Below are positions 1 through 64,000 of a stretch of 64,000 nucleotides of DNA, one piece after another (position 1 is the stretch's first letter; each line of letters starts with the position of its first letter). The position numbers and the translations under genes were made by a program. The notes beneath the pieces were generated by a model. That model searched no databases and was not told the origin of the DNA. It worked only from the letters and a program-made list of their open reading frames with translations. Origin of the DNA: Ignavibacteriales bacterium (GTDB lineage: Bacteria > Bacteroidota > Ignavibacteria > UBA10030); contig JAPLFQ010000009.1 in assembly GCA_026390595.1 (NCBI GenBank), positions 1 through 64,000 of the forward strand. The letters are read 5' to 3'.

Positions 1-798
1 GCGAGGAAACACAACATCCGGCTGGTTTTTCTCTGGTTCGGGTCCTGGAAGAACAGCATGTCCTGCTACGCCCCGATTTGGGTCAAAACAGACCAGGCAC
101 GTTTTCCGCGTGCCCGGGATGCAAAGGGGCGGGCCCAGGAAATTCTGACTCCATTCAGCAACGAGAATCAGGGTGCGGATACGAGAGCGTTTGCCGGGCT
201 CATGAAGCACATAAGTTCGATCGATGCAGCCTATCGCACTGTTATCATGGTCCAGGTGGAGAATGAAATCGGCATGATCCCGGACGCCCGGGATCATAGC
301 AATGAAGCGGACCAGGCTTTCGCCGCGAACATCCCTGCGGATTTCCTCCAATATCTCCAGACGAACAAGGAGTCTCTGGCCCCCGCACTTCGGAAGGCGT
401 GGGAAGAGAGGGGTTTCAGGACTTCAGGAGCATGGGAAGAAGTATTCGGCAAAGGACTGGGAACAGACGAATTGTTTATGGCGTGGTACTTCGCCAGATA
501 CACAAATGCCGTTGCAGAAGCGGGCAAGAAAGAGTATCAGATTCCTATGTATGTTAACGCAGCTCTGATACGCCCCGGCTACAAGCCCGGACAATATCCG
601 AGCGCCGGTCCTCTCCCGCATCTTTTCGACGTCTGGAAAGCTGCCGCCCCGGCGATCGATTTCCTTTCCCCCGACATCTATTTCAAGAATTTTCTCGAGT
701 GGGCCACACTCTATAATCGCCCGGGTAATCCCTCTTCGTGCCGGAAGCCAGCAATGCTCAGAGCATGGCAAATGCGTTTTATGCCATGGGGCAGCTGA
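1..798 (+). CDS. GH35 beta-galactosidase, catalytic part (5' partial, frameshifted)
   Basis: This is the catalytic barrel of a GH35 beta-galactosidase related to Bgl35A-type enzymes that remove galactose from hemicellulose side chains. The reading frame is open from base 1, so the true start lies upstream of the window. The sequence MVQVENEIG carries the expected acid/base glutamate (second E of VENE). Frame 1 stays faithful to the family up to about base 732 (RPGNP). The homologous continuation LFVPEASN, with the second catalytic glutamate, is found one base out of frame, and frame 1 runs on to a stop at 798 without family resemblance. One missing C in the CCC run at 730-732 explains this. 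Together with the next entry it is one gene, either a pseudogene or a sequencing error. Confidence 0.8.
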   Translation, partial: ARKHNIRLVFLWFGSWKNSMSCYAPIWVKTDQARFPRARDAKGRAQEILTPFSNENQGADTRAFAGLMKHISSIDAAYRTVIMVQVENEIGMIPDARDHSNEADQAFAANIPADFLQYLQTNKESLAPALRKAWEERGFRTSGAWEEVFGKGLGTDELFMAWYFARYTNAVAEAGKKEYQIPMYVNAALIRPGYKPGQYPSAGPLPHLFDVWKAAAPAIDFLSPDIYFKNFLEWATLYNRPGNPSSCRKPAMLRAWQMRFMPWGS

Positions 799-1307
799 AC
801 GCGATGGGCTATAGCCCGTTTTCCATCGAATCACTTGAACATCCCGAAAACAACGATGTGTCGCGGGCGTACGATGTTCTGAAACAGCTCACTCCGCTCA
901 TCATCGCCGGCCAGGGGAACGGAACGATAGCGGGCGTTTTGCTCGACAGCGCGGCTCAGAAAGCAGAGGTCCCGCTCGGTGACTTTATATTCACCATACG
1001 GCATGAATACAGCTGGCCCTACGCTGCGAAGAGCGAGGGGGAGAACCCGCGATTCGGATGCCTGATCGTGATGGTTTCGTCGAATGTGTATTTTGTCGCA
1101 GGCAGGGGTGTCGTTGTCACGTTTCAACCCCGATCCAACGACGGCACCATAGCCGGGATCGGCACGATGGAGTCAGGCCGGTTCGTTGACAGGCAGTGGG
1201 CCCCGGGCATCCGCATGAACGGAGATCAAACTCATCAGGGGAGACACATGAATCTCCCCGGCAACACGTATAGCATCCAAAAAGTAGTACTCTACAAGTA
1301 CAAATGA
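738..1307 (+). CDS. GH35 beta-galactosidase, C-terminal part with DUF5597 domain (frameshifted)
   Basis: This frame continues the GH35 gene. It opens with PEASN, which contains the probable nucleophile glutamate, followed by NAFYAMG and GYSPFSIES, both typical of the family just after the nucleophile. The rest matches the C-terminal beta-rich DUF5597 domain, ending with a motif like GIRMNGDQTHQGRH that is characteristic of that domain. The apparent GTG start at 738 is really the valine codon of FVPEASN and not an initiation site, and no ribosome binding site precedes it. The protein has no sorting domain at its C-terminus. It is followed after 170 bases by the GH30 gene on the same strand. 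Whether the enzyme is functional depends on whether the missing base is real. Confidence 0.75.
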   Translation: MPEASNAQSMANAFYAMGQLNAMGYSPFSIESLEHPENNDVSRAYDVLKQLTPLIIAGQGNGTIAGVLLDSAAQKAEVPLGDFIFTIRHEYSWPYAAKSEGENPRFGCLIVMVSSNVYFVAGRGVVVTFQPRSNDGTIAGIGTMESGRFVDRQWAPGIRMNGDQTHQGRHMNLPGNTYSIQKVVLYKYK

Positions 1308-1477
1308 GGCAAGAACCGTTGTCACTCCCGACTTGCCCCCGAATTCTCTCTTCGTGGATGGTTGTTTCGGCCTGCCCGCGTTCATCAACCAAGTGAGCCA
1401 GGCGGTAAAAAGGAGACCGTGAGGGTTCGCGGATAGCTTCGTTACAAACGACTACTGATTGATCAGCCGAAGGACAT

Positions 1478-3427
1478 ATGAAACACTATAACAAGACTTA
1501 TGCAGTTTCTCTCGCTCCCACTGGGCTTTTTTTCCTCGCTTTGTCGATCGGATGCTCGCTGAACACTCAAGCGCAGACGTTTTTAGTGCGAGGGAATGTG
1601 ATCGCGTCAAGATATCCTGTGAAGAATGCTTCGGTTACCTTTGTTAATAGCGCCGACACTACACAGCGATTCTCCGCTCTGACAGACGCCTCGGGCAATT
1701 ACCAGATTGGCTTACCGACATCTGTAGAATCCAATACAAGTACTTCTCCTGCAAGATTTGAACTTGCTCAGGCCTATCCGAATCCGTTTTCTTCTTCAGC
1801 GGCGATACCATACCAGATCAAGAAGGAATCTGATGTTCAGATTACGATCTATGATATTCTAGGGCGAGCGGTGAAAACGTTCAACGTCGGGCAGCAGTCT
1901 GTCGGGTTGCACAGTGTGCTGTGGGATGGGCGTAATGATCTCGGTGAGAGAGTCGCAAGCGGAATATATTTCTGCGGGCTTCATGCCGGTGGCGAATCCC
2001 GGGTGAGGAAACTCATTTTCAATCGAGGCGGTGGGGGCACGGTTTCTCTTCCGCTGCATCAATCCTCGCAAACAGCCGAAGTGCCTTTGTTTGAGAAGCA
2101 AAGTATTCAAGGAGGATCGTATACCATTCGTGTTGAAAACACATTCTCCAGTTCTCCTTTCATTGTTCCCGTCGAATTCAAGAATGTTGTGGTGCAACGC
2201 GATACGACAATTGCCTTCTCCGTTAATTATCTGCCGTTGGCAACATTGAATTTTGACAGCGTGCACCAAACCATTAGGGGCTTTGGAGCGGCGAGTCCAT
2301 GGTATAGGCCCGTGATGGCACTTTCTGAAGTCGAAAGTGCCTTTGGTGCAGGCAGCGGACAGATAGGATATTCGATCCTGAGGATAACGGTCGACGCTGA
2401 CAGCAATCTTTGGAGCAGATATTTACCTTCTGCAAGGAAGGCACTGGATATGGGCGCTATCGTCATCGCTTCGCCATGGTACGCTCCGGCGAATATGGTG
2501 GAACGGGTAAACAACGTGAGCAGGGTTCGATACGATATGTATGCAGCATATGCCGCCCATCTGAATTCCTTCACCAGATTTATGAAAGCCAACGGTATAC
2601 CTATTTATGGTCTGTCTGTTCAAAATGAACCGGATATTACTGATCAGTGGACCAGCTGGACTCCCACTGAAATGCTCACTTTCATGAAGCAAAACGCAGG
2701 TGCTCTTTCAGACACAAAAGTTATGGCACCCGAATCATTTCAATTCAGGCTCAACATGTCCGACCCAATACTGAATGATTCTGCTGCATGCGCGAATACG
2801 GATATTGTCTGCGGGCATATTTATGGAGCTGGTTTGACTTCATATCCATTGGCGATCTCAAAAGGAAAAGAAGTATGGATGACCGAGTACCTCATGGGTG
2901 AGAATAATTCGGGAAATAATTGGCCTTGGGCTCTCAAGCTTGCACAGAACGTCAACGATGTGATGAAATCTGATATGAGTGCTTATGTGTGGTGGACGAT
3001 TGTACGGTATTATGGGCCAATTGGTGATGGTGAAAAAGCCGCCAGCCCCCAAGATCCAAATGAAACGTATCCGAAAAAGGGTGAAGTCACTAAAAAAGGT
3101 TACGTCATGTCGCAGTTCTCCAAGTTCATTCGACCCGGATACTACAGAGTTGGAAGCAGCATGTACCCTCTTATCATTGGAGCCGGGGTTGACGTCACGG
3201 CCTACAAAGACCCTCTCTCTTCCAAAGTCGTTGTCGTTGCGATCAACTCGGGGTCCACTCCGGCACAATGCGCTTTTAGACTGAACAATGGAGCAAGAGT
3301 GACTTTCACCCCCTGCACAACATCTGAAACGAAGAACTGTGAACTGGGAAAGGTATTTGACGTAACCAACGGCAGCTTCAAGTTTACCATGGAAGCGTTG
3401 AGCATCACAACGTTCGTGTCGAACTAA
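1478..3427 (+). CDS. GH30 (subfamily 8-like) glucuronoxylanase with internal sorting-like domain
   Basis: This secreted endo-xylanase is predicted to cut the xylan backbone next to 4-O-methylglucuronate branches. The 649-residue protein has a signal peptide (1-33; SIGC could also be read as a lipobox) and a carboxypeptidase-regulatory-like beta domain (about 36-80). An FlgD/type A sorting-like module starting FELAQAYPNPF covers about 94-182. The GH30 barrel starts near 257 (QTIRGFGAASPW), with acid/base E384 in VQNEP and nucleophile E470 in VWMTE. The segment WWTIVRYYGPIG fits the subfamily 8 loop, where an arginine binds the uronate (R510 here). A beta-sandwich ends the protein. The sorting-like module is placed before the enzyme, while all other cargo in this locus carries it at the very end. 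Clear orthology of the catalytic part; the subfamily is inferred from motifs. Confidence 0.88.
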   Translation: MKHYNKTYAVSLAPTGLFFLALSIGCSLNTQAQTFLVRGNVIASRYPVKNASVTFVNSADTTQRFSALTDASGNYQIGLPTSVESNTSTSPARFELAQAYPNPFSSSAAIPYQIKKESDVQITIYDILGRAVKTFNVGQQSVGLHSVLWDGRNDLGERVASGIYFCGLHAGGESRVRKLIFNRGGGGTVSLPLHQSSQTAEVPLFEKQSIQGGSYTIRVENTFSSSPFIVPVEFKNVVVQRDTTIAFSVNYLPLATLNFDSVHQTIRGFGAASPWYRPVMALSEVESAFGAGSGQIGYSILRITVDADSNLWSRYLPSARKALDMGAIVIASPWYAPANMVERVNNVSRVRYDMYAAYAAHLNSFTRFMKANGIPIYGLSVQNEPDITDQWTSWTPTEMLTFMKQNAGALSDTKVMAPESFQFRLNMSDPILNDSAACANTDIVCGHIYGAGLTSYPLAISKGKEVWMTEYLMGENNSGNNWPWALKLAQNVNDVMKSDMSAYVWWTIVRYYGPIGDGEKAASPQDPNETYPKKGEVTKKGYVMSQFSKFIRPGYYRVGSSMYPLIIGAGVDVTAYKDPLSSKVVVVAINSGSTPAQCAFRLNNGARVTFTPCTTSETKNCELGKVFDVTNGSFKFTMEALSITTFVSN

Positions 3428-3588
3428 TGAGCGAACAGCGACCGACAAGGACGGTGATGCCGCTGAGAATGGGAATCTCATTGCGGGCAACGAAGCGGCA
3501 CGTATCATTGGAATGGGGTCTTCACCTGTCAGCTTGAAAAACTAAGTCGAACCACGTTCGTACTGAAATAACCGACGGCACCTGGATT

Positions 3589-6525
3589 ATGAAGAAGTAC
3601 TACTGGATCGTTCTCGTGTTGTTTTTCCCCTCAATCGTTCTCGGCCAGAGTATTGTTATCAATGAAGTCATGGCCTCCAACCAGAAAACGATCCTTGATG
3701 AAAATGGAGATGCCTCGGATTGGATTGAGCTCTACAATCGTGGAACCTCCACGGTAAGCCTCACCGGCTATTTCTTGACTGATGACTCTCTGCAATTGCG
3801 CAAATGGGTTTTTGGCAATAGCAGTATTCAGCCGGGTGGATACTTGTTGGTCTACGCATCGGACAAGAATCGCCAGGCGCCAGTCCCACACACGAATTTC
3901 AAAATCAGCGCCTCTGGCGAGTCGATTCTCCTTTCCAACCCCAATGGAGTCATTATTGACAGGATCGACATTCCGGTTTCAGTGGCAGATATCTCCTACG
4001 GCAGAACATCTGACGGATCGCTCCCCTGGATATTTCAAACCCCGACACCAGGCTCTCAGAACACTGGCAAGAAGATCGGCGGCATGGCGGATCCCATTGT
4101 TTTCTCGATGCCCGCGGGGTTCTATACTTCAACCCCTTCTGTGGCACTCACGGCGGGCACCAGCACGATTTTCTACACCCTTGATGGGAGCCGGCCCGAT
4201 TCAACCAAGACCAGATATAGCGGGCCGATCTCCCTGACGAAGACCACCGTCCTTAGAGCACTCAGCTTGAAGAGTGGCTATGTACCCACTCCCCCCGTCA
4301 CCCGCACCTACTTCATCAACGAATCGACGACGCTTCCGGTCATTTCACTTACGGCCGATCCCTATGATCTTTTTGATCCCAGCGCAGGAATTTATCCGAA
4401 CTTCACGATGGATTGGGAGCGCGCTGCACACGTAGAGTTCTTTGAAGACGATAGGAGACTGGGATTCTCGGAAGATTGCGGCATCAACATACATGGGACT
4501 CAGAGTGCAAATTGGCCTCAGAAGTCCTTTGCTGTGAAATTCAAGCAGGAATATGGTATCTCAAGGATCGATTATCCCCTCTTTCCAGGTGTTCCTGTTA
4601 CCCTGTTTGACTCTTTCGTCTTGCGCAACTCCGGTAATGATTTTCAGTACACGCACATCCGCGATGCGCTGATGCAACGGCTCGTGAGAGATCTCAACAT
4701 CGATTATCTCGAATATCGTCCTGCGACCTCATTTGTCAATGGCCAGTACTGGGGCATCTACAACATCCGCGAAAAAGTCAGTGAGCACTATGTAGCCAAC
4801 CGGTATGGCGTGGACCCTGACAGCATCGACATGCTGGAAAACAACATGATGGCTCTTCACGGCGATTCTCTGCATTACCGGCGTTTGATCGACTACATTA
4901 GTACGCACGACATGTCGACAGCGCAGATCTACGCGTATCTGGATTCCGTCATCGACCTGAATGAGTGCATTTTGTACTTTGCGGCGCAGGCGTACTACGA
5001 CAACATGGACTGGCCAGGAACGAACATCAAGTTCTGGAGGGAACGTAATCCGAACGGACAATGGAGCAAATGGCGGTGGATTCTCTATGACCTCGATTTT
5101 GGATTTGGCCTGTATGCCCACGGCGCATGGGAAGACCATATTGCGTTCATGTTCTCTCTCACTGAGACGCGTTATTCAAATCCACCCTGGGCAACACTGT
5201 TACAGCGGAAACTGGTGCAGAATCCGATCATCCGGAATCGATTCATCAACCAGATTGCAGATTTGCTGAATACGAGTTTCAAGAGTGCGCGGGTGGTTGA
5301 CTCGATCAATGCCGTGGCAAATCATATCGCGAGCGAACTTCCAAAACACAGAGCACGATGGGGGCTCACCGGTGAAAACCTGACAAAGATGATCACTTTC
5401 GCGAATGATCGCCCCGCATATCTCCGCACACATGTCCGAAACTACTTTGACTGTGGACTCGATGGTACGATAACAATTCAAGCGACCGGGAACGGCTCTG
5501 TTCAACTCAACACTCTCACCTTGCCGTCGACCAAGATGCCGTTCAGCGGTGTCTATTTTCAGGGCAACGCAGTTCATCTGAGAGCCATACCTTCCCCTGG
5601 ATGCAAATTCGTCGGATGGTCTGGAGACATCAGTTCAAAGAGCGACACACTGTCTTTCACCGTTGGGCGATCAACAACCATCGCTGCAGCTTTTTCTGTC
5701 GACAGCGGCGGTTCAAAGGGTGTTGTGATAAACGAGATCAATTATAATTCTTCCGACCAGTTCAATTCAGGAGACTGGATTGAGCTGTATAATACGGGCA
5801 GCGAAAGCATCGATATCACCGGCTGGACGTATCAGGACAGCGACCCGGCGCACGCCTTCAGGTTTCCGACCGGGACAATACTTGGTGCCGGTCAATACGT
5901 AGTGCTGGTGGAGGACAGCAGTTTGTTCAAAGCACGTTTTCCTGACATCAAGAACTTTGTCGGACAAATGGACTTCGGTCTGAGCGGTTCCGGAGAATTC
6001 ATGAAGCTTACGAATGCGAAAGGTGAGGGGGTTGATTCGCTTACATATGACGATCAGGCTCCGTGGCCGACAGAACCGGACGGGAATGGCGCAACGTTGG
6101 AATTGATTGATCCGGCGAGGGATAATGCCCGCGGGGAGAACTGGAAAGCGTCTGTTGGTCACGGTTCACCGGGAAGAATAAATGGTATTGCAAGCGCTGT
6201 CGGTGAAGAAATGAATGAAATAGTTCCGGATTCATATGCATTAATGCAGAATTATCCGAATCCATTCAATCCGTCGACGGCAATCAGCTATCAGCTCTCA
6301 GCTGTCAGCTTCGTTACTCTCAGAGTTTATGATCTGCTCGGCAGAGAAGTCGCGACGTTGTTCGAGGGTATTCGCCAGCCAGGAACTTACGAAGCGGTGT
6401 TTCATGGTGGCGGGCTTACGAGCGGCATTTACTTATACAGACTCACGGCCAATAATCTCACCGCCGGGCCGGCGGGGTCAGAACACGTTTTTGTAGAGAC
6501 AAAGAAGCTTATGCTCCTGAAATAG
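3589..6525 (+). CDS. CotH-kinase-domain secreted protein with lamin-tail domains and C-terminal sorting domain
   Basis: This is a large extracellular protein of 978 residues whose core resembles the spore-coat kinase CotH. Domains in order: signal peptide (1-20); lamin-tail domain (about 21-135, VINEVMASN...DWIELYN); a chitobiase C-terminal-like domain (about 165-245, IFYTLDGSRP); the CotH domain (about 285-590). The CotH domain includes HGTQSANWPQKSFAVKFK, QYWGIYNIREK and the metal-binding-like WRWILYDLDFGFG. A repeat of InlB B type (KFVGWSGD, about 625-700) and a second lamin-tail domain (about 705-820) follow, then the sorting domain YALMQNYPNPFNPSTAI. CotH proteins are atypical protein kinases; the substrate here is unknown. 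It ends 15 bases before the GH43 start, so it is probably cotranscribed with xylanases. Confidence 0.88.
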   Translation: MKKYYWIVLVLFFPSIVLGQSIVINEVMASNQKTILDENGDASDWIELYNRGTSTVSLTGYFLTDDSLQLRKWVFGNSSIQPGGYLLVYASDKNRQAPVPHTNFKISASGESILLSNPNGVIIDRIDIPVSVADISYGRTSDGSLPWIFQTPTPGSQNTGKKIGGMADPIVFSMPAGFYTSTPSVALTAGTSTIFYTLDGSRPDSTKTRYSGPISLTKTTVLRALSLKSGYVPTPPVTRTYFINESTTLPVISLTADPYDLFDPSAGIYPNFTMDWERAAHVEFFEDDRRLGFSEDCGINIHGTQSANWPQKSFAVKFKQEYGISRIDYPLFPGVPVTLFDSFVLRNSGNDFQYTHIRDALMQRLVRDLNIDYLEYRPATSFVNGQYWGIYNIREKVSEHYVANRYGVDPDSIDMLENNMMALHGDSLHYRRLIDYISTHDMSTAQIYAYLDSVIDLNECILYFAAQAYYDNMDWPGTNIKFWRERNPNGQWSKWRWILYDLDFGFGLYAHGAWEDHIAFMFSLTETRYSNPPWATLLQRKLVQNPIIRNRFINQIADLLNTSFKSARVVDSINAVANHIASELPKHRARWGLTGENLTKMITFANDRPAYLRTHVRNYFDCGLDGTITIQATGNGSVQLNTLTLPSTKMPFSGVYFQGNAVHLRAIPSPGCKFVGWSGDISSKSDTLSFTVGRSTTIAAAFSVDSGGSKGVVINEINYNSSDQFNSGDWIELYNTGSESIDITGWTYQDSDPAHAFRFPTGTILGAGQYVVLVEDSSLFKARFPDIKNFVGQMDFGLSGSGEFMKLTNAKGEGVDSLTYDDQAPWPTEPDGNGATLELIDPARDNARGENWKASVGHGSPGRINGIASAVGEEMNEIVPDSYALMQNYPNPFNPSTAISYQLSAVSFVTLRVYDLLGREVATLFEGIRQPGTYEAVFHGGGLTSGIYLYRLTANNLTAGPAGSEHVFVETKKLMLLK

Positions 6526-6540
6526 AATGATGAAGGTACC

Positions 6541-8877
6541 ATGAAAAGAAGATCTCTCATCATAATAGGTCTCTACCTCCTGCTGGGACATGTTGGATTC
6601 GCACAATCCACATCTTTCAAGACCTATACGAATCCCGTCATTCCAGGCGACCACCCGGATTGTACTGTCACCAAAGTCGGAAATGACTTTTATACAACCG
6701 GCTCATCGTTCAATCCGACGCCGGTCATCTATCACTCCACCGACCTGGTGCACTGGGAAGCTATCGCCCAGCCGGTGAGCGCCGCGTGGACGACTTACGG
6801 TGACACCCCGTCGGGCGGATGCTGGGGAGGACAGGTGGTTTACCATGGAGGGAAGTATTGGGATTTCTTCTCGCGCTCCAATGTCATGTATTTCGTGACC
6901 GCAGACGATATCCGTGGGCCATGGACCATGCCGACGCAAATGAGCATCCCAGCCGGGGTACCCGGACTGGGATATGACAACTCGATCTTCATTGACGACG
7001 ACGGAAGCTGGTATCTTCTGGTCAAGAACGGACAAGTCAACAACTGGATCGTGCAGTTGGGAAACGACGGCCAGCCGGGCGGCAGGATCTACAACCTGTG
7101 CTGGATCAACCCGTCCCCATCCTTTCCGTACAGCTGGGCGGAAGGGCCTGTGATGTGGAAATTCAAAGGGAACTATTATTACAGTTTCGCACGCAACGTT
7201 GCGGGGGGACAGAAGGTCTTCAGGAGCGCGACACTGACAAACGACCAGGCATCGTGGATCGTTCTTGGCGATTTCTTTAACGAAGGCGATCCCTTGAAGT
7301 CGCAGGCATTGTTTCAGAATCCGAACCACAGCTCTGCGGCTGTGATGCTCGATGACAGCACGAGCTGGGTAATTCACCCCCTCTGGCGCAACGCGAACAA
7401 CAATGAATGGTATGGCCAGGGCAGGCAAGGATTGCTGAACCAGGTAACCTATGACGCGAATGGAAAGCCGACGGCCGATTATCCGACGAACATCCCTAAG
7501 AATGCGCCACGGCTGCCGAGCAGCGGGGTTCCGTGGATGGTGCCCCACACAGATCTCTTCAATTCTGCCAGGCTGAATCCCGAATGGTCCTTTCTGGGGT
7601 ATACCGCAGCGGGTTCCTATTCTCTCAACACCCGGAGCGGATGGTTGACGCTCTCGCCAAAACGAAAACCGAACACGATCATCAAGAACGACGGCGAGCA
7701 CAACTACTCGATCATCACCAGGGTGGACTTTGTCGCTCAATCGATCAGTGATCAGGCAGGGATCTGGGTGTTCAACGGATTGCAGACGCTTTATGCCAGG
7801 ATATACAGCTCCGTCGACAGCGCCGGAAACAAGATTGTTGCGTTCAGCTACAAAACAGACTACTATGAAAAAAGAAATCCCGCGAAAGCCGGAGCGAATA
7901 CCCTCCTGCTCAAGCTGGTTCGCATCAACCATACTCTGACGGGTTATTGGAGCACGGACTCCTACAATTGGACTCAGATTGGAAACGGGATCAGCGTTGC
8001 CGACATGGACAATCTCCAGGCAGACTATAATGCGTGGACAGGCAACCGCCAGGGCCTGTTTGTACAAGGGGTCAATTCAGCCGATTTTGATTACTACATC
8101 TACCGCGACGCGTATACACCGATATTGGCGGAGTGTCCTGCGAACCAGGATGGCACAAATCCGTCTGGAAGACCAAATCCTGTGCGGTCGCTGGACAACA
8201 TTCATGACGGCGACTGGGCACTCTACGCGGGCGTCGAGTTCGGGAATAGTGAATACCTGAGATCGCCCGATTCTCTCACCATCACCGCTTCCTGTGCCTC
8301 AACCGGGGGGGTGGTTGAGGTGTGGCTCGACTCGCTCGATTCCGCCGCCAAGATTGCCGAGTGCAATATCACGAACACCGGGAGCACGGATTTCTACAGC
8401 ACATTTGTCACAAAGGTTCTGATGCCTGTCTCGGGCACCCACGATGTCTATTTGAAGTTCAGGGGAACAGGATCGGATCCCCTCTTTCTGCTGCAATGGA
8501 TCAGCTTCATTCCAAAATCCGGTGTTGGCACTTTTGTCACCGATGTGCGAACCGGACAGATTCCCGGGCAGTTCGTTCTGGAACAGAACTACCCTAATCC
8601 TTTCAATCCAACAACAACGATCAGCTTCCAGCTGCCTGCCCCGAGCGCCCGCCAGACCGCAAGCGGGCTGGGAGTCGGGGGGGCAGCGCTCAGCCGCGTA
8701 CAATTGAAGGTCTATGATGTGCTCGGCAAGGAGGTTGCGACGCTCGTTGACGAAGAACGGTCTGCCGGTTCGCACACCGTCAATTGGAATGCACAGAATA
8801 TTCCCTCAGGCGTTTACGTGTATCGCATGAAATCAGGCAATCAAATCATCAGCAAAGCAATGGTCTTGTTGAAATAA
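6541..8877 (+). CDS. GH43 beta-xylosidase/arabinofuranosidase with carbohydrate-binding and sorting domains
   Basis: This is a 778-residue secreted GH43 five-bladed propeller enzyme, probably removing xylose or arabinose from xylan. After a signal peptide (1-21) come the catalytic base Asp in GDHPDCTV, the pKa-modulating Asp in YDNSIFIDDDG and the acid Glu in SWAEGPVMW. A concanavalin-like C-terminal sandwich (about 345-520) is typical of GH43 xylosidases. A beta-sandwich with DGDWALYAGVEFGN (about 560-680) looks like a carbohydrate-binding module of CBM6 type. The sorting domain begins FVLEQNYPNPFNPTTT and is interrupted by an extra glycine/alanine-rich loop of about 18 residues encoded by nested inverted repeats. 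It lies 15 bases after the CotH gene and 16 bases before GH10, so these three form one transcription unit. Confidence 0.9.
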   Translation: MKRRSLIIIGLYLLLGHVGFAQSTSFKTYTNPVIPGDHPDCTVTKVGNDFYTTGSSFNPTPVIYHSTDLVHWEAIAQPVSAAWTTYGDTPSGGCWGGQVVYHGGKYWDFFSRSNVMYFVTADDIRGPWTMPTQMSIPAGVPGLGYDNSIFIDDDGSWYLLVKNGQVNNWIVQLGNDGQPGGRIYNLCWINPSPSFPYSWAEGPVMWKFKGNYYYSFARNVAGGQKVFRSATLTNDQASWIVLGDFFNEGDPLKSQALFQNPNHSSAAVMLDDSTSWVIHPLWRNANNNEWYGQGRQGLLNQVTYDANGKPTADYPTNIPKNAPRLPSSGVPWMVPHTDLFNSARLNPEWSFLGYTAAGSYSLNTRSGWLTLSPKRKPNTIIKNDGEHNYSIITRVDFVAQSISDQAGIWVFNGLQTLYARIYSSVDSAGNKIVAFSYKTDYYEKRNPAKAGANTLLLKLVRINHTLTGYWSTDSYNWTQIGNGISVADMDNLQADYNAWTGNRQGLFVQGVNSADFDYYIYRDAYTPILAECPANQDGTNPSGRPNPVRSLDNIHDGDWALYAGVEFGNSEYLRSPDSLTITASCASTGGVVEVWLDSLDSAAKIAECNITNTGSTDFYSTFVTKVLMPVSGTHDVYLKFRGTGSDPLFLLQWISFIPKSGVGTFVTDVRTGQIPGQFVLEQNYPNPFNPTTTISFQLPAPSARQTASGLGVGGAALSRVQLKVYDVLGKEVATLVDEERSAGSHTVNWNAQNIPSGVYVYRMKSGNQIISKAMVLLK
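8647..8691. repeat. Nested inverted repeats inserted in the GH43 sorting domain
   Basis: The inner repeat is GCCCGC (8647-8652) against GCGGGC (8663-8668). The outer arms are GAGCGC (8643-8648) and GCGCTC (8686-8691). The segment is read in frame and adds about 18 residues between the FQLP strand and the RVQLKVYDVLGKE strand. The other sorting domains in this window have only a few residues there. It looks like an in-frame insertion of a small palindromic element, but no second copy was found here. Confidence 0.45.
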
Positions 8878-8893
8878 CGGAAAAAGGAACATA

Positions 8894-10606
8894 ATGAGAA
8901 ACAGACGATCTGCAAAACTATCAGCACTTCTCCTGTTGTTGACTTTCCTGCCCGCGTTCCGGGGTCAGGCCCAAATACAAACCAATGTCCCCGCATTGAA
9001 AGATGTCTACGCCAAGGACTTCACCATTGGATGTCTGCTTTCGTATGCCCATGTTGGATTTCCAACCGACCCGGTAGTCCCCGGTCAATCATCCGTCGTC
9101 GACCCCAATGGCGGGTACCTTATAAAGTACCACATGAATTCGATGTCGCCGGGGAACAACATGAAGCCGGTGTATACCGTCAACATGACCGCCAGCGCCG
9201 CTGCCTATAGCGCCGCCACAACACAAGCCGCGAAGGATTCGATCGACGTCAATCCGATCATCTCGTTTAACGGCAATATCATTGCCCAGCTCAACTGGGC
9301 AAAGCGACAGGGATTCACCTTCCGCGGCCATACCCTGGTCTGGCACAGCCAGACGCCGGGCGTGGCATTCTTCTGCACCGGTTACAATGCGAATAATGCC
9401 CGTCTGAGCAAGGAAAGGATGACACAACGGCTGGAGAATTACATCAGGGAGATGATCCGCCAGTTGCACGAAGGCTGGCCCGGGCTGTTGTCAGCGTATG
9501 ATGTGGTGAACGAAGCCATCAATGACAGCGGAATCGACCGGATGCAGGATAGTGATTGGTACTTGACCTTCGGCGACAACAGCTATATCATCAAGGCGTT
9601 CGAATTCGCCCGCAAGTACACAAAGCTCTACAACGAAACCCAGATCAAGCTCTACTACAACGATTACAACACGACCACTGCAGCCAAGGCTGACGGTATT
9701 GTGCGGCTGCTGACACCGATCTTCCAGGCCGGCACACTTGACGGGATAGGGATGCAGGAGCACGATGCGAACGGATCGCCGACCGCTGCGGCGTTTATTG
9801 CGACCTACAACAAGTTTGCGCCGATTTGTACCGAAATGGCTGTGACTGAGCTCGATGTCACAACCGGCAGCGCAGCACCGACTGCGGGTCAACTCCAGAC
9901 GCAAGCTAATCAGTACGGACTGCTCTTCAAGTGTTTCGTTGAACGAAGCTACAAATCCGGCAGGGGGAAGATTATCAATGTCTCCAAAGACGGTCTGAAC
10001 GACACGTACACGTTCAAGACGAATCAGTCGTCGTCTCTCTGGGATGGAAGCAATCAGTGCAAACCGGCGTTTTACCAGGTCGCGAACGTAGGTCTGTACT
10101 ACAATGCGCTGGATTCCATGATCACGGCAGCGCGCCTGGTTCAGCAAGGCGCCTACACAAACGCATCCTGGTCGGCCTTTCAATCAACACTGACCGCGGC
10201 AGTCACCGCACGGGACCAGAACTACACCGTGAACCAGGCCGTCGACGCAGCGCTGAACACAGCAAAGAACAACCTGAGCAGTGCCGTCAGCGGGCTGACA
10301 ACAATTGTGAGCGGCGCTGGATCGCACGAGAGTGACGTTCCTGCAATGTTCGCACTCTTCCAGAACTATCCAAACCCATTCAACCCAACGACAGCGATCA
10401 GCTTTCAGCTATCAGCAACCAGCGTTGTAAAACTCGAGGTAGTTGATGCACTTGGCCGGGTGGTGGCAACGATCGTGGATGGCGAACAATCAGCCGGTTC
10501 TCACGTAGTCACATGGAGCGCCCACAACCTGCCCTCGGGCATCTATGTCTGCCGGATCGTGGCTGGACATTTCGCCGCCAGCAGGAAGATGCTGTTGGCG
10601 AAATAA
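8894..10606 (+). CDS. GH10 endo-1,4-beta-xylanase with FIVAR-like and sorting domains
   Basis: This secreted endoxylanase cleaves internal beta-1,4 bonds of xylan. The 570-residue protein has a signal peptide (1-26), then the GH10 barrel (about 33-400). Family landmarks are FRGHTLVWHSQTP, acid/base E207 in YDVVNEAIND and nucleophile E319 in AVTELDVT. Residues about 405-475 form a small helical segment resembling a FIVAR three-helix module, and the C-terminus is a sorting domain starting FALFQNYPNPFNPTTA. The start has a plausible ribosome site (AAAAAGGAAC). It is the last gene of the tight CotH-GH43-GH10 group. With GH30 it makes up the surface-exported endo-acting set of the locus. Confidence 0.95.
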   Translation: MRNRRSAKLSALLLLLTFLPAFRGQAQIQTNVPALKDVYAKDFTIGCLLSYAHVGFPTDPVVPGQSSVVDPNGGYLIKYHMNSMSPGNNMKPVYTVNMTASAAAYSAATTQAAKDSIDVNPIISFNGNIIAQLNWAKRQGFTFRGHTLVWHSQTPGVAFFCTGYNANNARLSKERMTQRLENYIREMIRQLHEGWPGLLSAYDVVNEAINDSGIDRMQDSDWYLTFGDNSYIIKAFEFARKYTKLYNETQIKLYYNDYNTTTAAKADGIVRLLTPIFQAGTLDGIGMQEHDANGSPTAAAFIATYNKFAPICTEMAVTELDVTTGSAAPTAGQLQTQANQYGLLFKCFVERSYKSGRGKIINVSKDGLNDTYTFKTNQSSSLWDGSNQCKPAFYQVANVGLYYNALDSMITAARLVQQGAYTNASWSAFQSTLTAAVTARDQNYTVNQAVDAALNTAKNNLSSAVSGLTTIVSGAGSHESDVPAMFALFQNYPNPFNPTTAISFQLSATSVVKLEVVDALGRVVATIVDGEQSAGSHVVTWSAHNLPSGIYVCRIVAGHFAASRKMLLAK

Positions 10607-10676
10607 TCGTGCGCACGACCGTCGTTATCCTGATCATCCGAGTGGTGCGCGACCCTCGATCGTGTTTCAAACAACC

Positions 10677-11564
10677 ATGGAGTCTGTAGTGCCTGACATC
10701 ATTCAACCCGACGAATCCAGCGGTTCTGCGATCCTGCTCCTCTCCTGCGAAGACCGGACAGGCCTGATATCACGGATGTCCCAATTTGTCTTTGAGCGCG
10801 GCGGCAATATTGTGGACCTGGATGAACACGTCGATGGCAGGTATTTCTTTCTGCGCATTGCCTGGGAGATGAACAATTTCTCAGTACCGGCGTCGGAAGT
10901 GCAAGAGGCATTCGCTCCGCTGGCAAAGGAGTTCAACGCATCGTGGAAGATCAGTTTCACAGCCCGGAAACAGCGCGTGGCGATCTTCGTGTCGAAGTAC
11001 GATCATTGCCTCCAGGAGATACTCTGGCGACAGCGCATGGGAGAGTTCGATGTCGAAATAGGTCTTATCATCTCCAATCATGAAGATTTGCGTCCCCTCG
11101 CAGACCAGTACGGGATCCCCTATTTCGTTTTTCCGATTACCAGCGCCAGCCGTTCCGAGCAGGAAAAGAAGGAGCTATCGCTGCTCAAAGAACAGGACAT
11201 CGACACGATCGTTCTGGCGCGGTACATGCAGGTCCTGTCACCGGAATTCGTCGATCTCTATCCGAACCAGATCATTAACATTCATCACTCCTTCCTTCCG
11301 GCGTTTGCAGGCCGGGATCCCTACAGACAAGCCTACGATCGCGGTGTTAAGATCATCGGGGCAACGAGCCACTACGTGACGAAGGACCTGGATGAGGGGC
11401 CAATCATTGAACAGGATATCATCCGGATTTCTCACAAGGACGGGGTGAGTGATTTGGTCCGAAAAGGGCGGGACCTCGAGCGGATGATACTTGCACGTGC
11501 TTTGTTTTTTCACGCGCAGCATCGGATCCTCGTCCACGGCCAGAAGACGATTGTGTTTGCGTAG
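10677..11564 (+). CDS. purU: Formyltetrahydrofolate deformylase
   Basis: PurU hydrolyses 10-formyl-tetrahydrofolate to formate and tetrahydrofolate in the cytoplasm, balancing one-carbon pools. The protein has an N-terminal ACT domain (about 15-90, LLSCEDRTGLISRMSQFV) and a C-terminal formyltransferase domain with NIHHSFLPAF (catalytic Asn/His) and LDEGPIIEQD (catalytic Asp). Starting at ATG 10677 it is 295 residues, normal for the family; a GTG at 10692 is an alternative. The open frame extends upstream into the GH10 gene, but that part has no homology. It is the only clearly cytoplasmic metabolic enzyme inside the plus-strand xylanase run, 70 bases after GH10, so its placement may be meaningful (one-carbon units from methylated sugars) or fortuitous. 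Confidence 0.9.
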   Translation: MESVVPDIIQPDESSGSAILLLSCEDRTGLISRMSQFVFERGGNIVDLDEHVDGRYFFLRIAWEMNNFSVPASEVQEAFAPLAKEFNASWKISFTARKQRVAIFVSKYDHCLQEILWRQRMGEFDVEIGLIISNHEDLRPLADQYGIPYFVFPITSASRSEQEKKELSLLKEQDIDTIVLARYMQVLSPEFVDLYPNQIINIHHSFLPAFAGRDPYRQAYDRGVKIIGATSHYVTKDLDEGPIIEQDIIRISHKDGVSDLVRKGRDLERMILARALFFHAQHRILVHGQKTIVFA

Positions 11565-11574
11565 GAAAAATAAG

Positions 11575-11600
11575 CCTCACGCAAAGGCGCAAAGTCGCCA
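11575..11600. repeat. Copy of a dispersed CACGCAAAGGCGCAAAG-type repeat
   Basis: The sequence CTCACGCAAAGGCGCAAAGTC lies between purU and the beta-helix gene. It contains the repeated word CGCAAAG. A second, interrupted copy of the same family is present at about 36201-36258 in the opposite orientation. Similar phrases are common intergenic repeats in environmental bacteria; that statement is from general knowledge and was not searched. Confidence 0.5.
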
Positions 11601-11655
11601 AGAAGATCTACTTATCCTCGCTCAGCGCTTTCACTCTTGCTTGAAGGAACAGACG

Positions 11656-13515
11656 ATGAAAACACATGTGCAGATATGTCTTCCCTTGTTTCTCCTCTCT
11701 CTGTGCCTATGCACCGCAATAGCGACAGCACAGCCGTCCGGCGGGCCCTACGGTCCGATTCCGCAGACATATCAGTTGCCCGCCATCTCAGGAAAAATCT
11801 ATTACGTCGCCTCCGATGGGAAAGCAGATCAATCGGGCGAGTCGCTTGCCAGGTCTACATCGTTGGGAGCAGCCATCGAACGGGTACAGACAGGTGACGC
11901 GATTGTGATGCGCGGCGGGACGTATCGCACCGGAGACTTGCTGCTGAACCAGGGGATTACGATTCAGCCATATGCTGACGAACAGCCAGTTTTGAAAGGC
12001 ACTCTGGTTGCGACAGAGTGGAAGAATCTTGGAAATGGACTGTGGAAAACCCCCTGGACCCGTTTGTTTCCTGCCAAACCTGATACATGGTGGTCACGGG
12101 ACAGGTTTGGGAAGGACACCCCACTGCACATTTTCAACAACGATATGGTGTTTATTGACGGAAGGTTCCTGAAAGCCGTGGGGCGCGAAGGAGAAGTCGA
12201 TGAAAACTCATACTACATCGACTACGAAGCCGGACAGGCGTATGTCGGAACAGACCCCTCCAATCGCCTGGTGGAGATCACGGCATTCAGTTTCGGGCTC
12301 AAGAGAATCATGGGTGAGTGCCACGGCAAGCAATCAGACCACAAAGGGCCTGTCATTCGGGGTATCACCTTCACTCAGTACGCATACTGTGCATTGGAGG
12401 TCGAAGCAAAAGAGCCGGAAGGAGTTTCGCCCGAAGCAGAACATGGAAAAGATGTCGTAGGTACGACGCTTGAGCATTGCACGATCACGTTTTGCTCACG
12501 CGTCGCAGCATACCTGCGTGGAGATCGATTGACACTCCGGCACTGTAAGGTAAGCGACACCAGCACAGAAGGCATCTATATCATCGGGTCATCCGACGTT
12601 CTGCTGGAGAAGAACATCTTCAGCCGCAATAACATCGAGAGGATTACGGGATACTATCCTGCAGCAGTGAAGATCTTCAATCAGAGCTACCGCGTGACGT
12701 GTCAGGACAACCTTGTCATCGACCTGCCGTACTCAAATGGTATCTGGTATGATGTCGGAAATGTGGACGGCCGGTTCCTGAACAACTGGATCGAAGGGGT
12801 TGGCAACGCGAACAGGACGATGGATGAGAAAAAGCCGTGGCCCAGCGACAACGGGTTCTTTTTTGAAATATCGAAAGGCGCGATCTGCGCCGGGAATGTC
12901 TTCGTAAACTGCGACCAGGGAATCTTTGTTTTGAACAGCTCAAACGTGCAGATCTACCAGAACACGATGGTCAATAGCACGGTGTGCATTGCGCGAAACG
13001 AGAGGACGGCCGCAAACGATCGGATGTTTGGCTGGCACTCCAGCACGGGTCCAGACGTGGACAAACGGGACGGAAACATCTTTGTGAACAACCTGCTGAC
13101 CGGGGATATGAAGTACCGGAGGCCTCTCATGTTCGTGTGGCAGCCGGCTGCCCTTTGCCAGCAACTTCCCTCGCCGTTGCTGAAGCAGTTCGATTACAAC
13201 GTACTCGTTCGTGGTGCCGAGAATACATCTTCTCCGCTTATCCTATGGAGTCCCGCACCTGGCGAACAGTGTCAGGCAGGCTTTGGATCAATTGATGATC
13301 TGCGCAAACTCTGCCCGCAGTTTGCAGCTAACAGCCTGGCTTTTGCAGGATATGCTGGTCCACTGTTCAAGAGCGCGATCCTGGGGGACTATCAACTCTT
13401 GCCGACAGCCCCCGGTGCGAAGACGGGCATGCAGCTTCCGGCCGAGATCAAGAAGATCCTCGGGCTGGAGAAAAGGACCGGTCAGCATGTAGGAGCGTAT
13501 CCTCAGCAACCGTGA
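11656..13515 (+). CDS. Secreted right-handed parallel beta-helix protein (lyase-like)
   Basis: The 619-residue protein has a signal peptide (1-24, ending TAIATAQ) followed by a segment IYYVASDGKADQSGE typical of the DUF1565/pectate-lyase-like entry to a beta-helix. Repeated short strands (TLEHCTITFC, LTLRHCKVSDTSTEGIYI, VLLEKNIFSRNN, CQDNLVIDL, ICAGNVFVNC) build the helix from about 240 to 500. The fold is shared by pectate lyases, alginate lyases and many glycosidases, so a role on pectin or another acidic glycan is plausible but not shown by any motif I recognise. ATG 11656 is preceded by GAAGGAAC and gives a clean signal peptide; the frame upstream of it is not coding. No sorting domain is present. 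A strong terminator follows. Confidence 0.75.
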   Translation: MKTHVQICLPLFLLSLCLCTAIATAQPSGGPYGPIPQTYQLPAISGKIYYVASDGKADQSGESLARSTSLGAAIERVQTGDAIVMRGGTYRTGDLLLNQGITIQPYADEQPVLKGTLVATEWKNLGNGLWKTPWTRLFPAKPDTWWSRDRFGKDTPLHIFNNDMVFIDGRFLKAVGREGEVDENSYYIDYEAGQAYVGTDPSNRLVEITAFSFGLKRIMGECHGKQSDHKGPVIRGITFTQYAYCALEVEAKEPEGVSPEAEHGKDVVGTTLEHCTITFCSRVAAYLRGDRLTLRHCKVSDTSTEGIYIIGSSDVLLEKNIFSRNNIERITGYYPAAVKIFNQSYRVTCQDNLVIDLPYSNGIWYDVGNVDGRFLNNWIEGVGNANRTMDEKKPWPSDNGFFFEISKGAICAGNVFVNCDQGIFVLNSSNVQIYQNTMVNSTVCIARNERTAANDRMFGWHSSTGPDVDKRDGNIFVNNLLTGDMKYRRPLMFVWQPAALCQQLPSPLLKQFDYNVLVRGAENTSSPLILWSPAPGEQCQAGFGSIDDLRKLCPQFAANSLAFAGYAGPLFKSAILGDYQLLPTAPGAKTGMQLPAEIKKILGLEKRTGQHVGAYPQQP

Positions 13516-13562
13516 GCCCGCGAATGCGCTCCCTTCGTGCGTCTTGATGGAGCTGGAAAATG

Positions 13563-13602
13563 AAAAACGCCCCCGGTTGAATCTCCCGGGGGCGTTTGTT
13601 TT
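13563..13602. terminator. Bidirectional rho-independent terminator
   Basis: AAAACGCCCCCGG and CCCGGGGGCGTTTGTTTT form a GC-rich stem with a seven-base loop (TTGAATC or similar). A T-rich tail occurs on the plus side and an A-run precedes it, giving a T-run on the other strand. It separates two convergent genes, the beta-helix protein and the GH140-like protein. Confidence 0.9.
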
Positions 13603-13648
13603 GCGGTGGTTGTCCCGCAACAGTGGGTCCAGAGAACATTACCGGTCT

Positions 13649-15088
13649 TCATAACAAAGGATATTGCTTCGATGCATCGTCGAGAATCAACACCCAATCA
13701 TTTCCGTTTCGACGTTTTCCGGGTGGGTGAAATCGACGCGTACCGACATTGTCAAATATCCCGATCTTCTGAGATGTTCCTCTCCGCGGATCGTACCAGC
13801 AAGCACGTATCTTCTTCCCTGATATCTTCCCCATTGTAATGGTGAGCACCCTCCCGGAGTAGGTGTAGGCAAAGAGGTAGCTTCTGCCTCGTGTTGCCGG
13901 GATGAAATCATATCGTAGTGACTGATCGACAACAAGTGTCGAATCGTACACCCGTTCAAAAAAAGGGCGGGACAGCATAAGACGAGCAAGATGTTGCATC
14001 TGGAATGAGCCGGGATCATCGATAGCTTCAAACCAATAATTTCTGGCCCCGTAGGCGCGATGCTGATCTCCCGGTTTATGCATTTGCATCACGGCGTTGT
14101 CGCCGTACGTGTGACCGCAGGATCCGGCAAAAACCGACCAGTAGGCATACCGGCGACAATCACTGGCAGTCCAATATGGTTGTGTTGTGTCGTGCAATCC
14201 TTGTGGAATATTTTCGTAGGAAGGTTCACCATCCAGAGTCGGTTTAGGTGGCTGCATGACATACTCTTCAAGCACGTAGCGCCAGTTGTCTTCACCTTTC
14301 CAGTTTCTTACGTCATCCCCTTTTACCTGGTCGTATCGGCGGTGCCCTGATTGGAACATGTTGAAATCGAGCCACGGTTCATTGTGAAACCACTGAGAGG
14401 ATTGTGTTCGGCCAAACGGATGGAAAGTCACAAGGTGGACCCGATCGTTGGCTCGAATCGTATTTCCGATCATGTTCCAGATTTCCGGCCGAACATCGCC
14501 GCGGATATCACCGCCGTTCATCCAGAAGATGTTCGGCTTTGATCCGAAGCGCTTCGTCAGATACCCGACGTATGCGGCAACTTTCTCAACACTTATGTCC
14601 GGCCGTTTTGCTACCGACCCCCAGAGAGGAACCAGGGCAAGACGAATGCCATGTTTCGCAGCCTCATCGACGATGAACTCGACATGGTCCCAGAAATCGT
14701 ACTGTTGTGGATCAGTATGAATATTCCCTTCTGATACTTTTGGACGCGCGATGTCGCTTTCCGTGAAAGCCGAATCTCCGAAGACATTGACAAGTGGAAG
14801 CGGTGGGACAATCATGCACTGGATAACATTGAATCCTTTTGCCTCCCTGTTTTCCAGGTATCGGCAGGCTTCTTCACGGGTGAGCTTTTCAAACAACAAC
14901 CAGCCGGTGTCCCCCAACCAGAAAAACGGCTCACCATCTTCGTATTGCAGGAATCGTTTGTTTTCTGAGATGACAATCTTGAGATGCATCCGCTGCCGGT
15001 CGTTGTCCCCCTGTGCATGTGAATGATCAGGAGGACTCACCAGGAGCAGTAAGAGAATCAACGGTAGCATTTGAACATGCTTTGACAT
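13649..15088 (-). CDS. DUF4038/GH140-like (apiosidase-like) secreted glycosidase
   Basis: The 479-residue protein has a signal peptide (1-25, ending SHAQ) and a TIM-barrel DUF4038 domain (about 35-385). Landmarks include FFWLGDTGWLLFEKLTREE near the N-terminus and IFWMNGGDIRGD in the middle. A C-terminal beta domain (about 395-479) resembles the putative collagen-binding domain usually found at the end of this family. Characterised members of GH140 release apiose from rhamnogalacturonan II; assignment here is at family level only. It is the last gene of the minus-strand run starting at GH51, 125 bases after the sialidase-like gene, with an imperfect tandem repeat in that gap. Confidence 0.75.
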   Translation of the reverse strand: MSKHVQMLPLILLLLLVSPPDHSHAQGDNDRQRMHLKIVISENKRFLQYEDGEPFFWLGDTGWLLFEKLTREEACRYLENREAKGFNVIQCMIVPPLPLVNVFGDSAFTESDIARPKVSEGNIHTDPQQYDFWDHVEFIVDEAAKHGIRLALVPLWGSVAKRPDISVEKVAAYVGYLTKRFGSKPNIFWMNGGDIRGDVRPEIWNMIGNTIRANDRVHLVTFHPFGRTQSSQWFHNEPWLDFNMFQSGHRRYDQVKGDDVRNWKGEDNWRYVLEEYVMQPPKPTLDGEPSYENIPQGLHDTTQPYWTASDCRRYAYWSVFAGSCGHTYGDNAVMQMHKPGDQHRAYGARNYWFEAIDDPGSFQMQHLARLMLSRPFFERVYDSTLVVDQSLRYDFIPATRGRSYLFAYTYSGRVLTITMGKISGKKIRACWYDPRRGTSQKIGIFDNVGTRRFHPPGKRRNGNDWVLILDDASKQYPLL

Positions 15089-15142
15089 AGTGACCCTGTT
15101 TCGCCAAAGAATAGCGAAAGCGACAGCGAGATTCCCAACTGC

Positions 15143-15217
15143 GTCGTGAAAGATCGACTTCGGTGGAAGGGCCCACTTTCGTCTTGAAAGATGGCTTCGG
15201 TGGGTCGGCCCACCTAC
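15143..15217. repeat. Imperfect tandem repeat with palindromic cores
   Basis: Two adjacent units of about 37 bases (15143-15180 and 15181-15217) share GAAAGAT, CTTCGGTGG and GGCCCAC with few differences. The second unit contains GTGGG-TCGG-CCCAC, a small hairpin, and overlaps the last codons of the sialidase-like gene. It lies between that gene and the GH140-like gene. Confidence 0.6.
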
Positions 15218-16377
15218 TCATAGAGCAAACTGGTAATCGGGATTCTGGTTACCTCAACATCCTCTTTGTTGGTTGAATAGGAGACATAGAGATAACCGCC
15301 CCAGACGACACTTTTGGGATAGCTATAGCCCGCCCTTTTGTATTTTCCTCGATACCGCAGGGGTTGAAGATCTTCTCCTCCACTTCGTATCAAGTACGCT
15401 CTATCAAACACAAATCCATCTCTACTCAAGGTTATCGCAAGCGGAATCCGATCCTGGTTTCCGGATGGATTGTTGACCATGAACGCTGTTCCGTCTGGTA
15501 AGTTACCTGCGCTCTGCTTGGACCTGGAATCAGGAGTATTGACAATCGTTGGGGTGCTCCAGGTATTACCATTGTCCCGGCTCAGAGAAGCAAGCTTCTT
15601 GAAGGAATTGCCCTGATCACGAAAGATCATGACAATGGCGCCATCTTTTCTACGAAACCAACTTGGTTCGATTTCCCTGCTCATATGAGGATTGGTAGCT
15701 GGCATGTTCTTCATCTCCCCGGCCTTCCAACCGGACCCACCCAACGGATCGTCCGTAAAATACGGAGTGGCTTTCAGGCCGGGCTGCATGTGGAATGCGG
15801 TAATGAGTCTGCCGCCGGGAAGTGCATGAACGTCTTGCTCAATAATCCCAAGAACGGGTTGTCCATTCGTGTTTCGTACGGGCTGCGGCCGCTCCCAATG
15901 GATACCATCAATTGATGTGACAAATTCTATGTATCCTTCTTTTGCGCCCTCGTTCTTGTGCGGCCAGACATTGAGGTAAGCGACAAGCACCTTGCCATCA
16001 CTCCACCATCCGCCGCTGGTCTTAATACCATTCTGCCCCTTTTCAGTCAAAGCAATTGGCCTGGACCAATCCCTCCCATTGCTGCTCCTGCTGTAGTAGA
16101 CCTGCGTGTCTTCTGCGTCCTCGCCGACCGCAGAGCTCTGCCATTGTGCATAGAGCATCCCGTTGAACGGGAACAGCACCACACCGTTGTTGTACTTCTT
16201 GTCCTGTTCTCCTGGGGCAAAGATGGTAACAGTCTCCAACCCTTTGGTAAACGAGAGTCCCATCGTTTTCGGCTGTGTGCCGTCGAAGAGAGGGTTCACC
16301 TTGAAAAGAACGTCAGTCTCCTGGCTGTACAATCGTACGACGAGAAAGATCAGAGGGATGAATCTCTTGGCGTGCAT
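15214..16377 (-). CDS. Sialidase-fold (BNR/Asp-box) secreted protein
   Basis: This is a 387-residue protein with a short signal peptide (1-18, ending RLYSQ) and a six-bladed propeller fold indicated by Asp-box motifs: SRSSNGRDWSRP, SIDGIHWERP and SRDNGNTWSTP. I do not see the FRIP motif of true neuraminidases. Proteins of this sort in plant-polysaccharide loci are often uncharacterised glycosidases or lyases and are only named sialidase by fold. It is flanked by GH43 (66 bases upstream in transcription) and GH140-like genes. The likely location is the periplasm, since no sorting domain is present. The substrate is not predictable from sequence. Confidence 0.7.
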   Translation of the reverse strand: MHAKRFIPLIFLVVRLYSQETDVLFKVNPLFDGTQPKTMGLSFTKGLETVTIFAPGEQDKKYNNGVVLFPFNGMLYAQWQSSAVGEDAEDTQVYYSRSSNGRDWSRPIALTEKGQNGIKTSGGWWSDGKVLVAYLNVWPHKNEGAKEGYIEFVTSIDGIHWERPQPVRNTNGQPVLGIIEQDVHALPGGRLITAFHMQPGLKATPYFTDDPLGGSGWKAGEMKNMPATNPHMSREIEPSWFRRKDGAIVMIFRDQGNSFKKLASLSRDNGNTWSTPTIVNTPDSRSKQSAGNLPDGTAFMVNNPSGNQDRIPLAITLSRDGFVFDRAYLIRSGGEDLQPLRYRGKYKRAGYSYPKSVVWGGYLYVSYSTNKEDVEVTRIPITSLLYE

Positions 16378-16443
16378 GAAATCTCGGCTGGGAAGGTATC
16401 CTGAGTGGTGATCGTTACAATTCCAATATCAGATTGGCGCGCT

Positions 16444-17571
16444 TCAATTCTCGATCGTTTGTTCCGTCCACGTCGGACCATCGATGAAGAACAACCCGTC
16501 CTTGTAGTGCAACGGCTCAATTCCAAGCTGCGGAGTTTTTTCCCACGCGTGAAGATCCGGACAGTAAGGATACGGGCGCTTCTCGTACATGAGATAGTGG
16601 CAGGAAGACCACAACATGCCGTCCGGTCCTTCGAAAAGTGCATTATGTCCCGTCTCGCAGTAGGGATCTTGTGTATCCTGGAATTTCAAATCCGCATATC
16701 CACCGCTCACGGCGAGTTCAGGACGATATCCCTTCTTCCGCGTGCCAAAGATCGGCTCGCGTGAGGCAAGCACCCATGGGCCAAGCGGTGACGATGATTT
16801 CAGAAGGCCAACTTCGTAACCGCGAGTCCAGGTTGAAAAGAACATGAAATATTGGCCACCCCTCTTAATGACGAAGGGACCTTCAATGCCTCCGACCATC
16901 CAATCAGGGTAGCCGGGTTCTCTCTTGTCGAGGAATTTCTGAATGGATCCAACGAGCTTTCCTGTGGACAAGTCAATCGACGCCTGAAAAAGCCCTTTGC
17001 CGCTGCAATAGAGATATGTCTGACCGTCGTCGTCCTCGAACAACGTTGCATCGTTGTTGTAGTGAGGAGTAAGCGGGCCATTCACCAACCGATAGGGACC
17101 GATTACCTGATCGGAAACAAACAGCCAGATGCTGTGAGTGTTCATCCCTTTTGGGTCTTCGGCGGTGACCTTTCCGCTGTTTACGGTAAGCCAGAATTGG
17201 TTCTTGATGAAATGGATCTCAGGTGCCCAAAACCTGCCGTTATAGGGGCAATCAGCCGGAAGTTTGCTGGCCTCTATGAGCCATGAATGATGGCGCCAAT
17301 GAATCAGATCGTCAGATACCAGCAAACGAACGCCGGGATTTGGTCCGGTCCAGACAGGTTGAGATGTTCCCGTGCAATACCACTGTTTACCGACCTTGAT
17401 GATGCAATGATCCCGCATTGAGATGGATGTGTCCCTCGTAATAGGATTCGTATAGCGGAATGCATGGTTCGCCTCACGCGTCGTCGAGGTTCCATTGCCT
17501 GTGTGTTGCTGAGCGAGACAGGATGGTAAGAGAGCGATGAGAATCAAGAACAAGGGTACTTTGCGATTCAT
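16444..17571 (-). CDS. GH43 family glycosidase (arabinosidase/xylosidase-like)
   Basis: This is a single-domain GH43 enzyme of 375 residues. The N-terminus MNRKVPLFLILIALLPSC may be a lipoprotein signal (Cys 18) or an ordinary signal peptide. Catalytic positions are the base Asp in MRDHCIIKVG, the modulating Asp in NNDATLFEDDDG and the acid Glu in GGIEGPFVIKRGG. It has no accessory module. It follows GH115 by 30 bases in the same operon, suggesting sequential debranching of xylan oligosaccharides in the periplasm. Exact specificity within GH43 cannot be read from these motifs. Confidence 0.85.
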   Translation of the reverse strand: MNRKVPLFLILIALLPSCLAQQHTGNGTSTTREANHAFRYTNPITRDTSISMRDHCIIKVGKQWYCTGTSQPVWTGPNPGVRLLVSDDLIHWRHHSWLIEASKLPADCPYNGRFWAPEIHFIKNQFWLTVNSGKVTAEDPKGMNTHSIWLFVSDQVIGPYRLVNGPLTPHYNNDATLFEDDDGQTYLYCSGKGLFQASIDLSTGKLVGSIQKFLDKREPGYPDWMVGGIEGPFVIKRGGQYFMFFSTWTRGYEVGLLKSSSPLGPWVLASREPIFGTRKKGYRPELAVSGGYADLKFQDTQDPYCETGHNALFEGPDGMLWSSCHYLMYEKRPYPYCPDLHAWEKTPQLGIEPLHYKDGLFFIDGPTWTEQTIEN

Positions 17572-17601
17572 GATGTTGTTCCGACGAGTATGTACAGATT
17601 A

Positions 17602-20205
17602 TCATTGCCGATGATACGGGCTCTCGGACATTTTGAGCCGCGTTTGTTCATAGCCGCCATCGTCCACAATTACTTTGTAGATCACAACACCTGGATCGAG
17701 GGGCCTGATTCTCAACACGTGGGCGCCATCTGCGTTGTGTGGTAGTTCCAGTGTTGTTGCCGTCTCAATGATGCGCGCTGCTCCAGCCGGATACATCCTG
17801 GTGTAATTGTTTTTCCAGGTTAATTGGTCGTTGATGCTCCACACTTTTTCAGATCCACCGTCAAATGCGGCAGCCACACTGTGTCCCCCCTTCTTGAACG
17901 GAAGCGTACTGTCGAAAAACATCCTCAGTTTCACGCTATCGGACTTCGTAGGAAGAACCATCCTGTAGGTCACTGATGCCCCATCGGTCTTCTCAGTATA
18001 AGGCATCAGGGTAAGACCGGAGAGAGTTCTTCCAAGATCTGGGATGACCGTCCATGCCGTCTTGTCCGTTGCTTTGCTTTCAAAGAAATGTTCAGCCTCC
18101 ATCACAACGACTCCGTTCTTTTCGCTGAATACATATCCCCCCTGTTTTGCTTCATCAGGCATGACGCGGATTACCTTAGGCATGATGTTTCCTTCACGCG
18201 GTTCATCCCATGATATATAGCCGATATGGGTTTGATCCATCATATGGTTCCATTTGCCGCCGGCGATATTCAGATTGTAATTCTTCGAAAGCTCCGCGTC
18301 GCGTTCGAAGCAGTGCTCGACCCGGTCGGCCCAATAATTCGCTCGTAGATCTTTCTCAGCTGCCAGTTTGGAATTCATGGCAGCGGCATAATACATGTCG
18401 TACAGGTTCGCCATTGCTTGTACTGGATGGAGGATCAATTCCCTGTAGGCATCTTTCTGTTCGGTGCGCGTCGTAAGACATTGCCTCAACGCCCTGGCCT
18501 CAAGAGCCATATATGCATCTTTTACCTGAAGAAACTCTCCACTTTCAAGATTGTAGGTTGTTGGATTCATCATCTCGGCGGAAATACGGCTATTGAATTT
18601 ACAGGACATGGTTAGGATCTCAGCCGCTTCTGTGGATGCGTCCGCTCCAAACTGTTCCTCGCAGAATTTCCTGGAATAGGTGTACAGGTTGTTTTGGTTG
18701 AACGACGCCGGATTCCAGGCCATATCCAGGAAGAAGGTCATGGGATATTCCATGGGCTTCAGGTCGCCAACATTCAACATCCAGACCTTGTCAACGCCAT
18801 AGCTGTACGTCAGCTGGAGTTGCTCCCACATGTGTGGAATCTGAGTCATGTTCAGCCACTGGTAAGCCCTTGGCGCTCCATGCAGATCCACGTGATAATA
18901 GATGCCGTAACCACCCGGATGCTTTGGCGCACCCAACTCGGGGAGTCGACGCACATCGCCCCAATTGTCATCGCACAGCAGGATGATCACATCATCGGGG
19001 ACCTTCATTCCCTGGTCATAATACTCAAGCACTTCGCTATAGAGGGCCCAAATCTGCGGAGTCTTGGAGGCGGGTTTGTTAGTGACGTCTTTGACGATCT
19101 TGCGCTGGTCGGCCATAATACCTTCCAGTACTTTGAAATTTTCCCGTGCACTCCCCGCATCAGGCATGGGCAGGTCTCCATCCCCACGCATCCCCATGGT
19201 GAGAATGCTTTCGTAATTCTTGTTTCGCTCAAGACCTTGTCTCCAGAATTCCTTCACCCCCTGTTTGTTCGTTACATAGTTCCATTCGCCGTTGCCAAAT
19301 TCCTTCTTGCGACGCGCCCATTCAACCTGTGAACGCAACATGGGTTCATGATGGGATGTACCCATGACGATGCCATACTCGTCGGCAACGCGAGGATTTG
19401 CCGGATCATCTTCATTGAAGGCGCTCGACCACATCGCAGGCCACAAATAATTCGCCCGCAGACGCAACAAGAGTTCAAACATATGGGCGTACATTCGGCT
19501 GTTTCGCCCGCCGTATTTCTCTTCTGTCCATCGAGTGAAGCAAGGAGCTTCATCATTGATGAAAATGCCGCGGTACTTCACCTTAGGTTCGCCCGAAGCG
19601 TAACGACCCGACGCGAGATAAGCAGACGAGCGCTTCCTGGCCGGAACATCCGCCCACCAGTACCAAGGTGAAACACCTAACTGTCTCGATAGTTCGTAAA
19701 TCCCATAGATGGTGCCCCGTCTGTCGCTGCCTGCAATGACAAGATATTGTTGCACTCCAGGCGCCGGGTTTTTCACCGTGCTGATGACAAAACTCTCCCA
19801 TTTGCCCTTCAGGTCCCTGACATCAATTTTGCCGGACGATATCAGCTTGTCTATCAGCTTGCTCTTCCCGAGTGTCCCAATGACTATTTCGTACGCTGCG
19901 GACGATCCGGAGGTCGCAAGATCAGGTTTGACACCGGTAACACTGTCGATGTCAGATCGCAGGTCACCAATTGCTCGTATTACGCCTTTGTGGTCGCTTG
20001 TATCATAACGGATGGACGCGGCTGCACGATCTCTGGAGACTATGGGAAAATCAACGTCTGCCCCGGGCTTGTCAAGGATGATGGTTGACATCAAGCCCGT
20101 CGTCTGCTGTGCTCTCGCAGGCATACAAAGGATGATTTGGAGCAAGAGAGAGAAACCGACAGTTCTGCACATGGCAACTGGCAGGGAAGGCATTGTCAAG
20201 GTCAT
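17602..20205 (-). CDS. GH115 xylan alpha-1,2-glucuronidase (copy 1)
   Basis: GH115 enzymes remove 4-O-methyl-D-glucuronic acid or glucuronic acid from xylan polymers and oligomers. Starting at ATG 20205, which follows GGGAGA, the protein has 867 residues; the longer frame would need a TTG start. It has a signal peptide ending PARAQQ, then the family signature YRGIFINDEAPCFTRW, NYLWPAMWSSAFNEDD and GTSHHEP. The late motif MMDQTHIGYISW and a C-terminal beta-sandwich that includes VVMEAEHFFES complete it. It shares these motifs with the second copy at 37.6-40.6 kb but the two differ clearly in sequence. No sorting domain is seen, so a periplasmic site is likely. Confidence 0.93.
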   Translation of the reverse strand: MTLTMPSLPVAMCRTVGFSLLLQIILCMPARAQQTTGLMSTIILDKPGADVDFPIVSRDRAAASIRYDTSDHKGVIRAIGDLRSDIDSVTGVKPDLATSGSSAAYEIVIGTLGKSKLIDKLISSGKIDVRDLKGKWESFVISTVKNPAPGVQQYLVIAGSDRRGTIYGIYELSRQLGVSPWYWWADVPARKRSSAYLASGRYASGEPKVKYRGIFINDEAPCFTRWTEEKYGGRNSRMYAHMFELLLRLRANYLWPAMWSSAFNEDDPANPRVADEYGIVMGTSHHEPMLRSQVEWARRKKEFGNGEWNYVTNKQGVKEFWRQGLERNKNYESILTMGMRGDGDLPMPDAGSARENFKVLEGIMADQRKIVKDVTNKPASKTPQIWALYSEVLEYYDQGMKVPDDVIILLCDDNWGDVRRLPELGAPKHPGGYGIYYHVDLHGAPRAYQWLNMTQIPHMWEQLQLTYSYGVDKVWMLNVGDLKPMEYPMTFFLDMAWNPASFNQNNLYTYSRKFCEEQFGADASTEAAEILTMSCKFNSRISAEMMNPTTYNLESGEFLQVKDAYMALEARALRQCLTTRTEQKDAYRELILHPVQAMANLYDMYYAAAMNSKLAAEKDLRANYWADRVEHCFERDAELSKNYNLNIAGGKWNHMMDQTHIGYISWDEPREGNIMPKVIRVMPDEAKQGGYVFSEKNGVVVMEAEHFFESKATDKTAWTVIPDLGRTLSGLTLMPYTEKTDGASVTYRMVLPTKSDSVKLRMFFDSTLPFKKGGHSVAAAFDGGSEKVWSINDQLTWKNNYTRMYPAGAARIIETATTLELPHNADGAHVLRIRPLDPGVVIYKVIVDDGGYEQTRLKMSESPYHRQ

Positions 20206-20239
20206 AAACGGTCTCCCATTTCCAGGCAACAACAGGCGC

Positions 20240-21445
20240 CTACCGTATCAGTATCATCTTCTTTGATTGAATTGACAAACCTTTCCGCTCTGTTCGTGTA
20301 ACAAGCGATGCGAAGTACACACCGCTCGCCATCGAGGAGGCATCGAATGCTGCCAAATGACAACCTGCCTCCTTTGTCTCTTGAACGAGCGAGCAAACAA
20401 GATGTCCCACGGAATTGTACACTCTCAGTTCGACCCCCATCGTGCGGGGAAGAGAATAAGAGAGGTCCGTGGATCCGTTAAAAGGGTTGGGATAGTTTTG
20501 GCGCAGTTCAATCTCGCCCGGAAGAGAGTATTGATTCCCCTCGTTCAGGCCCGTGGTTATGGTACGGATTCTATACAACGAACTTCCGGCAGTCATGTAG
20601 AGCGTCTTCCTGTCGTTATCACCCCACGCACAGTTGGAAGGATTCTCGGTCATGGCAATTTTCCCCAGATACTGACCGGTCGGCGAGATGATCCACACTC
20701 CTGTCGGGCCGGCACAATAGAGATTGCCGGAAGGATCCACTTTCATCCCGTCCGCGTAGCCAGTGGCAGGAATCGAATAGAAGAGCAACTTATTCACGAT
20801 AAGGGAGTCGCCGATCACATCCCACACATAGATGAGGCAGCGTGCCGATTCATTGACATAGAGCTTCTTCTCATCGGGGGAGAAACAGATGCCGTTCGGT
20901 TTGTCAAATGCACTGTCAAGCAGGACCAGCGCACCTTTTGGCGTGATACGAAAAATCCCTTTGAAATTCAGCTCCCGTTTCTGCCCGGACGGGATGTTGA
21001 AATCGGGATCGGTGAAAAAAATTGAGCCATCGGACCTGACGACCAGGTCATTTGGGCTGTTCAGCTTCTTTCCGTCATACGTCGATGCGAGCGGAGTAAT
21101 TGTCCCATTCAATTCCTGCCGTGCAACCCGGCGCAGGCGCATCTGCGTCAGCACCAGCCTCCCCTGTTGATCGAAGGTCATGCCGTTTGAACTGTCCGAA
21201 GGCTGTAAATAGAGTTTGACAGAACCGTCCAACGGCGACCAGACATTGATGAGGTTCCGTTTGATGTCGCTGAACAGAAGCCCTGCGCCATCTTTCCAGA
21301 CCGGGCCTTCCGGCTGCAGCAAGCCGGATGCAAGTTTTTCCAGCTTTGCCTCGGGTGGTATCGGCGACTGTCCGAAGAGCGCAGAAACGCACGCCGTCAG
21401 GAGGGCAAGGGAGAGAATGAGACGAATGATCGACCGGCTTTTCAT
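20240..21445 (-). CDS. SMP-30/gluconolactonase-like propeller protein with sorting domain
   Basis: This is a secreted beta-propeller of the SMP-30/gluconolactonase group, 401 residues from ATG 21445. Motifs include GPVWKDGAGLLFSDI near the start, LNSPNDLVVRSDGSIFFTD and PNGICFSPDEKKLYV, which in family members provide metal ligands and the active-site loop. The C-terminal module reads IELRQNYPNPFNGSTDLSYS, a sorting domain, so surface or extracellular placement is expected. In a xylan locus it may open aldonolactones or a uronic lactone, but lactonase activity is only inferred from fold. The longer frame upstream of 21445 lacks a signal peptide and overlaps the preceding gene, so I chose the internal start. 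Confidence 0.85.
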   Translation of the reverse strand: MKSRSIIRLILSLALLTACVSALFGQSPIPPEAKLEKLASGLLQPEGPVWKDGAGLLFSDIKRNLINVWSPLDGSVKLYLQPSDSSNGMTFDQQGRLVLTQMRLRRVARQELNGTITPLASTYDGKKLNSPNDLVVRSDGSIFFTDPDFNIPSGQKRELNFKGIFRITPKGALVLLDSAFDKPNGICFSPDEKKLYVNESARCLIYVWDVIGDSLIVNKLLFYSIPATGYADGMKVDPSGNLYCAGPTGVWIISPTGQYLGKIAMTENPSNCAWGDNDRKTLYMTAGSSLYRIRTITTGLNEGNQYSLPGEIELRQNYPNPFNGSTDLSYSLPRTMGVELRVYNSVGHLVCSLVQETKEAGCHLAAFDASSMASGVYFASLVTRTERKGLSIQSKKMILIR

Positions 21446-21528
21446 AGCGAATTCTTGCCTCAGAGATCTCGAGGGTGACACAACGATGCTGGGAAATCCA
21501 GCATACTTGCCAGAAATGCCCGGCATCA

Positions 21529-23616
21529 TTATTTCAACAATATCATTTTCTGGGAAATTGCGTGATCCCCGGCTGTTAATCTGCAAAGATAGGTCCCGCT
21601 GACCACTTTGATGCCATTGGAATCCTTACCATCCCAGGTGACCCTGTAATCGCCCGCCTGTAAACTGTCGTCTACCAATGTTGTGACTTCCTTGCCGAGC
21701 ACGTCGTATATCCTGAGACTTGTTTGTGCGGTCTTCGCGATACTGAACCTGATATGAGTAGACGGATTAAACGGGTTCGGATAGTTTGGTTCCAGCGCAT
21801 AGCCATTGGGTGTTCCCGTGGAATTGATCCCGAGCGTTATGGGGTCCGTGCCGCCAATGCCCGACGGAGCAGCCACATCATTTGTGATGCAGAGTTTGTC
21901 AAGACAGGCCCCATCTTCGCGGTAGCCAATGGTCAGGGTATGCTTTCCCTTGGTCAGGGGAAAGCTGTTGAGTTTCGTCCAGGCCCATCCATCGGTCTTC
22001 AGTCCATTATAGCTTGCAAATTCGCCATCGTCCATTCTTGCCCAGAAGGAATCCTCATCGTATGTCGGACAATTGAGACGGGCAAACACATTGTATATCG
22101 AATCTCTTGTCACGGTGAAAGGAATTGTGATCAGATTGACACTTTCTGCGGGGGGAGATGTGAGGGATTGAATGCCGGCCTGAACCGTTGTGTATTTCCC
22201 GTTGGATGCAGAAGCATCGGATACGATGGTGAAACTACTGCCGGCCTGCACAAAACGTTCGGCTTCAAACCACAACGACTCGAAATCCGTGCGCTGCTGA
22301 AAGGTCGTATCGGCGCCGGCGAACAACTTCAGATCAACCGACTCACCCATCGTTTTGTGTCCTGCCGCGTCAGGGTGAAGGCCATCGTTCTGATACGACG
22401 ACACAATTCTTGCCGTGTCCAGTGGACTGCGCATCACCAGATCGAAATCAATGCAGCCATCGAAGTTGCTCCGGGCACGAATCCACTGATTGACGCTGAT
22501 CCGGCATTGTTCACTGTATTGGTTGTAGTAACTATTCCCCTTGAAGGGCATGATGGTGCCGCCATAGATCCGGATATTGTTCGCATGGGCTTTTGCAATC
22601 ATTTGCTTGTAGGCGGCGATGAGGTTATTGGCTGTCGTCGTTGCCGCGGTTGCGGAGGTAACTCCACCGATGTCATTCACCCCTTCGAAGACAATCGCCC
22701 ATCGTACGCCCGGCTGATTAACAATATCCCGATAAAATCGGCTGGCTCCCGTCGGACCCAAACCACCCGCAAGGACACAGTTGCCCCCAATGCCCTGGTT
22801 GAGGACACCTATTTGCTGCGTGCTGGAGTCTTTCAGGAGCGATTCCGAAAATACGTCCGGCCAGCGGTTCTGGAGGTTTGTTGTCGAACCCCGGCCATCA
22901 GTAATGGAGTTGCCAAGAATCGCCACGCACGCTGCGGTTGACGACGTCAGTACATCAATTGTATTGATGTTGTACCAGTGATCAGTCATGACAGCACCGG
23001 TAAAATCGGTCGTCGTTGTTGTGTTGCCGGCCACGATGTATGATGTCGTACGGGACCCGGGATGGCCGGTGACGGTGGCGGATGTTTGGCCATAATAGAT
23101 TGTAACTGCAACATCCATCCTTGGCTTCAAGCCGAACGCAACGGGGTCCGACGTAACTGCAGCACCTGCGCTTATGGTGACTTCGGAGCTCCCGCCGAAT
23201 TTCAATTCCCTGTTGGTGGATATGTTGATCGTGCTCCCGCCGGTTGACACGGCGATTTGCACAGATTTCATCGTCACCGCGCTTGTGCTGAATTCGTTCG
23301 AGAATCGTACCCGCAGAGTGTCGCCCCCGATTGACACCCGGACAACCTGCCTCAGCGAGTTGTTCGTCAAGCCCGGCGATGGAGGCATATTCCCTGTTTC
23401 GACAAGCTGGGGTGCCGTACTCCAGGTTCCCACCCATTTCCTGGCCACAGGAGATGTTCCTTGCGATCGGGCAACGTCGGAAGGGACAACACTGCAAGTC
23501 AGAAGCCCTGCGATGAGTAATAGTGAAACACGAACACCATGGTTGAAGCCCCGAATCGTGTTTAGAACTGCATTGGTACGTGAGGCAGAAGTATGCCACA
23601 TTTCTAGATTATCCAT
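21529..23616 (-). CDS. SGNH/GDSL-family secreted esterase with CBM-like and sorting domains
   Basis: The protein of about 695 residues (ATG 23616) has an N-terminal signal/membrane segment (VSLLLIAGLLTCSVV) and a beta domain beginning WVGTWSTAP. The SGNH hydrolase core carries nucleophile Ser in LGNSITDGRG, block II GIGGN, block III GVNDIGG and the Asp/His block DGLHPDAAGH. A beta-sandwich starting FESLWFEAERFVQAG is probably a carbohydrate-binding module. The sorting domain YALEPNYPNPFNPSTH ends the protein. Such enzymes commonly deacetylate xylan. It sits between GH51 and the SMP-30-like gene. An upstream TTG start at 23667 is possible but less likely. Confidence 0.85.
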   Translation of the reverse strand: MDNLEMWHTSASRTNAVLNTIRGFNHGVRVSLLLIAGLLTCSVVPSDVARSQGTSPVARKWVGTWSTAPQLVETGNMPPSPGLTNNSLRQVVRVSIGGDTLRVRFSNEFSTSAVTMKSVQIAVSTGGSTINISTNRELKFGGSSEVTISAGAAVTSDPVAFGLKPRMDVAVTIYYGQTSATVTGHPGSRTTSYIVAGNTTTTTDFTGAVMTDHWYNINTIDVLTSSTAACVAILGNSITDGRGSTTNLQNRWPDVFSESLLKDSSTQQIGVLNQGIGGNCVLAGGLGPTGASRFYRDIVNQPGVRWAIVFEGVNDIGGVTSATAATTTANNLIAAYKQMIAKAHANNIRIYGGTIMPFKGNSYYNQYSEQCRISVNQWIRARSNFDGCIDFDLVMRSPLDTARIVSSYQNDGLHPDAAGHKTMGESVDLKLFAGADTTFQQRTDFESLWFEAERFVQAGSSFTIVSDASASNGKYTTVQAGIQSLTSPPAESVNLITIPFTVTRDSIYNVFARLNCPTYDEDSFWARMDDGEFASYNGLKTDGWAWTKLNSFPLTKGKHTLTIGYREDGACLDKLCITNDVAAPSGIGGTDPITLGINSTGTPNGYALEPNYPNPFNPSTHIRFSIAKTAQTSLRIYDVLGKEVTTLVDDSLQAGDYRVTWDGKDSNGIKVVSGTYLCRLTAGDHAISQKMILLK

Positions 23617-23739
23617 TCTTGTTATGTGAGGTGAAGAGCATAAACACCGGACCCATTTCCCCTGCAATCATCCGAACAGCAACGGCGTTAACCAACGTCT
23701 GCATACATGAGACGACAAACCCTCACGTACACTCCCACG

Positions 23740-25305
23740 TCAATTCACTTCAAGCGTCACGACAGATTTTGCAGGAAGAGAAACTGTGAGAATCCCATTG
23801 TGCGGCTGAGCGCCCACGAACGGCTTCATGTTCACGGCCTCCGGCTTGCCAAAATCATTATGCGCGTTCATCGATGCTGCCGTGATGATTTCACCCGAAA
23901 CCCTTGAGCATGGTGTTCCCTTCACATCGCACCGCACGGTCAGCGCTTTCGTCGGGTGGAGATTTGCAATCGAGATATGGATTCGGCCTTCCTTGTCCTT
24001 CGATGCGGATACACTCAATGCAGGTATGGATGCCGCCCCGTTGGAGTACGATTCACACTGCAACTCTACCGGCAGCATCACAGCGTCCTGGTGGACGGAA
24101 TACATCTTGAAGACATAGTACGTCGGGGTCAACACCATGTCGGCTCCCTGCGTGAGAATCATTGCCTGTAGCACATTCACCATCTGCGCGATGTTCGACA
24201 TTTTCACACGATCACAATGCTTATGAAAGATGTTCAGGTTGACGGCCGCAACAACTGCATCACGGAGGGTGTTCTGTTGATACAGAAAGCCGGGGTTGGT
24301 TCCTGGCTCGACGTCATACCAGGTTCCCCACTCGTCCACAATCAAGTCGATACTTTTGTGTGCGTCATACTTGTCCATTATTGCCGAATGCCTGGCGACG
24401 AGGTCCTCCATCTGCAAGGTTTTCGAAAGCGTAGCGAACCATTGATTCTCGGTGAAATCAATTGCAGACCCTTTGTTGCTCCAATCGTTCACCGTATAGA
24501 AATGCAGAGAGTATCCGCTCAGGTATCCCTGAAGCCAGCCGTCGGTGTTCTTCCATTTGTTCATGATTGTTTCAGTCCAATTGAAATCCTCAGGAAGACC
24601 ACCCGAAGAGATCTTGTAAAGCCTATTCGCGCCGTAGTTCTTGAGAAACAACGAGTATCGCGCAAGTTCATTCGCATAGTGATCAGCCGACATGATACCG
24701 CCGCATCCGAAGGTCTCATTCCCCACGCCCCAGAATTTCACCCTCCATGGCTTGTCCCTCCCGTTCTTCCTTCGTAATTCGGTCATTGGATTGTCGCCGT
24801 CTCCAGTCAGGTACTGCACCCAGTCTGACATTTCTTTCACCGTGCCGCTTCCGATGTTTCCGCAAATGACAGGCTCGCACCCAAGCTGCTCACACAGGTC
24901 CATGAATTCGTGCGTCCCGAAGCTGTTGTCTTCTGTGATTCCTCCCCAATTCGTGTTGACCATCTTGGGACGATTGGCACGCGGGCCGATGCCGGCCCCC
25001 CAATGATACTCATCCGCAAAACATCCGCCGGGCCATCGAACTGCGGAGACTTTTATCTTCTTCAGGGCGGCAACAACATCGTTGCGCATGCCGCGCGTAT
25101 TGGGAATGGAGCTGTTCTCTCCCACCCAAATGCCCCCGTAGATGCCGCGTCCGAGGTGCTCCGCAAATTGTCCGTAGATGAATTTGCTGATAGTGTCTTT
25201 GGCGGCGTCGGCGTGAACCACAAGTGTATTCACCGTTGATTGTGAGAACACAACACCCGTAGTGCACAGCAATGTGAACGTAATCAGGAAATGCCTTCTA
25301 GTCAT
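23740..25305 (-). CDS. GH51 alpha-L-arabinofuranosidase, secreted
   Basis: This enzyme removes arabinofuranose from arabinoxylan or arabinan. The start at ATG 25305 is preceded by AAGAGGAT and yields a clean signal peptide (1-22, ending GVVFSQ); the longer frame at 25389 is not supported. The 521-residue protein has FIYGQFAEHLGRGIYGGIW near the N-terminus, the acid/base Glu in FWGVGNETFGCGG and the nucleophile Glu in IVDEWGTWYDV. A C-terminal beta domain ends in VVTLEVN. Many GH51 enzymes are intracellular; the signal peptide indicates that this one works in the periplasm. It is the first gene of the minus-strand run that ends at the GH140-like gene. Confidence 0.93.
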   Translation of the reverse strand: MTRRHFLITFTLLCTTGVVFSQSTVNTLVVHADAAKDTISKFIYGQFAEHLGRGIYGGIWVGENSSIPNTRGMRNDVVAALKKIKVSAVRWPGGCFADEYHWGAGIGPRANRPKMVNTNWGGITEDNSFGTHEFMDLCEQLGCEPVICGNIGSGTVKEMSDWVQYLTGDGDNPMTELRRKNGRDKPWRVKFWGVGNETFGCGGIMSADHYANELARYSLFLKNYGANRLYKISSGGLPEDFNWTETIMNKWKNTDGWLQGYLSGYSLHFYTVNDWSNKGSAIDFTENQWFATLSKTLQMEDLVARHSAIMDKYDAHKSIDLIVDEWGTWYDVEPGTNPGFLYQQNTLRDAVVAAVNLNIFHKHCDRVKMSNIAQMVNVLQAMILTQGADMVLTPTYYVFKMYSVHQDAVMLPVELQCESYSNGAASIPALSVSASKDKEGRIHISIANLHPTKALTVRCDVKGTPCSRVSGEIITAASMNAHNDFGKPEAVNMKPFVGAQPHNGILTVSLPAKSVVTLEVN

Positions 25306-25881
25306 CGTATCCTCTTCTTGTTCTCTGGTTCGGGAGCTCTTTGGCGGTGACCAGCCCCTCGTTGTTTGGTCCGACACTAAGTTAGTCAAATTGTGCTGTT
25401 CTTCGCAAGGTCAGAGGATGTCGAACCGGCGGAATCAGCGGCCGGCTTCCAAAGAAGTTGCGTGGCCTCACCATGCATTTGATGCTGCATTGTGCTGTGA
25501 TGACTCTCGTTTCCAGCATCGTGTCCGAAATCTCCCCATTCGCAACTCGCTGTGCAGCGAACAGCATCATCGAATTTCAAAAACGGGAATCCATGTCCAC
25601 CATTCTCAGAGAATTGTTTCCTTATGTTCCCTCGATTGTTAGCAGAAGATTCTGTTGTGCTGGCGGACATTGAAATTCAGGCAACTATCCGCTATCGTAT
25701 TACATCTGCGTCTCATGACAATCGCGTGTCGCGGAAACCACACAGACATAGTGACGGTTGGGTCTCGTCCGTCTCGCAGCCTATGCAGAGAGGGAGCTGT
25801 GCTTTTGCAGCAGATTCGACTTTGGTCACTGAGTCGCGTGTAGACGGTCTCAGGGGGCGTACCAATCCTTGGTAAAGGAAT
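25306..25881. other. Divergent intergenic region between GH51 and DUF362 genes
   Basis: These 576 bases contain only short open frames without recognisable similarity on either strand. The region must hold the promoters for the two divergent genes, but no confident promoter, operator or terminator is visible. The AACCGTTTCA operator word found elsewhere in the locus was not found here. Confidence 0.5.
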
Positions 25882-27840
25882 ATGATGAAAGCCTGGATAG
25901 AGAGTCTGAAAAGTTCAAAGCTCAGCAAGTGGTTTGTTCCTGTCACCGGGATTCTTGCGGTCATTTGGTTTCTCATGCGCGTTCTCCCCAAACCAAGCCG
26001 GGCTTCCTATCCTTGCATGCGGGTGGCGTATCCGATAGCGTCAACCTTTGTTCTGTACGTCCTTGGTCTGGCAATGTCAGCCTTCGCATTGGATCGTATG
26101 AAAATGCACTGGAGCACATCCCGCACATGGGCGGCGGTTGGGTTCTTTGTCGTTGCCCTCGTGACTGGATTCCTTGCATTCCAGGCAGATCAACCCCCCG
26201 TCTTCGCGGATTCGAGCTACCTTGACACAGCCAACGTGCCGATCGGTGTGGCACGAGGGATATTTCCCGGACGTGTCATCTGGGATAGAAATCCGGATGC
26301 GACAAATGAGAACTGCGGAAACAGATCCTTTGGTGATGCCTACTACCTCCCCAAGAACACCAACATGACTGTGGTCGATGGGATGGTTCGGGAGTCGCTG
26401 CTCAAGCTCACCGGTACATCCAAGGTTCGCGACGCAATGGACTCGTTGTTCGTTTCCTTCAACACGAGGAAAGGGAAGGGAGCGTTAGGATACAAGACCG
26501 GAGAGAAGATCTTCATCAAGACGAACGGTATCGGATCCACGGTGGTTGACAGCAACAATCACTCTATCCCTGATCTTACTTCCTATATCGAATCGCGCAC
26601 GTCTCCGCAGCCTGTTCTCGCGTTGCTTCGGGGACTCATCAATGATTATGGCATCCCGCAGGAGAACATTTCTGTTGGTGATCCGATGCGGGATATTCAG
26701 AGCGAATATTGGGACATCTGGCATACAGAGTTTCCAAACGTCAGATATATCTGCCACAAAGGTGGACAAGGACGGACCGTTGCAGCCAAAGGGACAAAAC
26801 CGTCAGTGTTCTTCTCCGACAAAGGTGGAACACTTCGCGCCGGCAGCTGGAGCGACATGTCGGTCGGGTCTCCCGTCTATCAAGATACCCTCTACAGCGT
26901 GATCGAGGAAGCGGATTACCTGATCTATGTGGGGGCTCTCAAAGTTCACGAACGCGGTGGAATGACGGTGATCGGAAAACTTGATTTCGGCTCGCACGTC
27001 CGGCAGAATGCCATGCATATGCACATGGGACTCGTCAATCCGGATGGATTTACTCCCGGCGGTAACAAGAACAGCAGGTTCGGATATAGCAAGTACCGCG
27101 TCCTGGTGGATCTTATGGGGCATAAGAAACTCGGCGGCAACTCCGTGTTCTATGTCGTCGATGGATTATGGGGCGGACGTGGAGCAAACCTGGAGCCTGT
27201 CAAATTCAAAATGGCGCCATTTAATAACGACTGGCCATCTTCCATTCTGATGTCGCAGGATCCGGTAGCGTTGGAATCTGTGTGCTATGACATGCTCAAG
27301 GCTGAGTTCACAAGCGACAAGCATGCCGAGACGTACCCCCAGATGGTCGGCGTTGACGATCACCTGCATCAGGCTGCAGACTCGGCGAATTGGCCGACAG
27401 GTGTGCGTTATGATCCTGAGAATGACGGTACACCGATAGGAAGCCTGGGTGTGCATGAACACTGGAACAATGCAACGGAGATGAGCTATTCGAAAAATCT
27501 CCGGAAAGCGAACGGAATAGAACTCCTGAAGATCATCCCCGCCGTGAGTGCCGCCGAACATGAAGCCGGTCCTCCCGAAGAGTATCTGCTGGAACAGAAC
27601 TATCCGAACCCATTCAACCCACAGACGGTCATCACCTTCAGGGTGCCAGCTCGAAGCCACGTTACACTCAAGGTGTATGATGCAGCTGGCCGGGAGGTGG
27701 CGATGCTCGTCGACGAGGAGAAGTCGCCAGGGAGATACACTGTTCCGTGGGATGCAACAGAGATGCCGAGCGGCGTCTACTTCGGACGGCTCACGTCGGC
27801 CGGATTCGCAGAAACAAAAAAGATGCTCCTGGTGCGATAG
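25882..27840 (+). CDS. Membrane-anchored DUF362 protein with C-terminal sorting domain
   Basis: The 652-residue protein has three predicted N-terminal membrane helices (about 17-33, 51-69 and 82-100), then a DUF362 domain (about 160-490) including IFIKTNGIG, ADYLIYVGALKVHERGGMTVIGKLDFG and SQDPVALESVCYDML. The C-terminus is the sorting module YLLEQNYPNPFNPQTV. DUF362 proteins are uncharacterised, and some carry iron-sulfur ligands; no ferredoxin-like cysteine cluster is visible here. With lysines at the N-terminus and an odd number of helices, the DUF362 part would be periplasmic. A sorting signal on a protein with three membrane segments is odd. It is transcribed alone between two minus-strand operons. 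Confidence 0.8.
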   Translation: MMKAWIESLKSSKLSKWFVPVTGILAVIWFLMRVLPKPSRASYPCMRVAYPIASTFVLYVLGLAMSAFALDRMKMHWSTSRTWAAVGFFVVALVTGFLAFQADQPPVFADSSYLDTANVPIGVARGIFPGRVIWDRNPDATNENCGNRSFGDAYYLPKNTNMTVVDGMVRESLLKLTGTSKVRDAMDSLFVSFNTRKGKGALGYKTGEKIFIKTNGIGSTVVDSNNHSIPDLTSYIESRTSPQPVLALLRGLINDYGIPQENISVGDPMRDIQSEYWDIWHTEFPNVRYICHKGGQGRTVAAKGTKPSVFFSDKGGTLRAGSWSDMSVGSPVYQDTLYSVIEEADYLIYVGALKVHERGGMTVIGKLDFGSHVRQNAMHMHMGLVNPDGFTPGGNKNSRFGYSKYRVLVDLMGHKKLGGNSVFYVVDGLWGGRGANLEPVKFKMAPFNNDWPSSILMSQDPVALESVCYDMLKAEFTSDKHAETYPQMVGVDDHLHQAADSANWPTGVRYDPENDGTPIGSLGVHEHWNNATEMSYSKNLRKANGIELLKIIPAVSAAEHEAGPPEEYLLEQNYPNPFNPQTVITFRVPARSHVTLKVYDAAGREVAMLVDEEKSPGRYTVPWDATEMPSGVYFGRLTSAGFAETKKMLLVR

Positions 27841-27846
27841 GACTGC

Positions 27847-27903
27847 AACTCCCGGGAGTTCCTCAATCCGTTTTCGCCTTCTGCAGCCCGCCCACTGGCT
27901 GCA
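27847..27903. repeat. Palindrome and hairpin between convergent genes
   Basis: AACTCCCGGGAGTT (27847-27860) is a perfect 14-base palindrome just after the DUF362 stop. A second inverted pair, TGCAGCC (27882-27888) and GGCTGCA (27897-27903), follows. No T-run accompanies either, so a terminator role for the convergent DUF362 and SASA genes is only possible. Confidence 0.4.
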
Positions 27904-27929
27904 ATGGCCCGCTGTTCAAGAGTACGCTT

Positions 27930-29879
27930 TCAGAATGGAGTACTGTCGGTTCTGAATGGCGCAGCCGGGAGTCCTTCGACATTGTAGAGACCAGCACCTG
28001 AAGGATTATCCGCCCAGGCATATCGGACCGCAACAGGATTGGAAACATCCTCGCTCCAAACAACCACCGTGTTACCCTTGATGGTCGCGTGCGCCCAAAC
28101 GAACCGTTTGTCCGCTCCCGCGATGGCGAAGCCGTCAAGATCCTTTCCTTTGGCGACCAATCCGCTTCCTGTGTTCGTGAACGAGAGGATGATCTTGTTC
28201 CCTTCCGTCCTCATGGACGTATACACAGGCCCGGAAGAAACAACCGTCTCATCAGCATATGCCATCTTCGCCGCGGCAAGTGTCAACCGTTTGCCGACAT
28301 CTTTCTTGTTCAGGGGATGAATGTCGTTCCATTCTCCAAGATCGATCGTGACGACGACACCGGTGTTCGGCAGCGAGGACGCATCCATCTGTGCTTCCCT
28401 CAGCAGCGCCCAGTTGCTTTCTGATGGCTGACTCTTCGGCTCCATGAAATTCGGAAGTTGAACGATCAGGAACGGAAAATCCCCTTCGTTCCATTGTGTT
28501 CGCCAATCACGAATCAGAGCAGGAAGCAGCGCGCAGTACTCGGCAGGCCTTTCGGCATTCGACTCCCCCTGGTACCATGCCGCTCCTTTGATGGCATAGT
28601 TCAGGAGAGGCGACAGCATGGCGTTGTACAAGCCGAGCGGCTTCCAACGGACAAATGTCTGACCCGCCAACGGATCCATCGCAGCCCCGAGCCGGTACTT
28701 CCACTCGCCTTTTAGGTCGATCGTTTGTCCGGCACAGACGATCTCGTACGGCTTGTCGGGGACAAACCCTCCCTTGCCGATGTTGCTGATGACCCGAACG
28801 ACAATCGTGTTCCGTCCTTTTTTTAACACGGTGGACGGGAGGTCGTACCACCGCGGTGGGTACTGATAGCTCGTCGTGCCCACGAATACACCGTTGACAA
28901 AGACGGAGTCCGCATCCACAAGCCGTCCCAGATTCAGTGTCCCCGGCCTGCCGGTCATGGATTCAGGAATATCAAAATCCCTCCGAAACCAGACAACGCC
29001 GTTGACCGGACCGAGTGTGGTTCCAGCCCAGTAGCCCGGCACATGCATCTGCGGCCAGCCGTCGGTGCTCACGGCCGGACTGAACCACGGCCTCTGAGGA
29101 TCCTTATAGCCCTCGTCCTTTTGTTTCAGCAGCTCATACCAGGCATCGATTCTGGCCTTGTCCTGACTTTCGATCTGACGAATCAGGTCCGCGTTTTTGA
29201 ACCGTTGAGCCTCCTGAAAGTGCTTTGGGAACTGCCTCAATGCTTCCTCGCTCATCCACGACTCAGCCGGTGAACCGCCAAGGCTGGTGTTGATGAGGCC
29301 GACAGGAACATGATATTTCGCGTAAAGCTCCGCGCCAAAGAAATACGCGACCGCAGAGAAGCTCAGAACCGACGTCGGATTCGGACTCTCCCACATTCCG
29401 CCGCTGAGATCAGTTTGCGGAGCGTTGAAATTGTACTTCTGCGGGACTGCGAAGTACCTGATGTACGTGTTGCTCGCTTCTGCAACGTCCTGCTCATAGA
29501 GCGGGCGCACGCGGCGCATGGGCAGTTCCATGTTCGATTGACCGGAACAGACCCAGACGTCACCAATCAGGATATTGTTTATGGTGATTGAATTGCTGGC
29601 GTCTATTGTCATCGTACAAGGTCCGCCCGCTTTCAATCCCGAGAGCTGGACGGCCCATTCCCCCATCGTGTCCGCGGTTGCGGAATAGGTCGATCCGAGG
29701 AATTTGACCGTGACCTTCTCGCCTCGCGCCGCCCATCCCCACACCTTGACCCGGGCATCCCGCTGTAAGACCATGCCGTCACTGATGAGACGCGGCAGCT
29801 TTACCTGGGCGACCATGGACAGCGACAAGAAACACAGGAAGAGCGTAATGAGAAATGCGATTTTCGTCTTCCGGATCAT
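27930..29879 (-). CDS. Sialate O-acetylesterase-type (SASA) carbohydrate esterase
   Basis: This 649-residue protein has a signal peptide (1-24) and an SASA/DUF303 esterase fold. The nucleophile Ser lies in VWVCSGQSNMELPMRR, with further family motifs YFFGAELYAKYHVPVGLINTS, GAAWYQGESNA and the late NDIHPLNKKDVGKRL, whose His completes the catalytic site. A galactose-binding-like jelly roll is inserted in the middle (about 300-400, VWFRRDFDIPESM). In plant-polysaccharide loci such proteins act as acetyl-xylan esterases; activity on sialic acid is unlikely here. Its start codon overlaps the MFS stop by four bases, so translation is coupled. It is the last gene of the GH43-to-esterase operon. Confidence 0.88.
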   Translation of the reverse strand: MIRKTKIAFLITLFLCFLSLSMVAQVKLPRLISDGMVLQRDARVKVWGWAARGEKVTVKFLGSTYSATADTMGEWAVQLSGLKAGGPCTMTIDASNSITINNILIGDVWVCSGQSNMELPMRRVRPLYEQDVAEASNTYIRYFAVPQKYNFNAPQTDLSGGMWESPNPTSVLSFSAVAYFFGAELYAKYHVPVGLINTSLGGSPAESWMSEEALRQFPKHFQEAQRFKNADLIRQIESQDKARIDAWYELLKQKDEGYKDPQRPWFSPAVSTDGWPQMHVPGYWAGTTLGPVNGVVWFRRDFDIPESMTGRPGTLNLGRLVDADSVFVNGVFVGTTSYQYPPRWYDLPSTVLKKGRNTIVVRVISNIGKGGFVPDKPYEIVCAGQTIDLKGEWKYRLGAAMDPLAGQTFVRWKPLGLYNAMLSPLLNYAIKGAAWYQGESNAERPAEYCALLPALIRDWRTQWNEGDFPFLIVQLPNFMEPKSQPSESNWALLREAQMDASSLPNTGVVVTIDLGEWNDIHPLNKKDVGKRLTLAAAKMAYADETVVSSGPVYTSMRTEGNKIILSFTNTGSGLVAKGKDLDGFAIAGADKRFVWAHATIKGNTVVVWSEDVSNPVAVRYAWADNPSGAGLYNVEGLPAAPFRTDSTPF

Positions 29880-31177
29880 TTGATCCCCATCTCGAAGGTG
29901 TCGATTTTCGGGACCAACAGATGGAAGATGAACAACGTGATCACGTATGCTGATCCAGCCATGATGAAGAGCGTGGTATAACTTCCGGTTGCCTGCAGGA
30001 TATAGCCGGTCCCCGAAGCGATCAATATTCCGCCGATCGAACCGGCCATGCCGCCGATCCCGGTAACAGACCCGACCGCTTTCTTGGGGAACATATCAGA
30101 AACTGTCGTGAAAAGGTTTGCAGACCAACCCTGATGCGCTGCTGTAGCCAGACCGAGCAAAATCACTGCCCACCATAACGATGCAATGGGAACGAACACG
30201 ATGGGCACAATCAACAATGCACAGACCAGCATTGCGGTCTTCCTTCCCCTGTTGATTCCCCAGCCAGCTCTGATAAAGAATCCCGGGAGCCACCCCCCGG
30301 CAATGCCGCCGACGCTCGTCATGGTATAGATAACGATCAATGGCAGGCCGACATGAGCCAGGTCGAGACCATATTTTTCGTTGAGGAATTTCGGCAGCCA
30401 ATATATATAGAACCACCAGAACGGATCCGTCAGCAATTTGCCGACGATGAAAGACCAGGTTTGTCGGTATCTGAGCAAACCCAACCAGGGAATTTTTTCC
30501 GGCGCGCTCTCAGCCGCATCGCTGTGAATGATTTCCAATTCCGCCCTTGAGACTTTTTTGTGCCTCTCCGGTATCTCATAGAGCCAAAGCCAGAAAACCA
30601 GCCAGATGAACCCGAGCAGACCGGTGAAGATGAACGCCGCCTGCCAACCCCAGGTCAGAGCGATCCAGGGGACGACAAGAGGAACCAGCAGTGCGCCAAT
30701 GTTCGCCCCGGAGTTAAACAAAGATATCGCAAGAGCTCTCTCCTTCTTCGGAAACCATTCAGCGATGGCTTTATTCGACGAGGGAAAATTCCCGGACTCG
30801 CCCAGGCCAAGAGCGAACCTCGCAACGCCAAAGCCGAAAACAGACCTGGCGAGAGCATGTCCCATCGCTGCGATGCTCCAAACAACAATGGAGATTGAGA
30901 ATCCGGTTTTCGTTCCCACCCTGTCAACAAACCTGCCGACAAAAACCATAGCTATGGCATAGGCGGCCATGAACGCTGCGACAATATTGCCATAATCAAT
31001 CTGGTCCCAGCCGATTTCCTTCTGCAGGACAGGAGCAAGAAGTCCCAGAACCGATCGGTCTACATAGTTGATGGTTGTAGCAAAGAAGAGCAGTGCACAA
31101 ATAGCCCAGCGATAGTGGGTCACCGGCGCTGCTTGACCCGCAGCATTGTTCATGTCAGTGCTTTCAGAGTTTGTCAT
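29876..31177 (-). CDS. MFS transporter, hexuronate/anion:cation symporter (ACS) type
   Basis: A 433-residue inner-membrane permease with about twelve hydrophobic helices. The sequence NYVDRSVLGLLAPVLQKEIGW in the first helix region, LGLGESGNFPSSNKAIAEWFP, and the central loop rich in charged residues match ExuT/GudP-like members of the ACS family that import hexuronates and aldarates with protons. In this locus the expected cargo is glucuronate or 4-O-methylglucuronate released by GH115, or unsaturated uronates from GH105. Start ATG 31177 follows GAAGGAACT. It is 65 bases after GH105 and overlaps the SASA gene. It is the only sugar importer in the window. Confidence 0.88.
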   Translation of the reverse strand: MTNSESTDMNNAAGQAAPVTHYRWAICALLFFATTINYVDRSVLGLLAPVLQKEIGWDQIDYGNIVAAFMAAYAIAMVFVGRFVDRVGTKTGFSISIVVWSIAAMGHALARSVFGFGVARFALGLGESGNFPSSNKAIAEWFPKKERALAISLFNSGANIGALLVPLVVPWIALTWGWQAAFIFTGLLGFIWLVFWLWLYEIPERHKKVSRAELEIIHSDAAESAPEKIPWLGLLRYRQTWSFIVGKLLTDPFWWFYIYWLPKFLNEKYGLDLAHVGLPLIVIYTMTSVGGIAGGWLPGFFIRAGWGINRGRKTAMLVCALLIVPIVFVPIASLWWAVILLGLATAAHQGWSANLFTTVSDMFPKKAVGSVTGIGGMAGSIGGILIASGTGYILQATGSYTTLFIMAGSAYVITLFIFHLLVPKIDTFEMGIK

Positions 31178-31242
31178 AGTTCCTTCAAGTGTTTGCTCAG
31201 GGAGTCAGGAAAACGTTGAGAATCTCAATGGCAGCGGCCGGG

Positions 31243-32472
31243 TCACTTGGCGAGCTGCAGGATTTCTGTGCCGGCCAGTATCACAGCACCAATCCCATGG
31301 ATGTCGTTCAGAGGCGTCGGACGGCAATAGTAGGCGACGAGATCGTCACTGACTGATGTTCCTGCGCAGACTCCTTCAATCTGGCCATCGGACCGGATTT
31401 TCGACGTCACACCTTCCCATCCGCGTCGGGCAATCGAGGCGTAGCGCTGCTCGATGTACCCCTTGTTGACGGATCGTGCGATTGCATACGCAAACATCGC
31501 GCTGCAGGACGTCTCCACATACGAGTCGGGCTTGTCGAGCAACTGATGCCACAGACCCTCTGCCCCCTGGTAGCGGGCGACTCCAAGGATGTGTCGTTTC
31601 AGAATCTCCAACAACTGCGGGCGGCTGGGGTGATTCGTCGGCAGGCGGTCCAGCAAATCAACCTGCGCCATCAGGGCCCAACCATTGGCACGGCCCCAGA
31701 AGGCAACACCCGGCCGTTGCACATCTGAATACCAGCAGTGATACATCAATCCGGTATTCACATCAAACACGTACTTTTGGAAATTGATGACCTGCAGCGC
31801 AGCGTCGTCAAAATACTTCCTGTCTCCTGTCAGAGCACCCATCCGGGAGAGGAAGGAGATGCTCATGTAGAGATCATCAGACCAGAGAGTCCATTTGTGC
31901 GGAAACGACCGGGCAAACGTGCCGTCGTTCAGCCGGGTCTGCCGTTTCAGCATATGTGCTGCGGCTTGATCGATGTATGATCGATACCGATCCTGCCTAT
32001 CGCTGCGGTACACTTCGATGACACTGGCACCCATTGCGCCGCAGTCGTCGAGCTCTTCCATGATGAAATGTTGTCCAAAGGGATAATTCCATTTCCCTTC
32101 CCCCTTGTACCGATCCTTGAAGCAACCGACGTTGTCGAAACTGAATGCCACGTTTCTCACCGCGAAATCGGCAAAGGAAGCCTGGTGAAGTGTTTCACCC
32201 AATCTGATCAACGAAATGTTCAGCACTCCGTTCCAGTAGCGCCAGTCTGCGTAAGGGCTTACAAGCCGCAGTTGTGCATCCTCCGGCGCCTCGGTTGCGT
32301 ACTTGATGTGTCGCCCGCTCTTCTGATCGACGAAACTGAACACTGAATCTTTAACGATACCGTTAGCCACAGCGCGGAGAGTACGCTCGATATCCGTTGC
32401 GCTTTGGGCAAAGGAATCGCAGGGACATCGCACCAGAGCATAGAACACGATGAGAACCGCTACTCGTAACAC
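31243..32472 (-). CDS. GH105/GH88-type unsaturated uronyl hydrolase (YteR-like)
   Basis: This (alpha/alpha)6-barrel enzyme hydrolyses unsaturated or saturated uronyl residues from oligosaccharide ends. Motifs are HKWTLWSDDLYMSISFL, containing the catalytic Asp, FWGRANGWALMAQVDLLDRLP and SYVETSCSAMFAYAIARSV. I prefer the GTG at 32472, which follows AAAGGCGGAAA and opens a signal peptide (VLRVAVLIVFYALV...SFAQ), giving 409 residues. The longer frame starts at 32532 inside a palindromic repeat and is unlikely. The protein lies between the URO-D-like and MFS genes. Its presence points to uronate-bearing oligomers from lyases as well as glucuronoxylan. Confidence 0.88.
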   Translation of the reverse strand: MLRVAVLIVFYALVRCPCDSFAQSATDIERTLRAVANGIVKDSVFSFVDQKSGRHIKYATEAPEDAQLRLVSPYADWRYWNGVLNISLIRLGETLHQASFADFAVRNVAFSFDNVGCFKDRYKGEGKWNYPFGQHFIMEELDDCGAMGASVIEVYRSDRQDRYRSYIDQAAAHMLKRQTRLNDGTFARSFPHKWTLWSDDLYMSISFLSRMGALTGDRKYFDDAALQVINFQKYVFDVNTGLMYHCWYSDVQRPGVAFWGRANGWALMAQVDLLDRLPTNHPSRPQLLEILKRHILGVARYQGAEGLWHQLLDKPDSYVETSCSAMFAYAIARSVNKGYIEQRYASIARRGWEGVTSKIRSDGQIEGVCAGTSVSDDLVAYYCRPTPLNDIHGIGAVILAGTEILQLAK

Positions 32473-32515
32473 TTTCCGCCTTTCAAGCTGTCCGACCCGG
32501 TTGTCCGACAGTTGG

Positions 32516-32550
32516 CCTGCCCGCCGAACCATGCTTCTTGGGGCAGGCGG
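32516..32550. repeat. REP-like palindromic element (copy A)
   Basis: CCTGCCCGCCGAA and GGGGCAGGCGG are inverted arms of a hairpin located between the URO-D-like and GH105 genes. Read on the minus strand it has the form CGCCTGCCNC-loop-TCGGCGGGCAGG, the same arms and polarity as copy B at 36216-36246. It overlaps the upstream extension of the GH105 frame. Confidence 0.6.
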
Positions 32551-32565
32551 ATTGTCGAAGCGCAG

Positions 32566-33606
32566 CTATGGGACAGGTACTTGTCTCTTTGCCGCGTCAA
32601 TAAAGGCCTTGATATTCTCAGACTTCACCCCCGGCGGCATGCCTCCACCGCAAGACAGAATGACTCTGGACCGATCATGAAGAGATTCGATCAACTCAGT
32701 TGTCACTCTGGTCACGTCCTCCGGAGTACCGCTCGCCAGCACATCACGTGGAGGGATGTTTCCAAGAAGCGTGACTTTGTTTCCAGTCAATAATTTCAAT
32801 TCATTCAGCGTAATGTCAAATCCCATGTTGAAAAGATTGACTCCCATCTCTGGCAGGAACGGAGCCGACACTTTGCAATGAGCGTCATTGTGGAGGAACC
32901 TGACGGAGACATCGGTGCCGTACAACTCTTTGAAGTACGGGAGTCCGAACGAACGGAACTCTGGTTCGCCGAGAAATCCGATGATATCATCGAGCAGCAG
33001 AATGCCATCGATGGTGGGGAATGTTTCCCTCTGCAGCGACAGCCATTCTTTGAGAAACGTTGTGATCTTTGTTATCAACCGTTCTGCTGTTGCAGGAGCT
33101 ATCATCAGAAGCGTCAGGAATTCCGACGTACCCATGAGATAGCTGGCGATATTCAGTGGTCCCCGGGCCACGGCGAACCGGATCTTGTGGCCCGCATCCT
33201 CGATTCGAGGTTGCGCCAGTTTCAGACGATTCAACATGAAGGGCAAGAGACCATCGACCTTTGGATTCGGCGATGGAAGCGAGTCGATTTCATTCACTGT
33301 AAGTGAAAGCTTGTGCGCATGGGGAAATTCGTTCACCGGAAATGAGCATCGCGCTCCGAACGCGGACGGTTCGGTGCACATACCAAATTCAGACCAGAAA
33401 CCGGGGAGGAACATGACATCAGGGAAATCATTGATAGCTTTGAGGTTGGCGTTGATCCAGATGTCATCGTTCGAAAAATAGTCGAGGATGGTAACCCCGC
33501 ACCAGTTTGGCACCCACGGACAATCGATGATGAAGCCGATTGGGAGAGACGATGATTGTTCACCTTGTATGGTGCTTTTCAGTAACACCCATTGTGCATC
33601 TGTCAT
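32566..33606 (-). CDS. Uroporphyrinogen decarboxylase (URO-D)-fold protein, methyltransferase-like
   Basis: The 346-residue cytoplasmic protein belongs to the URO-D superfamily, which includes haem-pathway HemE and the corrinoid/coenzyme M methyltransferases MtaA, MtbA and CmuA. It lacks the N-terminal arginine motif of HemE and resembles the methyltransferase branch near the end: LLGNIPPRDVLASGTPEDV and SCGGGMPPGVKSENIKA. The usual zinc motif HxC is replaced by H239-N-D241, with H243-C244 close by and C319 present, so a modified metal site is likely. It is cotranscribed with an SDR, GH105 and a hexuronate permease. A role in processing a methylated or otherwise modified sugar is inference; the function is unknown. 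Confidence 0.8.
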   Translation of the reverse strand: MTDAQWVLLKSTIQGEQSSSLPIGFIIDCPWVPNWCGVTILDYFSNDDIWINANLKAINDFPDVMFLPGFWSEFGMCTEPSAFGARCSFPVNEFPHAHKLSLTVNEIDSLPSPNPKVDGLLPFMLNRLKLAQPRIEDAGHKIRFAVARGPLNIASYLMGTSEFLTLLMIAPATAERLITKITTFLKEWLSLQRETFPTIDGILLLDDIIGFLGEPEFRSFGLPYFKELYGTDVSVRFLHNDAHCKVSAPFLPEMGVNLFNMGFDITLNELKLLTGNKVTLLGNIPPRDVLASGTPEDVTRVTTELIESLHDRSRVILSCGGGMPPGVKSENIKAFIDAAKRQVPVP

Positions 33607-33666
33607 ACTCTCGAACCTCTCTGTTTTGAATGATTGCGCCGTACCCCCTGACGGGAGCGTAGGACA

Positions 33667-34455
33667 TCAAAATCCAATGGAATTGCCTCCATCCACAGGG
33701 AGTACGACTCCTGTGACAAATTTCGACTGTTCTGACGCCAGGAACAGCGCCGCATGTGCGACGTCTGCCGGCTCCCCCAATCGCCCCATTGGAGTGCGGG
33801 CAAGAACTTTGTGCTTCCGCTCCGGATCGCTCTCGAGTGCTTCTGAGGACATTCTCGTTTTGATGAATCCTGGAGCAATGCAGTTGACGCGGATACCGAA
33901 CGGGGCACACTCCACCGCGAGCGCGCGCGTCATACCTTCGACAGCCGATTTCGATGCAGTATAGCCGATCACTTTTGGGATGCCATACCGGGAGGCCATC
34001 GAACTGATCATGATCACGCTCCCGGACCGCCGCACGACCATGGATCTCAATATGTCCCGCGTCAGGGCAAAGACTGCGGTTTGATTTGTTTGGATGATTC
34101 CCTGAAAATCCTTGTTGGTAACGTGAAGAACATCTTTCTTCATGTTGATGCCCGCGTTGTTGACGAGGACATCTACCTCGCCGACGGCACCCTTGATCAA
34201 TGCCACAAGCTCCGGCAGCCGGTCAATCTCGTCCACATCAAATGCAATGCAATGGGCCTTCTTTCCGAGTAGCTTACGGGCTTCCTTGAGTCTCGCGGCA
34301 TCTCTGCCGACGATAACGACGTGTGAAGAATTGGCGATAAACTCGCTCGCGATGGCGAAACCGAGTCCACTTCCGCCGCCCGTTACAACGACGGTCTTGT
34401 TCCGCAAGTCACGGTACAAAGCTCCTGACTGATTCATCATCCCTCCGATGTTCAT
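33667..34455 (-). CDS. SDR-family oxidoreductase (FabG/KduD/fructuronate reductase-like)
   Basis: This is a classical short-chain dehydrogenase of 262 residues using NAD(P)H. It has the Rossmann motif VVVTGGGSGLGFAIA, NNAGINMKKD, the catalytic Ser in MISSMASRYG, Tyr and Lys in YTASKSAVEG, and the C-terminal VVLPVDGGNSIGF. Context (hexuronate permease, GH115, GH105) suggests reduction of fructuronate, a 5-keto-gluconate or a deoxy-ketouronate, but the family is too broad for a firm substrate. ATG 34455 overlaps the stop of the GH43 gene (ATGA), indicating translational coupling; downstream ATGs at 34440 and 34437 behind GGAGGG are alternatives. Confidence 0.85.
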   Translation of the reverse strand: MNIGGMMNQSGALYRDLRNKTVVVTGGGSGLGFAIASEFIANSSHVVIVGRDAARLKEARKLLGKKAHCIAFDVDEIDRLPELVALIKGAVGEVDVLVNNAGINMKKDVLHVTNKDFQGIIQTNQTAVFALTRDILRSMVVRRSGSVIMISSMASRYGIPKVIGYTASKSAVEGMTRALAVECAPFGIRVNCIAPGFIKTRMSSEALESDPERKHKVLARTPMGRLGEPADVAHAALFLASEQSKFVTGVVLPVDGGNSIGF

Positions 34456-36155
34456 TTCGATCTGTGTATCTCATCATCGCCCGCATATTCGAACCAATCA
34501 AAGTACGCTTTGCTTTTCGACGGCGTTCCGAGTGACGTCGCGTACAAAGCGTACATACATCCAACAAATCCGCCAGCGACTCGTGTGCTCAGAAAACGGG
34601 CATCAACCCCATCTTTCAGAAGAATCCATTTGTCTTTCTGCGAGCTGAACAGAAACGAGTAGGAAGAACCGTGCGCCTCAATTTTCAACCCTACAGCCTC
34701 GTCAGCATGGACCCGATCAAGTTCTTGCGAGACAAGAAGCTGCATTTCTCGCGCCTGGCTCCCTGCCGTGCCGGACGAGAACAGTTGAATGACCGATTTA
34801 CCTTCCTGGACAGACCTGCAGAGGAAATAGTAGTGCGATTCGTTTTGGAAGACGAGCAAGCCCGCTTTTTCGCTCTCCGCCTTTGGAGAGAATTGAAGGC
34901 TCACACTTGCCGAGCCAGTAGCGTGCTGCTGACGATGGCCAAGGAAACTCGGATTGACGGCATCTGCGCACGTCTCTTGCCTCACACACATCGCCAGCCA
35001 GCCTTTGTGTTCCTTGAGGTCGTACCAAGGTTCCCGCGGCGTCCTCAGAAATGCCCATTCAGGATTCAAATCGCCAGAGTTGAAATCGTCTCTGATCACG
35101 AAGTTGCCCCCTTGCGGAACGACACCGCTGGGGCTTGGTGATTCGAAGGGGACAGGATAGTGATACTGAACCAGTTCATAACCGGGATTGATCAGAGGCC
35201 ATTCACCACTCCAATCGACAGGTGCGAGAAACGTTTCCCTCCCCGTGTTGAAATAATTCTGGTCGAACGGACGGTACGGGCGGCAACCCAGGAACACCGC
35301 CCACCAGGATCCATCCCCGGTCTGAACAAAATCTGCGTGACCGGTTGACGTGATGGGATATTCTCTCTTCGGATCAAGATTCCGTTGCGTTAAGATAGGA
35401 TTCTTTTCGAACGGAACGTACGGACCGTCGACGTTCTTGCTCTTGAAAACGACCTCGGAATGCTGCTCGGCTGTCCCGCCTTCCGCCGCGATCAGGTAGT
35501 AGTTCCCGTTTTTCTTGATGATATGCGGAGCCTCGATCCAGACCGGCTTCTTTGTGATGTCGACCCCTCCGTTCACGAGGATCGTTTCTTTTCCGGATAC
35601 TTTGAGCGTCTTGATGTCGAGTGCAACGATACGAATCGTTCTGTGTCCATCGTACAGCGATTTGTTGTCGGGAGGAATGCTGTTATAAATGACGTACGCG
35701 TTTCCATCGTCATCGAAGAATGGAGACGGGTCGATGCCGTTGATCTCCGGCAGCCAGACGGGATTCGTCCAGGGACCGGCTGGTGATTTTGCCGTGACGA
35801 TGAAATTTCCGCCACGGTCAACCTGCGTGCAAATCACGTAGAACAACCCTTTGTTGTACCGGATTGTTGGCGCAAAAAGCCCGCGGGAGACTCCCTGTCC
35901 ATCCAGATTCAGCTGCTCGGGTCGATCGAGCACGTGACCGATCAATTTCCAGTTGACCAGATCGCGGCTTTGGTACACCGGTATGCCCGGAAAGTATGCA
36001 AACGTCGAGGTCACCAGGTAGTAGTCTTTTCCCACCCTGCAAATGCTCGGATCTGGATAGAACCCTGCTAATATTGGGTTGGCGAATTGACGTTCCTGCG
36101 CATGGGAAACCGCAAGGATGGTCAGAAGAACCAAGAGTGTCAGGAGTCTTTTCAA
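34452..36155 (-). CDS. GH43 beta-xylosidase with C-terminal beta-sandwich
   Basis: This 567-residue enzyme is a GH43 xylosidase/arabinofuranosidase of the type with a concanavalin-like C-terminal domain. The signal peptide is residues 1-19 (ending VSHAQ). Catalytic residues are the base Asp in GFYPDPSICRVG, the modulating Asp in NGIDPSPFFDDDG and the acid Glu in VWIEAPHIIKKNG. The C-terminal domain begins near residue 350 (FVIRDDFNSGDLNPEWAFLR). It is the first gene of the operon running to the SASA esterase. A LacI-type operator-like site lies about 110 bases upstream. No sorting domain, so the periplasm is likely. Confidence 0.92.
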   Translation of the reverse strand: MKRLLTLLVLLTILAVSHAQERQFANPILAGFYPDPSICRVGKDYYLVTSTFAYFPGIPVYQSRDLVNWKLIGHVLDRPEQLNLDGQGVSRGLFAPTIRYNKGLFYVICTQVDRGGNFIVTAKSPAGPWTNPVWLPEINGIDPSPFFDDDGNAYVIYNSIPPDNKSLYDGHRTIRIVALDIKTLKVSGKETILVNGGVDITKKPVWIEAPHIIKKNGNYYLIAAEGGTAEQHSEVVFKSKNVDGPYVPFEKNPILTQRNLDPKREYPITSTGHADFVQTGDGSWWAVFLGCRPYRPFDQNYFNTGRETFLAPVDWSGEWPLINPGYELVQYHYPVPFESPSPSGVVPQGGNFVIRDDFNSGDLNPEWAFLRTPREPWYDLKEHKGWLAMCVRQETCADAVNPSFLGHRQQHATGSASVSLQFSPKAESEKAGLLVFQNESHYYFLCRSVQEGKSVIQLFSSGTAGSQAREMQLLVSQELDRVHADEAVGLKIEAHGSSYSFLFSSQKDKWILLKDGVDARFLSTRVAGGFVGCMYALYATSLGTPSKSKAYFDWFEYAGDDEIHRSK

Positions 36156-36200
36156 TTCTTTTGTTCTTTCAGGAATGCACGATTGAACTTGTCTTCTTTT

Positions 36201-36258
36201 CTATACGCCTTAGCGCCTGCCTCCGGGTATTCCATCGGCGGGCAGGACTTTGCGTGAC
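36201..36258. repeat. CACGCAAAG-type repeat interrupted by palindromic element (copy B)
   Basis: On the minus strand the flanks read GTCACGCAAAGT and CGCTAAGGCG, halves of a repeat like the one at 11575. The palindrome 36216-36246 (CCTGCC...GGGCAGG) sits between them. Arms CGCCTGCC and TCGGCGGGCAGG match copy A at 32516-32550. This arrangement suggests insertion of one repeat into another. Confidence 0.55.
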
Positions 36259-36264
36259 AGTCTC

Positions 36265-36276
36265 TGAAACGGTTTG
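36265..36276 (-). promoter_or_regulatory. LacI-family operator-like site before the GH43 operon
   Basis: The minus-strand sequence GCAAACCGTTTCAGA shares AAACCGTTTCA with the sites before lacI (42533-42550) and GH8 (41981-41996). It has a central CpG, as LacI-family operators do. It lies about 110 bases upstream of the GH43 start codon at 36155. Its function is inferred from the shared word. Confidence 0.55.
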
Positions 36277-36307
36277 CCAGCAGATTGCGGAAAAAACAAT
36301 CTCTCTC

Positions 36308-36413
36308 ACCACAAAGTCACAAGGGCCTGAAGTATCCAAATTCAAGAGATTTGAATCTGACAAGGAACGACCATTCTCAAAAGAACAGCGTTGTGCCATC
36401 GTGTCTTTGTGGT
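36308..36413. repeat. Inverted ACCACAAAG repeats bounding an about 106-base segment
   Basis: ACCACAAAGT (36308-36317) is inverted as CTTTGTGGT (36405-36413). The enclosed sequence has no recognisable gene. These words are typical of a common intergenic repeat family, here in the gap between the esterase and GH43 genes. Confidence 0.45.
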
Positions 36414-36440
36414 AGTCTATTCAGGTATTTCAGCATCCTC

Positions 36441-37568
36441 CTAGTTCACTTTCTGCGCGAATGTCGTCCCGCTATACTGTTCCACCTCCACGCCGGTCAC
36501 CTTGCCAACCTCGTTCTTCTTGAACCGCACCATCAGGTATATTCCTTTGACGAAGAACTTCTCTTTGTTCTCAGCAAGAAGCGGGATTCTAGTGTTCCCG
36601 GGAACGACCATCACAAGACATCCGTCATCATTGGTGATCTCAATCGAAACCTGCGGTGCTACCTGATACTTCCCGATGTACTGATCGAGGATCTCCCGGG
36701 AGAGAGACAACATCGGTCGTGCGAATACCCACTGCAGGCCCTTCGTGTATCCTTCCGCTTTGCTTCCCGAGTGCCCGATTCCTTCAAGCACTTTCGTTTC
36801 CAGTTCGAGTCCCTTGTAGCTCCTCGATTTCAGCTGAGCCACGAACTTCTGAAATTCCACCACTCCATCCCCTTCAAGCCCTCCTATGCCAATAAACAGG
36901 CGGACCGGAAGCTGCGTATTCTTCGCTGCGTATTCCTTCTCAAACGAGAAGAGGACTTCGTTGTCCCATCCCACTGCAGGACTTGTCAACACATATCGGT
37001 CAAACAACGCCGTTTCCTGAAGGAGAGCGTAGAGTGTGAAAAGTCCGCCGAAGGAGCTTCCTATCAGCGTTCTACCGCTCTTGGCTGCCCGGTAGTTTTG
37101 CTCGATGTAAGGGATAAGTTCATTCTTGATGAACTTCAGGAATTTCGGAGCGCCGCCTGATGCAGATTGTTGCCTGACAACTGTTGGCGTGAGATCTCTG
37201 GCTCTCAGGCTGTCATGATTTGGATTGACCCCTCCCCATGTAATTCCCACGATGATTGCCCCCGGGATGAATCCGTCATAGTATTGCTGTCCATAGAGTG
37301 CATGGAGCAACGGAAAATCCCACTGTGCATCGAGCAGAAACATGACTGGAAAAGCCTTGCTCGTGTCCTGATAGCCTCTCGGCAGATTCACGCAGAGATC
37401 ATACTCCTGCCCTACAATCGCAGAGGTCAGATGCTCCAAACGACTTCCGCGGATTTCAACCTGCGGCGGAGCCGAGCGCTCCGGTTGGGCCTGTGCGGGA
37501 TCGGTGCAGAACAGGATGCAGAGAAATCCCACCGTAATGGTCAGGCGTGGCACTCGTTTGATACTCAT
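36441..37568 (-). CDS. Secreted alpha/beta-hydrolase esterase (esterase D/Fes type)
   Basis: The 375-residue protein from ATG 37568 (preceded by GGAGAAAACCT) has a signal peptide (1-28, ending AQAQ) and an esterase D/enterochelin-esterase-like alpha/beta-hydrolase domain. It shows FPVMFLLDAQWDF, the nucleophile elbow LIGSSFGGLF, and the late His in GIGHSG. About 100 C-terminal residues form an extra beta-rich segment (VEIEQYSGTTF-like ending). Members of this group in xylan loci cleave feruloyl or acetyl esters; which one is not decided by motif. It follows GH115 by 19 bases. The open frame upstream of 37568 overlaps GH115 and is not used. Confidence 0.82.
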   Translation of the reverse strand: MSIKRVPRLTITVGFLCILFCTDPAQAQPERSAPPQVEIRGSRLEHLTSAIVGQEYDLCVNLPRGYQDTSKAFPVMFLLDAQWDFPLLHALYGQQYYDGFIPGAIIVGITWGGVNPNHDSLRARDLTPTVVRQQSASGGAPKFLKFIKNELIPYIEQNYRAAKSGRTLIGSSFGGLFTLYALLQETALFDRYVLTSPAVGWDNEVLFSFEKEYAAKNTQLPVRLFIGIGGLEGDGVVEFQKFVAQLKSRSYKGLELETKVLEGIGHSGSKAEGYTKGLQWVFARPMLSLSREILDQYIGKYQVAPQVSIEITNDDGCLVMVVPGNTRIPLLAENKEKFFVKGIYLMVRFKKNEVGKVTGVEVEQYSGTTFAQKVN

Positions 37569-37587
37569 AGGTTTTCTCCGGAATACG

Positions 37588-40566
37588 TCATTTCGTCTGG
37601 GGAGCATTCGCAGGACCGCGGTAACTCTCCGGCGGACCGAGATAAGCCGGCCTGACATTCTTTGTTTCGACGACGAGTTTTTGGAGCACGACTCCCGGGT
37701 CGACCATCCAGTACTTCAGCAGGTGCCTGCCGGGCTCTGTGATCGTATGGGTCGATTTCAGAATGCTGACGTTATTCCTGACAGATTCTTCCCAATCCTG
37801 AAATGTCTTGCCCGCATGCATATTCACAACTTGCGGCGGTTGATCATCAAAGGAGACCGCATAGCGCAACCCTGCATCGTTATGGAAGTTCAGCGTCGGC
37901 GACAGGTATGCCGACACCGTGACGTTGCCTTTGTCGAACAGATACACAGGGTATTCAAGATGCGGTGCATCGGCGCCCGGTGTTTGGCTGGCTGCCGTCA
38001 CCGGCACAGGGGCCATCGCCGAAAGCGTGCGCCCCAGGTCCGGAATTTTCTGCCAGCCAAGGGTGGAGGACTCTGCAGCGCGGGAAAAATGTTCAGCCTC
38101 GATTGATACACAACCGTTGCTCTCCACGAATCCATTTACGCTGCCGGGATCGGGCGAAGAGGGATTGTTGATAATCGCCTGAATTGTCACCGTTTCTCTT
38201 TTCGGCCCCGAAATGACGATCGGAATCCGTGACATTCCCGCTGGAGCCTTTTTCCAATCTACACTCAACCACACACGATCGCCAACGGTGCAAGTTCCTT
38301 TCGCAGCATTGACCTTCATCCAGGGTTGGTTGGTCTTGAGCGTGTAGCTGAACGGAGTTGTTCCGCGGTTGAAGATATCGATGAAGTACCTCTGCTGATT
38401 GTACCGATCGAATTCAGGCAGAACCAACTCCGAGCTGTCGGCGGGCCATGATCGCTCAGATCCCTCGACGGCAACACCCAGCCCCGCCAAAACCGGAATC
38501 GAAATGGTCGTGACAGCAGGCATCATATTCGAGTCCGGCTGCTGCCAGTAGGTGTACCCGATGTGGGTTTGGTCCATCATGTGATTCCACTTCCCCTTTG
38601 CCATCGTTCTGTTGTAGTAGAGGGAGATTGCGGAATCTTTCAGGTAGAGGATACGCGCCTCTGCGGCAAGGGCGTTGGTCGCTGCTCGTCCCTGATTTGC
38701 ATACAGATGATTCTTGCCAACGGTGACGTACAGTTCATTGAGATTGGAACAGGCAAGAACCGGGTGGAGCACGAGTTGATAGAATGCATCCCTGAGTTCT
38801 TTGGGCAACGCGTCGGAAATCCGCTGCGCACGCTTCGCCAGGTTCTTGTAGTCGGCGACAACGGTCTCCGCCTCGCGATAATTGACAAGGCTGTACGTAT
38901 TTGGAGTTATCAGTTCCGGCTTCCTGCGTGAGTTGTACTGCGTGTACTTAGTGAGGATGTCGGCAATGTCAGTCGCGTATTTCACGCCGAACTGTTGCTC
39001 CCCCCACTGTCTCGTGTACTCAGGCAATCGCTCTGCCGGCCACGCGTTCGGATTCCAGGAGTAGTCGAGGAAGAACTGCGTAGGAAATTCCATCGGCTTG
39101 ATATCGCCAACGTTGACAATCCAGATCCGATCGACGCCGTAACTGTACGCCAGATGCATTTGCTCCCACACTCTCGAGATCTGGTTTGTATTCAACCATT
39201 TGTAGTTGCGCGGTCCGCCGACATAGTCGTAGTGATAGTACATTCCATAGCCTCCGGCGCGGGGTGCGTCCGTAGTTTTTGGGAGCTTCCGGATGTTTCC
39301 CCAATTGTCGTCGCACAGAAGCAGCGTGACATCGTCGGGAACCCGCATTCCCTTGTCATAGTACTCCTGCACCTCTTTGTAGAGAGCCCATATCTGAGGA
39401 ATCGACGACAGCCCTTTCTCGGTGACCTCACCGAGTATCTGCCGCTGATCTTTGACGATTCGCTCCAAAAGGGAGATATTGGACTCCTGAGACATCGGCT
39501 CATCACCATCCCCCCGCATTCCGATGGTCACGATGCTTTCGTAGTTCTTCATGCGCCTGATCCCCTGCTGCCAGAAGCTCCTCAGGACGGAATCATTCTT
39601 CTCATAGTTCCAGGCCCCTTTTCCGTATCGCCGCCACTCATCGTGGGCGCGCATCATCGGCTCGTGATGCGAGGTGCCTATCACGACGCCGTATTCGTCT
39701 GCCAGCTTTGGATTAAGCGAATCATCGTCATAAAACGCCCTCCCCCACATCGCCGGCCAGAGGTAATTGCCTTTCATCCGGAGGATGAGTTCAAAGACCT
39801 TTTCATAGAAAGCGTGATTGAACCCTCCGAACTTTTCGGTTACCCACCCGGACAACGCCGGGGCCTCATCGTTGATGAAAATCCCGCGGTATTTCACCGC
39901 GGGGGACCCGAGTGTGCGGCGCCCCGGGAGAACATAGAGGTTCGGCTGACGTTTGGCCGGCACGTCAGCCCACCAGTACCAGGGAGAAACCCCTATCTTC
40001 GCACAAAGGTCGTAAACCCCATAGACTGTGCCCCTTTTGTCGCTTCCTGCGATTATGAGGGCACGCATGATGCCGGGGAACGGATGTTCGACAACCTGTA
40101 TCAAAGAGGCTTCCCACATGCCGACGATGCCATTAACGTCGATCTTTCCTTCCCGGACCAATTCGTCGATAAGCGGATTCGTTCCGAGTGTTCCTACAAT
40201 CACAATTTCTCCTGATTTCGGGAGTGTATCGAGATGGATCGGGGATTCAAACCGGGCAACGCTCCGAATGTCCGACTGAAGATCTCTCACGACTCGCAGC
40301 ACAGCGGGAAAGTCACGGGAACTGACAAGCAATGAAGCGGATCGGCCTGAAGCTGCAAGAGCAAAAGCTCCGGCCGCTGTCTTCGTCGATATGTAGGATT
40401 CGTCCTTCCGGGATTGCTTCAGCTGCTCCCCCGGAAAAAGCACCGAGGGAAGAAGAAGCAAAATTGACAGAAGTGCTATCGGCCACTGCAAGCTGGAGCC
40501 GATACGGAATGCGCTTCTTCCGATGGAATGGCTGGAGCAGGAGTTGATCAGGCGGCGCGAATTCAT
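37588..40566 (-). CDS. GH115 xylan alpha-1,2-glucuronidase (copy 2)
   Basis: This second GH115 has 992 residues from ATG 40566, which follows CGAGGCTTGG; an ATG at 40647 overlaps the GH8 gene and lacks a ribosome site. A hydrophobic segment WPIALLSILLLLPSVLF near residue 30 is the signal. Family motifs are YRGIFINDEAPALSGW, NYLWPAMWGRAFYDDD, GTSHHEPMMRAHDEWRR, WALYKEVQEYYDKGM and MMDQTHIGYTYW. A beta-sandwich insertion (about 740-830) and the C-terminal beta domain with CVSIEAEHFSRA follow. It is about 125 residues longer than copy 1, mainly from the extra sandwich. It lies between GH8 and the esterase. Confidence 0.93.
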   Translation of the reverse strand: MNSRRLINSCSSHSIGRSAFRIGSSLQWPIALLSILLLLPSVLFPGEQLKQSRKDESYISTKTAAGAFALAASGRSASLLVSSRDFPAVLRVVRDLQSDIRSVARFESPIHLDTLPKSGEIVIVGTLGTNPLIDELVREGKIDVNGIVGMWEASLIQVVEHPFPGIMRALIIAGSDKRGTVYGVYDLCAKIGVSPWYWWADVPAKRQPNLYVLPGRRTLGSPAVKYRGIFINDEAPALSGWVTEKFGGFNHAFYEKVFELILRMKGNYLWPAMWGRAFYDDDSLNPKLADEYGVVIGTSHHEPMMRAHDEWRRYGKGAWNYEKNDSVLRSFWQQGIRRMKNYESIVTIGMRGDGDEPMSQESNISLLERIVKDQRQILGEVTEKGLSSIPQIWALYKEVQEYYDKGMRVPDDVTLLLCDDNWGNIRKLPKTTDAPRAGGYGMYYHYDYVGGPRNYKWLNTNQISRVWEQMHLAYSYGVDRIWIVNVGDIKPMEFPTQFFLDYSWNPNAWPAERLPEYTRQWGEQQFGVKYATDIADILTKYTQYNSRRKPELITPNTYSLVNYREAETVVADYKNLAKRAQRISDALPKELRDAFYQLVLHPVLACSNLNELYVTVGKNHLYANQGRAATNALAAEARILYLKDSAISLYYNRTMAKGKWNHMMDQTHIGYTYWQQPDSNMMPAVTTISIPVLAGLGVAVEGSERSWPADSSELVLPEFDRYNQQRYFIDIFNRGTTPFSYTLKTNQPWMKVNAAKGTCTVGDRVWLSVDWKKAPAGMSRIPIVISGPKRETVTIQAIINNPSSPDPGSVNGFVESNGCVSIEAEHFSRAAESSTLGWQKIPDLGRTLSAMAPVPVTAASQTPGADAPHLEYPVYLFDKGNVTVSAYLSPTLNFHNDAGLRYAVSFDDQPPQVVNMHAGKTFQDWEESVRNNVSILKSTHTITEPGRHLLKYWMVDPGVVLQKLVVETKNVRPAYLGPPESYRGPANAPQTK

Positions 40567-40625
40567 CCAAGCCTCGGTTGTTTGGATCTGCTTACCGTAG
40601 AATTGTTCGGCGGTCGAACGGCGGT

Positions 40626-41924
40626 TCAGTTTGGCATACCGGGACATTCAACCGGTGGTTTTCCCGTGGGGTCGTAGATCTTAAAACTACCATTTACCTG
40701 GAGCATAGCCATCATGTAGAGCAGGCCGTCATAGTATCTGTAGAGACCATTTGGAACGGATGTGTTCCAGAGTTCTGCCACGAATTCTCTCCGATTCGCG
40801 TTCGTCGAAGCGAGACAGGCAACGGCATTCATGGCCACCAATCCGGCACTGTGATCATCTGCCAGCTTTTTGCCGTCAAGTGTAAAGAGGTTTCCGTATA
40901 CTCCTATTCCCTGGGAGTGGAAAAAATCGAGAAGCCGGTTCGACTGCGGTACCGCCCAGGGATCCCGGGCAAACCAAGCATAGTCGACTGCGACATTCAT
41001 CGCAACCCGCCATGCATCGAAACGGAAATCATTATTTCCTCCCTCCCGCCAATTCAACGGCGACCCGTCGAAGTGAGAATAGTCGGGCATCAGACCGGTG
41101 GTTGGATGGGCCGCTTTCCTGAAGAACCCGCGGCTCGTCGCGGCAGCCTCACACCAGAATGAATTATTCTTGTCGGCCCAACGCGCCCAGAGTTCGTAGT
41201 AGTGGGGAAGATGGTACGAAGGATCTGTGAACCACGACGCGTCGACAGTCGGAACGAAAACGACCTGGCGTTCCTTCTTGCTAAACATAGGCGTAATACC
41301 CCCATCGCTCCAGCGTTTTCCATCTTTGCTGAGCATGGCATCCAGAATTGCCTGTGCCTCAACCTTGTAGTTGAATATTCCATCACCGTTCCCCCATCGT
41401 GCCGATGCAAAGAAGAGACATGTCACAAACCACTCTTCGCCATCGGAGGCGGCTGTCGAATCGATGATTGTCCCGTCCGTGTTGCAGTGCCATGCAAAGT
41501 ACGTCTTGCGGGGCTCCTTCTTGTGCTGCATGAACGTTTTTGCCCACTTCCAGAGCCGATCGAATTCATTCTTTTTGTCGAGTTGGACCGCGATCATCAT
41601 CCCATACGACATGCCCTCGGTGCGGACATCATTGTGCGCGATGTCCTCGATGTATGCCATTTCGGGTTCCACCGGATAATACACCCGCTCGGTCGAGTCG
41701 TTTCCATGGAACAATTGGACAAACGCACTGTCAACCCGCGCCCTGGCCCGAACTTCGCTTATTCCCAACAGATCCCTAAAGAGGTTTTGATAAATTCCGG
41801 TATAGTACGAACCGCGCTCTTTCCCCGTTCGCGTGGTGTCGGACAGGGACGGCAATATCCATGCATGACTATTCTGCCAGCCACACATGAGCAGAATCAG
41901 AGGCAGAAAGCTGCACCTTTTCAT
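40626..41924 (-). CDS. GH8 reducing-end xylose-releasing exo-oligoxylanase
   Basis: This (alpha/alpha)6-barrel enzyme of the Rex type removes xylose from the reducing end of xylo-oligosaccharides. Starting at ATG 41924 behind GAGGAGGGAG, it has 432 residues and a signal peptide (1-21). The acid Glu is E103 in NDVRTEGMSYGMM, followed by YFAWHCNTDGT and the base-bearing DFRFDAWRVAMNVAVDYAW; ADDHSAGLVAMNAVA is also typical. The upstream in-frame extension to 41975 is not needed. It is the first gene of the GH8-GH115-esterase group and is divergent from lacI, with an operator-like site 57-72 bases upstream. Confidence 0.92.
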   Translation of the reverse strand: MKRCSFLPLILLMCGWQNSHAWILPSLSDTTRTGKERGSYYTGIYQNLFRDLLGISEVRARARVDSAFVQLFHGNDSTERVYYPVEPEMAYIEDIAHNDVRTEGMSYGMMIAVQLDKKNEFDRLWKWAKTFMQHKKEPRKTYFAWHCNTDGTIIDSTAASDGEEWFVTCLFFASARWGNGDGIFNYKVEAQAILDAMLSKDGKRWSDGGITPMFSKKERQVVFVPTVDASWFTDPSYHLPHYYELWARWADKNNSFWCEAAATSRGFFRKAAHPTTGLMPDYSHFDGSPLNWREGGNNDFRFDAWRVAMNVAVDYAWFARDPWAVPQSNRLLDFFHSQGIGVYGNLFTLDGKKLADDHSAGLVAMNAVACLASTNANRREFVAELWNTSVPNGLYRYYDGLLYMMAMLQVNGSFKIYDPTGKPPVECPGMPN

Positions 41925-41980
41925 AGAATACTCCCTCCTCAGGGGGCCGAAGCAGCCCTCAGGTTCTTGGTTCAATATTT

Positions 41981-41996
41981 ATTGAACCGTTTCAAT
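41981..41996. promoter_or_regulatory. LacI-family operator-like site upstream of GH8
   Basis: ATTGAACCGTTTCAAT contains inverted halves TTGAA and TTCAA around a CCGT centre. It shares AACCGTTTCAAT with the lacI-side site. It is placed 57-72 bases before the GH8 start codon, where it could cover the promoter. Confidence 0.65.
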
Positions 41997-42491
41997 ATTA
42001 AGGGAGTTACCAGAAAAAGGCAAGGACAAAACGGAGCTTGTGTCGTGCACTGGATTTCACCTTGCACTTCAACGGTCATTGGACGACAGACGGACCGCTC
42101 ATTTGCATGAAGTCAGAGGATTGCGGGGACAACGTGTGCGAACCTTGACAGGTTCTTGTTCAGAGAATCCTTCGAGGAACACCCGTGAAGAAGGTTACGG
42201 CGTGCATGTGATGCAGACGATCAACACAGAAATGGGATACAGACGCGTTTTCGGGTGATACGTGTGTATGTTCTGTTCATCCTCAAAGTAGCGATCCTCG
42301 CTTTCCCCACAGTTCGGATTTTTGTTGAGACAAGAACCGGCTAATTACTTCCAGCTGAGTGCTACCCGGACAATGAACAGCCTTCCTGGATCTTGGCGCA
42401 GCACCTAAGAAAAACAGGCCGAATGCAGGGCGTTCTGACTCATTTGAACGGCCGACCACTCCGACACTCCAATCATTGCATAGTATTTATA

Positions 42492-42519
42492 TTGACTGTT
42501 TCGTGTTTTTCGGTAATAT
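42492..42519 (+). promoter_or_regulatory. Sigma70-like promoter of lacI
   Basis: TTGACT (42492-42497) and TAATAT (42514-42519) are separated by 16 bases, a good match to a housekeeping promoter. The predicted start of transcription near 42526 falls just before the operator at 42533-42550, which fits autorepression. Confidence 0.6.
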
Positions 42520-42532
42520 TTAGTTCAAAAAT

Positions 42533-42550
42533 AATTAAACCGTTTCAATT
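42533..42550. promoter_or_regulatory. LacI-family operator-like site upstream of lacI
   Basis: AATTAAACCGTTTCAATT is an 18-base imperfect palindrome with a central CpG (14 of 18 positions symmetric), the usual form of LacI-family operators. It lies downstream of the predicted -10 box and 32 bases before the regulator's start codon. Confidence 0.7.
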
Positions 42551-42582
42551 GCCGGGCTTTCTGGGAAGGCATTCGAAAGCAA

Positions 42583-43614
42583 ATGAAGAGAATTACGATA
42601 GAAGATGTTGCAAAGAAGGCTGGAGTCTCAAAGGGAACCGTTTCTGCTGTCATCAATGCCAAAGACTCGGTGAAGCCTAGGACGAGGGATCAGATCCTTG
42701 AAGTGATGAGGGAACTGAATTTTCGCCCGAAAGGCGTCGCCAGAAATCTCAAGAATGGAGGTCAGGACAAGAGCATCGGACTGATCATCAAGGATTTGGA
42801 GTATCCATTCTATACTGCGATCGCCACTGGAGCGAAAGAGTACGCAGACAGCAAGGGATATTCGATTGTCGTCACGAGTTCCGCGGATAACCACGAGTAT
42901 GAAGAGAGACTCACGCATCTCTTTTCCGCAAAAGACATCAAGGGAACGATCATCGCTCCCACGCTGGAAGGAACAGCAGAGATCGAACATCTCTTCAAAC
43001 TGAAGAGAATCAATTACCCGTTTGTGCTTCTGGAGGATGTCAAAGGGATTCAGGCGAACGTCGTTGCGATCAACAACCTGCGAGCAATCAAGAAGGCCGT
43101 CAAGTACCTGATCGACAGTGGCCACACGCACATAGTCCACTTCGCAGGACCTCCACACTCTTCGCACACTATGGAGAGGATTGAGGGATTCCGACATGCC
43201 TTCAGCGAAAGTACACTCGTGTTCCACAAGGACATGATCGTACCAATCGGATCGCACTACGACGAGAGTTTCCGCAAGACAAAAGAATATTTTACAGGCA
43301 GAAAGAAAGAGGAATACCCGACCGCTATCGTTTGCTTCAATGATCAACAGGCCCTCGCTGTGATGATGGCTCTCAAAGAATTGTCCATTCGAGTCCCGGA
43401 TACCATTTCCATTATCGGTAACGATGATATCTATTATGCACGGATCTATCCGGTGCCATTGACGACGATACGCGCTCCACAGTACGAAATCGGCAAGATG
43501 GCGGCGGAGATCTTGATCCGGAACATCGAATCGGCAACGATTCTCCCGACAGAGCGCGTCGTTCTCGAGACAGAGTTCATCGTCAGGGAATCTTCCAGGA
43601 TTCTGAAACACTGA
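42583..43614 (+). CDS. LacI-family transcriptional regulator of the xylan locus
   Basis: The 343-residue DNA-binding protein begins with a LacI helix-turn-helix, ITIEDVAKKAGVSKGTVSAVI, and hinge helix FRPKGVARNLKNG. A periplasmic-binding-protein-like effector domain follows (about 60-340) with FVLLEDVKG, HIVHFAGPPHSSHTMERIEGF and SIIGNDDIYYARI. The ligand is probably a sugar, perhaps xylose- or uronate-related, but cannot be read from sequence. Three sites with AACCGTTTCA in the locus suggest it controls itself, the GH8 group and the GH43-MFS operon. A strong terminator follows the gene. Confidence 0.9.
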   Translation: MKRITIEDVAKKAGVSKGTVSAVINAKDSVKPRTRDQILEVMRELNFRPKGVARNLKNGGQDKSIGLIIKDLEYPFYTAIATGAKEYADSKGYSIVVTSSADNHEYEERLTHLFSAKDIKGTIIAPTLEGTAEIEHLFKLKRINYPFVLLEDVKGIQANVVAINNLRAIKKAVKYLIDSGHTHIVHFAGPPHSSHTMERIEGFRHAFSESTLVFHKDMIVPIGSHYDESFRKTKEYFTGRKKEEYPTAIVCFNDQQALAVMMALKELSIRVPDTISIIGNDDIYYARIYPVPLTTIRAPQYEIGKMAAEILIRNIESATILPTERVVLETEFIVRESSRILKH

Positions 43615-44003
43615 TCAAGGAATCAGTCCATTCGACACTGTTCCGAAGTTCGCGAAACCAGAGGGGCTGTCTCAAACGATGAGGCAGCCCTTTTTCTTTC
43701 CACTCGCCCGTTGTTCTCTTCTTTGTCATCGCGGTCGGATTTCCGTCGTGCCTGCCCCGCATAGTTGTTTCGGGAGGTTCTCTGTCGGGATCTGCGTTGA
43801 GCGTTGGAACTTCCTAAGTGAGATGCCCCCGTGCTTGTTGATCTTTTTCACTTCTTTCATGTATCCCTGTCATAGCCGTGGAGGGAACTGAAATCCTGCC
43901 CGCAGCGTTTTCTGGTTTGAAGGCAGACCTTCAAGATCACTTCTTGCCGCCTGTGGAGACGGTCGGTCTGCGAGAATGTCACATTCAACCCAAGGAGGTC
44001 CGT
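43615..44003. other. Intergenic region after lacI
   Basis: Apart from the lacI terminator at 43664-43699 and the ribosome site just before 44004, this stretch of about 390 bases holds nothing I recognise. An open frame from 43878 runs in phase into the following gene, but its extra 42 residues have no signal or domain character. Confidence 0.5.
43664..43699 (+). terminator. Rho-independent terminator of lacI
   Basis: GGGCTGTCTC and GAGGCAGCCC form a ten-base-pair stem with one G-T pair and a seven-base loop (AAACGAT), followed by TTTTTCTTTC. It is placed 50 bases after the lacI stop. Confidence 0.88.
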
Positions 44004-44564
44004 ATGGTTCCGATTCTTTCCCTTTGGCTTCCGATTCTACTGTCGGCGGTCTTCGTCTTTATTGCCAGTTCCGTCGTTCACATGTTTTTGAAATACCATT
44101 CGAACGACATGAAAAAACTCCCTGACGAAGACGCTGCCGCGGACGCTCTCCGGAAGCTCAACATACCTGCCGGCCAGTACATCATACCCCACGCCGGCTC
44201 CATGCAAGCGATGAACTCGCCCGAATACCAGGAGAAGGTCAAGAGAGGTCCGGGAGTGATACTCACAATCTGGCCGGGGGGAACCCCGTCTATGGTCACG
44301 AATCTGACCCAGTGGTTTCTCTACTCCCTGGTGGTTGGAATTTTCTCCGCTTACGTAGCCGGACGTGCTCTGGAAGCGGGCGCACACTACCTGGCCGTGT
44401 TTCGCTTCGTTGGTGTCATGGCGTTCGCGTGTTACGCAATTTCGGGCTGGCAGGAGTCGATCTGGTTTAAGCGCGCCTGGTCAGTAACCGTCAAAAACAC
44501 ACTCGATGGGCTCTTCTATGCGTTACTTACGGCCGGGACCTTTGGCTGGTTGTGGCCACGGTAA
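44004..44564 (+). CDS. Conserved small membrane protein of unknown function
   Basis: The 186-residue protein begins at ATG 44004 behind a strong AAGGAGGTC ribosome site. It has a hydrophobic N-terminal helix (about 5-27), a hydrophilic section containing LNIPAGQYIIPHAGSMQAM and VKRGPGVILTIWP, and three further helices (about 99-120, 130-148 and 163-184). I recognise the general pattern from unannotated membrane proteins but cannot give a function. It stands alone between two terminators and has no sorting domain or signal for export beyond the membrane helices. Confidence 0.7.
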   Translation: MVPILSLWLPILLSAVFVFIASSVVHMFLKYHSNDMKKLPDEDAAADALRKLNIPAGQYIIPHAGSMQAMNSPEYQEKVKRGPGVILTIWPGGTPSMVTNLTQWFLYSLVVGIFSAYVAGRALEAGAHYLAVFRFVGVMAFACYAISGWQESIWFKRAWSVTVKNTLDGLFYALLTAGTFGWLWPR

Positions 44565-44622
44565 GGTCGATGCGGGGTGAACATGAAGTCTTGTTCCTCA
44601 AATATCGAATCAAAGGAGTCAC

Positions 44623-44654
44623 AAAAAAGCCCCCAAGGAATCGGGGGCTTTTTT
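44623..44654. terminator. Bidirectional rho-independent terminator
   Basis: AAAAAAGCCCCC and GGGGGCTTTTTT form a perfect 12-base stem around an eight-base loop (AAGGAATC), with A and T runs that serve both strands. It lies between the membrane protein and the convergent propeller sensor gene. Confidence 0.93.
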
Positions 44655-44692
44655 GTTTGCCTGGTTGGTAGCGCACACCATCACAGAATCCA

Positions 44693-47326
44693 TCAGCCAG
44701 ACTGGCTTCCTTGATCTGGCCCCTTCTTCTTGAGATACTGCCCGTACAGTTTCTCTCTGCACTCGGGACAGATGCCATGCGTAAACTCTGCTTCCGAGTG
44801 CTCTTTCAGATATTTTTCGAGTTGATTCCAATATCCTTTGTCATCGCGAATCTTCTTGCAGTTCGCGCAAATCGGAATGAGCCCGCCGAGTACCTTGATC
44901 TGTGCAACGGCCTCATTCACCCGTTCCTTGAGTTCTTTTTCCCTTTGCAGCAACAGTGCCACACGCCGGCGATAAGCATAGAATATTGATGCAATGAGAA
45001 CAATGATACAGAAACCATAGAAGTAACCCGTTTGATAGAAGTATGGTTTCAACGCAATGGGAAGAGTGACATCCGCTGTGCTCCAGACGCCATCGTTATT
45101 TCTGGCCCGGACACGGAATACATAGTTGCCGGGTGGAACATTCGTGTAGTACGCCACTCTGCGGCTTCCAGCATGCCTCCACCCTTTGTCGAACCCGTCG
45201 AGCCTGAATTCAAATACCATCTTTTCCGGCACGACATAACTCAAACCGGCATAATGAATTTCTAGGTAGCTGTAGCCCGGTCCAATACTTACCTGGTCTT
45301 CGAGGTTTATCGACAGGCTGTCAACCTTGAGGCCCTCGATCGTAACCTCCGGCGCGACAGAATTTGACGGGATCTCCGACGGATTGATGATCGCCACACC
45401 GTTCGTCGTCGGAAACCACATGCGACCGTCTTTTGTCCTGATACCGGCCGGTTGTGAGTTGCCGTTGCACTCACTGCTTCGCATGCCGTCCGCCGTGCCA
45501 TAGCTCATGGAAGCCACTCTCACGATCTTGTTGTCGGCAGCATCGTTGAGTTCCTGACGGGGCACACGGAAGACCCCCTTGTTTGAGCTCATCCAGAAGT
45601 TCTGATGATCATCTTCGAGGATCCGATATACAACATCGTCCCACAAACCTTCTTTTGTCGTGAGCCTGGTGACCTTCTCGTCTTTCAACCGGAACAAGCC
45701 GTCGCCGTAGGTCCCAATCCACGTCGTGTTGTCTGAGTCTTCATAGATCGCGAAGAGATCGCTCGGCAACCCCGCATCCGCTTTGTAGAAAGTCGCTTTC
45801 TTATCTCTCCACCGGATAAGTCCCTGATCCGTTCCAATCCACATCGTCCTGTTCCTGCCGCGGTGAATGACGCGGATTCCAACGCGCGGGATGCCCTCCT
45901 TGTCCATGTTCTCAAACTTCCCGCTCTTGAGACGGTCAATACCCTGCGCATTATAGCCAACCCAGATATTTCCATCAAAATCTTCTGTTACCACGCGTGC
46001 ATACTCGTTTGACAGACCATCCTTCACGAAATAATTCTTGAAGTGTTTCCCATCAAAGCGCGAAAGCCCGTTGCGTGTACCCAGCCACAACGCATCACGA
46101 TTGTCAAGAAATACTGATCGAATCTGGTTGTGTGGCAGACCATCTTTCGTGGTGAAGCTCTTGACCTCCCCTGCTTTCCATCGCGATAGGCCCGATTCTG
46201 TTCCAATCCAGACTGTGCCATCCCGCCCTTCCGAAATCGCGCGCACAAGCGGTCCGGCAAGCCCTTCGTTGATCGAAAATGTTTCGAATTTTCCGCGCCA
46301 GATCTCATCGACACCGTTGTAGAAGGTCCCCGCCCAGATATTACCTTCACGATCCACGCAGAGAGAGAGGATATAATCCGCGGAGAGTCCCTCCCGCGTC
46401 GTGATCACTTCAAACTTCCCTCCTGCGTAGCGATAGAGTCCATCTTGTTCCGTGCCAACCCACAGATGCCCGTCATTGTCTTCACATAAAGATCGAATAG
46501 TCTGATTCTTCAGGGCACCTATCTTTTCAAATTTCCTGGATTGACCGGGTTTTGCGAAATAGAGTCCTTCGAGTGTTCCCACCCACAACGTCTGGTCTTT
46601 ACCAAGACGGAGAGAGGTAACAAAAGCATTCCTTAAAACCCCGTCTTCCGAAATGTGACTCATTTGCACACCATTGAGAAGTCTCAGGCCCTGCCCTGAC
46701 CCGATCCATAGATCCCCTCCCCGGTCTTCGCAAATTGCATTAACGGAGATAACAGAAGTATCGCCCTTCACTTCGAATTTTGAGACAACACCGTTCACCA
46801 CGCGTAACAGCCCGGTTCGCGTTCCGACAAGGCAATCTCCTTTTCGATCAACGAAAATCGTATTCCCAATGTATGCCGTAATGGTGCTCTCTGTCGGAAC
46901 TGCCTCGAATTTGCCGCGGCGATATTTCAGAATTCCGCGAATCGTGCTGATCCAGAGTGTCGAATCTTTGTCTTCGGTCAATGCGGTGATTTGGCTGTGC
47001 GGAAACACCGGTGTGTTCTTCTTGTCGAAGATCTCAAAGCGCGCTCCATCAAACCGCACGAGACCCTCCTGCGAAGCAAGCCAGATGTACCCCTGGGCTG
47101 ATTGATAGACTGCGATGATCTTGTCGTTCGGCAGCCCATCCTTCGCGGACCAGCTTCGGATATTGTATTGAGTGATCGGTGTGACTGGATGCTTTTGCGC
47201 GAGCAACGCCTCACCCGGTGACACGAGAGAGATAGCCAGCGCGAGCAGAACAACGCGGGGAATGGCGAAATGAGATCGAAACTGGATACGTGAATCCATA
47301 GGTTTGACCACTGTAGCGACTCTCAC
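44693..47326 (-). CDS. Two-component-type propeller sensor (Reg_prop/Y_Y_Y) with C-terminal zinc-ribbon-like motif, no kinase
   Basis: The 877-residue protein begins with a signal segment (VVLLALAISLV). Many ligand-binding propeller repeats follow (about 45-640; repeated units such as GLPNDKIIAVYQSAQGYIWLA and DGNIWVGYNAQGIDRL). A Y_Y_Y domain (about 690-755) and one membrane helix (about 765-785) come next. Hybrid sensors of this architecture usually continue with a histidine kinase. Here only about 90 cytoplasmic residues follow: a coiled coil and the motif PICANCKKIRDDKGYW...GICPECREK, with two CxxC pairs that could bind zinc. No HisKA, HATPase or receiver domain is present. The GTG start at 47326 follows GAGGAAA; ATG 47299 is an alternative. 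It is transcribed alone. Confidence 0.85.
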   Translation of the reverse strand: MRVATVVKPMDSRIQFRSHFAIPRVVLLALAISLVSPGEALLAQKHPVTPITQYNIRSWSAKDGLPNDKIIAVYQSAQGYIWLASQEGLVRFDGARFEIFDKKNTPVFPHSQITALTEDKDSTLWISTIRGILKYRRGKFEAVPTESTITAYIGNTIFVDRKGDCLVGTRTGLLRVVNGVVSKFEVKGDTSVISVNAICEDRGGDLWIGSGQGLRLLNGVQMSHISEDGVLRNAFVTSLRLGKDQTLWVGTLEGLYFAKPGQSRKFEKIGALKNQTIRSLCEDNDGHLWVGTEQDGLYRYAGGKFEVITTREGLSADYILSLCVDREGNIWAGTFYNGVDEIWRGKFETFSINEGLAGPLVRAISEGRDGTVWIGTESGLSRWKAGEVKSFTTKDGLPHNQIRSVFLDNRDALWLGTRNGLSRFDGKHFKNYFVKDGLSNEYARVVTEDFDGNIWVGYNAQGIDRLKSGKFENMDKEGIPRVGIRVIHRGRNRTMWIGTDQGLIRWRDKKATFYKADAGLPSDLFAIYEDSDNTTWIGTYGDGLFRLKDEKVTRLTTKEGLWDDVVYRILEDDHQNFWMSSNKGVFRVPRQELNDAADNKIVRVASMSYGTADGMRSSECNGNSQPAGIRTKDGRMWFPTTNGVAIINPSEIPSNSVAPEVTIEGLKVDSLSINLEDQVSIGPGYSYLEIHYAGLSYVVPEKMVFEFRLDGFDKGWRHAGSRRVAYYTNVPPGNYVFRVRARNNDGVWSTADVTLPIALKPYFYQTGYFYGFCIIVLIASIFYAYRRRVALLLQREKELKERVNEAVAQIKVLGGLIPICANCKKIRDDKGYWNQLEKYLKEHSEAEFTHGICPECREKLYGQYLKKKGPDQGSQSG

Positions 47327-47771
47327 TTTCCTCAGATAAGCTATTTATAATAGAAAAATGCTGGGCCGAAATCAATCAACAATGTCGCTGCCATTCTCTT
47401 CGAAAATCGGATTCCTTTTCGTTAATGGCGGGCGAACGCTTCTGCACATGCAGACGGAAAGGGTCATACGAAGAATTGGGAGCTTCTCGGGACAGCAAAC
47501 CGGACTTCATTCAGCAGGAACATCGATGTGCCTCAATTTGATACTCGCTGGGATTTCAATCGACTGGGTTCTTGCTGATGAGGATACGCTCAACGGCGAC
47601 AACGCTCGGCTCGTCACGCATCACATTGCATGCAAATCGTTGATCCGGAACACCCGCTCGAGGGTCAAGTAGATCGGAAGACACACGGCGGATGTGCAGC
47701 AATGCGGGGAATCCGGGACTATGGGTTCTTCTTCGGTCAAAGACCCGGCGCAAAGAATGGAGCATCCGGTG
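47327..47771. other. Gap between sensor and ABC permease genes
   Basis: About 445 bases with no convincing gene. An open frame of 104 codons (47358-47672, plus strand) has no recognisable domain. The AT-rich section near 47340-47355 (TATTATAAAT on the minus strand) may belong to the promoter of the sensor gene. Confidence 0.4.
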
Positions 47772-49436
47772 TTACCCGCGAAACTCCAGGCGGGACAGTT
47801 TTCTGGTAATCCTCAAGACGAGAAATTTCTCGAGGAGCATTGTGAGGAAGATAAGCAATGACACAACGGCGATGTATACAACCGTGTTCTGGTACACAAA
47901 AAACGAGAACCCGAGGAGAAGGCCCACGAGCACGACGGGTCCAAGAAACATCACGGTTCCAAGGATGGATGCCCGCTCTCCCAGCTGGCGCGGGACAGAA
48001 AAAGGCATCTGCGGTTTCACGAGCAGGAACACCTGCAGGAAGGAATAGCTGAAGAGGAACAGCACGAGCATATGCATCATCACATGGACGATGTTGCCGA
48101 AATAATAGAGGAAGACAAGGCCCAGAATGCTCAGATAGGGAACAACAAAGAACCAGAAGAGGATCTTCTTCACCGAGAGAACCAACCGGGTCTGCGATGC
48201 CGGCGTCACGAAGAAAATCCACGACGCAAGATACGACTCAGACCTGGTGACAGCTTCCTTGATCGTCATCGGAAAGAGGATGATGACGAAGTAGATCAGC
48301 GCCGAGTTGGCCAGCGACTTCCAGTCCGGATTAAATGGATCGAAGAGCTTCCCGCCTCCCCGCAATCCCATGAACAGATACAGAACCGTCAGCGGGATGA
48401 TGGCCAGGATACCGAGCCGGAACCGTGTATCATGCTTGAATTGACTCCTGATGAGCATCGCGATGGCGCGATCTTCGTCACGCTGAAAGACCGAGCTGAC
48501 ATTCCGGGATCCGGCACTTTGTCGGTAGTTCTTCTCCTCAGGCACTGTGCTCGCTTCAGACAGACTCTCGGCGTACGAGATCGATATCTTGGAGAGCGCG
48601 AAGGGAATAATGCCGACAAAAGAAACAACGCCGGCAGCCGACGCGAGAATCGAGAGGGGATCAAATGTTCCGCTCGCCAGGTCAAGGAACGAACTGTACC
48701 AGCTCATCGGGAGCAAGTACACCCACCACGGTTTCACACCCGGCAAATCTGAACCGACCCTTTCGATAAACGAGGGAAGCAATGAATAGCTGCCATACAC
48801 GACGAATGACATCGTCAGCTGCAGATAGGAAAGAACGTTTTTCAGTTTCCGAAAGTGCACATACCGCAGTATGGTTGCGTAGACCAGAATCATGGTCATC
48901 GCCACACCAACGCCGACCATGACGAGTCCTGCGAACGACGCGATCATGAGGTACGGATGCATTGCGAAGCCTTCTCCGCGGAACCGGGGAGCGAGTCCGT
49001 ACACAAGGACCGATGGCAACCCCAACGCCATCGTGTAGATAAGGACATAGAAAAGCGTGAACGTCACTTTGGCGGCGAAATACGTCCTTGACGACACGGG
49101 CTGAACGCTGAAGACATGGTAGTCTTCGGGGGCAACGACAATCGTCCCAAACTCCACCAGCATCAGGGAACCGACCATAAAGCCGACAATGGTGAAGAGA
49201 ATCAGTGATGACCAGAACGAGTCGTGCAGTTTGAACACGAAACTCGTCATCACCAATCCGAGAACGAGATAGATGAAAGCGGAAAGGAGAAGAGAGTAGT
49301 TCATGTCCTTGCCGCGCGCTGAGGTTGAGTCAAATCGCAGAGAGGACTGGCGGTTCGCCAGACGGACCGCGGCCCTTGTCAGCGCCTTCCACTGAATGAA
49401 ATCAATGCCATATGCAGTGAACAGCCTGTGGAGCAT
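47772..49436 (-). CDS. ABC-2-type transporter permease
   Basis: The 554-residue integral membrane protein has about ten to twelve hydrophobic helices, in two groups separated by a charged loop near residues 285-320. It lacks a large soluble domain. Its start codon overlaps the stop of the ATPase gene in TAATG, so the two subunits are translationally coupled. Two-component exporters with such long permeases occur in drug, lipid or antibiotic efflux, but no motif identifies the cargo. A phrase near the N-terminus, VVAPEDYHVFSVQPVSSRTYF, is typical of this uncharacterised permease family. Confidence 0.82.
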   Translation of the reverse strand: MLHRLFTAYGIDFIQWKALTRAAVRLANRQSSLRFDSTSARGKDMNYSLLLSAFIYLVLGLVMTSFVFKLHDSFWSSLILFTIVGFMVGSLMLVEFGTIVVAPEDYHVFSVQPVSSRTYFAAKVTFTLFYVLIYTMALGLPSVLVYGLAPRFRGEGFAMHPYLMIASFAGLVMVGVGVAMTMILVYATILRYVHFRKLKNVLSYLQLTMSFVVYGSYSLLPSFIERVGSDLPGVKPWWVYLLPMSWYSSFLDLASGTFDPLSILASAAGVVSFVGIIPFALSKISISYAESLSEASTVPEEKNYRQSAGSRNVSSVFQRDEDRAIAMLIRSQFKHDTRFRLGILAIIPLTVLYLFMGLRGGGKLFDPFNPDWKSLANSALIYFVIILFPMTIKEAVTRSESYLASWIFFVTPASQTRLVLSVKKILFWFFVVPYLSILGLVFLYYFGNIVHVMMHMLVLFLFSYSFLQVFLLVKPQMPFSVPRQLGERASILGTVMFLGPVVLVGLLLGFSFFVYQNTVVYIAVVSLLIFLTMLLEKFLVLRITRKLSRLEFRG

Positions 49437-50200
49437 TACGAACCCAGGGCCTCCAGAAAATCCTGCGCCGAATCACGTGCATCCCGTACTCCAGTCAGCT
49501 TCGCGAACGACTCTTCCAGTGTGTGTTGTCCTGTGAATTCGGCTATCTGTTGTGCTGTCCCTTCGGCAATGATGACGCCATGATCGATGATGGCTATCCG
49601 TGTGCAAATCCTCTCGACAACTTCCAATACATGAGAGGTGAAGAAGATAGTTTTCCCCTGCATGGAGAGCTTCTTGAGAAGTTCCTTGAAAACGAGCGCA
49701 GCATTCGCATCGAGACCGTTGAGCGGTTCATCGAGAAAGAGGACGGGGGGATTGGAAACAAGCGCGGCAGAGATGAGGATCTTCTGCTTCATGCCTTTCG
49801 AGTATTGCTGAAGCCGGGCGTGGCAGTCATCCCACAACCCAAAAAGATGGAGAAATTCCTCTATTCGCTTGCCGGCGATCTGCCGATCCATGTGGTGCAA
49901 ATCAGCAATGAGCTGCAGGTACTCCCACCCTGTCAGACTCTCAAAGAGTGCGCCCGTCTCCGGCACGTAGCCGATACGCTTTTTCACTTCAATCGGGTCT
50001 TTGAGAATATCAAAACCTTCTACCAGAGCGTTTCCCGAGCTGGGAAAGATCATGCCCGTCAGCATTTTCACCGTCGTCGACTTGCCGGCGCCGTTGGGGC
50101 CGAGGAATCCGAAGATTTCCCCTTCGTGGACTTTGAGGTTGAGGTCAACCACAGCGACTTTTGTGTCGTAGCGTTTTGTCAGATGCTGAGTTTCGATCAT
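49436..50200 (-). CDS. ABC transporter ATP-binding protein
   Basis: This 254-residue ATPase energises the permease encoded downstream. It has Walker A GPNGAGKSTTVKML, the Q-loop region, signature YSKGMKQKILIS, Walker B VLFLDEPLNGLD and the switch His in FFTSHVLEVVE. Its type is that of ABC-2 exporters (CcmA/NatA-like), with a C-terminal extension (about 215-254) often found in this group. It is the first gene of the pair and overlaps the permease start by one base. Substrate unknown. Confidence 0.9.
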   Translation of the reverse strand: MIETQHLTKRYDTKVAVVDLNLKVHEGEIFGFLGPNGAGKSTTVKMLTGMIFPSSGNALVEGFDILKDPIEVKKRIGYVPETGALFESLTGWEYLQLIADLHHMDRQIAGKRIEEFLHLFGLWDDCHARLQQYSKGMKQKILISAALVSNPPVLFLDEPLNGLDANAALVFKELLKKLSMQGKTIFFTSHVLEVVERICTRIAIIDHGVIIAEGTAQQIAEFTGQHTLEESFAKLTGVRDARDSAQDFLEALGS

Positions 50201-50290
50201 CGGAATGGCTTTCGATAAACGTCACGTGATCTCTTTTGGCAGGCGTCTCCGCAAGGAGCGACTTCAGGGAGATCCAAAGCAAGACCAACC

Positions 50291-50788
50291 TTATTTCCTC
50301 GGTCTTCGCTCCAGGCTGTCAACAGGGAATTTCGCCTTCATAGAATCCCTCATCGCCCTGCACCATTGCACCAATTCGTCCTTTTCCTCTGTCGTCAGCT
50401 TCGCGTACCGATGCACGATGAGGTACGATGGGAGCGGCATCTTGTCTTCCTGCACCTGCTCGATGATATCATTGAACCTGCGGTATTGCTTCATCAGTCT
50501 GTAGCCGGAATACTCATCGAAGTTGACTCCCCGTTTGCCATCGCGAACATGCTTATTCAGCCACCACCCGAGCGGCTGAACCTCCGCATACCACGGATAC
50601 TCGGTGTTGTTGCTGTGACAGTCGTAGCAGGATCGCTGAAGAACCGATTGGATTGTCTGGGGAACGGGAAAATGCTGTGTGATCGCTGTCTGGGGTTGTT
50701 CTTTCGAGATGTTCTTTTCAGGCCGAATGAATTGCACGGCGATCACCGCTACAGCAAGCACCACCAGAATCCATTTGAGAAGTATCAT
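50291..50788 (-). CDS. Haem-binding domain protein (cytochrome-like)
   Basis: The 165-residue protein has one N-terminal membrane/signal helix (2-22) and a haem-binding domain. The single CxxCH motif lies in RSCYDCHSNNTEYPWYAEVQP, and the following GWWLNKHVRDGKRGVNFDEY is typical of the Haem_bd family. It is probably a periplasmic, membrane-anchored c-type haem protein. It stands 90 bases before the ABC ATPase in transcription and may not be functionally linked. Confidence 0.85.
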   Translation of the reverse strand: MILLKWILVVLAVAVIAVQFIRPEKNISKEQPQTAITQHFPVPQTIQSVLQRSCYDCHSNNTEYPWYAEVQPLGWWLNKHVRDGKRGVNFDEYSGYRLMKQYRRFNDIIEQVQEDKMPLPSYLIVHRYAKLTTEEKDELVQWCRAMRDSMKAKFPVDSLERRPRK

Positions 50789-50903
50789 CGAGCGTCATCC
50801 ATGTGATATTGATTTAACTTGCATCACCCGCACACTCGATGGGACACTACGATGGCGTTCATAGCGCGGTGAACGGTACAGGCTCTCCGGACTCAGACGC
50901 ACG

Positions 50904-51449
50904 TCAGCGGGGCATATTCTTCTGCAGAAAGGCAACAATGGTAGCAAGCTGACCGCCGGTTAGCTTCGGCGCTGTCTTCTTGAGGAGGCTCTCGAACGCG
51001 GAGATCTCTTCAAGAGACCCGGGATATCCAATGTTCTGGTTCTTCGGCATCACGTTGGAGTCGGCAATCTTCTTCCCCTTTGCGTCGAGGAAGGCATAGA
51101 ACGGCAGGCCCGATGTTTCGCCCCCGAGGCCGTTCATGATTTTCTTACCGCCCGGATTCTCCAATGTCTGGGTCTTTTCACCTGATTCAAGAACATCGAG
51201 TCTTGTGATGACATAGTTTTCTTCCATCAAGTCCCTGAGCGTGGGATCTTCCAGCGCAGCGTCCAACCGCTTGCACCAGCCGCACCATGACGCATGGAAA
51301 ATGAGGAGGACATTCTTGTTTGTCGATTCCGCCTTTTGGATCGCGGCACTGAGAATACCCTCTGCTTCAGCGGGCTTCTTCGCCTGGCCCGAGACGGTTA
51401 GGGCACTTGCGAGCAGAAATAGAATGACCGAACTCAGGATACGACTCAT
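50904..51449 (-). CDS. Thioredoxin-fold protein, exported
   Basis: This 181-residue protein has a signal peptide (1-22) and a thioredoxin fold with the active-site-like CGWC in FHASWCGWCKRLDAAL. The family includes thiol-disulfide oxidoreductases and chaperones of the periplasm. The cis-Pro region is GLPFYAFLDAKG. It is 115 bases upstream of the haem protein in transcription order, which could suit a role in haem or disulfide handling, but that is weak inference. Confidence 0.85.
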   Translation of the reverse strand: MSRILSSVILFLLASALTVSGQAKKPAEAEGILSAAIQKAESTNKNVLLIFHASWCGWCKRLDAALEDPTLRDLMEENYVITRLDVLESGEKTQTLENPGGKKIMNGLGGETSGLPFYAFLDAKGKKIADSNVMPKNQNIGYPGSLEEISAFESLLKKTAPKLTGGQLATIVAFLQKNMPR

Positions 51450-51549
51450 GGTATGGGTTCCTTATTCTTGACTTCGTGTTGTTCGGGGATTGAAAGAGCA
51501 AGAGATTGGAAGAATGCGTTTCTCCCGAGCATCCCTCTGCCTGCTGAGA

Positions 51550-52293
51550 TTACCGGGGACTCTCGCTATCCGGAGACTCGTTTTTCTGGAGGAAGACCTG
51601 AAACATCGGCTCGAGGTCGCCGAGTCCGCTCTCGATAAAGTACGTAATGCCATCGCCGAACGAATGGAGAATAACGACGGCGTTGATATTTGCATCCTTC
51701 TCGGTTGCGTGGTGCAGGCGGGTCGTCATACCCTTATTCACCGTATTCACTTCCTTATAGATCTCCTGGAGACCCTTCAGGTCCCAATCGGCGGGCATCC
51801 CTTGACGCATCAACAGGAATTGGGCTGTGAGATACGAGGAAACCGAACGGAAAAACGTCTCAATCGAATTCGCGAACGGCAGGTGAAAACGCGTCATCGG
51901 GCGCAATTTGTCGCACACGGGACAATTGCTCGTGGACATATAGATCCCGATGATGGCGCTCAGCCCTTTTTGGAGGGTTGTTTTCTTGAAGAAGGTACGC
52001 TGCGCTGTCTCGACGGTAACGTCAGCCGCCTGGTAGGAAACTGAATCAGAAAACGATTCGACGAGTCCGGCAAGGCTGACTGCTACCGGGCAGTACTCGA
52101 CGGTGCCGGGCAGAGGGCAATTCTCACATTGCTCATACTTGAGCTTTGTCCACTCCGGCATCGGATCCGGTTCTTCGCGCTGGAGCTCAAGCGTGGCTTC
52201 ATCCAGCACGACTTCGAATTTCTTTTCTGTACCATCCTGAAACTTGAATTTGTACAGATAGGTAATGGTGGCGCGTTTCTCAAGTTGTGACAT
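51550..52293 (-). CDS. Conserved hypothetical protein with two cysteine motifs (possibly DUF6901-like)
   Basis: From ATG 52293 the protein has 247 residues. The longer frame would need a TTG start at 52332. The N-terminal part (ITYLYKFKFQDGTEKKFEVVLD, about 8-75) is a small beta domain, followed by the Cys motif CENCPLPGTVEYCPVA. The remainder is helical and contains a second motif, TSNCPVCDKL. The cysteines could bind a metal or iron-sulfur centre. The family may be DUF6901, but I am not sure. No signal peptide is present. It lies at the downstream end of the signalling cluster, 48 bases after the response regulator. Confidence 0.6.
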   Translation of the reverse strand: MSQLEKRATITYLYKFKFQDGTEKKFEVVLDEATLELQREEPDPMPEWTKLKYEQCENCPLPGTVEYCPVAVSLAGLVESFSDSVSYQAADVTVETAQRTFFKKTTLQKGLSAIIGIYMSTSNCPVCDKLRPMTRFHLPFANSIETFFRSVSSYLTAQFLLMRQGMPADWDLKGLQEIYKEVNTVNKGMTTRLHHATEKDANINAVVILHSFGDGITYFIESGLGDLEPMFQVFLQKNESPDSESPR

Positions 52294-52341
52294 AAGTGAA
52301 ATCAACCGATCCAGACACAGCCCGACAGCCAAGCAAAGCCC

Positions 52342-53016
52342 TTACCGCGCTGATCCTTTTCGAATCTCCCTCAGTTTTTCCGTGAATTGTGAGGGGCTGA
52401 CGTCTTCCTCGCCAGATGCCCCACCCTCCGCAGCACTCTTCGCCACTTCGGCAACAAGCAGAAGCTTCCCGTTAAGCTTTTCGACAAGATCCCGCACACC
52501 CGTCAGTGCTTTCTTCCGTTCCTTCTCCGCGTCTGCCGGCAGCTTTGACACCTGCTCAAGCATAGTCTCAATCTTCTTCAACGGGTCGATGAGATCCTCC
52601 GAAAGATACCCAAGATACTCCTGATGCACGTCCTGCAACGCGCGTTCCGTAGAACGGGAACGCACGAGCGAACGCAGACGCGTCACCAGCTCTGTCGTAT
52701 CGACCGGCTTGACAAGGTAGTCCTTGGCCCCGATCTTCAGGCACTCAATTGCCGTGCTGAAATCGGCAAACCCGGTCAGCATGATCGCCTCCGTGTGCGG
52801 GTACGTCTGACGGATGATCGTCAATGCTTCGATGCCGCTCATGCGAGGCATGTTGATGTCGAGAAGGACGACGTCGGCAGGCTTCGCCTTGAGTTTCTCG
52901 AGCGCTTCTTCGCCGTCGATGGCGGTATCGACATCAAAGCCCGCTGACTTCAGTTTGAACTTGAGCGACAGGCGGAGACTTTCTTCGTCGTCGACAACAA
53001 GAATTCGTTCGTTCAT
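52342..53016 (-). CDS. Response regulator with helical C-terminal output
   Basis: This cytoplasmic protein has 224 residues from ATG 53016, which follows AGAGGGTCC; the frame upstream overlaps the neighbouring kinase gene. The receiver domain (about 1-120) has acid residues DDEE, the phosphorylated Asp in VVLLDINMPRMSG, the Thr in MLTGFAD and Lys in YLVKPVD. The output part (about 125-224) is helical and charged, with no DNA-binding motif. It may serve as a protein-interaction or dimerisation module. It is directly downstream of two kinase genes and probably receives phosphate from one of them. Confidence 0.88.
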   Translation of the reverse strand: MNERILVVDDEESLRLSLKFKLKSAGFDVDTAIDGEEALEKLKAKPADVVLLDINMPRMSGIEALTIIRQTYPHTEAIMLTGFADFSTAIECLKIGAKDYLVKPVDTTELVTRLRSLVRSRSTERALQDVHQEYLGYLSEDLIDPLKKIETMLEQVSKLPADAEKERKKALTGVRDLVEKLNGKLLLVAEVAKSAAEGGASGEEDVSPSQFTEKLREIRKGSAR

Positions 53017-53044
53017 AGGACCCTCTGGAAATGAATAGAAATCG

Positions 53045-54172
53045 TCATTCTGCTGCGGGTAATGCAAATTTAAACGTCGTTCGCTTGCCGGGTTCACTTT
53101 CAGCCGCGATGCGCCCTCCCTGGGCCTCGACAATGCGTTTACAGATCATCAAACCGAGACCCGTCCCTTTCTGTCTCACAACCTTGGCCGACGAAACCTG
53201 CTTGTAGCGTTCAAACAGCAGCGGCAACTCGTCCGGAGCGATTCCCACTCCGTTGTCGGTGACGCTGATCTGAACAAACTGTTTGTTCTTCACTCCCCCC
53301 GCTGTAATCACTTCGTATGTCACCGGAGTTGCTTCGAGTGCGATGGCACCGCCGCTCTTTGTGAATTTCAGGGCGTTGCTGAGGAGGTTCATGATAACCT
53401 GCTCGGTCTTTAGAGCGTCTGCAAAAACCTCGGGCAGATTTGCCGGAACATCCTTGTTGAGCTTTACGTTTCTCTGCCGGAACTGGATATCCATCTGCTG
53501 AAGCACCGGATCGATGAACGTCTCCACCCGAATCGCGCTTGCCTCGAAGGCAATCGTACCTGTCTCGTACTTGGAGAGATCGAGGAAATCGCTGATCAAC
53601 CCGAGCAGCTTCTTTGCAGAAGAATGCGCTGAGTTCAGCAGTTCGAAATGATCGTCTCCCAGAATCGCTCCCTTGCCGGAATCCTGAAGAAGTTCAATGA
53701 CGCTCTTGACGCCGATGAGGGGGCTCCGGAGGTCGTGCACGAGCATCGCCATGAAGTCTGCTTTAGTGCGCTCCAGCTCAGCCTCCGCGCGCTTCAGCTG
53801 GACCAGCATCCTCGTCCGGACGAGCAATTCGTCCGTGTCAATCGGCTTGGTCAGGTACTGCTCGGCACCAAGAGCGAGGCCGGCCGCGATGCTTTCAGCG
53901 TCTTTCCGCTGTGCAGTCAAAAAGACAACAGGGATCTTGATCGTCTTCGGATTCGCCCGCAGGCGCTTGAGTGTCTCGAATCCATCCATCTCAGGCATCT
54001 GGATATCGAGCAGAATGATATCCGGCTGCTTTTCTGCCGCGAGGACGAGGCACTCCTGGCCGCTTGTCGCACGCAGCATCCGGACGGGCTTGCGTTTCAT
54101 CGCAAACTCGAGCAGGTCGAGGTTGTCTTCGGTGTCATCAACAACAAGTATGAGAGGTTCTTCTTCTTGCAT
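53045..54172 (-). CDS. Receiver-histidine kinase protein
   Basis: The 375-residue soluble protein combines an N-terminal receiver (about 5-125; phosphorylated D56 in ILLDIQMPEMDG, Lys in YLTKPID) with a histidine kinase. The HisKA part carries H146 in LVHDLRSPLIGV. The ATP-binding part has the N box (NLLSNALKFT), G1 box (VTDNGVGI) and G2 box (GTGLGL). It has no membrane segment, so it acts on signals passed in the cytoplasm, probably from the large hybrid kinase. It ends 28 bases before the response regulator start and begins 10 bases after the hybrid kinase stop, giving an operon. Confidence 0.93.
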   Translation of the reverse strand: MQEEEPLILVVDDTEDNLDLLEFAMKRKPVRMLRATSGQECLVLAAEKQPDIILLDIQMPEMDGFETLKRLRANPKTIKIPVVFLTAQRKDAESIAAGLALGAEQYLTKPIDTDELLVRTRMLVQLKRAEAELERTKADFMAMLVHDLRSPLIGVKSVIELLQDSGKGAILGDDHFELLNSAHSSAKKLLGLISDFLDLSKYETGTIAFEASAIRVETFIDPVLQQMDIQFRQRNVKLNKDVPANLPEVFADALKTEQVIMNLLSNALKFTKSGGAIALEATPVTYEVITAGGVKNKQFVQISVTDNGVGIAPDELPLLFERYKQVSSAKVVRQKGTGLGLMICKRIVEAQGGRIAAESEPGKRTTFKFALPAAE

Positions 54173-54182
54173 AGGTTCCTCG

Positions 54183-57080
54183 TTACGCTTTCGCCGGGGG
54201 TGCTGCGTTGAGAATGCTCTTGATCGCGCCCGAGATGGCTGCCGTTGTGAACGTATCCTTCATGAGATAGTCCGCAACATAAGGATCAAGTTCATTGTGA
54301 TCCTCGGGGGTCAGTGATTTTCCCGTCAGTATGATGACGGGGATACTCTTCCATGCTGCTTTGTGCTGCAATTCACGAACGACTCCAAACCCGTCCATAC
54401 CCGGCATGACCAGGTCGAGAAGGATGATGGATGGAATTGATTCCTGAAGAATTTTCAGTGCTTCCTCGCCGCGCGTCGCGATCTTCACCTCCAGGCCGTC
54501 CCGTTTCAGAAGGTCTTTGCACGCGAGGGCAAAGTCGAGGTTGTCATCGACAAGCAGGATGAACTTGTCCCCTGAATGATAATGCTTCTTCACCAGTGAG
54601 AGCAGCCGTTTCGGATCCGTCGGCTTCGTCATCACGTCGACAGCGCCCAGCGACAGTGCCAGGGGTTTGTTGTCGACGATGGAGTGGATGAGAACGGGGA
54701 TATCGCGCGTCTGCGGATTTTGTTTCAACTCCCGGAGCACCTGCCACCCGTCCTTCTTCGGCATCATGATATCCAGCGTGATAATAGCCGGGTTCATTTT
54801 CACGGCCAGCTCCAGGCCTTCGTCACCCGAAAGCGCGCCGACAATGGAATATCCTTCCGGCACGAGGTACTTGCGGAGGATTTCGATCACATCCGGATCA
54901 TCATCGATACTCAGGATTTGTACTTGCTGACCTCCTGCCATCGGCGGCGGCAGGGAAGAAACGATCGAGGGTTTTGTAGGAACCGCTTCCGGCCGCTTCG
55001 CAGGAGCTCCCCCCTGCTGGGCCTCAACAAGCTGTTGCGGAATCTTCGCCGGGATTGTCAGGATGAACGTCGAACCATGTCCCAACTCGCTTTCGACAGT
55101 GAGATCGCCGCCAAGCATGCGTGCGAGCTTGCGGGCAATGGGCAATCCAAGACCGGTCCCCTTGTATTTCCGTGTGTTGCTGCTGTCCACCTGTTGGAAT
55201 TCCTCGAAGACCCGGCCAAAATCCTTCGGCGCGATACCGATGCCGCTGTCCTTGACGCCGAACGATACCATGCCGTTTTCCTGCTGGGCAACCTTGATCG
55301 TGATTCCCCCCTTCTCCGTGAACTTCGATGCATTGCTCAGGAGGTTCACCATGATCTGCCGCACTTTGACGATATCCGTGCTCAGCGCCGGCAGGCCAGG
55401 CTGAACTTCCTGCGTCAACGTCAGCCGTTTCGATTGGATCAACGGTTCGACAATCAGTATGCAGTTCGAGAGGATTGACGTGATCTCCTCAGTCTCCACG
55501 CTGACCGTCATCCTTCCCGACTCAAGCTTGGAGATGTCCAGAATATCGTTGATCAGCTGGAGGAGGTGACGTCCGTTCTTCAGCACTTTTTCGAGTGCCA
55601 TGCGCTGATCGTCCGTCAGCGGGTCACCGCTTGGTCCCAGAAGCACCGAGCTGAAACCGATAATGGAATTCAAAGGTGTGCGGAGCTCATGAGACATGCT
55701 CGAGAGGAAGTCGGACTTCACCTTGTAGGCCTTCTCGACTTCATCGTTTTTCGAGCTCAACTCTTCGTTGCGCTTGGCAATCTCGACGGAAAGGTTGCGG
55801 GTTTCTTCAAAGTTCATCGCATTGGTCAGCGCCACGCCAAGCTGAGGAACCGAATTGTTGACGATTTCCTTCTCCTGGTCGCCGAATTTTTTCGTTGCGC
55901 CAAGTATGAGAACACCAAGGACCTCGTCATGGAACACAATCGGTTTGGCAATAATGTACGACGGCACGAGCAAGCCGAGGCCCGTCTCTACGACAAAACC
56001 CGATGTGATTGAGATCCCATCCACCTCGATTTCCTGGGCTTTGGCTGCGCATTCACCCGGGATTCCTTCACCGAAATCTATTCTCTTTTGAAGAGCACCT
56101 CCCACCTTCAGAGCGAACCCGCCGACGAGATCGAGATAGCGCTCTCCGCGAGCAACGAGATACAGCGCACCGAGCACTGCATGCGTATGCTTGCACAGGA
56201 TCTCAAGGCCCTTTCGCTCCACGTCCTGCATCGAAGCCGACGAGTTCAGCGTGGTGACCAATTCAGAGTAAGCGTTGAGGCGGTTGTAGTTGCTGCCGAG
56301 CAGCGAAGACATCTGGTTGAAATCTGTCGCGAGATCTCCCAACTCATCGTTCTGCGTCAGGTGGATCGGCTCGAAACTCCCCTCCATAATGCTCTTCGTC
56401 CCCTCTTTCAGCAGACGGACGGGGCTTGTAATGGAACGCGTGAGGATAAACCCGAGGACGAGAGAGAAAATCGCGAGCAGCACGTTGACGACAATGACGA
56501 ATTGACTCAGCTTGCCGCTTAACCCGGTGGCAGTATCGAGGTAGCGAATCTGCCCCGGCATGCGATGTGCGTACAGTAAACCCAGAATGTTCCTGGCAAC
56601 ACTCAGGTGCCTCACCCTCGCGTCGGAATCCGTGATCTCCCGGACCCTGCTGTCGAGCCCTTCCAGTCGCCCCTTCGCAGCACGCTCATCCCCGAGAGCG
56701 ATGAGTTTGTCGCCAATCTCCTGTTTCCATTGGTTGGAATACTCCTGAGCATTTCGCAAGTCTCTATGCGCTGAGCTATCGGTAAACTGTCCATCGGCGA
56801 TTGCAAACTGCGTTCGGAGATCCTTCCAGCCCTGCACATAATTTTCTTTTTCTTCCGCTGCTCCCATCAGTCCGTATCGATACGCCGCAGTAGGAATGTC
56901 ATTCTGCAAAGAGCGTATTTGTTCAATCGTTCCCAGTGCGCGCATCTCTGTTGTCGCCACAGTGAAATTCTGCTGAATCTGTGACAACAGAACGAGGGTC
57001 AAAACCGTCATCGCTGTCAGGATAATCAACAGCACGCCGAAATATGTCAACACCTTCCAGAAAAGTTTCGATCGTAGCAT
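54183..57080 (-). CDS. Membrane hybrid histidine kinase (CHASE3-like, HAMP, GAF, HisKA, HATPase, two receivers)
   Basis: This 965-residue sensor has two membrane helices (about 12-33 and 193-213) around a helical periplasmic domain resembling CHASE3/four-helix sensors. A HAMP domain (about 214-266), a GAF domain (about 280-425) and a coiled coil follow. The kinase core has H464 in SSMSHELRTPLNSIIGF, NLLSNASKFT, GVKDSGIGIA and GTGLGLPIARKL. A proline-rich linker leads to two receivers (about 705-825 with ITLDIMMPKKDG; about 830-955 with ILLDLVMPGMDG). Each has its own Asp and Lys, so it can feed a branched relay. It is upstream of the receiver-kinase and response regulator genes in one operon. 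Confidence 0.93.
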   Translation of the reverse strand: MLRSKLFWKVLTYFGVLLIILTAMTVLTLVLLSQIQQNFTVATTEMRALGTIEQIRSLQNDIPTAAYRYGLMGAAEEKENYVQGWKDLRTQFAIADGQFTDSSAHRDLRNAQEYSNQWKQEIGDKLIALGDERAAKGRLEGLDSRVREITDSDARVRHLSVARNILGLLYAHRMPGQIRYLDTATGLSGKLSQFVIVVNVLLAIFSLVLGFILTRSITSPVRLLKEGTKSIMEGSFEPIHLTQNDELGDLATDFNQMSSLLGSNYNRLNAYSELVTTLNSSASMQDVERKGLEILCKHTHAVLGALYLVARGERYLDLVGGFALKVGGALQKRIDFGEGIPGECAAKAQEIEVDGISITSGFVVETGLGLLVPSYIIAKPIVFHDEVLGVLILGATKKFGDQEKEIVNNSVPQLGVALTNAMNFEETRNLSVEIAKRNEELSSKNDEVEKAYKVKSDFLSSMSHELRTPLNSIIGFSSVLLGPSGDPLTDDQRMALEKVLKNGRHLLQLINDILDISKLESGRMTVSVETEEITSILSNCILIVEPLIQSKRLTLTQEVQPGLPALSTDIVKVRQIMVNLLSNASKFTEKGGITIKVAQQENGMVSFGVKDSGIGIAPKDFGRVFEEFQQVDSSNTRKYKGTGLGLPIARKLARMLGGDLTVESELGHGSTFILTIPAKIPQQLVEAQQGGAPAKRPEAVPTKPSIVSSLPPPMAGGQQVQILSIDDDPDVIEILRKYLVPEGYSIVGALSGDEGLELAVKMNPAIITLDIMMPKKDGWQVLRELKQNPQTRDIPVLIHSIVDNKPLALSLGAVDVMTKPTDPKRLLSLVKKHYHSGDKFILLVDDNLDFALACKDLLKRDGLEVKIATRGEEALKILQESIPSIILLDLVMPGMDGFGVVRELQHKAAWKSIPVIILTGKSLTPEDHNELDPYVADYLMKDTFTTAAISGAIKSILNAAPPAKA

Positions 57081-57154
57081 ACGGCCTTCACGAAGTCAGT
57101 TGAACTTGTTAGAAGTTTTTACACACTCGCCGCCATGGACGAGCAGTGCAAGGA

Positions 57155-57523
57155 TTACAAGTACTTCTTGATGAGAGTCAGAAGTTCTTCCGGATCCATC
57201 GGCTTGGTGTAATAGTCGGAGCAACCCATTTCGCGGGCCCGCTGTTTATCCTCGGGCTTCGCCTGTGCTGTGAACGCAATCACAGGTACATCCTTGGTTC
57301 TGCTATCCGCCTTGAGAATGGGAACGGCCTGCCAGCCGTCCATCACCGGCATCTGCATATCCATCAGGATCAGGTGGGGAGGATTGGCAAAGGCCTTATC
57401 GATCGCCTCCTGTCCGTTCTCCGCGATGACAAGATTCACGTCCATGCGGCTCCGGGCGATGACGAAGCTGACAAGATCTCGGTTGTCTTCGTCATCTTCG
57501 ACGAGTAATACAACTTTACTCAT
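57155..57523 (-). CDS. CheY-like single-domain response regulator
   Basis: The protein is a stand-alone receiver of 122 residues. It has EDDED at the acidic pocket, the phosphorylated Asp in ILMDMQMPVMDG, Thr in IAFTAQAK and Lys in YYTKPMD. Without an output domain it must act by binding a partner or by passing phosphate on. It lies between the hybrid kinase and the charged-helix protein, 49 bases after the latter in transcription order. Confidence 0.92.
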   Translation of the reverse strand: MSKVVLLVEDDEDNRDLVSFVIARSRMDVNLVIAENGQEAIDKAFANPPHLILMDMQMPVMDGWQAVPILKADSRTKDVPVIAFTAQAKPEDKQRAREMGCSDYYTKPMDPEELLTLIKKYL

Positions 57524-57572
57524 GCGTAGTCTCCTCTTTCATTGGGCGTTCGATAGCAGCCAGCTGGGCCGG

Positions 57573-59690
57573 CTATTTTAACGACGAAATGTAGTCTCTG
57601 AACCAGGCGAGTTTCTCATTCATCAGGTTCGTGAGTTCCTCATACTCGATCGGCTGCTTTATAACCCCCTCATTGGGTTTCAGTTCGGACGAATTGAGCT
57701 GCGCCATTTCCGCCGCGTCGCCGATCAGGACAAACGGGACATAATTGAACTTCGAATTTACCCGAAGAACATGGAGAAACCTGATGCCGCTCAAACCACC
57801 CGGGAAATCAGTGTCACAAAGAATGATATTGGGGTTCACTTTCTCGATCTTCTCGAGGGCGTTTTCAGGCGTGATGGCCTGCACGACGGCGAAACCGGAG
57901 GATTTCAGGCGCGGGGTGATATCTTCCTTCGTCCCTATAAGCTTCGAGACGAGCAGCACGGTTCCCTTATACTGGTCGGCCACGAGGTCAAGAAGGAACT
58001 TGGATTCGTTTTCCAGGTATTCAGCAACGCTTACCTGATAGACTTTGCGCAGCCATTCCAGCGTGGACGATGAGCTCCGCAGGAGTTTTCGCTTGGATAC
58101 TACTTCTTTGACCGCCTTGCTGTACATGTCGAGTTTCACTTCCCGAATGAGAGACTGCTCGACATCAGGGGGTATCGAAAGGGCCGCGGCCCTCTGGTGA
58201 AGTTCCTGGGCCGCATTCTCGTCGGGCGCCCCGTTCGTCCAGGCGGTTTCAAGGGCCTCGCGCAATTGCTTGACAGGGCTTTGAAGATTGAGGCGACTGA
58301 TTTCCTGCCGGGCATTCTTTTCCTGCTCCAGGGCCCGCGTCAGTTCTTCAACCTGGCGTCGCATATCTTCCAGTTTCCGCTGCTCCTCCGCAACACGAAG
58401 CTCTGATTCTTTGCGCCGCATTTCTTCCGCCTGCCGTACCTCCTCCTGGCGTCGGCGCATTTCCTCCCTCATCTTCCCTTCGATCTCTTTCCGCAGACGC
58501 TCCTCAGAAGCGGCAATTTCCTCAAACTGCTTTCTCCGTTCTTCCTCCTCCTGGACCTTGCTCTCTATTTCCTTTCGCCGTTCTTCCTCGGCGGCAGCGC
58601 GCCTCTCCAGCTCTTTCCGTTTCTTCTCTTCTTCTGCAACGCGGATCTCGAGCTCTCTTCGTCGCTGCTCCTCCGCAGACGCACGCGCTTCCAGCTCTTT
58701 GCGCCGCCGCTCTTCTTCCCGGCGCGCCATTTCTTCGCGGAACCGCTGCTCTTCGGCCGCCATGCGCGCTTCCATTTCCTTCCGGCGTTGTTCCTCTGCA
58801 GTAATACGTGCTTCCAGCTCTCTCCGCTTCTGATCTTCCGCCGCGGCCCGCATCTCAAGCTCCCGACGCCGTTGTTCCTCGGCCGCGAAGGCTTCTGTCT
58901 CCCGCTGGCGGCGTTCTTCGGACGCAATCCGGTATTCCAGCTCTTTCCGTTTTCGTTCTTCCTGCAATACGCGCTCTTCGAGCTCCCTCCGCCGCTGCTC
59001 TTCTGCGATCGCTCGCGACTCGAGTTCCCGGCGTCTGCGGTCTTCGAGTCCCCGATTGTCCTCTTCTCTGCGCCGTTCTTCCTCCGCTGCAAGCCGGTAC
59101 TCAATCTCCCGCTGCCGCTGTCGCTCTACATCCAAACGGGCTTCCAGTTCTCTCCGCCTCTGATCTTCTGCGGCAAGAAGCGCATCAGTCTCACGCTTCT
59201 TTTGCACCTCGCCGGCAGCACGCTCCGCAGCTTCTTTCTGGCGGATCTCCGCGAGCATACGAACCGCTTCCTCACGCCTGCGTTCCTCGGCAAGCCGGGT
59301 TTCCTCTGATTGGACATCAGATGGGAGCGCTGGTGCCTCAGCAGGTTTTTTGACAGCCACCGGTTGTTCCGGCGGAGCCTGGGCGGGTGGAGGGGCCTTC
59401 ACTGGTGCAGGGGCTGGTTTCGGAACCGCTTTTTGAACGGCTGGTGCGGCAGCCTGAGCCGCTGCTTCCTTCTTCTTCGACGCCTCGAAATGGGCTATGC
59501 GGTCCTGAAACGCGAAAATGTAGACATTGGAGGGATCGAGTTCTTTTGCCTTCTCTAATTGCTGCTTGGCGAGATCAAAATGAAATTCTTTCAGGTACTT
59601 GTCCGCGGCCATAAGACACTGACGCGCAGCATCCTTGGAGGCATTGAGCTTTGTGAGATCTTGAACGGTATTTGCGGTCTTGGCCGACAC
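57573..59690 (-). CDS. Charged long-helix protein with C-terminal degenerate receiver domain
   Basis: The 705-residue protein has four parts. Residues 1-65 are a TPR-like helical pair (CLMAADKYLKEFHFDLAKQQLEKAKELDPSN). Residues 70-125 are rich in proline and alanine. Residues about 127-470 are a very long, uninterrupted charged helix of repeats like AEEQRRRELEARITAE (Glu/Arg/Lys/Ala). The C-terminal part (about 575-705) folds like a receiver. It has the Asp in IILCDTDFPGG and Lys in VIKQPIEY, but the acidic pair of the pocket is missing (LLVSKLIG), so it is probably a pseudo-receiver. The long helix may form a coiled coil or single helix. The start is a GTG without a clear ribosome site. Adjacent pilus genes suggest a scaffold or polarity role, by inference. 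Confidence 0.8.
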   Translation of the reverse strand: MSAKTANTVQDLTKLNASKDAARQCLMAADKYLKEFHFDLAKQQLEKAKELDPSNVYIFAFQDRIAHFEASKKKEAAAQAAAPAVQKAVPKPAPAPVKAPPPAQAPPEQPVAVKKPAEAPALPSDVQSEETRLAEERRREEAVRMLAEIRQKEAAERAAGEVQKKRETDALLAAEDQRRRELEARLDVERQRQREIEYRLAAEEERRREEDNRGLEDRRRRELESRAIAEEQRRRELEERVLQEERKRKELEYRIASEERRQRETEAFAAEEQRRRELEMRAAAEDQKRRELEARITAEEQRRKEMEARMAAEEQRFREEMARREEERRRKELEARASAEEQRRRELEIRVAEEEKKRKELERRAAAEEERRKEIESKVQEEEERRKQFEEIAASEERLRKEIEGKMREEMRRRQEEVRQAEEMRRKESELRVAEEQRKLEDMRRQVEELTRALEQEKNARQEISRLNLQSPVKQLREALETAWTNGAPDENAAQELHQRAAALSIPPDVEQSLIREVKLDMYSKAVKEVVSKRKLLRSSSSTLEWLRKVYQVSVAEYLENESKFLLDLVADQYKGTVLLVSKLIGTKEDITPRLKSSGFAVVQAITPENALEKIEKVNPNIILCDTDFPGGLSGIRFLHVLRVNSKFNYVPFVLIGDAAEMAQLNSSELKPNEGVIKQPIEYEELTNLMNEKLAWFRDYISSLK

Positions 59691-60126
59691 AGCTATCGAA
59701 CGACTTCGCTATTTTCCTGAGTAAATCTCTTCCTTTGTGAATCACATACCGCTGAAATCAGGTTCTTCACATCACCCAAGGACAACACTCAAGCAACAAC
59801 CTTCAGATTGCCCGCGTCCGAGGCCACATCGGCAAAAAGTGCATAAAAATTGTCACAAAAGAAAGCGCCGATGCTTTCAGTCAAGCAAGAGGAAAAAGCA
59901 GGAAATCTGGGAGTTTGTGTGGGAGGTCTGCGTGCGTCCAATGAGACAATTTCAAGATTTGATACAACCCGTCCCCGAAATTGCTTCATTTTCGACATCG
60001 TGAGCTATTCTCACGCAGCGACTGGTCTGCTCGTCTGTGAACAAGCAGCAAAATGTTGTTGCGAAAACTGCTTCGGGCCTGACGAACTTCGCCCGGAGTC
60101 TCGGCACGAGAGTCCGGGAAGCCTGG
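59691..60126. other. Intergenic region between pilin-like and charged-helix genes
   Basis: About 436 bases with no gene that I recognise. It contains the hairpin listed at 60092-60118 and presumably the promoter of the charged-helix gene, although no clear -35/-10 pair stands out. Short open frames on the plus strand here show no similarity. Confidence 0.5.
60092..60118 (-). terminator. Strong hairpin after the pilin-like gene, without T-run
   Basis: CCCGGAGTCTCG and CGAGAGTCCGGG pair over 12 positions with one mismatch around a three-base loop (GCA); flanking CTTC and GAAG can extend it. It begins about nine bases after the stop codon of the gene at 60127. A T-run is missing, so it is a possible terminator or RNA-stabilising structure. 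Confidence 0.45.
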
Positions 60127-60672
60127 TCAATACGATGCCAATGCAGTGTAGACCGGTACATTGTTCAGCGCTGTGGTCAGAAACTGATCTTGCGTCACAG
60201 TGACTTGAATTCTCTTGAAGTTCGTCCTGGATGTTGTCTTCGTATCGGGTGTACCTGAACTCACATAGTAAATGACCACATCGAGTTTGAACCCCGATAG
60301 CCCGTTACTCGTCACGATCCGCCGATACCCGTTATAGTCATCGACATCGTTGTATGCCGTGATCGACCTGAACGCGCCGACATAGCTACTGTCTGGTTGT
60401 GGGCAGTTCGCCAGCTCGCTGGCGCCAGGCGCGAGGTGGTCGGCATCGTCAAAATCGGATGGCACCTTCAAACCGAGCGTGTCAGAGTTCGCGTCAAACT
60501 TCCTGCTCAGGATTTCCAGGAGCAAATCATTGGCCAGTGTCGCCGAAATCGCCAACGCCTGCGTTTGAAGCTGCGCCTGGGTATTTTCACCGATCATGCG
60601 GTTCGCGCTTACGACAGACATAATCAGCAGCATCAGCATGCCTGCGGTGAGCATTGTTTGCCCGAGGTTCAT
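60127..60672 (-). CDS. Membrane-anchored pilin-like protein
   Basis: The 181-residue protein has a hydrophobic N-terminal helix (about 5-24, MLTAGMLMLLIMSVVSANRM) followed by a soluble mixed alpha/beta domain. It resembles a pseudopilin or TadE-like protein by size and layout. I do not see the usual G/FxxxE processing site of type IV pilins before the helix. It is the fourth gene of a run with pilC/gspF and pilB/gspE and a response regulator, so a role as a minor pilin or secretion-system subunit is likely. The function is inferred from context. Confidence 0.6.
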   Translation of the reverse strand: MNLGQTMLTAGMLMLLIMSVVSANRMIGENTQAQLQTQALAISATLANDLLLEILSRKFDANSDTLGLKVPSDFDDADHLAPGASELANCPQPDSSYVGAFRSITAYNDVDDYNGYRRIVTSNGLSGFKLDVVIYYVSSGTPDTKTTSRTNFKRIQVTVTQDQFLTTALNNVPVYTALASY

Positions 60673-60762
60673 TGGAATCGTCCTCTTCGCGCGGACAAGC
60701 GACTTCCGGAAAATACCACGGTATGATGATATGACAAGTTCAGAATCATGACCGAGCGCTTC

Positions 60763-61554
60763 CTACTGCTTTTTCGGAAATGAGTACGTCACCCCGCGCA
60801 GCTGCACATTCTTGAGATTACCGTTCAGCATGTCGTGCAGGTGTTGTGTGTAGTTGGCATCCGTGAAATTCCCGTGGAGGACGTTGGCCATGTCCAGCAT
60901 GGATTTCACCGCGGATGCAATGACGCTGTACTCCTGCTTCAGGTCCGCGAATACCTGCGTCAGCCGCTGCTGCGCATCATCTGCGACAAAGGGGCGCAAT
61001 TTTGTTTCGTGCTCCTGGATATTCAGCGAGACCATCGAGAGTGAGTTGTTGACAATTTGGGCGATCGATGCCAGCGTACTGTGAAATGTCTCGATGGCGA
61101 CCAGGCTCTTTTCCCGTTCACGCTCAATGGCTTCCCGGCGTTCCTTTTCTTTCCTGAACAGGTATCGTTCATAGACTCCATCGATCAGGATGCCGATGTG
61201 ATCGATCTCCACCTGCTCTTTTCGTACATAGTCGTAGGCACCGAGCTTCATCGCTTCGACGGCGATCCCCTCAGATCCGGCGGCTGTCATCATGACAACC
61301 GGCGTGTCGATTTTCTGCTCGTGCATCCATTGAAGCACATTGAGGCCGGAGATGCCCGGCATGCGGTAGTCGAGCAGAATCACGTCGAACCGGTCATGCT
61401 GAAGAGCTTCAATGGCGGCTTCACCCGAGTCGGCGGAACGGACTCTGTACTTTCCGCCTGCTGAGAGGGCTTGCTTCATAGCAATCCGGAAAGCGTCGTC
61501 ATCATCGACCATCAGAAGCGTTCGGGCTTCCATACTGCTTGCGGCGGCATTCAT
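60763..61554 (-). CDS. Response regulator with helical output, next to pilB
   Basis: The 263-residue protein has a receiver domain (about 10-130) with DDDD, the phosphorylated Asp in VILLDYRMPGISG, Thr in MMTAAGSEG and Lys in YVRKEQVE, where the usual Lys-Pro is Lys-Glu. The output half is helical (about 140-235) with MVSLNIQEHETKL. No DNA-binding domain is seen. ATG 61554 follows GAGGAGAATATT. It lies 24 bases after pilB stop, so it is likely to regulate the pilus or secretion motor by protein contact. Confidence 0.87.
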   Translation of the reverse strand: MNAAASSMEARTLLMVDDDDAFRIAMKQALSAGGKYRVRSADSGEAAIEALQHDRFDVILLDYRMPGISGLNVLQWMHEQKIDTPVVMMTAAGSEGIAVEAMKLGAYDYVRKEQVEIDHIGILIDGVYERYLFRKEKERREAIEREREKSLVAIETFHSTLASIAQIVNNSLSMVSLNIQEHETKLRPFVADDAQQRLTQVFADLKQEYSVIASAVKSMLDMANVLHGNFTDANYTQHLHDMLNGNLKNVQLRGVTYSFPKKQ

Positions 61555-61578
61555 AATATTCTCCTCAATAAAACGACT

Positions 61579-63381
61579 CTACTCATCGTCTTCCATTGTC
61601 ACGGCTGCAATTTCTTCAATCGTAGTAATTCCCTTTTTGACGAGCTGCAGGCCCGAGATCCTCAAGGGCTGCATCCCGCGGCGCATCGCTTCCTGCCTGA
61701 TCGCTTCCTCGTCCACCACGGAGCCTGACTCCAAAATGTTCTGGCGGATCTTCTTCGTGAAGGGAAGCGCTTCGTAGATGGCTGTCCGACCCTTGTACCC
61801 CTTTATGCAGCTGATGCATCCGACCGGCCGGTAGAGTTTTACATCGGCAAGTTCTTCCTCTTTCAATCCGAGCTTGATGAGAGCCTCGAGGTCCGGCGTA
61901 TCGACCGGCAGCTTGCACCGCACGCACAGCTTGCGCACAAGTCGTTGCGCGAGGATAATGTTGATCGAGTAGGCGATCAAAAAAGGCTCAATACCCATCT
62001 TGAAGAGTCTTGAGACGGCACTCGCGGCATCGTTCGTGTGCAGGGTGGAGAGTGTCAAGTGGCCGGTATTCGCGAGTTTGATGGCCAGATCGGCGGTAAT
62101 CTTGTCCCGGATTTCACCCACCATAACGATATCCGGATCGTGCCGCAGGATCGCGCGGAGCGCACCCTCGAAATCGAGTTTCGGATTGAGCTTGACCTGC
62201 CGGGCCCCTTCGATGAAGAACTCCACAGGATCTTCGACGGTGATGACGTTCACAGCCGGATCGATGATAGTCCGGAGCGCAGCGAACAGCGTCGTGCTCT
62301 TCCCGCTTCCTGTCGGGCCGGTAACCACGATCATTCCGTATGGGCGGCTGATCGCTCTCTTGAATGCCTGCTGAGAATACGGATCGAAGCCGATATCTTC
62401 CAGTTTCGTGCTGAACAGCGGTTCCTGCAAAACACGAATGACAATTGATTCGTATTTGCTCTTCAGTTCCCTGCCGATGGTTGGTATGACCGAAACACGA
62501 AAACGGATAGTTTTTTTGTCGATCGTGAACTGGGCAAATCCGTCCTGCGCAGTGCTTCGTTCGAACCTGTCGAGATTCATCGCCCGGTCTTTGACGACGG
62601 CGGACACCGCTTCCGCCCGCGATTCCGTGTTGGCATACCACATCGTCAGCTTGCCATCAATGCGAAAATGGAATTCCGTCCGCTTTTCGCCTCGGGGAAT
62701 AACGTGAATGTCGCTGGCTCCCACACGCACTGCATCAATAAAGACGTTTTCGACAAGATCCACCAGACCGCTGCGGTTGATTTCCTCTTCGAGCTCCTGC
62801 TCGTACATCTCGGAATCTTCTTCAGAACCGTCAGCCGACAGGTCATGCGCATCTGATTCAAGGTCCGCATAGCCGGAACGCGTGATGTTGACCCGCTGCC
62901 AGAGCTCCTCCCATTGGGCCAGCCGGATGTAGCAAATCTCGAATTTCTGAAACGGAAACGACCGGGCAATGGCGTAGACTTCTTTCCGCGTTGGATCCGG
63001 CGTCACGACCATGAGCCGTTCCGGCCTGGCCGGATCTATCATGAACGGAAGAACGTGGAATTCCAGCGCCATGGCGCGGACCGTCGTAGGAAGCCCGTTG
63101 AGATGCTTGCGAACGAAGGCGAGTGTCTCGTCGTTGAGCTCCTCTTCTTTGATCTGGAGCTTGCGAAACGCATAGTAATCGGCGATCTCTTCGTAGATGC
63201 TGTCCCGGTTCACCTTGATGTCGTCGACCAGAACCTGGGGAAGCTTGCGGCGCCGCTCATGGGGCTCGCGGCTCATGATCTCCAGCGCAGCGAGAAGCTG
63301 ATCAGGCGTAATGATCTCCTTCTCGACCATCAGATCGCCGAATTCTCTCTTTGCTTTCCGTGTTGGGGCCGTTGTTGACAC
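61579..63381 (-). CDS. PilB/GspE-type secretion ATPase
   Basis: This hexameric cytoplasmic ATPase powers pilus extension or type II secretion. The 600-residue protein has an N-terminal MshEN-like domain (about 10-150) and an ATPase core. Motifs are Walker A VVTGPTGSGKSTT near residue 357, the Asp box VEDPVEFFIEG, Walker B-like DPDIVMVGEIRD and His box STLHTNDAASAV. A four-cysteine zinc motif, LCVRCK near 484 and GCISCIKG near 523, is typical of GspE/PilB. A charged insertion (DLSADGSEEDSEMYEQELEE, about 182-205) is unusual. It is eight bases after the pilC/gspF stop and 24 bases before the response regulator start. Confidence 0.95.
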   Translation of the reverse strand: MSTTAPTRKAKREFGDLMVEKEIITPDQLLAALEIMSREPHERRRKLPQVLVDDIKVNRDSIYEEIADYYAFRKLQIKEEELNDETLAFVRKHLNGLPTTVRAMALEFHVLPFMIDPARPERLMVVTPDPTRKEVYAIARSFPFQKFEICYIRLAQWEELWQRVNITRSGYADLESDAHDLSADGSEEDSEMYEQELEEEINRSGLVDLVENVFIDAVRVGASDIHVIPRGEKRTEFHFRIDGKLTMWYANTESRAEAVSAVVKDRAMNLDRFERSTAQDGFAQFTIDKKTIRFRVSVIPTIGRELKSKYESIVIRVLQEPLFSTKLEDIGFDPYSQQAFKRAISRPYGMIVVTGPTGSGKSTTLFAALRTIIDPAVNVITVEDPVEFFIEGARQVKLNPKLDFEGALRAILRHDPDIVMVGEIRDKITADLAIKLANTGHLTLSTLHTNDAASAVSRLFKMGIEPFLIAYSINIILAQRLVRKLCVRCKLPVDTPDLEALIKLGLKEEELADVKLYRPVGCISCIKGYKGRTAIYEALPFTKKIRQNILESGSVVDEEAIRQEAMRRGMQPLRISGLQLVKKGITTIEEIAAVTMEDDE

Positions 63382-63389
63382 GTCGCTTG

Positions 63390-64000
63390 TTATCTCTCTC
63401 GCATATCGATAATGGTGTCGGGCTTCGACGTCATTGTTGATCCCTGGTCACGTTTTGGCTCGATTTTGATGGAGGCTGTCTCGGACGAGAGCATCGTCAG
63501 GAACACCATGGCAACCATGATGACGATCGATACACCAACTTCGATGACGTTCACCAGGTTCTTCATGGCATACCGGTTTTCCATCTCATAGTAATCAGCC
63601 AACTGAACAGCAGTCACTTTCACACTTCCCGTCTCTGCGGCAGTCCGAAACCGGGAAATGATCATCTCCGGAAAGAAGTTCGTCATCTCCATCGCTTTCC
63701 AGAATTCCGTCCCGTATTTGAGCATCGTGGGCACCGCGACGGTTCTCATTTGACGCTCCAAGTACCGGTTGCGGCACGCTTCGGCTGCATGCTGAATTGC
63801 ATCGATGTTTTCGCCGGACGTATAGAGGATACCCAGCACGCGACAGAACAATTCCGAACTGGTGTTCTTGAGAATTCTCCCTACGTACGGCAGCCTGATC
63901 ACCCATTTGTCAAACCACACCGCCCCGTTGGTCGTCATGATGTACGCATAGAAACTTCCGAGGGCAGCGAAAACCACTGTAATGATCAGGATAAGATTCT
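63390..64000 (-). CDS. PilC/GspF-type inner-membrane platform protein (partial)
   Basis: This frame is open to the window end, so the N-terminal part of the protein lies beyond base 64000. The visible 203 or so residues are the second T2SSF domain: the motifs WVIRLPYVGRILKNTSSELFC, LYTSGENIDAIQHAAEAC, MISRFRTAAETGSVK and a C-terminal membrane helix (VGVSIVIMVAMVFLTML). The protein forms the membrane platform on which PilB acts. About 30 residues after the last helix are hydrophilic and unusual in length. The GTG at 63977 is internal and not the start. Confidence 0.9.
   Translation of the reverse strand, partial: NLILIITVVFAALGSFYAYIMTTNGAVWFDKWVIRLPYVGRILKNTSSELFCRVLGILYTSGENIDAIQHAAEACRNRYLERQMRTVAVPTMLKYGTEFWKAMEMTNFFPEMIISRFRTAAETGSVKVTAVQLADYYEMENRYAMKNLVNVIEVGVSIVIMVAMVFLTMLSSETASIKIEPKRDQGSTMTSKPDTIIDMRER

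Follow-up and report, generated by a model that had tools for sequence, protein, structure and literature searches.

Which reaction could a protein with the fold of uroporphyrinogen decarboxylase (URO-D) catalyse in an operon for the degradation of xylan? 4-O-methylglucuronate (MeGlcA) is one of the chief side groups of xylans, including those of hardwood, and its release is catalysed by well-known enzymes. To our knowledge, how anaerobes handle the methyl group of the freed sugar has not been worked out. The question is raised by a stretch of 64,000 nucleotides from an Ignavibacteriales bacterium (contig JAPLFQ010000009.1, here C9; the whole stretch is called the window), in which such a protein, UROD1, is encoded among glycoside hydrolases. 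Gene content, synteny, co-occurrence, a shared operator, conserved residues and the predicted fold were considered, and together they make it likely that UROD1 serves a corrinoid-dependent O-demethylase for MeGlcA as its substrate-specific methyltransferase (MT I).

Organisation of the operon

The operon consists of nine genes on the minus strand, running from 41975 to 27930 in the order GH8, GH115, esterase, GH43, SDR, URO-D, GH105, MFS and SASA (Table 1), and is adjoined by a divergent lacI gene. GH8 probably starts not at the listed TTG but at an ATG 51 bases further downstream. From SASA to GH43 the spacing between successive genes is -4, 65, 33, 60 and -4 bases, in agreement with the overlaps and short gaps described in a first-pass annotation of this DNA. 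The two GH115 genes which that annotation had seen flanking or preceding the group were likewise located. The best NCBIfam match of the permease was the D-galactonate transporter model TIGR00893, at 249.8 bits and under its cut-off of 395.

Table 1. Features of the UROD1 operon and its surroundings (positions in the window)
Feature	Position	Strand	Basis
GH8, first gene of the operon	40626..41975	-	PF01270
GH115 alpha-glucuronidase	37588..40647	-	PF15979, 525.8 bits
Esterase	36441..37658	-	PF00756
GH43, beta-xylosidase-like	34452..36155	-	PF04616 and PF17851
SDR oxidoreductase, UROD1-associated type (SDR-A)	33667..34455	-	PF13561
UROD1, URO-D-fold protein, proposed 4-O-methylglucuronate:corrinoid protein methyltransferase (MT I)	32566..33606	-	PF01208, 111.6 bits
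GH88/GH105 glycoside hydrolase	31243..32532	-	PF07470, 258 bits
MFS permease, proposed (methyl)glucuronate importer	29876..31177	-	PF07690
SASA-type carbohydrate esterase	27930..29879	-	PF03629
LacI-family regulator	42583..43614	+	PF00356, PF13377
Second GH115 alpha-glucuronidase, outside the operon	17602..20232	-	PF15979, 472.8 bits
Putative LacI operator TTGAACCGTTTCAA, head of the operon	41982..41995		operator pattern
Putative LacI operator TTAAACCGTTTCAA, before the lacI gene	42535..42548		operator pattern

UROD1 and its metal motif

UROD1 belongs to the URO-D superfamily, its PF01208 score comparing with a Pfam gathering score of 23.9. Assignment to HemE uroporphyrinogen decarboxylase was rejected (TIGR01464, 43.8 bits under a curated cut-off of 302.95), as was assignment to the MtaA/CmuA methyltransferases (TIGR01463, 56.7 bits under a curated cut-off of 235.4). 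In comparisons of fold the two were tied: the AlphaFold model of UROD1 (pLDDT 91.3) matched MtaA (4ay7) with a Z score of 30.6 and HemE structures with 30.5. The PDB entries matched by the sequence profile were HemE chains.

The altered zinc motif with a distal Cys that had been read from the sequence corresponds to H239, N240 and D241 together with C319. All 100 aligned relatives (95 near and 5 distant, some loci being present twice) keep H-N-D, so the His-Cys-Cys metal site of the soluble coenzyme M and S-methyltransferases of the superfamily is absent from these rows. UROD1 falls in a conserved subfamily in which H-N-D is invariant. The distal Cys was kept in 92 of the 95 near rows and in none of the 5 distant ones. 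O-methyltransferases of the URO-D superfamily are marked by a carboxylate in place of Cys, according to passages of PMC10418091, and the carboxylate that would be looked for in the metal motif of a corrinoid O-demethylase MT I is supplied by D241 in all rows. Passages of PMC13222342 report that zinc is absent from some O-demethylases.

Gene neighbourhoods of UROD1 relatives

Genes within 10 kb of UROD1 were counted for the best 80 of 222 confirmed relatives. Gene calling relied on a simple longest-ORF script, and naming on HMMs derived from clusters within these loci, for which we set the score thresholds ourselves; some loci are duplicated under different ids (e.g. L031 = L114, L030 = L132). 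Because flank lengths differ among the 80 loci, the 34 whose flanks reach 5 kb or more on each side were counted apart. A corrinoid protein (CORR) was found in 26 of the 80 loci, a homocysteine S-methyltransferase (HMT) in 23 and the activation domain of MetH in 20; at least one of these was present in 29 loci, and in 18 of the 34 well-flanked ones. The records of these relatives name several phyla. GH115 or GH67 lay near UROD1 in 27 of the 80 loci (17 of the 34), and the loci with corrinoid, methyl-acceptor or reactivation genes were often situated within such xylan loci. An example from the distant tier is L142 (34% identity), with the order GH67, an unnamed gene, GH10, GH115, GH43, UROD1, CORR and HMT. 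L119, of the same tier, has the order UROD1, CORR, HMT, an MTHFR fusion and a pterin methyltransferase. The corrinoid proteins of distant-tier loci are devoid of an N-terminal extension.

Neither GH115 nor GH67 was found within the available flanks of 53 of these 80 loci, and 8 Bacteroidota loci possessed DUF6807 and GFO/IDH genes in their place; part of the UROD1 family may therefore have another substrate. L100, a relative from the cultured Anaerophaga thermohalophila str. Valhall, has Val in its UROD1 where the distal Cys would be, and corrinoid and activation genes but neither glucuronidase gene were seen in its flanks. A second URO-D protein, UROD2, was encoded in 10 of the 80 loci. Of 16 full-length UROD2 rows, 15 show H-x-C and the distal Cys, and the protein may be a second acceptor enzyme. 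Cobalamin riboswitches add no support, since neither the window nor 8 UROD1 loci (136,769 bases) gave an Rfam match at the gathering score.

Co-occurrence with alpha-glucuronidases

The check that the first-pass annotation had proposed, co-occurrence of URO-D-like genes with GH115 across genomes, was made in 197 genomes of the class, the window's own included, with E-value cut-offs set when each search was made (1e-60 for UROD1; 1e-30 for GH115, UxuA and UxaC; 1e-20 for GH67 and GH10; 1e-40 for the corrinoid protein). GH115 or GH67 was present in 18 of the 20 genomes with UROD1 and in 1 of the 177 others (p = 2.6e-22, genomes being treated as independent), and collapsing the data to 105 genera left p = 4e-12. 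Among the 29 genomes with a GH10 xylanase, all 18 with UROD1 possessed GH115 or GH67 as against 1 of 11 without it (p = 5.5e-7). Exceptions occur in both directions: G261 and G382 carry UROD1 and neither glucuronidase, and G224 carries GH67 and no UROD1.

UxaC was detected in 20 of 20 UROD1 genomes, in one only as a contig-end fragment; some matches were partial or of a weaker tier (287 bits in the window's genome). A relative of the corrinoid protein was also present in 20 of 20, and its family is not specific to UROD1 because 42 of the 177 other genomes carry one.

Corrinoid partner in the host genome

No corrinoid gene was found in the window operon or on C9. The statement of the first-pass annotation that no corrinoid protein is present thus holds for the contig; it does not hold for the genome, where PF02607 has 5 matches, all on other contigs. 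With corrinoid proteins available in trans, and encoded beside UROD1 in relatives, the related suggestion that the chemistry may be new for want of a corrinoid finds no support.

The most likely candidate partner of UROD1 is the protein at G000:C5:136447-137112, which would act in trans. The C5 cluster comprises a pterin-binding methyltransferase, a PF12225 (MetV-like) protein, MTHFR (MetF) and CORR, and a cluster of this type is also found in G360, a genome of the same genus. At locus L024, from a close relative, UROD1 is followed directly by a homologous pterin methyltransferase and the start of a PF12225 (MetV) protein. The C5 pterin-binding protein scored 104 bits against the cut-off of 259 of the nearest NCBIfam model, and the profile model for the MetH-type activation domain had no match in the C5 stretch. 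The C5 cluster showed no LacI operator, which leaves coregulation of this partner with the operon without support.

The genome has 20 URO-D matches in all. On C21 a corrinoid protein and a MetH-type activation protein are clustered with a ribokinase, three URO-D proteins, an alpha-rhamnosidase-like protein, GH3, GH38 and a homocysteine methyltransferase.

Links to uronate metabolism

A putative LacI operator is common to the UROD1 operon and a site on contig C12 between the genes for UxuA (mannonate dehydratase) and a GH3. The scan covered 15 stretches of the own genome (336,825 bases), and five single-base shuffles gave a mean of 0.6 matches at no more than one mismatch. The two window sites themselves supplied the operator pattern, which leaves the UxuA site and the sites of relatives as the independent ones.

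The SDR of the window was 61-73% identical to those of L021, L022, L036, L046 and L071 and 33-36% identical to the UxuA-linked SDRs of L029, L031, L032, L039, L051 and L120. With the D-mannonate oxidoreductase model PRK08277 it scored 177 bits, under the cut-off of 281, as compared with 362.5 for the UxuA-linked SDR of L031. It was therefore rejected as an ordinary UxuB and placed in a separate group, yet its homologue in L071 adjoins UxuA. Judging from this neighbour, it is probably an alternative fructuronate/mannonate oxidoreductase.

Proposed pathway and alternatives

The idea put forward in the first-pass annotation, 4-O-demethylation of imported methylglucuronate by the URO-D-like protein, receives strong comparative support from the co-occurrence with GH115/GH67, from the operons of relatives that include corrinoid and acceptor genes, and from the operator shared with UxuA. 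In what follows, the substrate and metal of UROD1, its partner corrinoid protein, the acceptor and the direction in which the methyl group moves are inferred. MeGlcA would be freed by xylanases and GH115/GH67, taken up via the MFS permease and bound by UROD1, where a metal on H239, D241 and probably further carboxylates would polarise the C4 ether oxygen. Transfer of the methyl group to the Co(I) of a corrinoid protein would leave glucuronate, to be processed by UxaC, the SDR and UxuA in turn. In the own genome the C5 corrinoid protein would serve in trans and the pterin-binding protein encoded by the neighbouring gene would hand the methyl group to tetrahydrofolate, on which it would be oxidised by MetV/MetF; homocysteine may be an alternative acceptor. 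In other lineages these tasks would fall to proteins encoded in UROD1's own operon, namely a corrinoid protein, a homocysteine S-methyltransferase and a reactivation protein of MetH type.

The demethylation step might come later, on 4-O-methyl-fructuronate or -mannonate formed via UxaC and the SDR. This sub-case of the same pathway would account for the SDR gene directly upstream of UROD1 in the window, L021, L022, L036, L046 and L138, and for the presence of UxaC in every UROD1 genome. We think it unlikely; where a locus has corrinoid genes, it is mostly these and not an SDR that precede UROD1. Distinctly less probable is a corrinoid methyltransferase for another methyl donor from plant walls, such as methanol or methoxylated lignin aromatics, with shared habitat explaining its place in a xylan locus. 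Known URO-D-type O-demethylases do use methoxylated aromatics (passages of PMC13222342), and the 53 loci of the 80 that have no GH115 or GH67 in their available flanks fit this as well. However, the association is with alpha-glucuronidases of two Pfam families and persists within xylanase-bearing genomes, while UxuA, the permease and the common operator indicate a uronate; moreover, methanol is served in this genome by a distinct MtaB system on C4 that has its own corrinoid protein.

Lastly, UROD1 could work independently of corrinoid, for example as a uronate decarboxylase, hydrolase or lyase in the URO-D fold. The window operon with its want of a corrinoid gene, the equal closeness of HemE and MtaA in fold and the HemE chains matched in the PDB are compatible with such an enzyme. 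A corrinoid-free mechanism is nevertheless very improbable because corrinoid proteins are encoded both in the rest of the genome and in the loci of relatives, where corrinoid, homocysteine methyltransferase and reactivation genes adjoin UROD1 in several phyla, and relatives of the corrinoid protein occur in every one of the 20 genomes with UROD1.

If UROD1 is indeed the MT I for MeGlcA, the oxygen-free use of a common methylated plant sugar would be explained: xylan degraders of several phyla would open MeGlcA by corrinoid methyl transfer and gain one-carbon units from hemicellulose, and their complete use of xylan would depend on B12. Unactivated methyl ethers of sugars would then join the substrates of URO-D-fold corrinoid methyltransferases. 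More tentatively, and in our view less likely than not, UROD1 might be one of a whole class of such enzymes that demethylate O-methyl sugars, a reading that draws on the 20 URO-D matches of the genome and on the C21 cluster. Anaerobic polysaccharide degraders would in that case run a general B12-based system for methylated sugars which passes the methyl groups to folate or methionine.

Comparison with known systems

Marine Bacteroidetes demethylate 6-O-methylgalactose by means of a cytochrome P450, a reaction that needs oxygen and releases formaldehyde. There too a sugar methyl ether is removed during polysaccharide use, whereas the reaction proposed for UROD1 is an oxygen-independent methyl transfer. 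Among the matches listed for the open-access literature, none dealt with corrinoid demethylation of methylglucuronate or any other sugar, and no paper in the open-access literature searched contained 'methylglucuron' and 'corrinoid' together.

Similar in composition are the corrinoid aryl-methyl-ether O-demethylases (MtvB, OdmB, VdmB, MtoB), in which, according to passages of PMC13222342 and PMC10418091, an MT I of the URO-D superfamily cleaves an ether together with a corrinoid protein and an H4folate methyltransferase. The proposed substrate of UROD1 differs in being the alkyl ether of a sugar acid and not an aromatic, and many UROD1 loci contain a stand-alone activation domain of MetH along with a homocysteine methyltransferase. 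MtaA, MtbA and CmuA (TIGR01463) resemble UROD1 in fold and in the position of the metal motif, but UROD1 has H-x-D for H-x-C, its distal Cys is not always kept and its score lies far under the cut-off of their model. In the Type 1 mlp gene clusters of Kountz and Balskus (PMC10418091), URO-D methyltransferases, a corrinoid protein and an activating protein are similarly clustered. As described in passages of that paper, such clusters contain several Mlps that are almost invariably His-Cys-Cys proteins, use Ram/RACE activation and are linked to sulfur and selenium; UROD1 differs in having H-N-D, in belonging to glucuronoxylan loci and in often being accompanied by activation of MetH type. Finally, the corrinoid, homocysteine and activation proteins encoded beside UROD1 match domains of MetH type; in UROD1 loci, however, each has a gene of its own, and the methyl-donor domain would be replaced by UROD1.

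Operon structure and UROD1

The window carries a glucuronoarabinoxylan region (GH10, GH8, GH43, two GH115, arabinofuranosidase and esterase genes), and several of its proteins have a secretion-sorting tail. The gene of the URO-D-like protein UROD1 belongs to a nine-gene minus-strand run, in 5' to 3' order GH8, GH115, esterase, GH43, SDR (an oxidoreductase), URO-D, GH105, MFS and SASA, with successive intergenic gaps of -22, -71, 285, -4, 60, 33, 65 and -4 bases and a divergent lacI gene at its head. The stretch picked out by the first-pass annotation is the 3' part of this run. DUF362-type proteins are encoded in the window and near UROD1 in five loci of relatives (L035, L042, L058, L061 and L064); those of the window and L042, the two that were Pfam-scanned, both have a secretion-sorting tail.

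UROD1 has 346 residues, encoded in a single unbroken reading frame, and a URO-D domain that scores 111.6 bits. Its AlphaFold model (50 sequences; pLDDT 91.3) matched MtaA best (4ay7; Z 30.6, rmsd 2.9 Å over 329 residues, 16% identity), in a tie with HemE structures (Z ~30.5). Membership of either family was rejected on the curated cut-offs: 43.8 bits against 302.95 for HemE and 56.7 against 235.4 for MtaA/CmuA. In an alignment of URO-D proteins H239, D241 and C319 fell on the His, Cys and Cys columns of UROD2, a second, MtaA-like paralogue near UROD1 in some relatives, which agrees with MtaA at these positions. The H-N-D motif with a distal Cys, noticed on first reading, was borne out in an alignment of 95 near and 5 distant relatives (34% identity), some loci occurring twice: H-N-D was invariant in 100 of 100 rows, as were E73, E79, R127, R148, D206 and D207, and C319 was present in 92/95 near and 0/5 distant rows. 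Kountz and Balskus (PMC10418091) describe His-Cys-Cys in S-methyltransferases of the URO-D superfamily and carboxylates or non-coordinating residues in place of one or both Cys in its O-methyltransferases. Because H-N-D replaces the His-Cys of the S-methyltransferases, UROD1 has, as judged from its sequence, the marks of an oxygen-substrate enzyme; a zinc ion at this site is putative. Zinc is absent from some O-demethylases, according to PMC13222342.

Coordinates of features in the window genome and of one locus in another genome
Feature	Contig	Position	Strand
UROD1	C9 (window)	32566-33606	-
DUF362-type protein	C9 (window)	25882-27840	
UxaC	C8	73980	
UxuA	C12	17459	
Corrinoid protein, end of C5 cluster	C5	136447	
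Possible methylated-sugar cluster (L111)	C21	66001-86000	
Methanol methyltransferase locus (L112)	C4	26001-46000	
Corrinoid protein locus (L147)	C2 of G035	88001-108000	

Neighbourhoods of relatives

Scanning one genome per species turned up 222 relatives. The 80 that matched best (58-86% identity) were examined with flanks of up to 10 kb per side; neighbour genes were clustered and the cluster representatives domain-scanned. Database records place the 80 loci in Ignavibacteria, Bacteroidales, Calditrichaeota, KSB1, Fibrobacteres, Spirochaetes, Verrucomicrobia and others. Directly upstream of UROD1 many encode a corrinoid protein (PF02310 + PF02607), a homocysteine S-methyltransferase (PF02574) and a stand-alone MetH activation domain (PF02965). 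Within 10 kb, among these best 80 of 222 (in brackets, for the 34 loci whose flanks each span 5 kb or more), these occurred in 26 (17), 23 (14) and 20 (12) loci respectively and any of the three in 29 (18); GH115 in 21 (13), GH67 in 7 (4) and either alpha-glucuronidase in 27 (17); the mannonate dehydratase UxuA in 10 (8) and UROD2 in 10 (9). Counting one protein per locus, D-x-H-D-I-G was kept in 52/52 corrinoid proteins, RxxxGY in 33/33 activation proteins, and NCG and GGCCG in 39/44 homocysteine methyltransferases, the five exceptions being distant-tier L119, L120, L141 and L142 and contig-end L150. UROD2 (in L025, L031, L032, L034, L035, L042, L051, L061, L065 and L070), mostly with the H-x-C and distal Cys of the S-methyltransferase type, is perhaps a thiol methyl acceptor enzyme. 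DUF6807 and GFO/IDH/MocA genes replace the xylan genes in Bacteroidota loci L075, L076, L078, L079, L083, L084, L086 and L090; these loci, and Verrucomicrobia loci without visible partners, may act on a second substrate, which for the Bacteroidota loci could again be a methylated one.

Association with alpha-glucuronidases

The class sample comprised 197 genomes, the window genome among them. UROD1 was found in 20, 15 at 570 bits or more and 5 at 305-315 bits. The first-pass annotation had named co-occurrence of such genes with GH115 as a check; all 17 GH115 genomes carry UROD1, as do 15 of the 16 GH67 genomes. Either glucuronidase was present in 18/20 UROD1 genomes vs 1/177 others (Fisher p 2.6e-22, which ignores kinship among genomes that are not independent of one another). 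Collapsed to 105 genera, ten had both, one UROD1 only and one GH67 only (p 4e-12); this count, together with patchiness within families f1, f2, f3 and f5, would argue against shared descent as the sole cause. Among 29 genomes with GH10 xylanase, GH115 or GH67 was found in 18/18 with UROD1 vs 1/11 without (p 5.5e-7), and among 47 with UxaC-family proteins in 18/20 vs 1/27 (p 7.4e-10). UROD1 therefore tracks methylglucuronate release, not xylan or uronate use in general. UxuA also tracks UROD1 (16/20 vs 2/177) and is thus of no use as a contrast. By coordinates, GH115 or GH67 was no more than 25 kb from UROD1 in 11/20 genomes, and a corrinoid gene no more than 3 kb away from it in 13/20.

A predicted LacI regulon

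The putative operator pattern TTRAAMCGKTTYAA was built from two window sites flanking the starts of the operon and lacI. One further exact copy was found in 336,825 bases of the genome, scanned as 15 stretches; it lies on C12, in the gap that separates UxuA from a GH3 gene running divergently. Five shuffles gave a mean of 0.6 matches at up to one mismatch. At that threshold a site preceded GH115, GH8 or lacI in 8 of 12 scanned relative loci (two on the same contig) and none was found in L036, L038, L046 and L115, nor was the pattern found at the C5 corrinoid cluster. Since the pattern is common to both, UROD1 and mannonate dehydratase are predicted to form one regulon.

Candidate corrinoid partner and proposed pathway

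In the window and in L021, L022, L036, L046 and L138 an SDR gene stands directly upstream of UROD1, in place of the corrinoid genes of others. From the lack of a corrinoid protein the first-pass annotation had suggested that the chemistry may be new. This is not supported: the genome encodes three corrinoid-family proteins outside the window, on C4, C21 and C5, and corrinoid-free chemistry is the less likely reading. A relative of the UROD1-linked corrinoid protein occurred in 20/20 UROD1 genomes vs 42/177 others; one in L147, much like the linked type (393 bits), is from a genome without a UROD1 match.

The C4 protein adjoins MtaB and belongs to a methanol system, whose locus also has a URO-D protein with pfkB, glycerate kinase and ROK genes alongside. 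The C21 protein adjoins an activation-domain protein and ribokinase; L111 holds these together with three URO-D proteins, alpha-rhamnosidase-like, GH3 and GH38 enzymes and a homocysteine methyltransferase, and appears to serve other methylated sugars. In all, 20 URO-D family matches exceeded the cut-off in the 4.77 Mb genome. The C5 protein ends a cluster of pterin-binding protein, PF12225 protein (MetV-like), MTHFR and corrinoid protein. The N-terminal extension typical of UROD1-linked corrinoid proteins is present in the C21 and C5 proteins and absent from the C4 protein and those of distant-tier L119 and L120. A C5-type cluster (L151) recurs in a second genome of the genus, whose UROD1 operon (L138) has nearly the window order, without the esterase and with one extra gene. 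L024, whose UROD1 is 78% identical to that of the window and near it in tree leaf order, has a homologous pterin-binding protein ~60 bases after UROD1, then the start of a PF12225 protein at the contig end; L119 reads UROD1, corrinoid protein, homocysteine methyltransferase, MTHFR fusion, pterin-binding protein. These observations together make the strongest case for a route in the window organism by which the methyl group would pass from UROD1 via the C5 corrinoid protein to tetrahydrofolate.

In the proposed pathway GH115 and GH67 would free methylglucuronate, which after import would be demethylated by UROD1 with the corrinoid protein; UxaC, the SDR and UxuA would follow, and demethylation may come before or after isomerisation. 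Action of UROD1 on other methyl donors is less likely than this route. Corrinoid O-demethylases of the URO-D fold are known for methoxylated aromatics (PMC13222342, PMC10418091), and none for methylglucuronate or any sugar was found among the titles and abstract openings of the open-literature matches listed. The window system, with methylglucuronate as its predicted substrate, is therefore predicted to represent a new substrate class for a known enzyme type.
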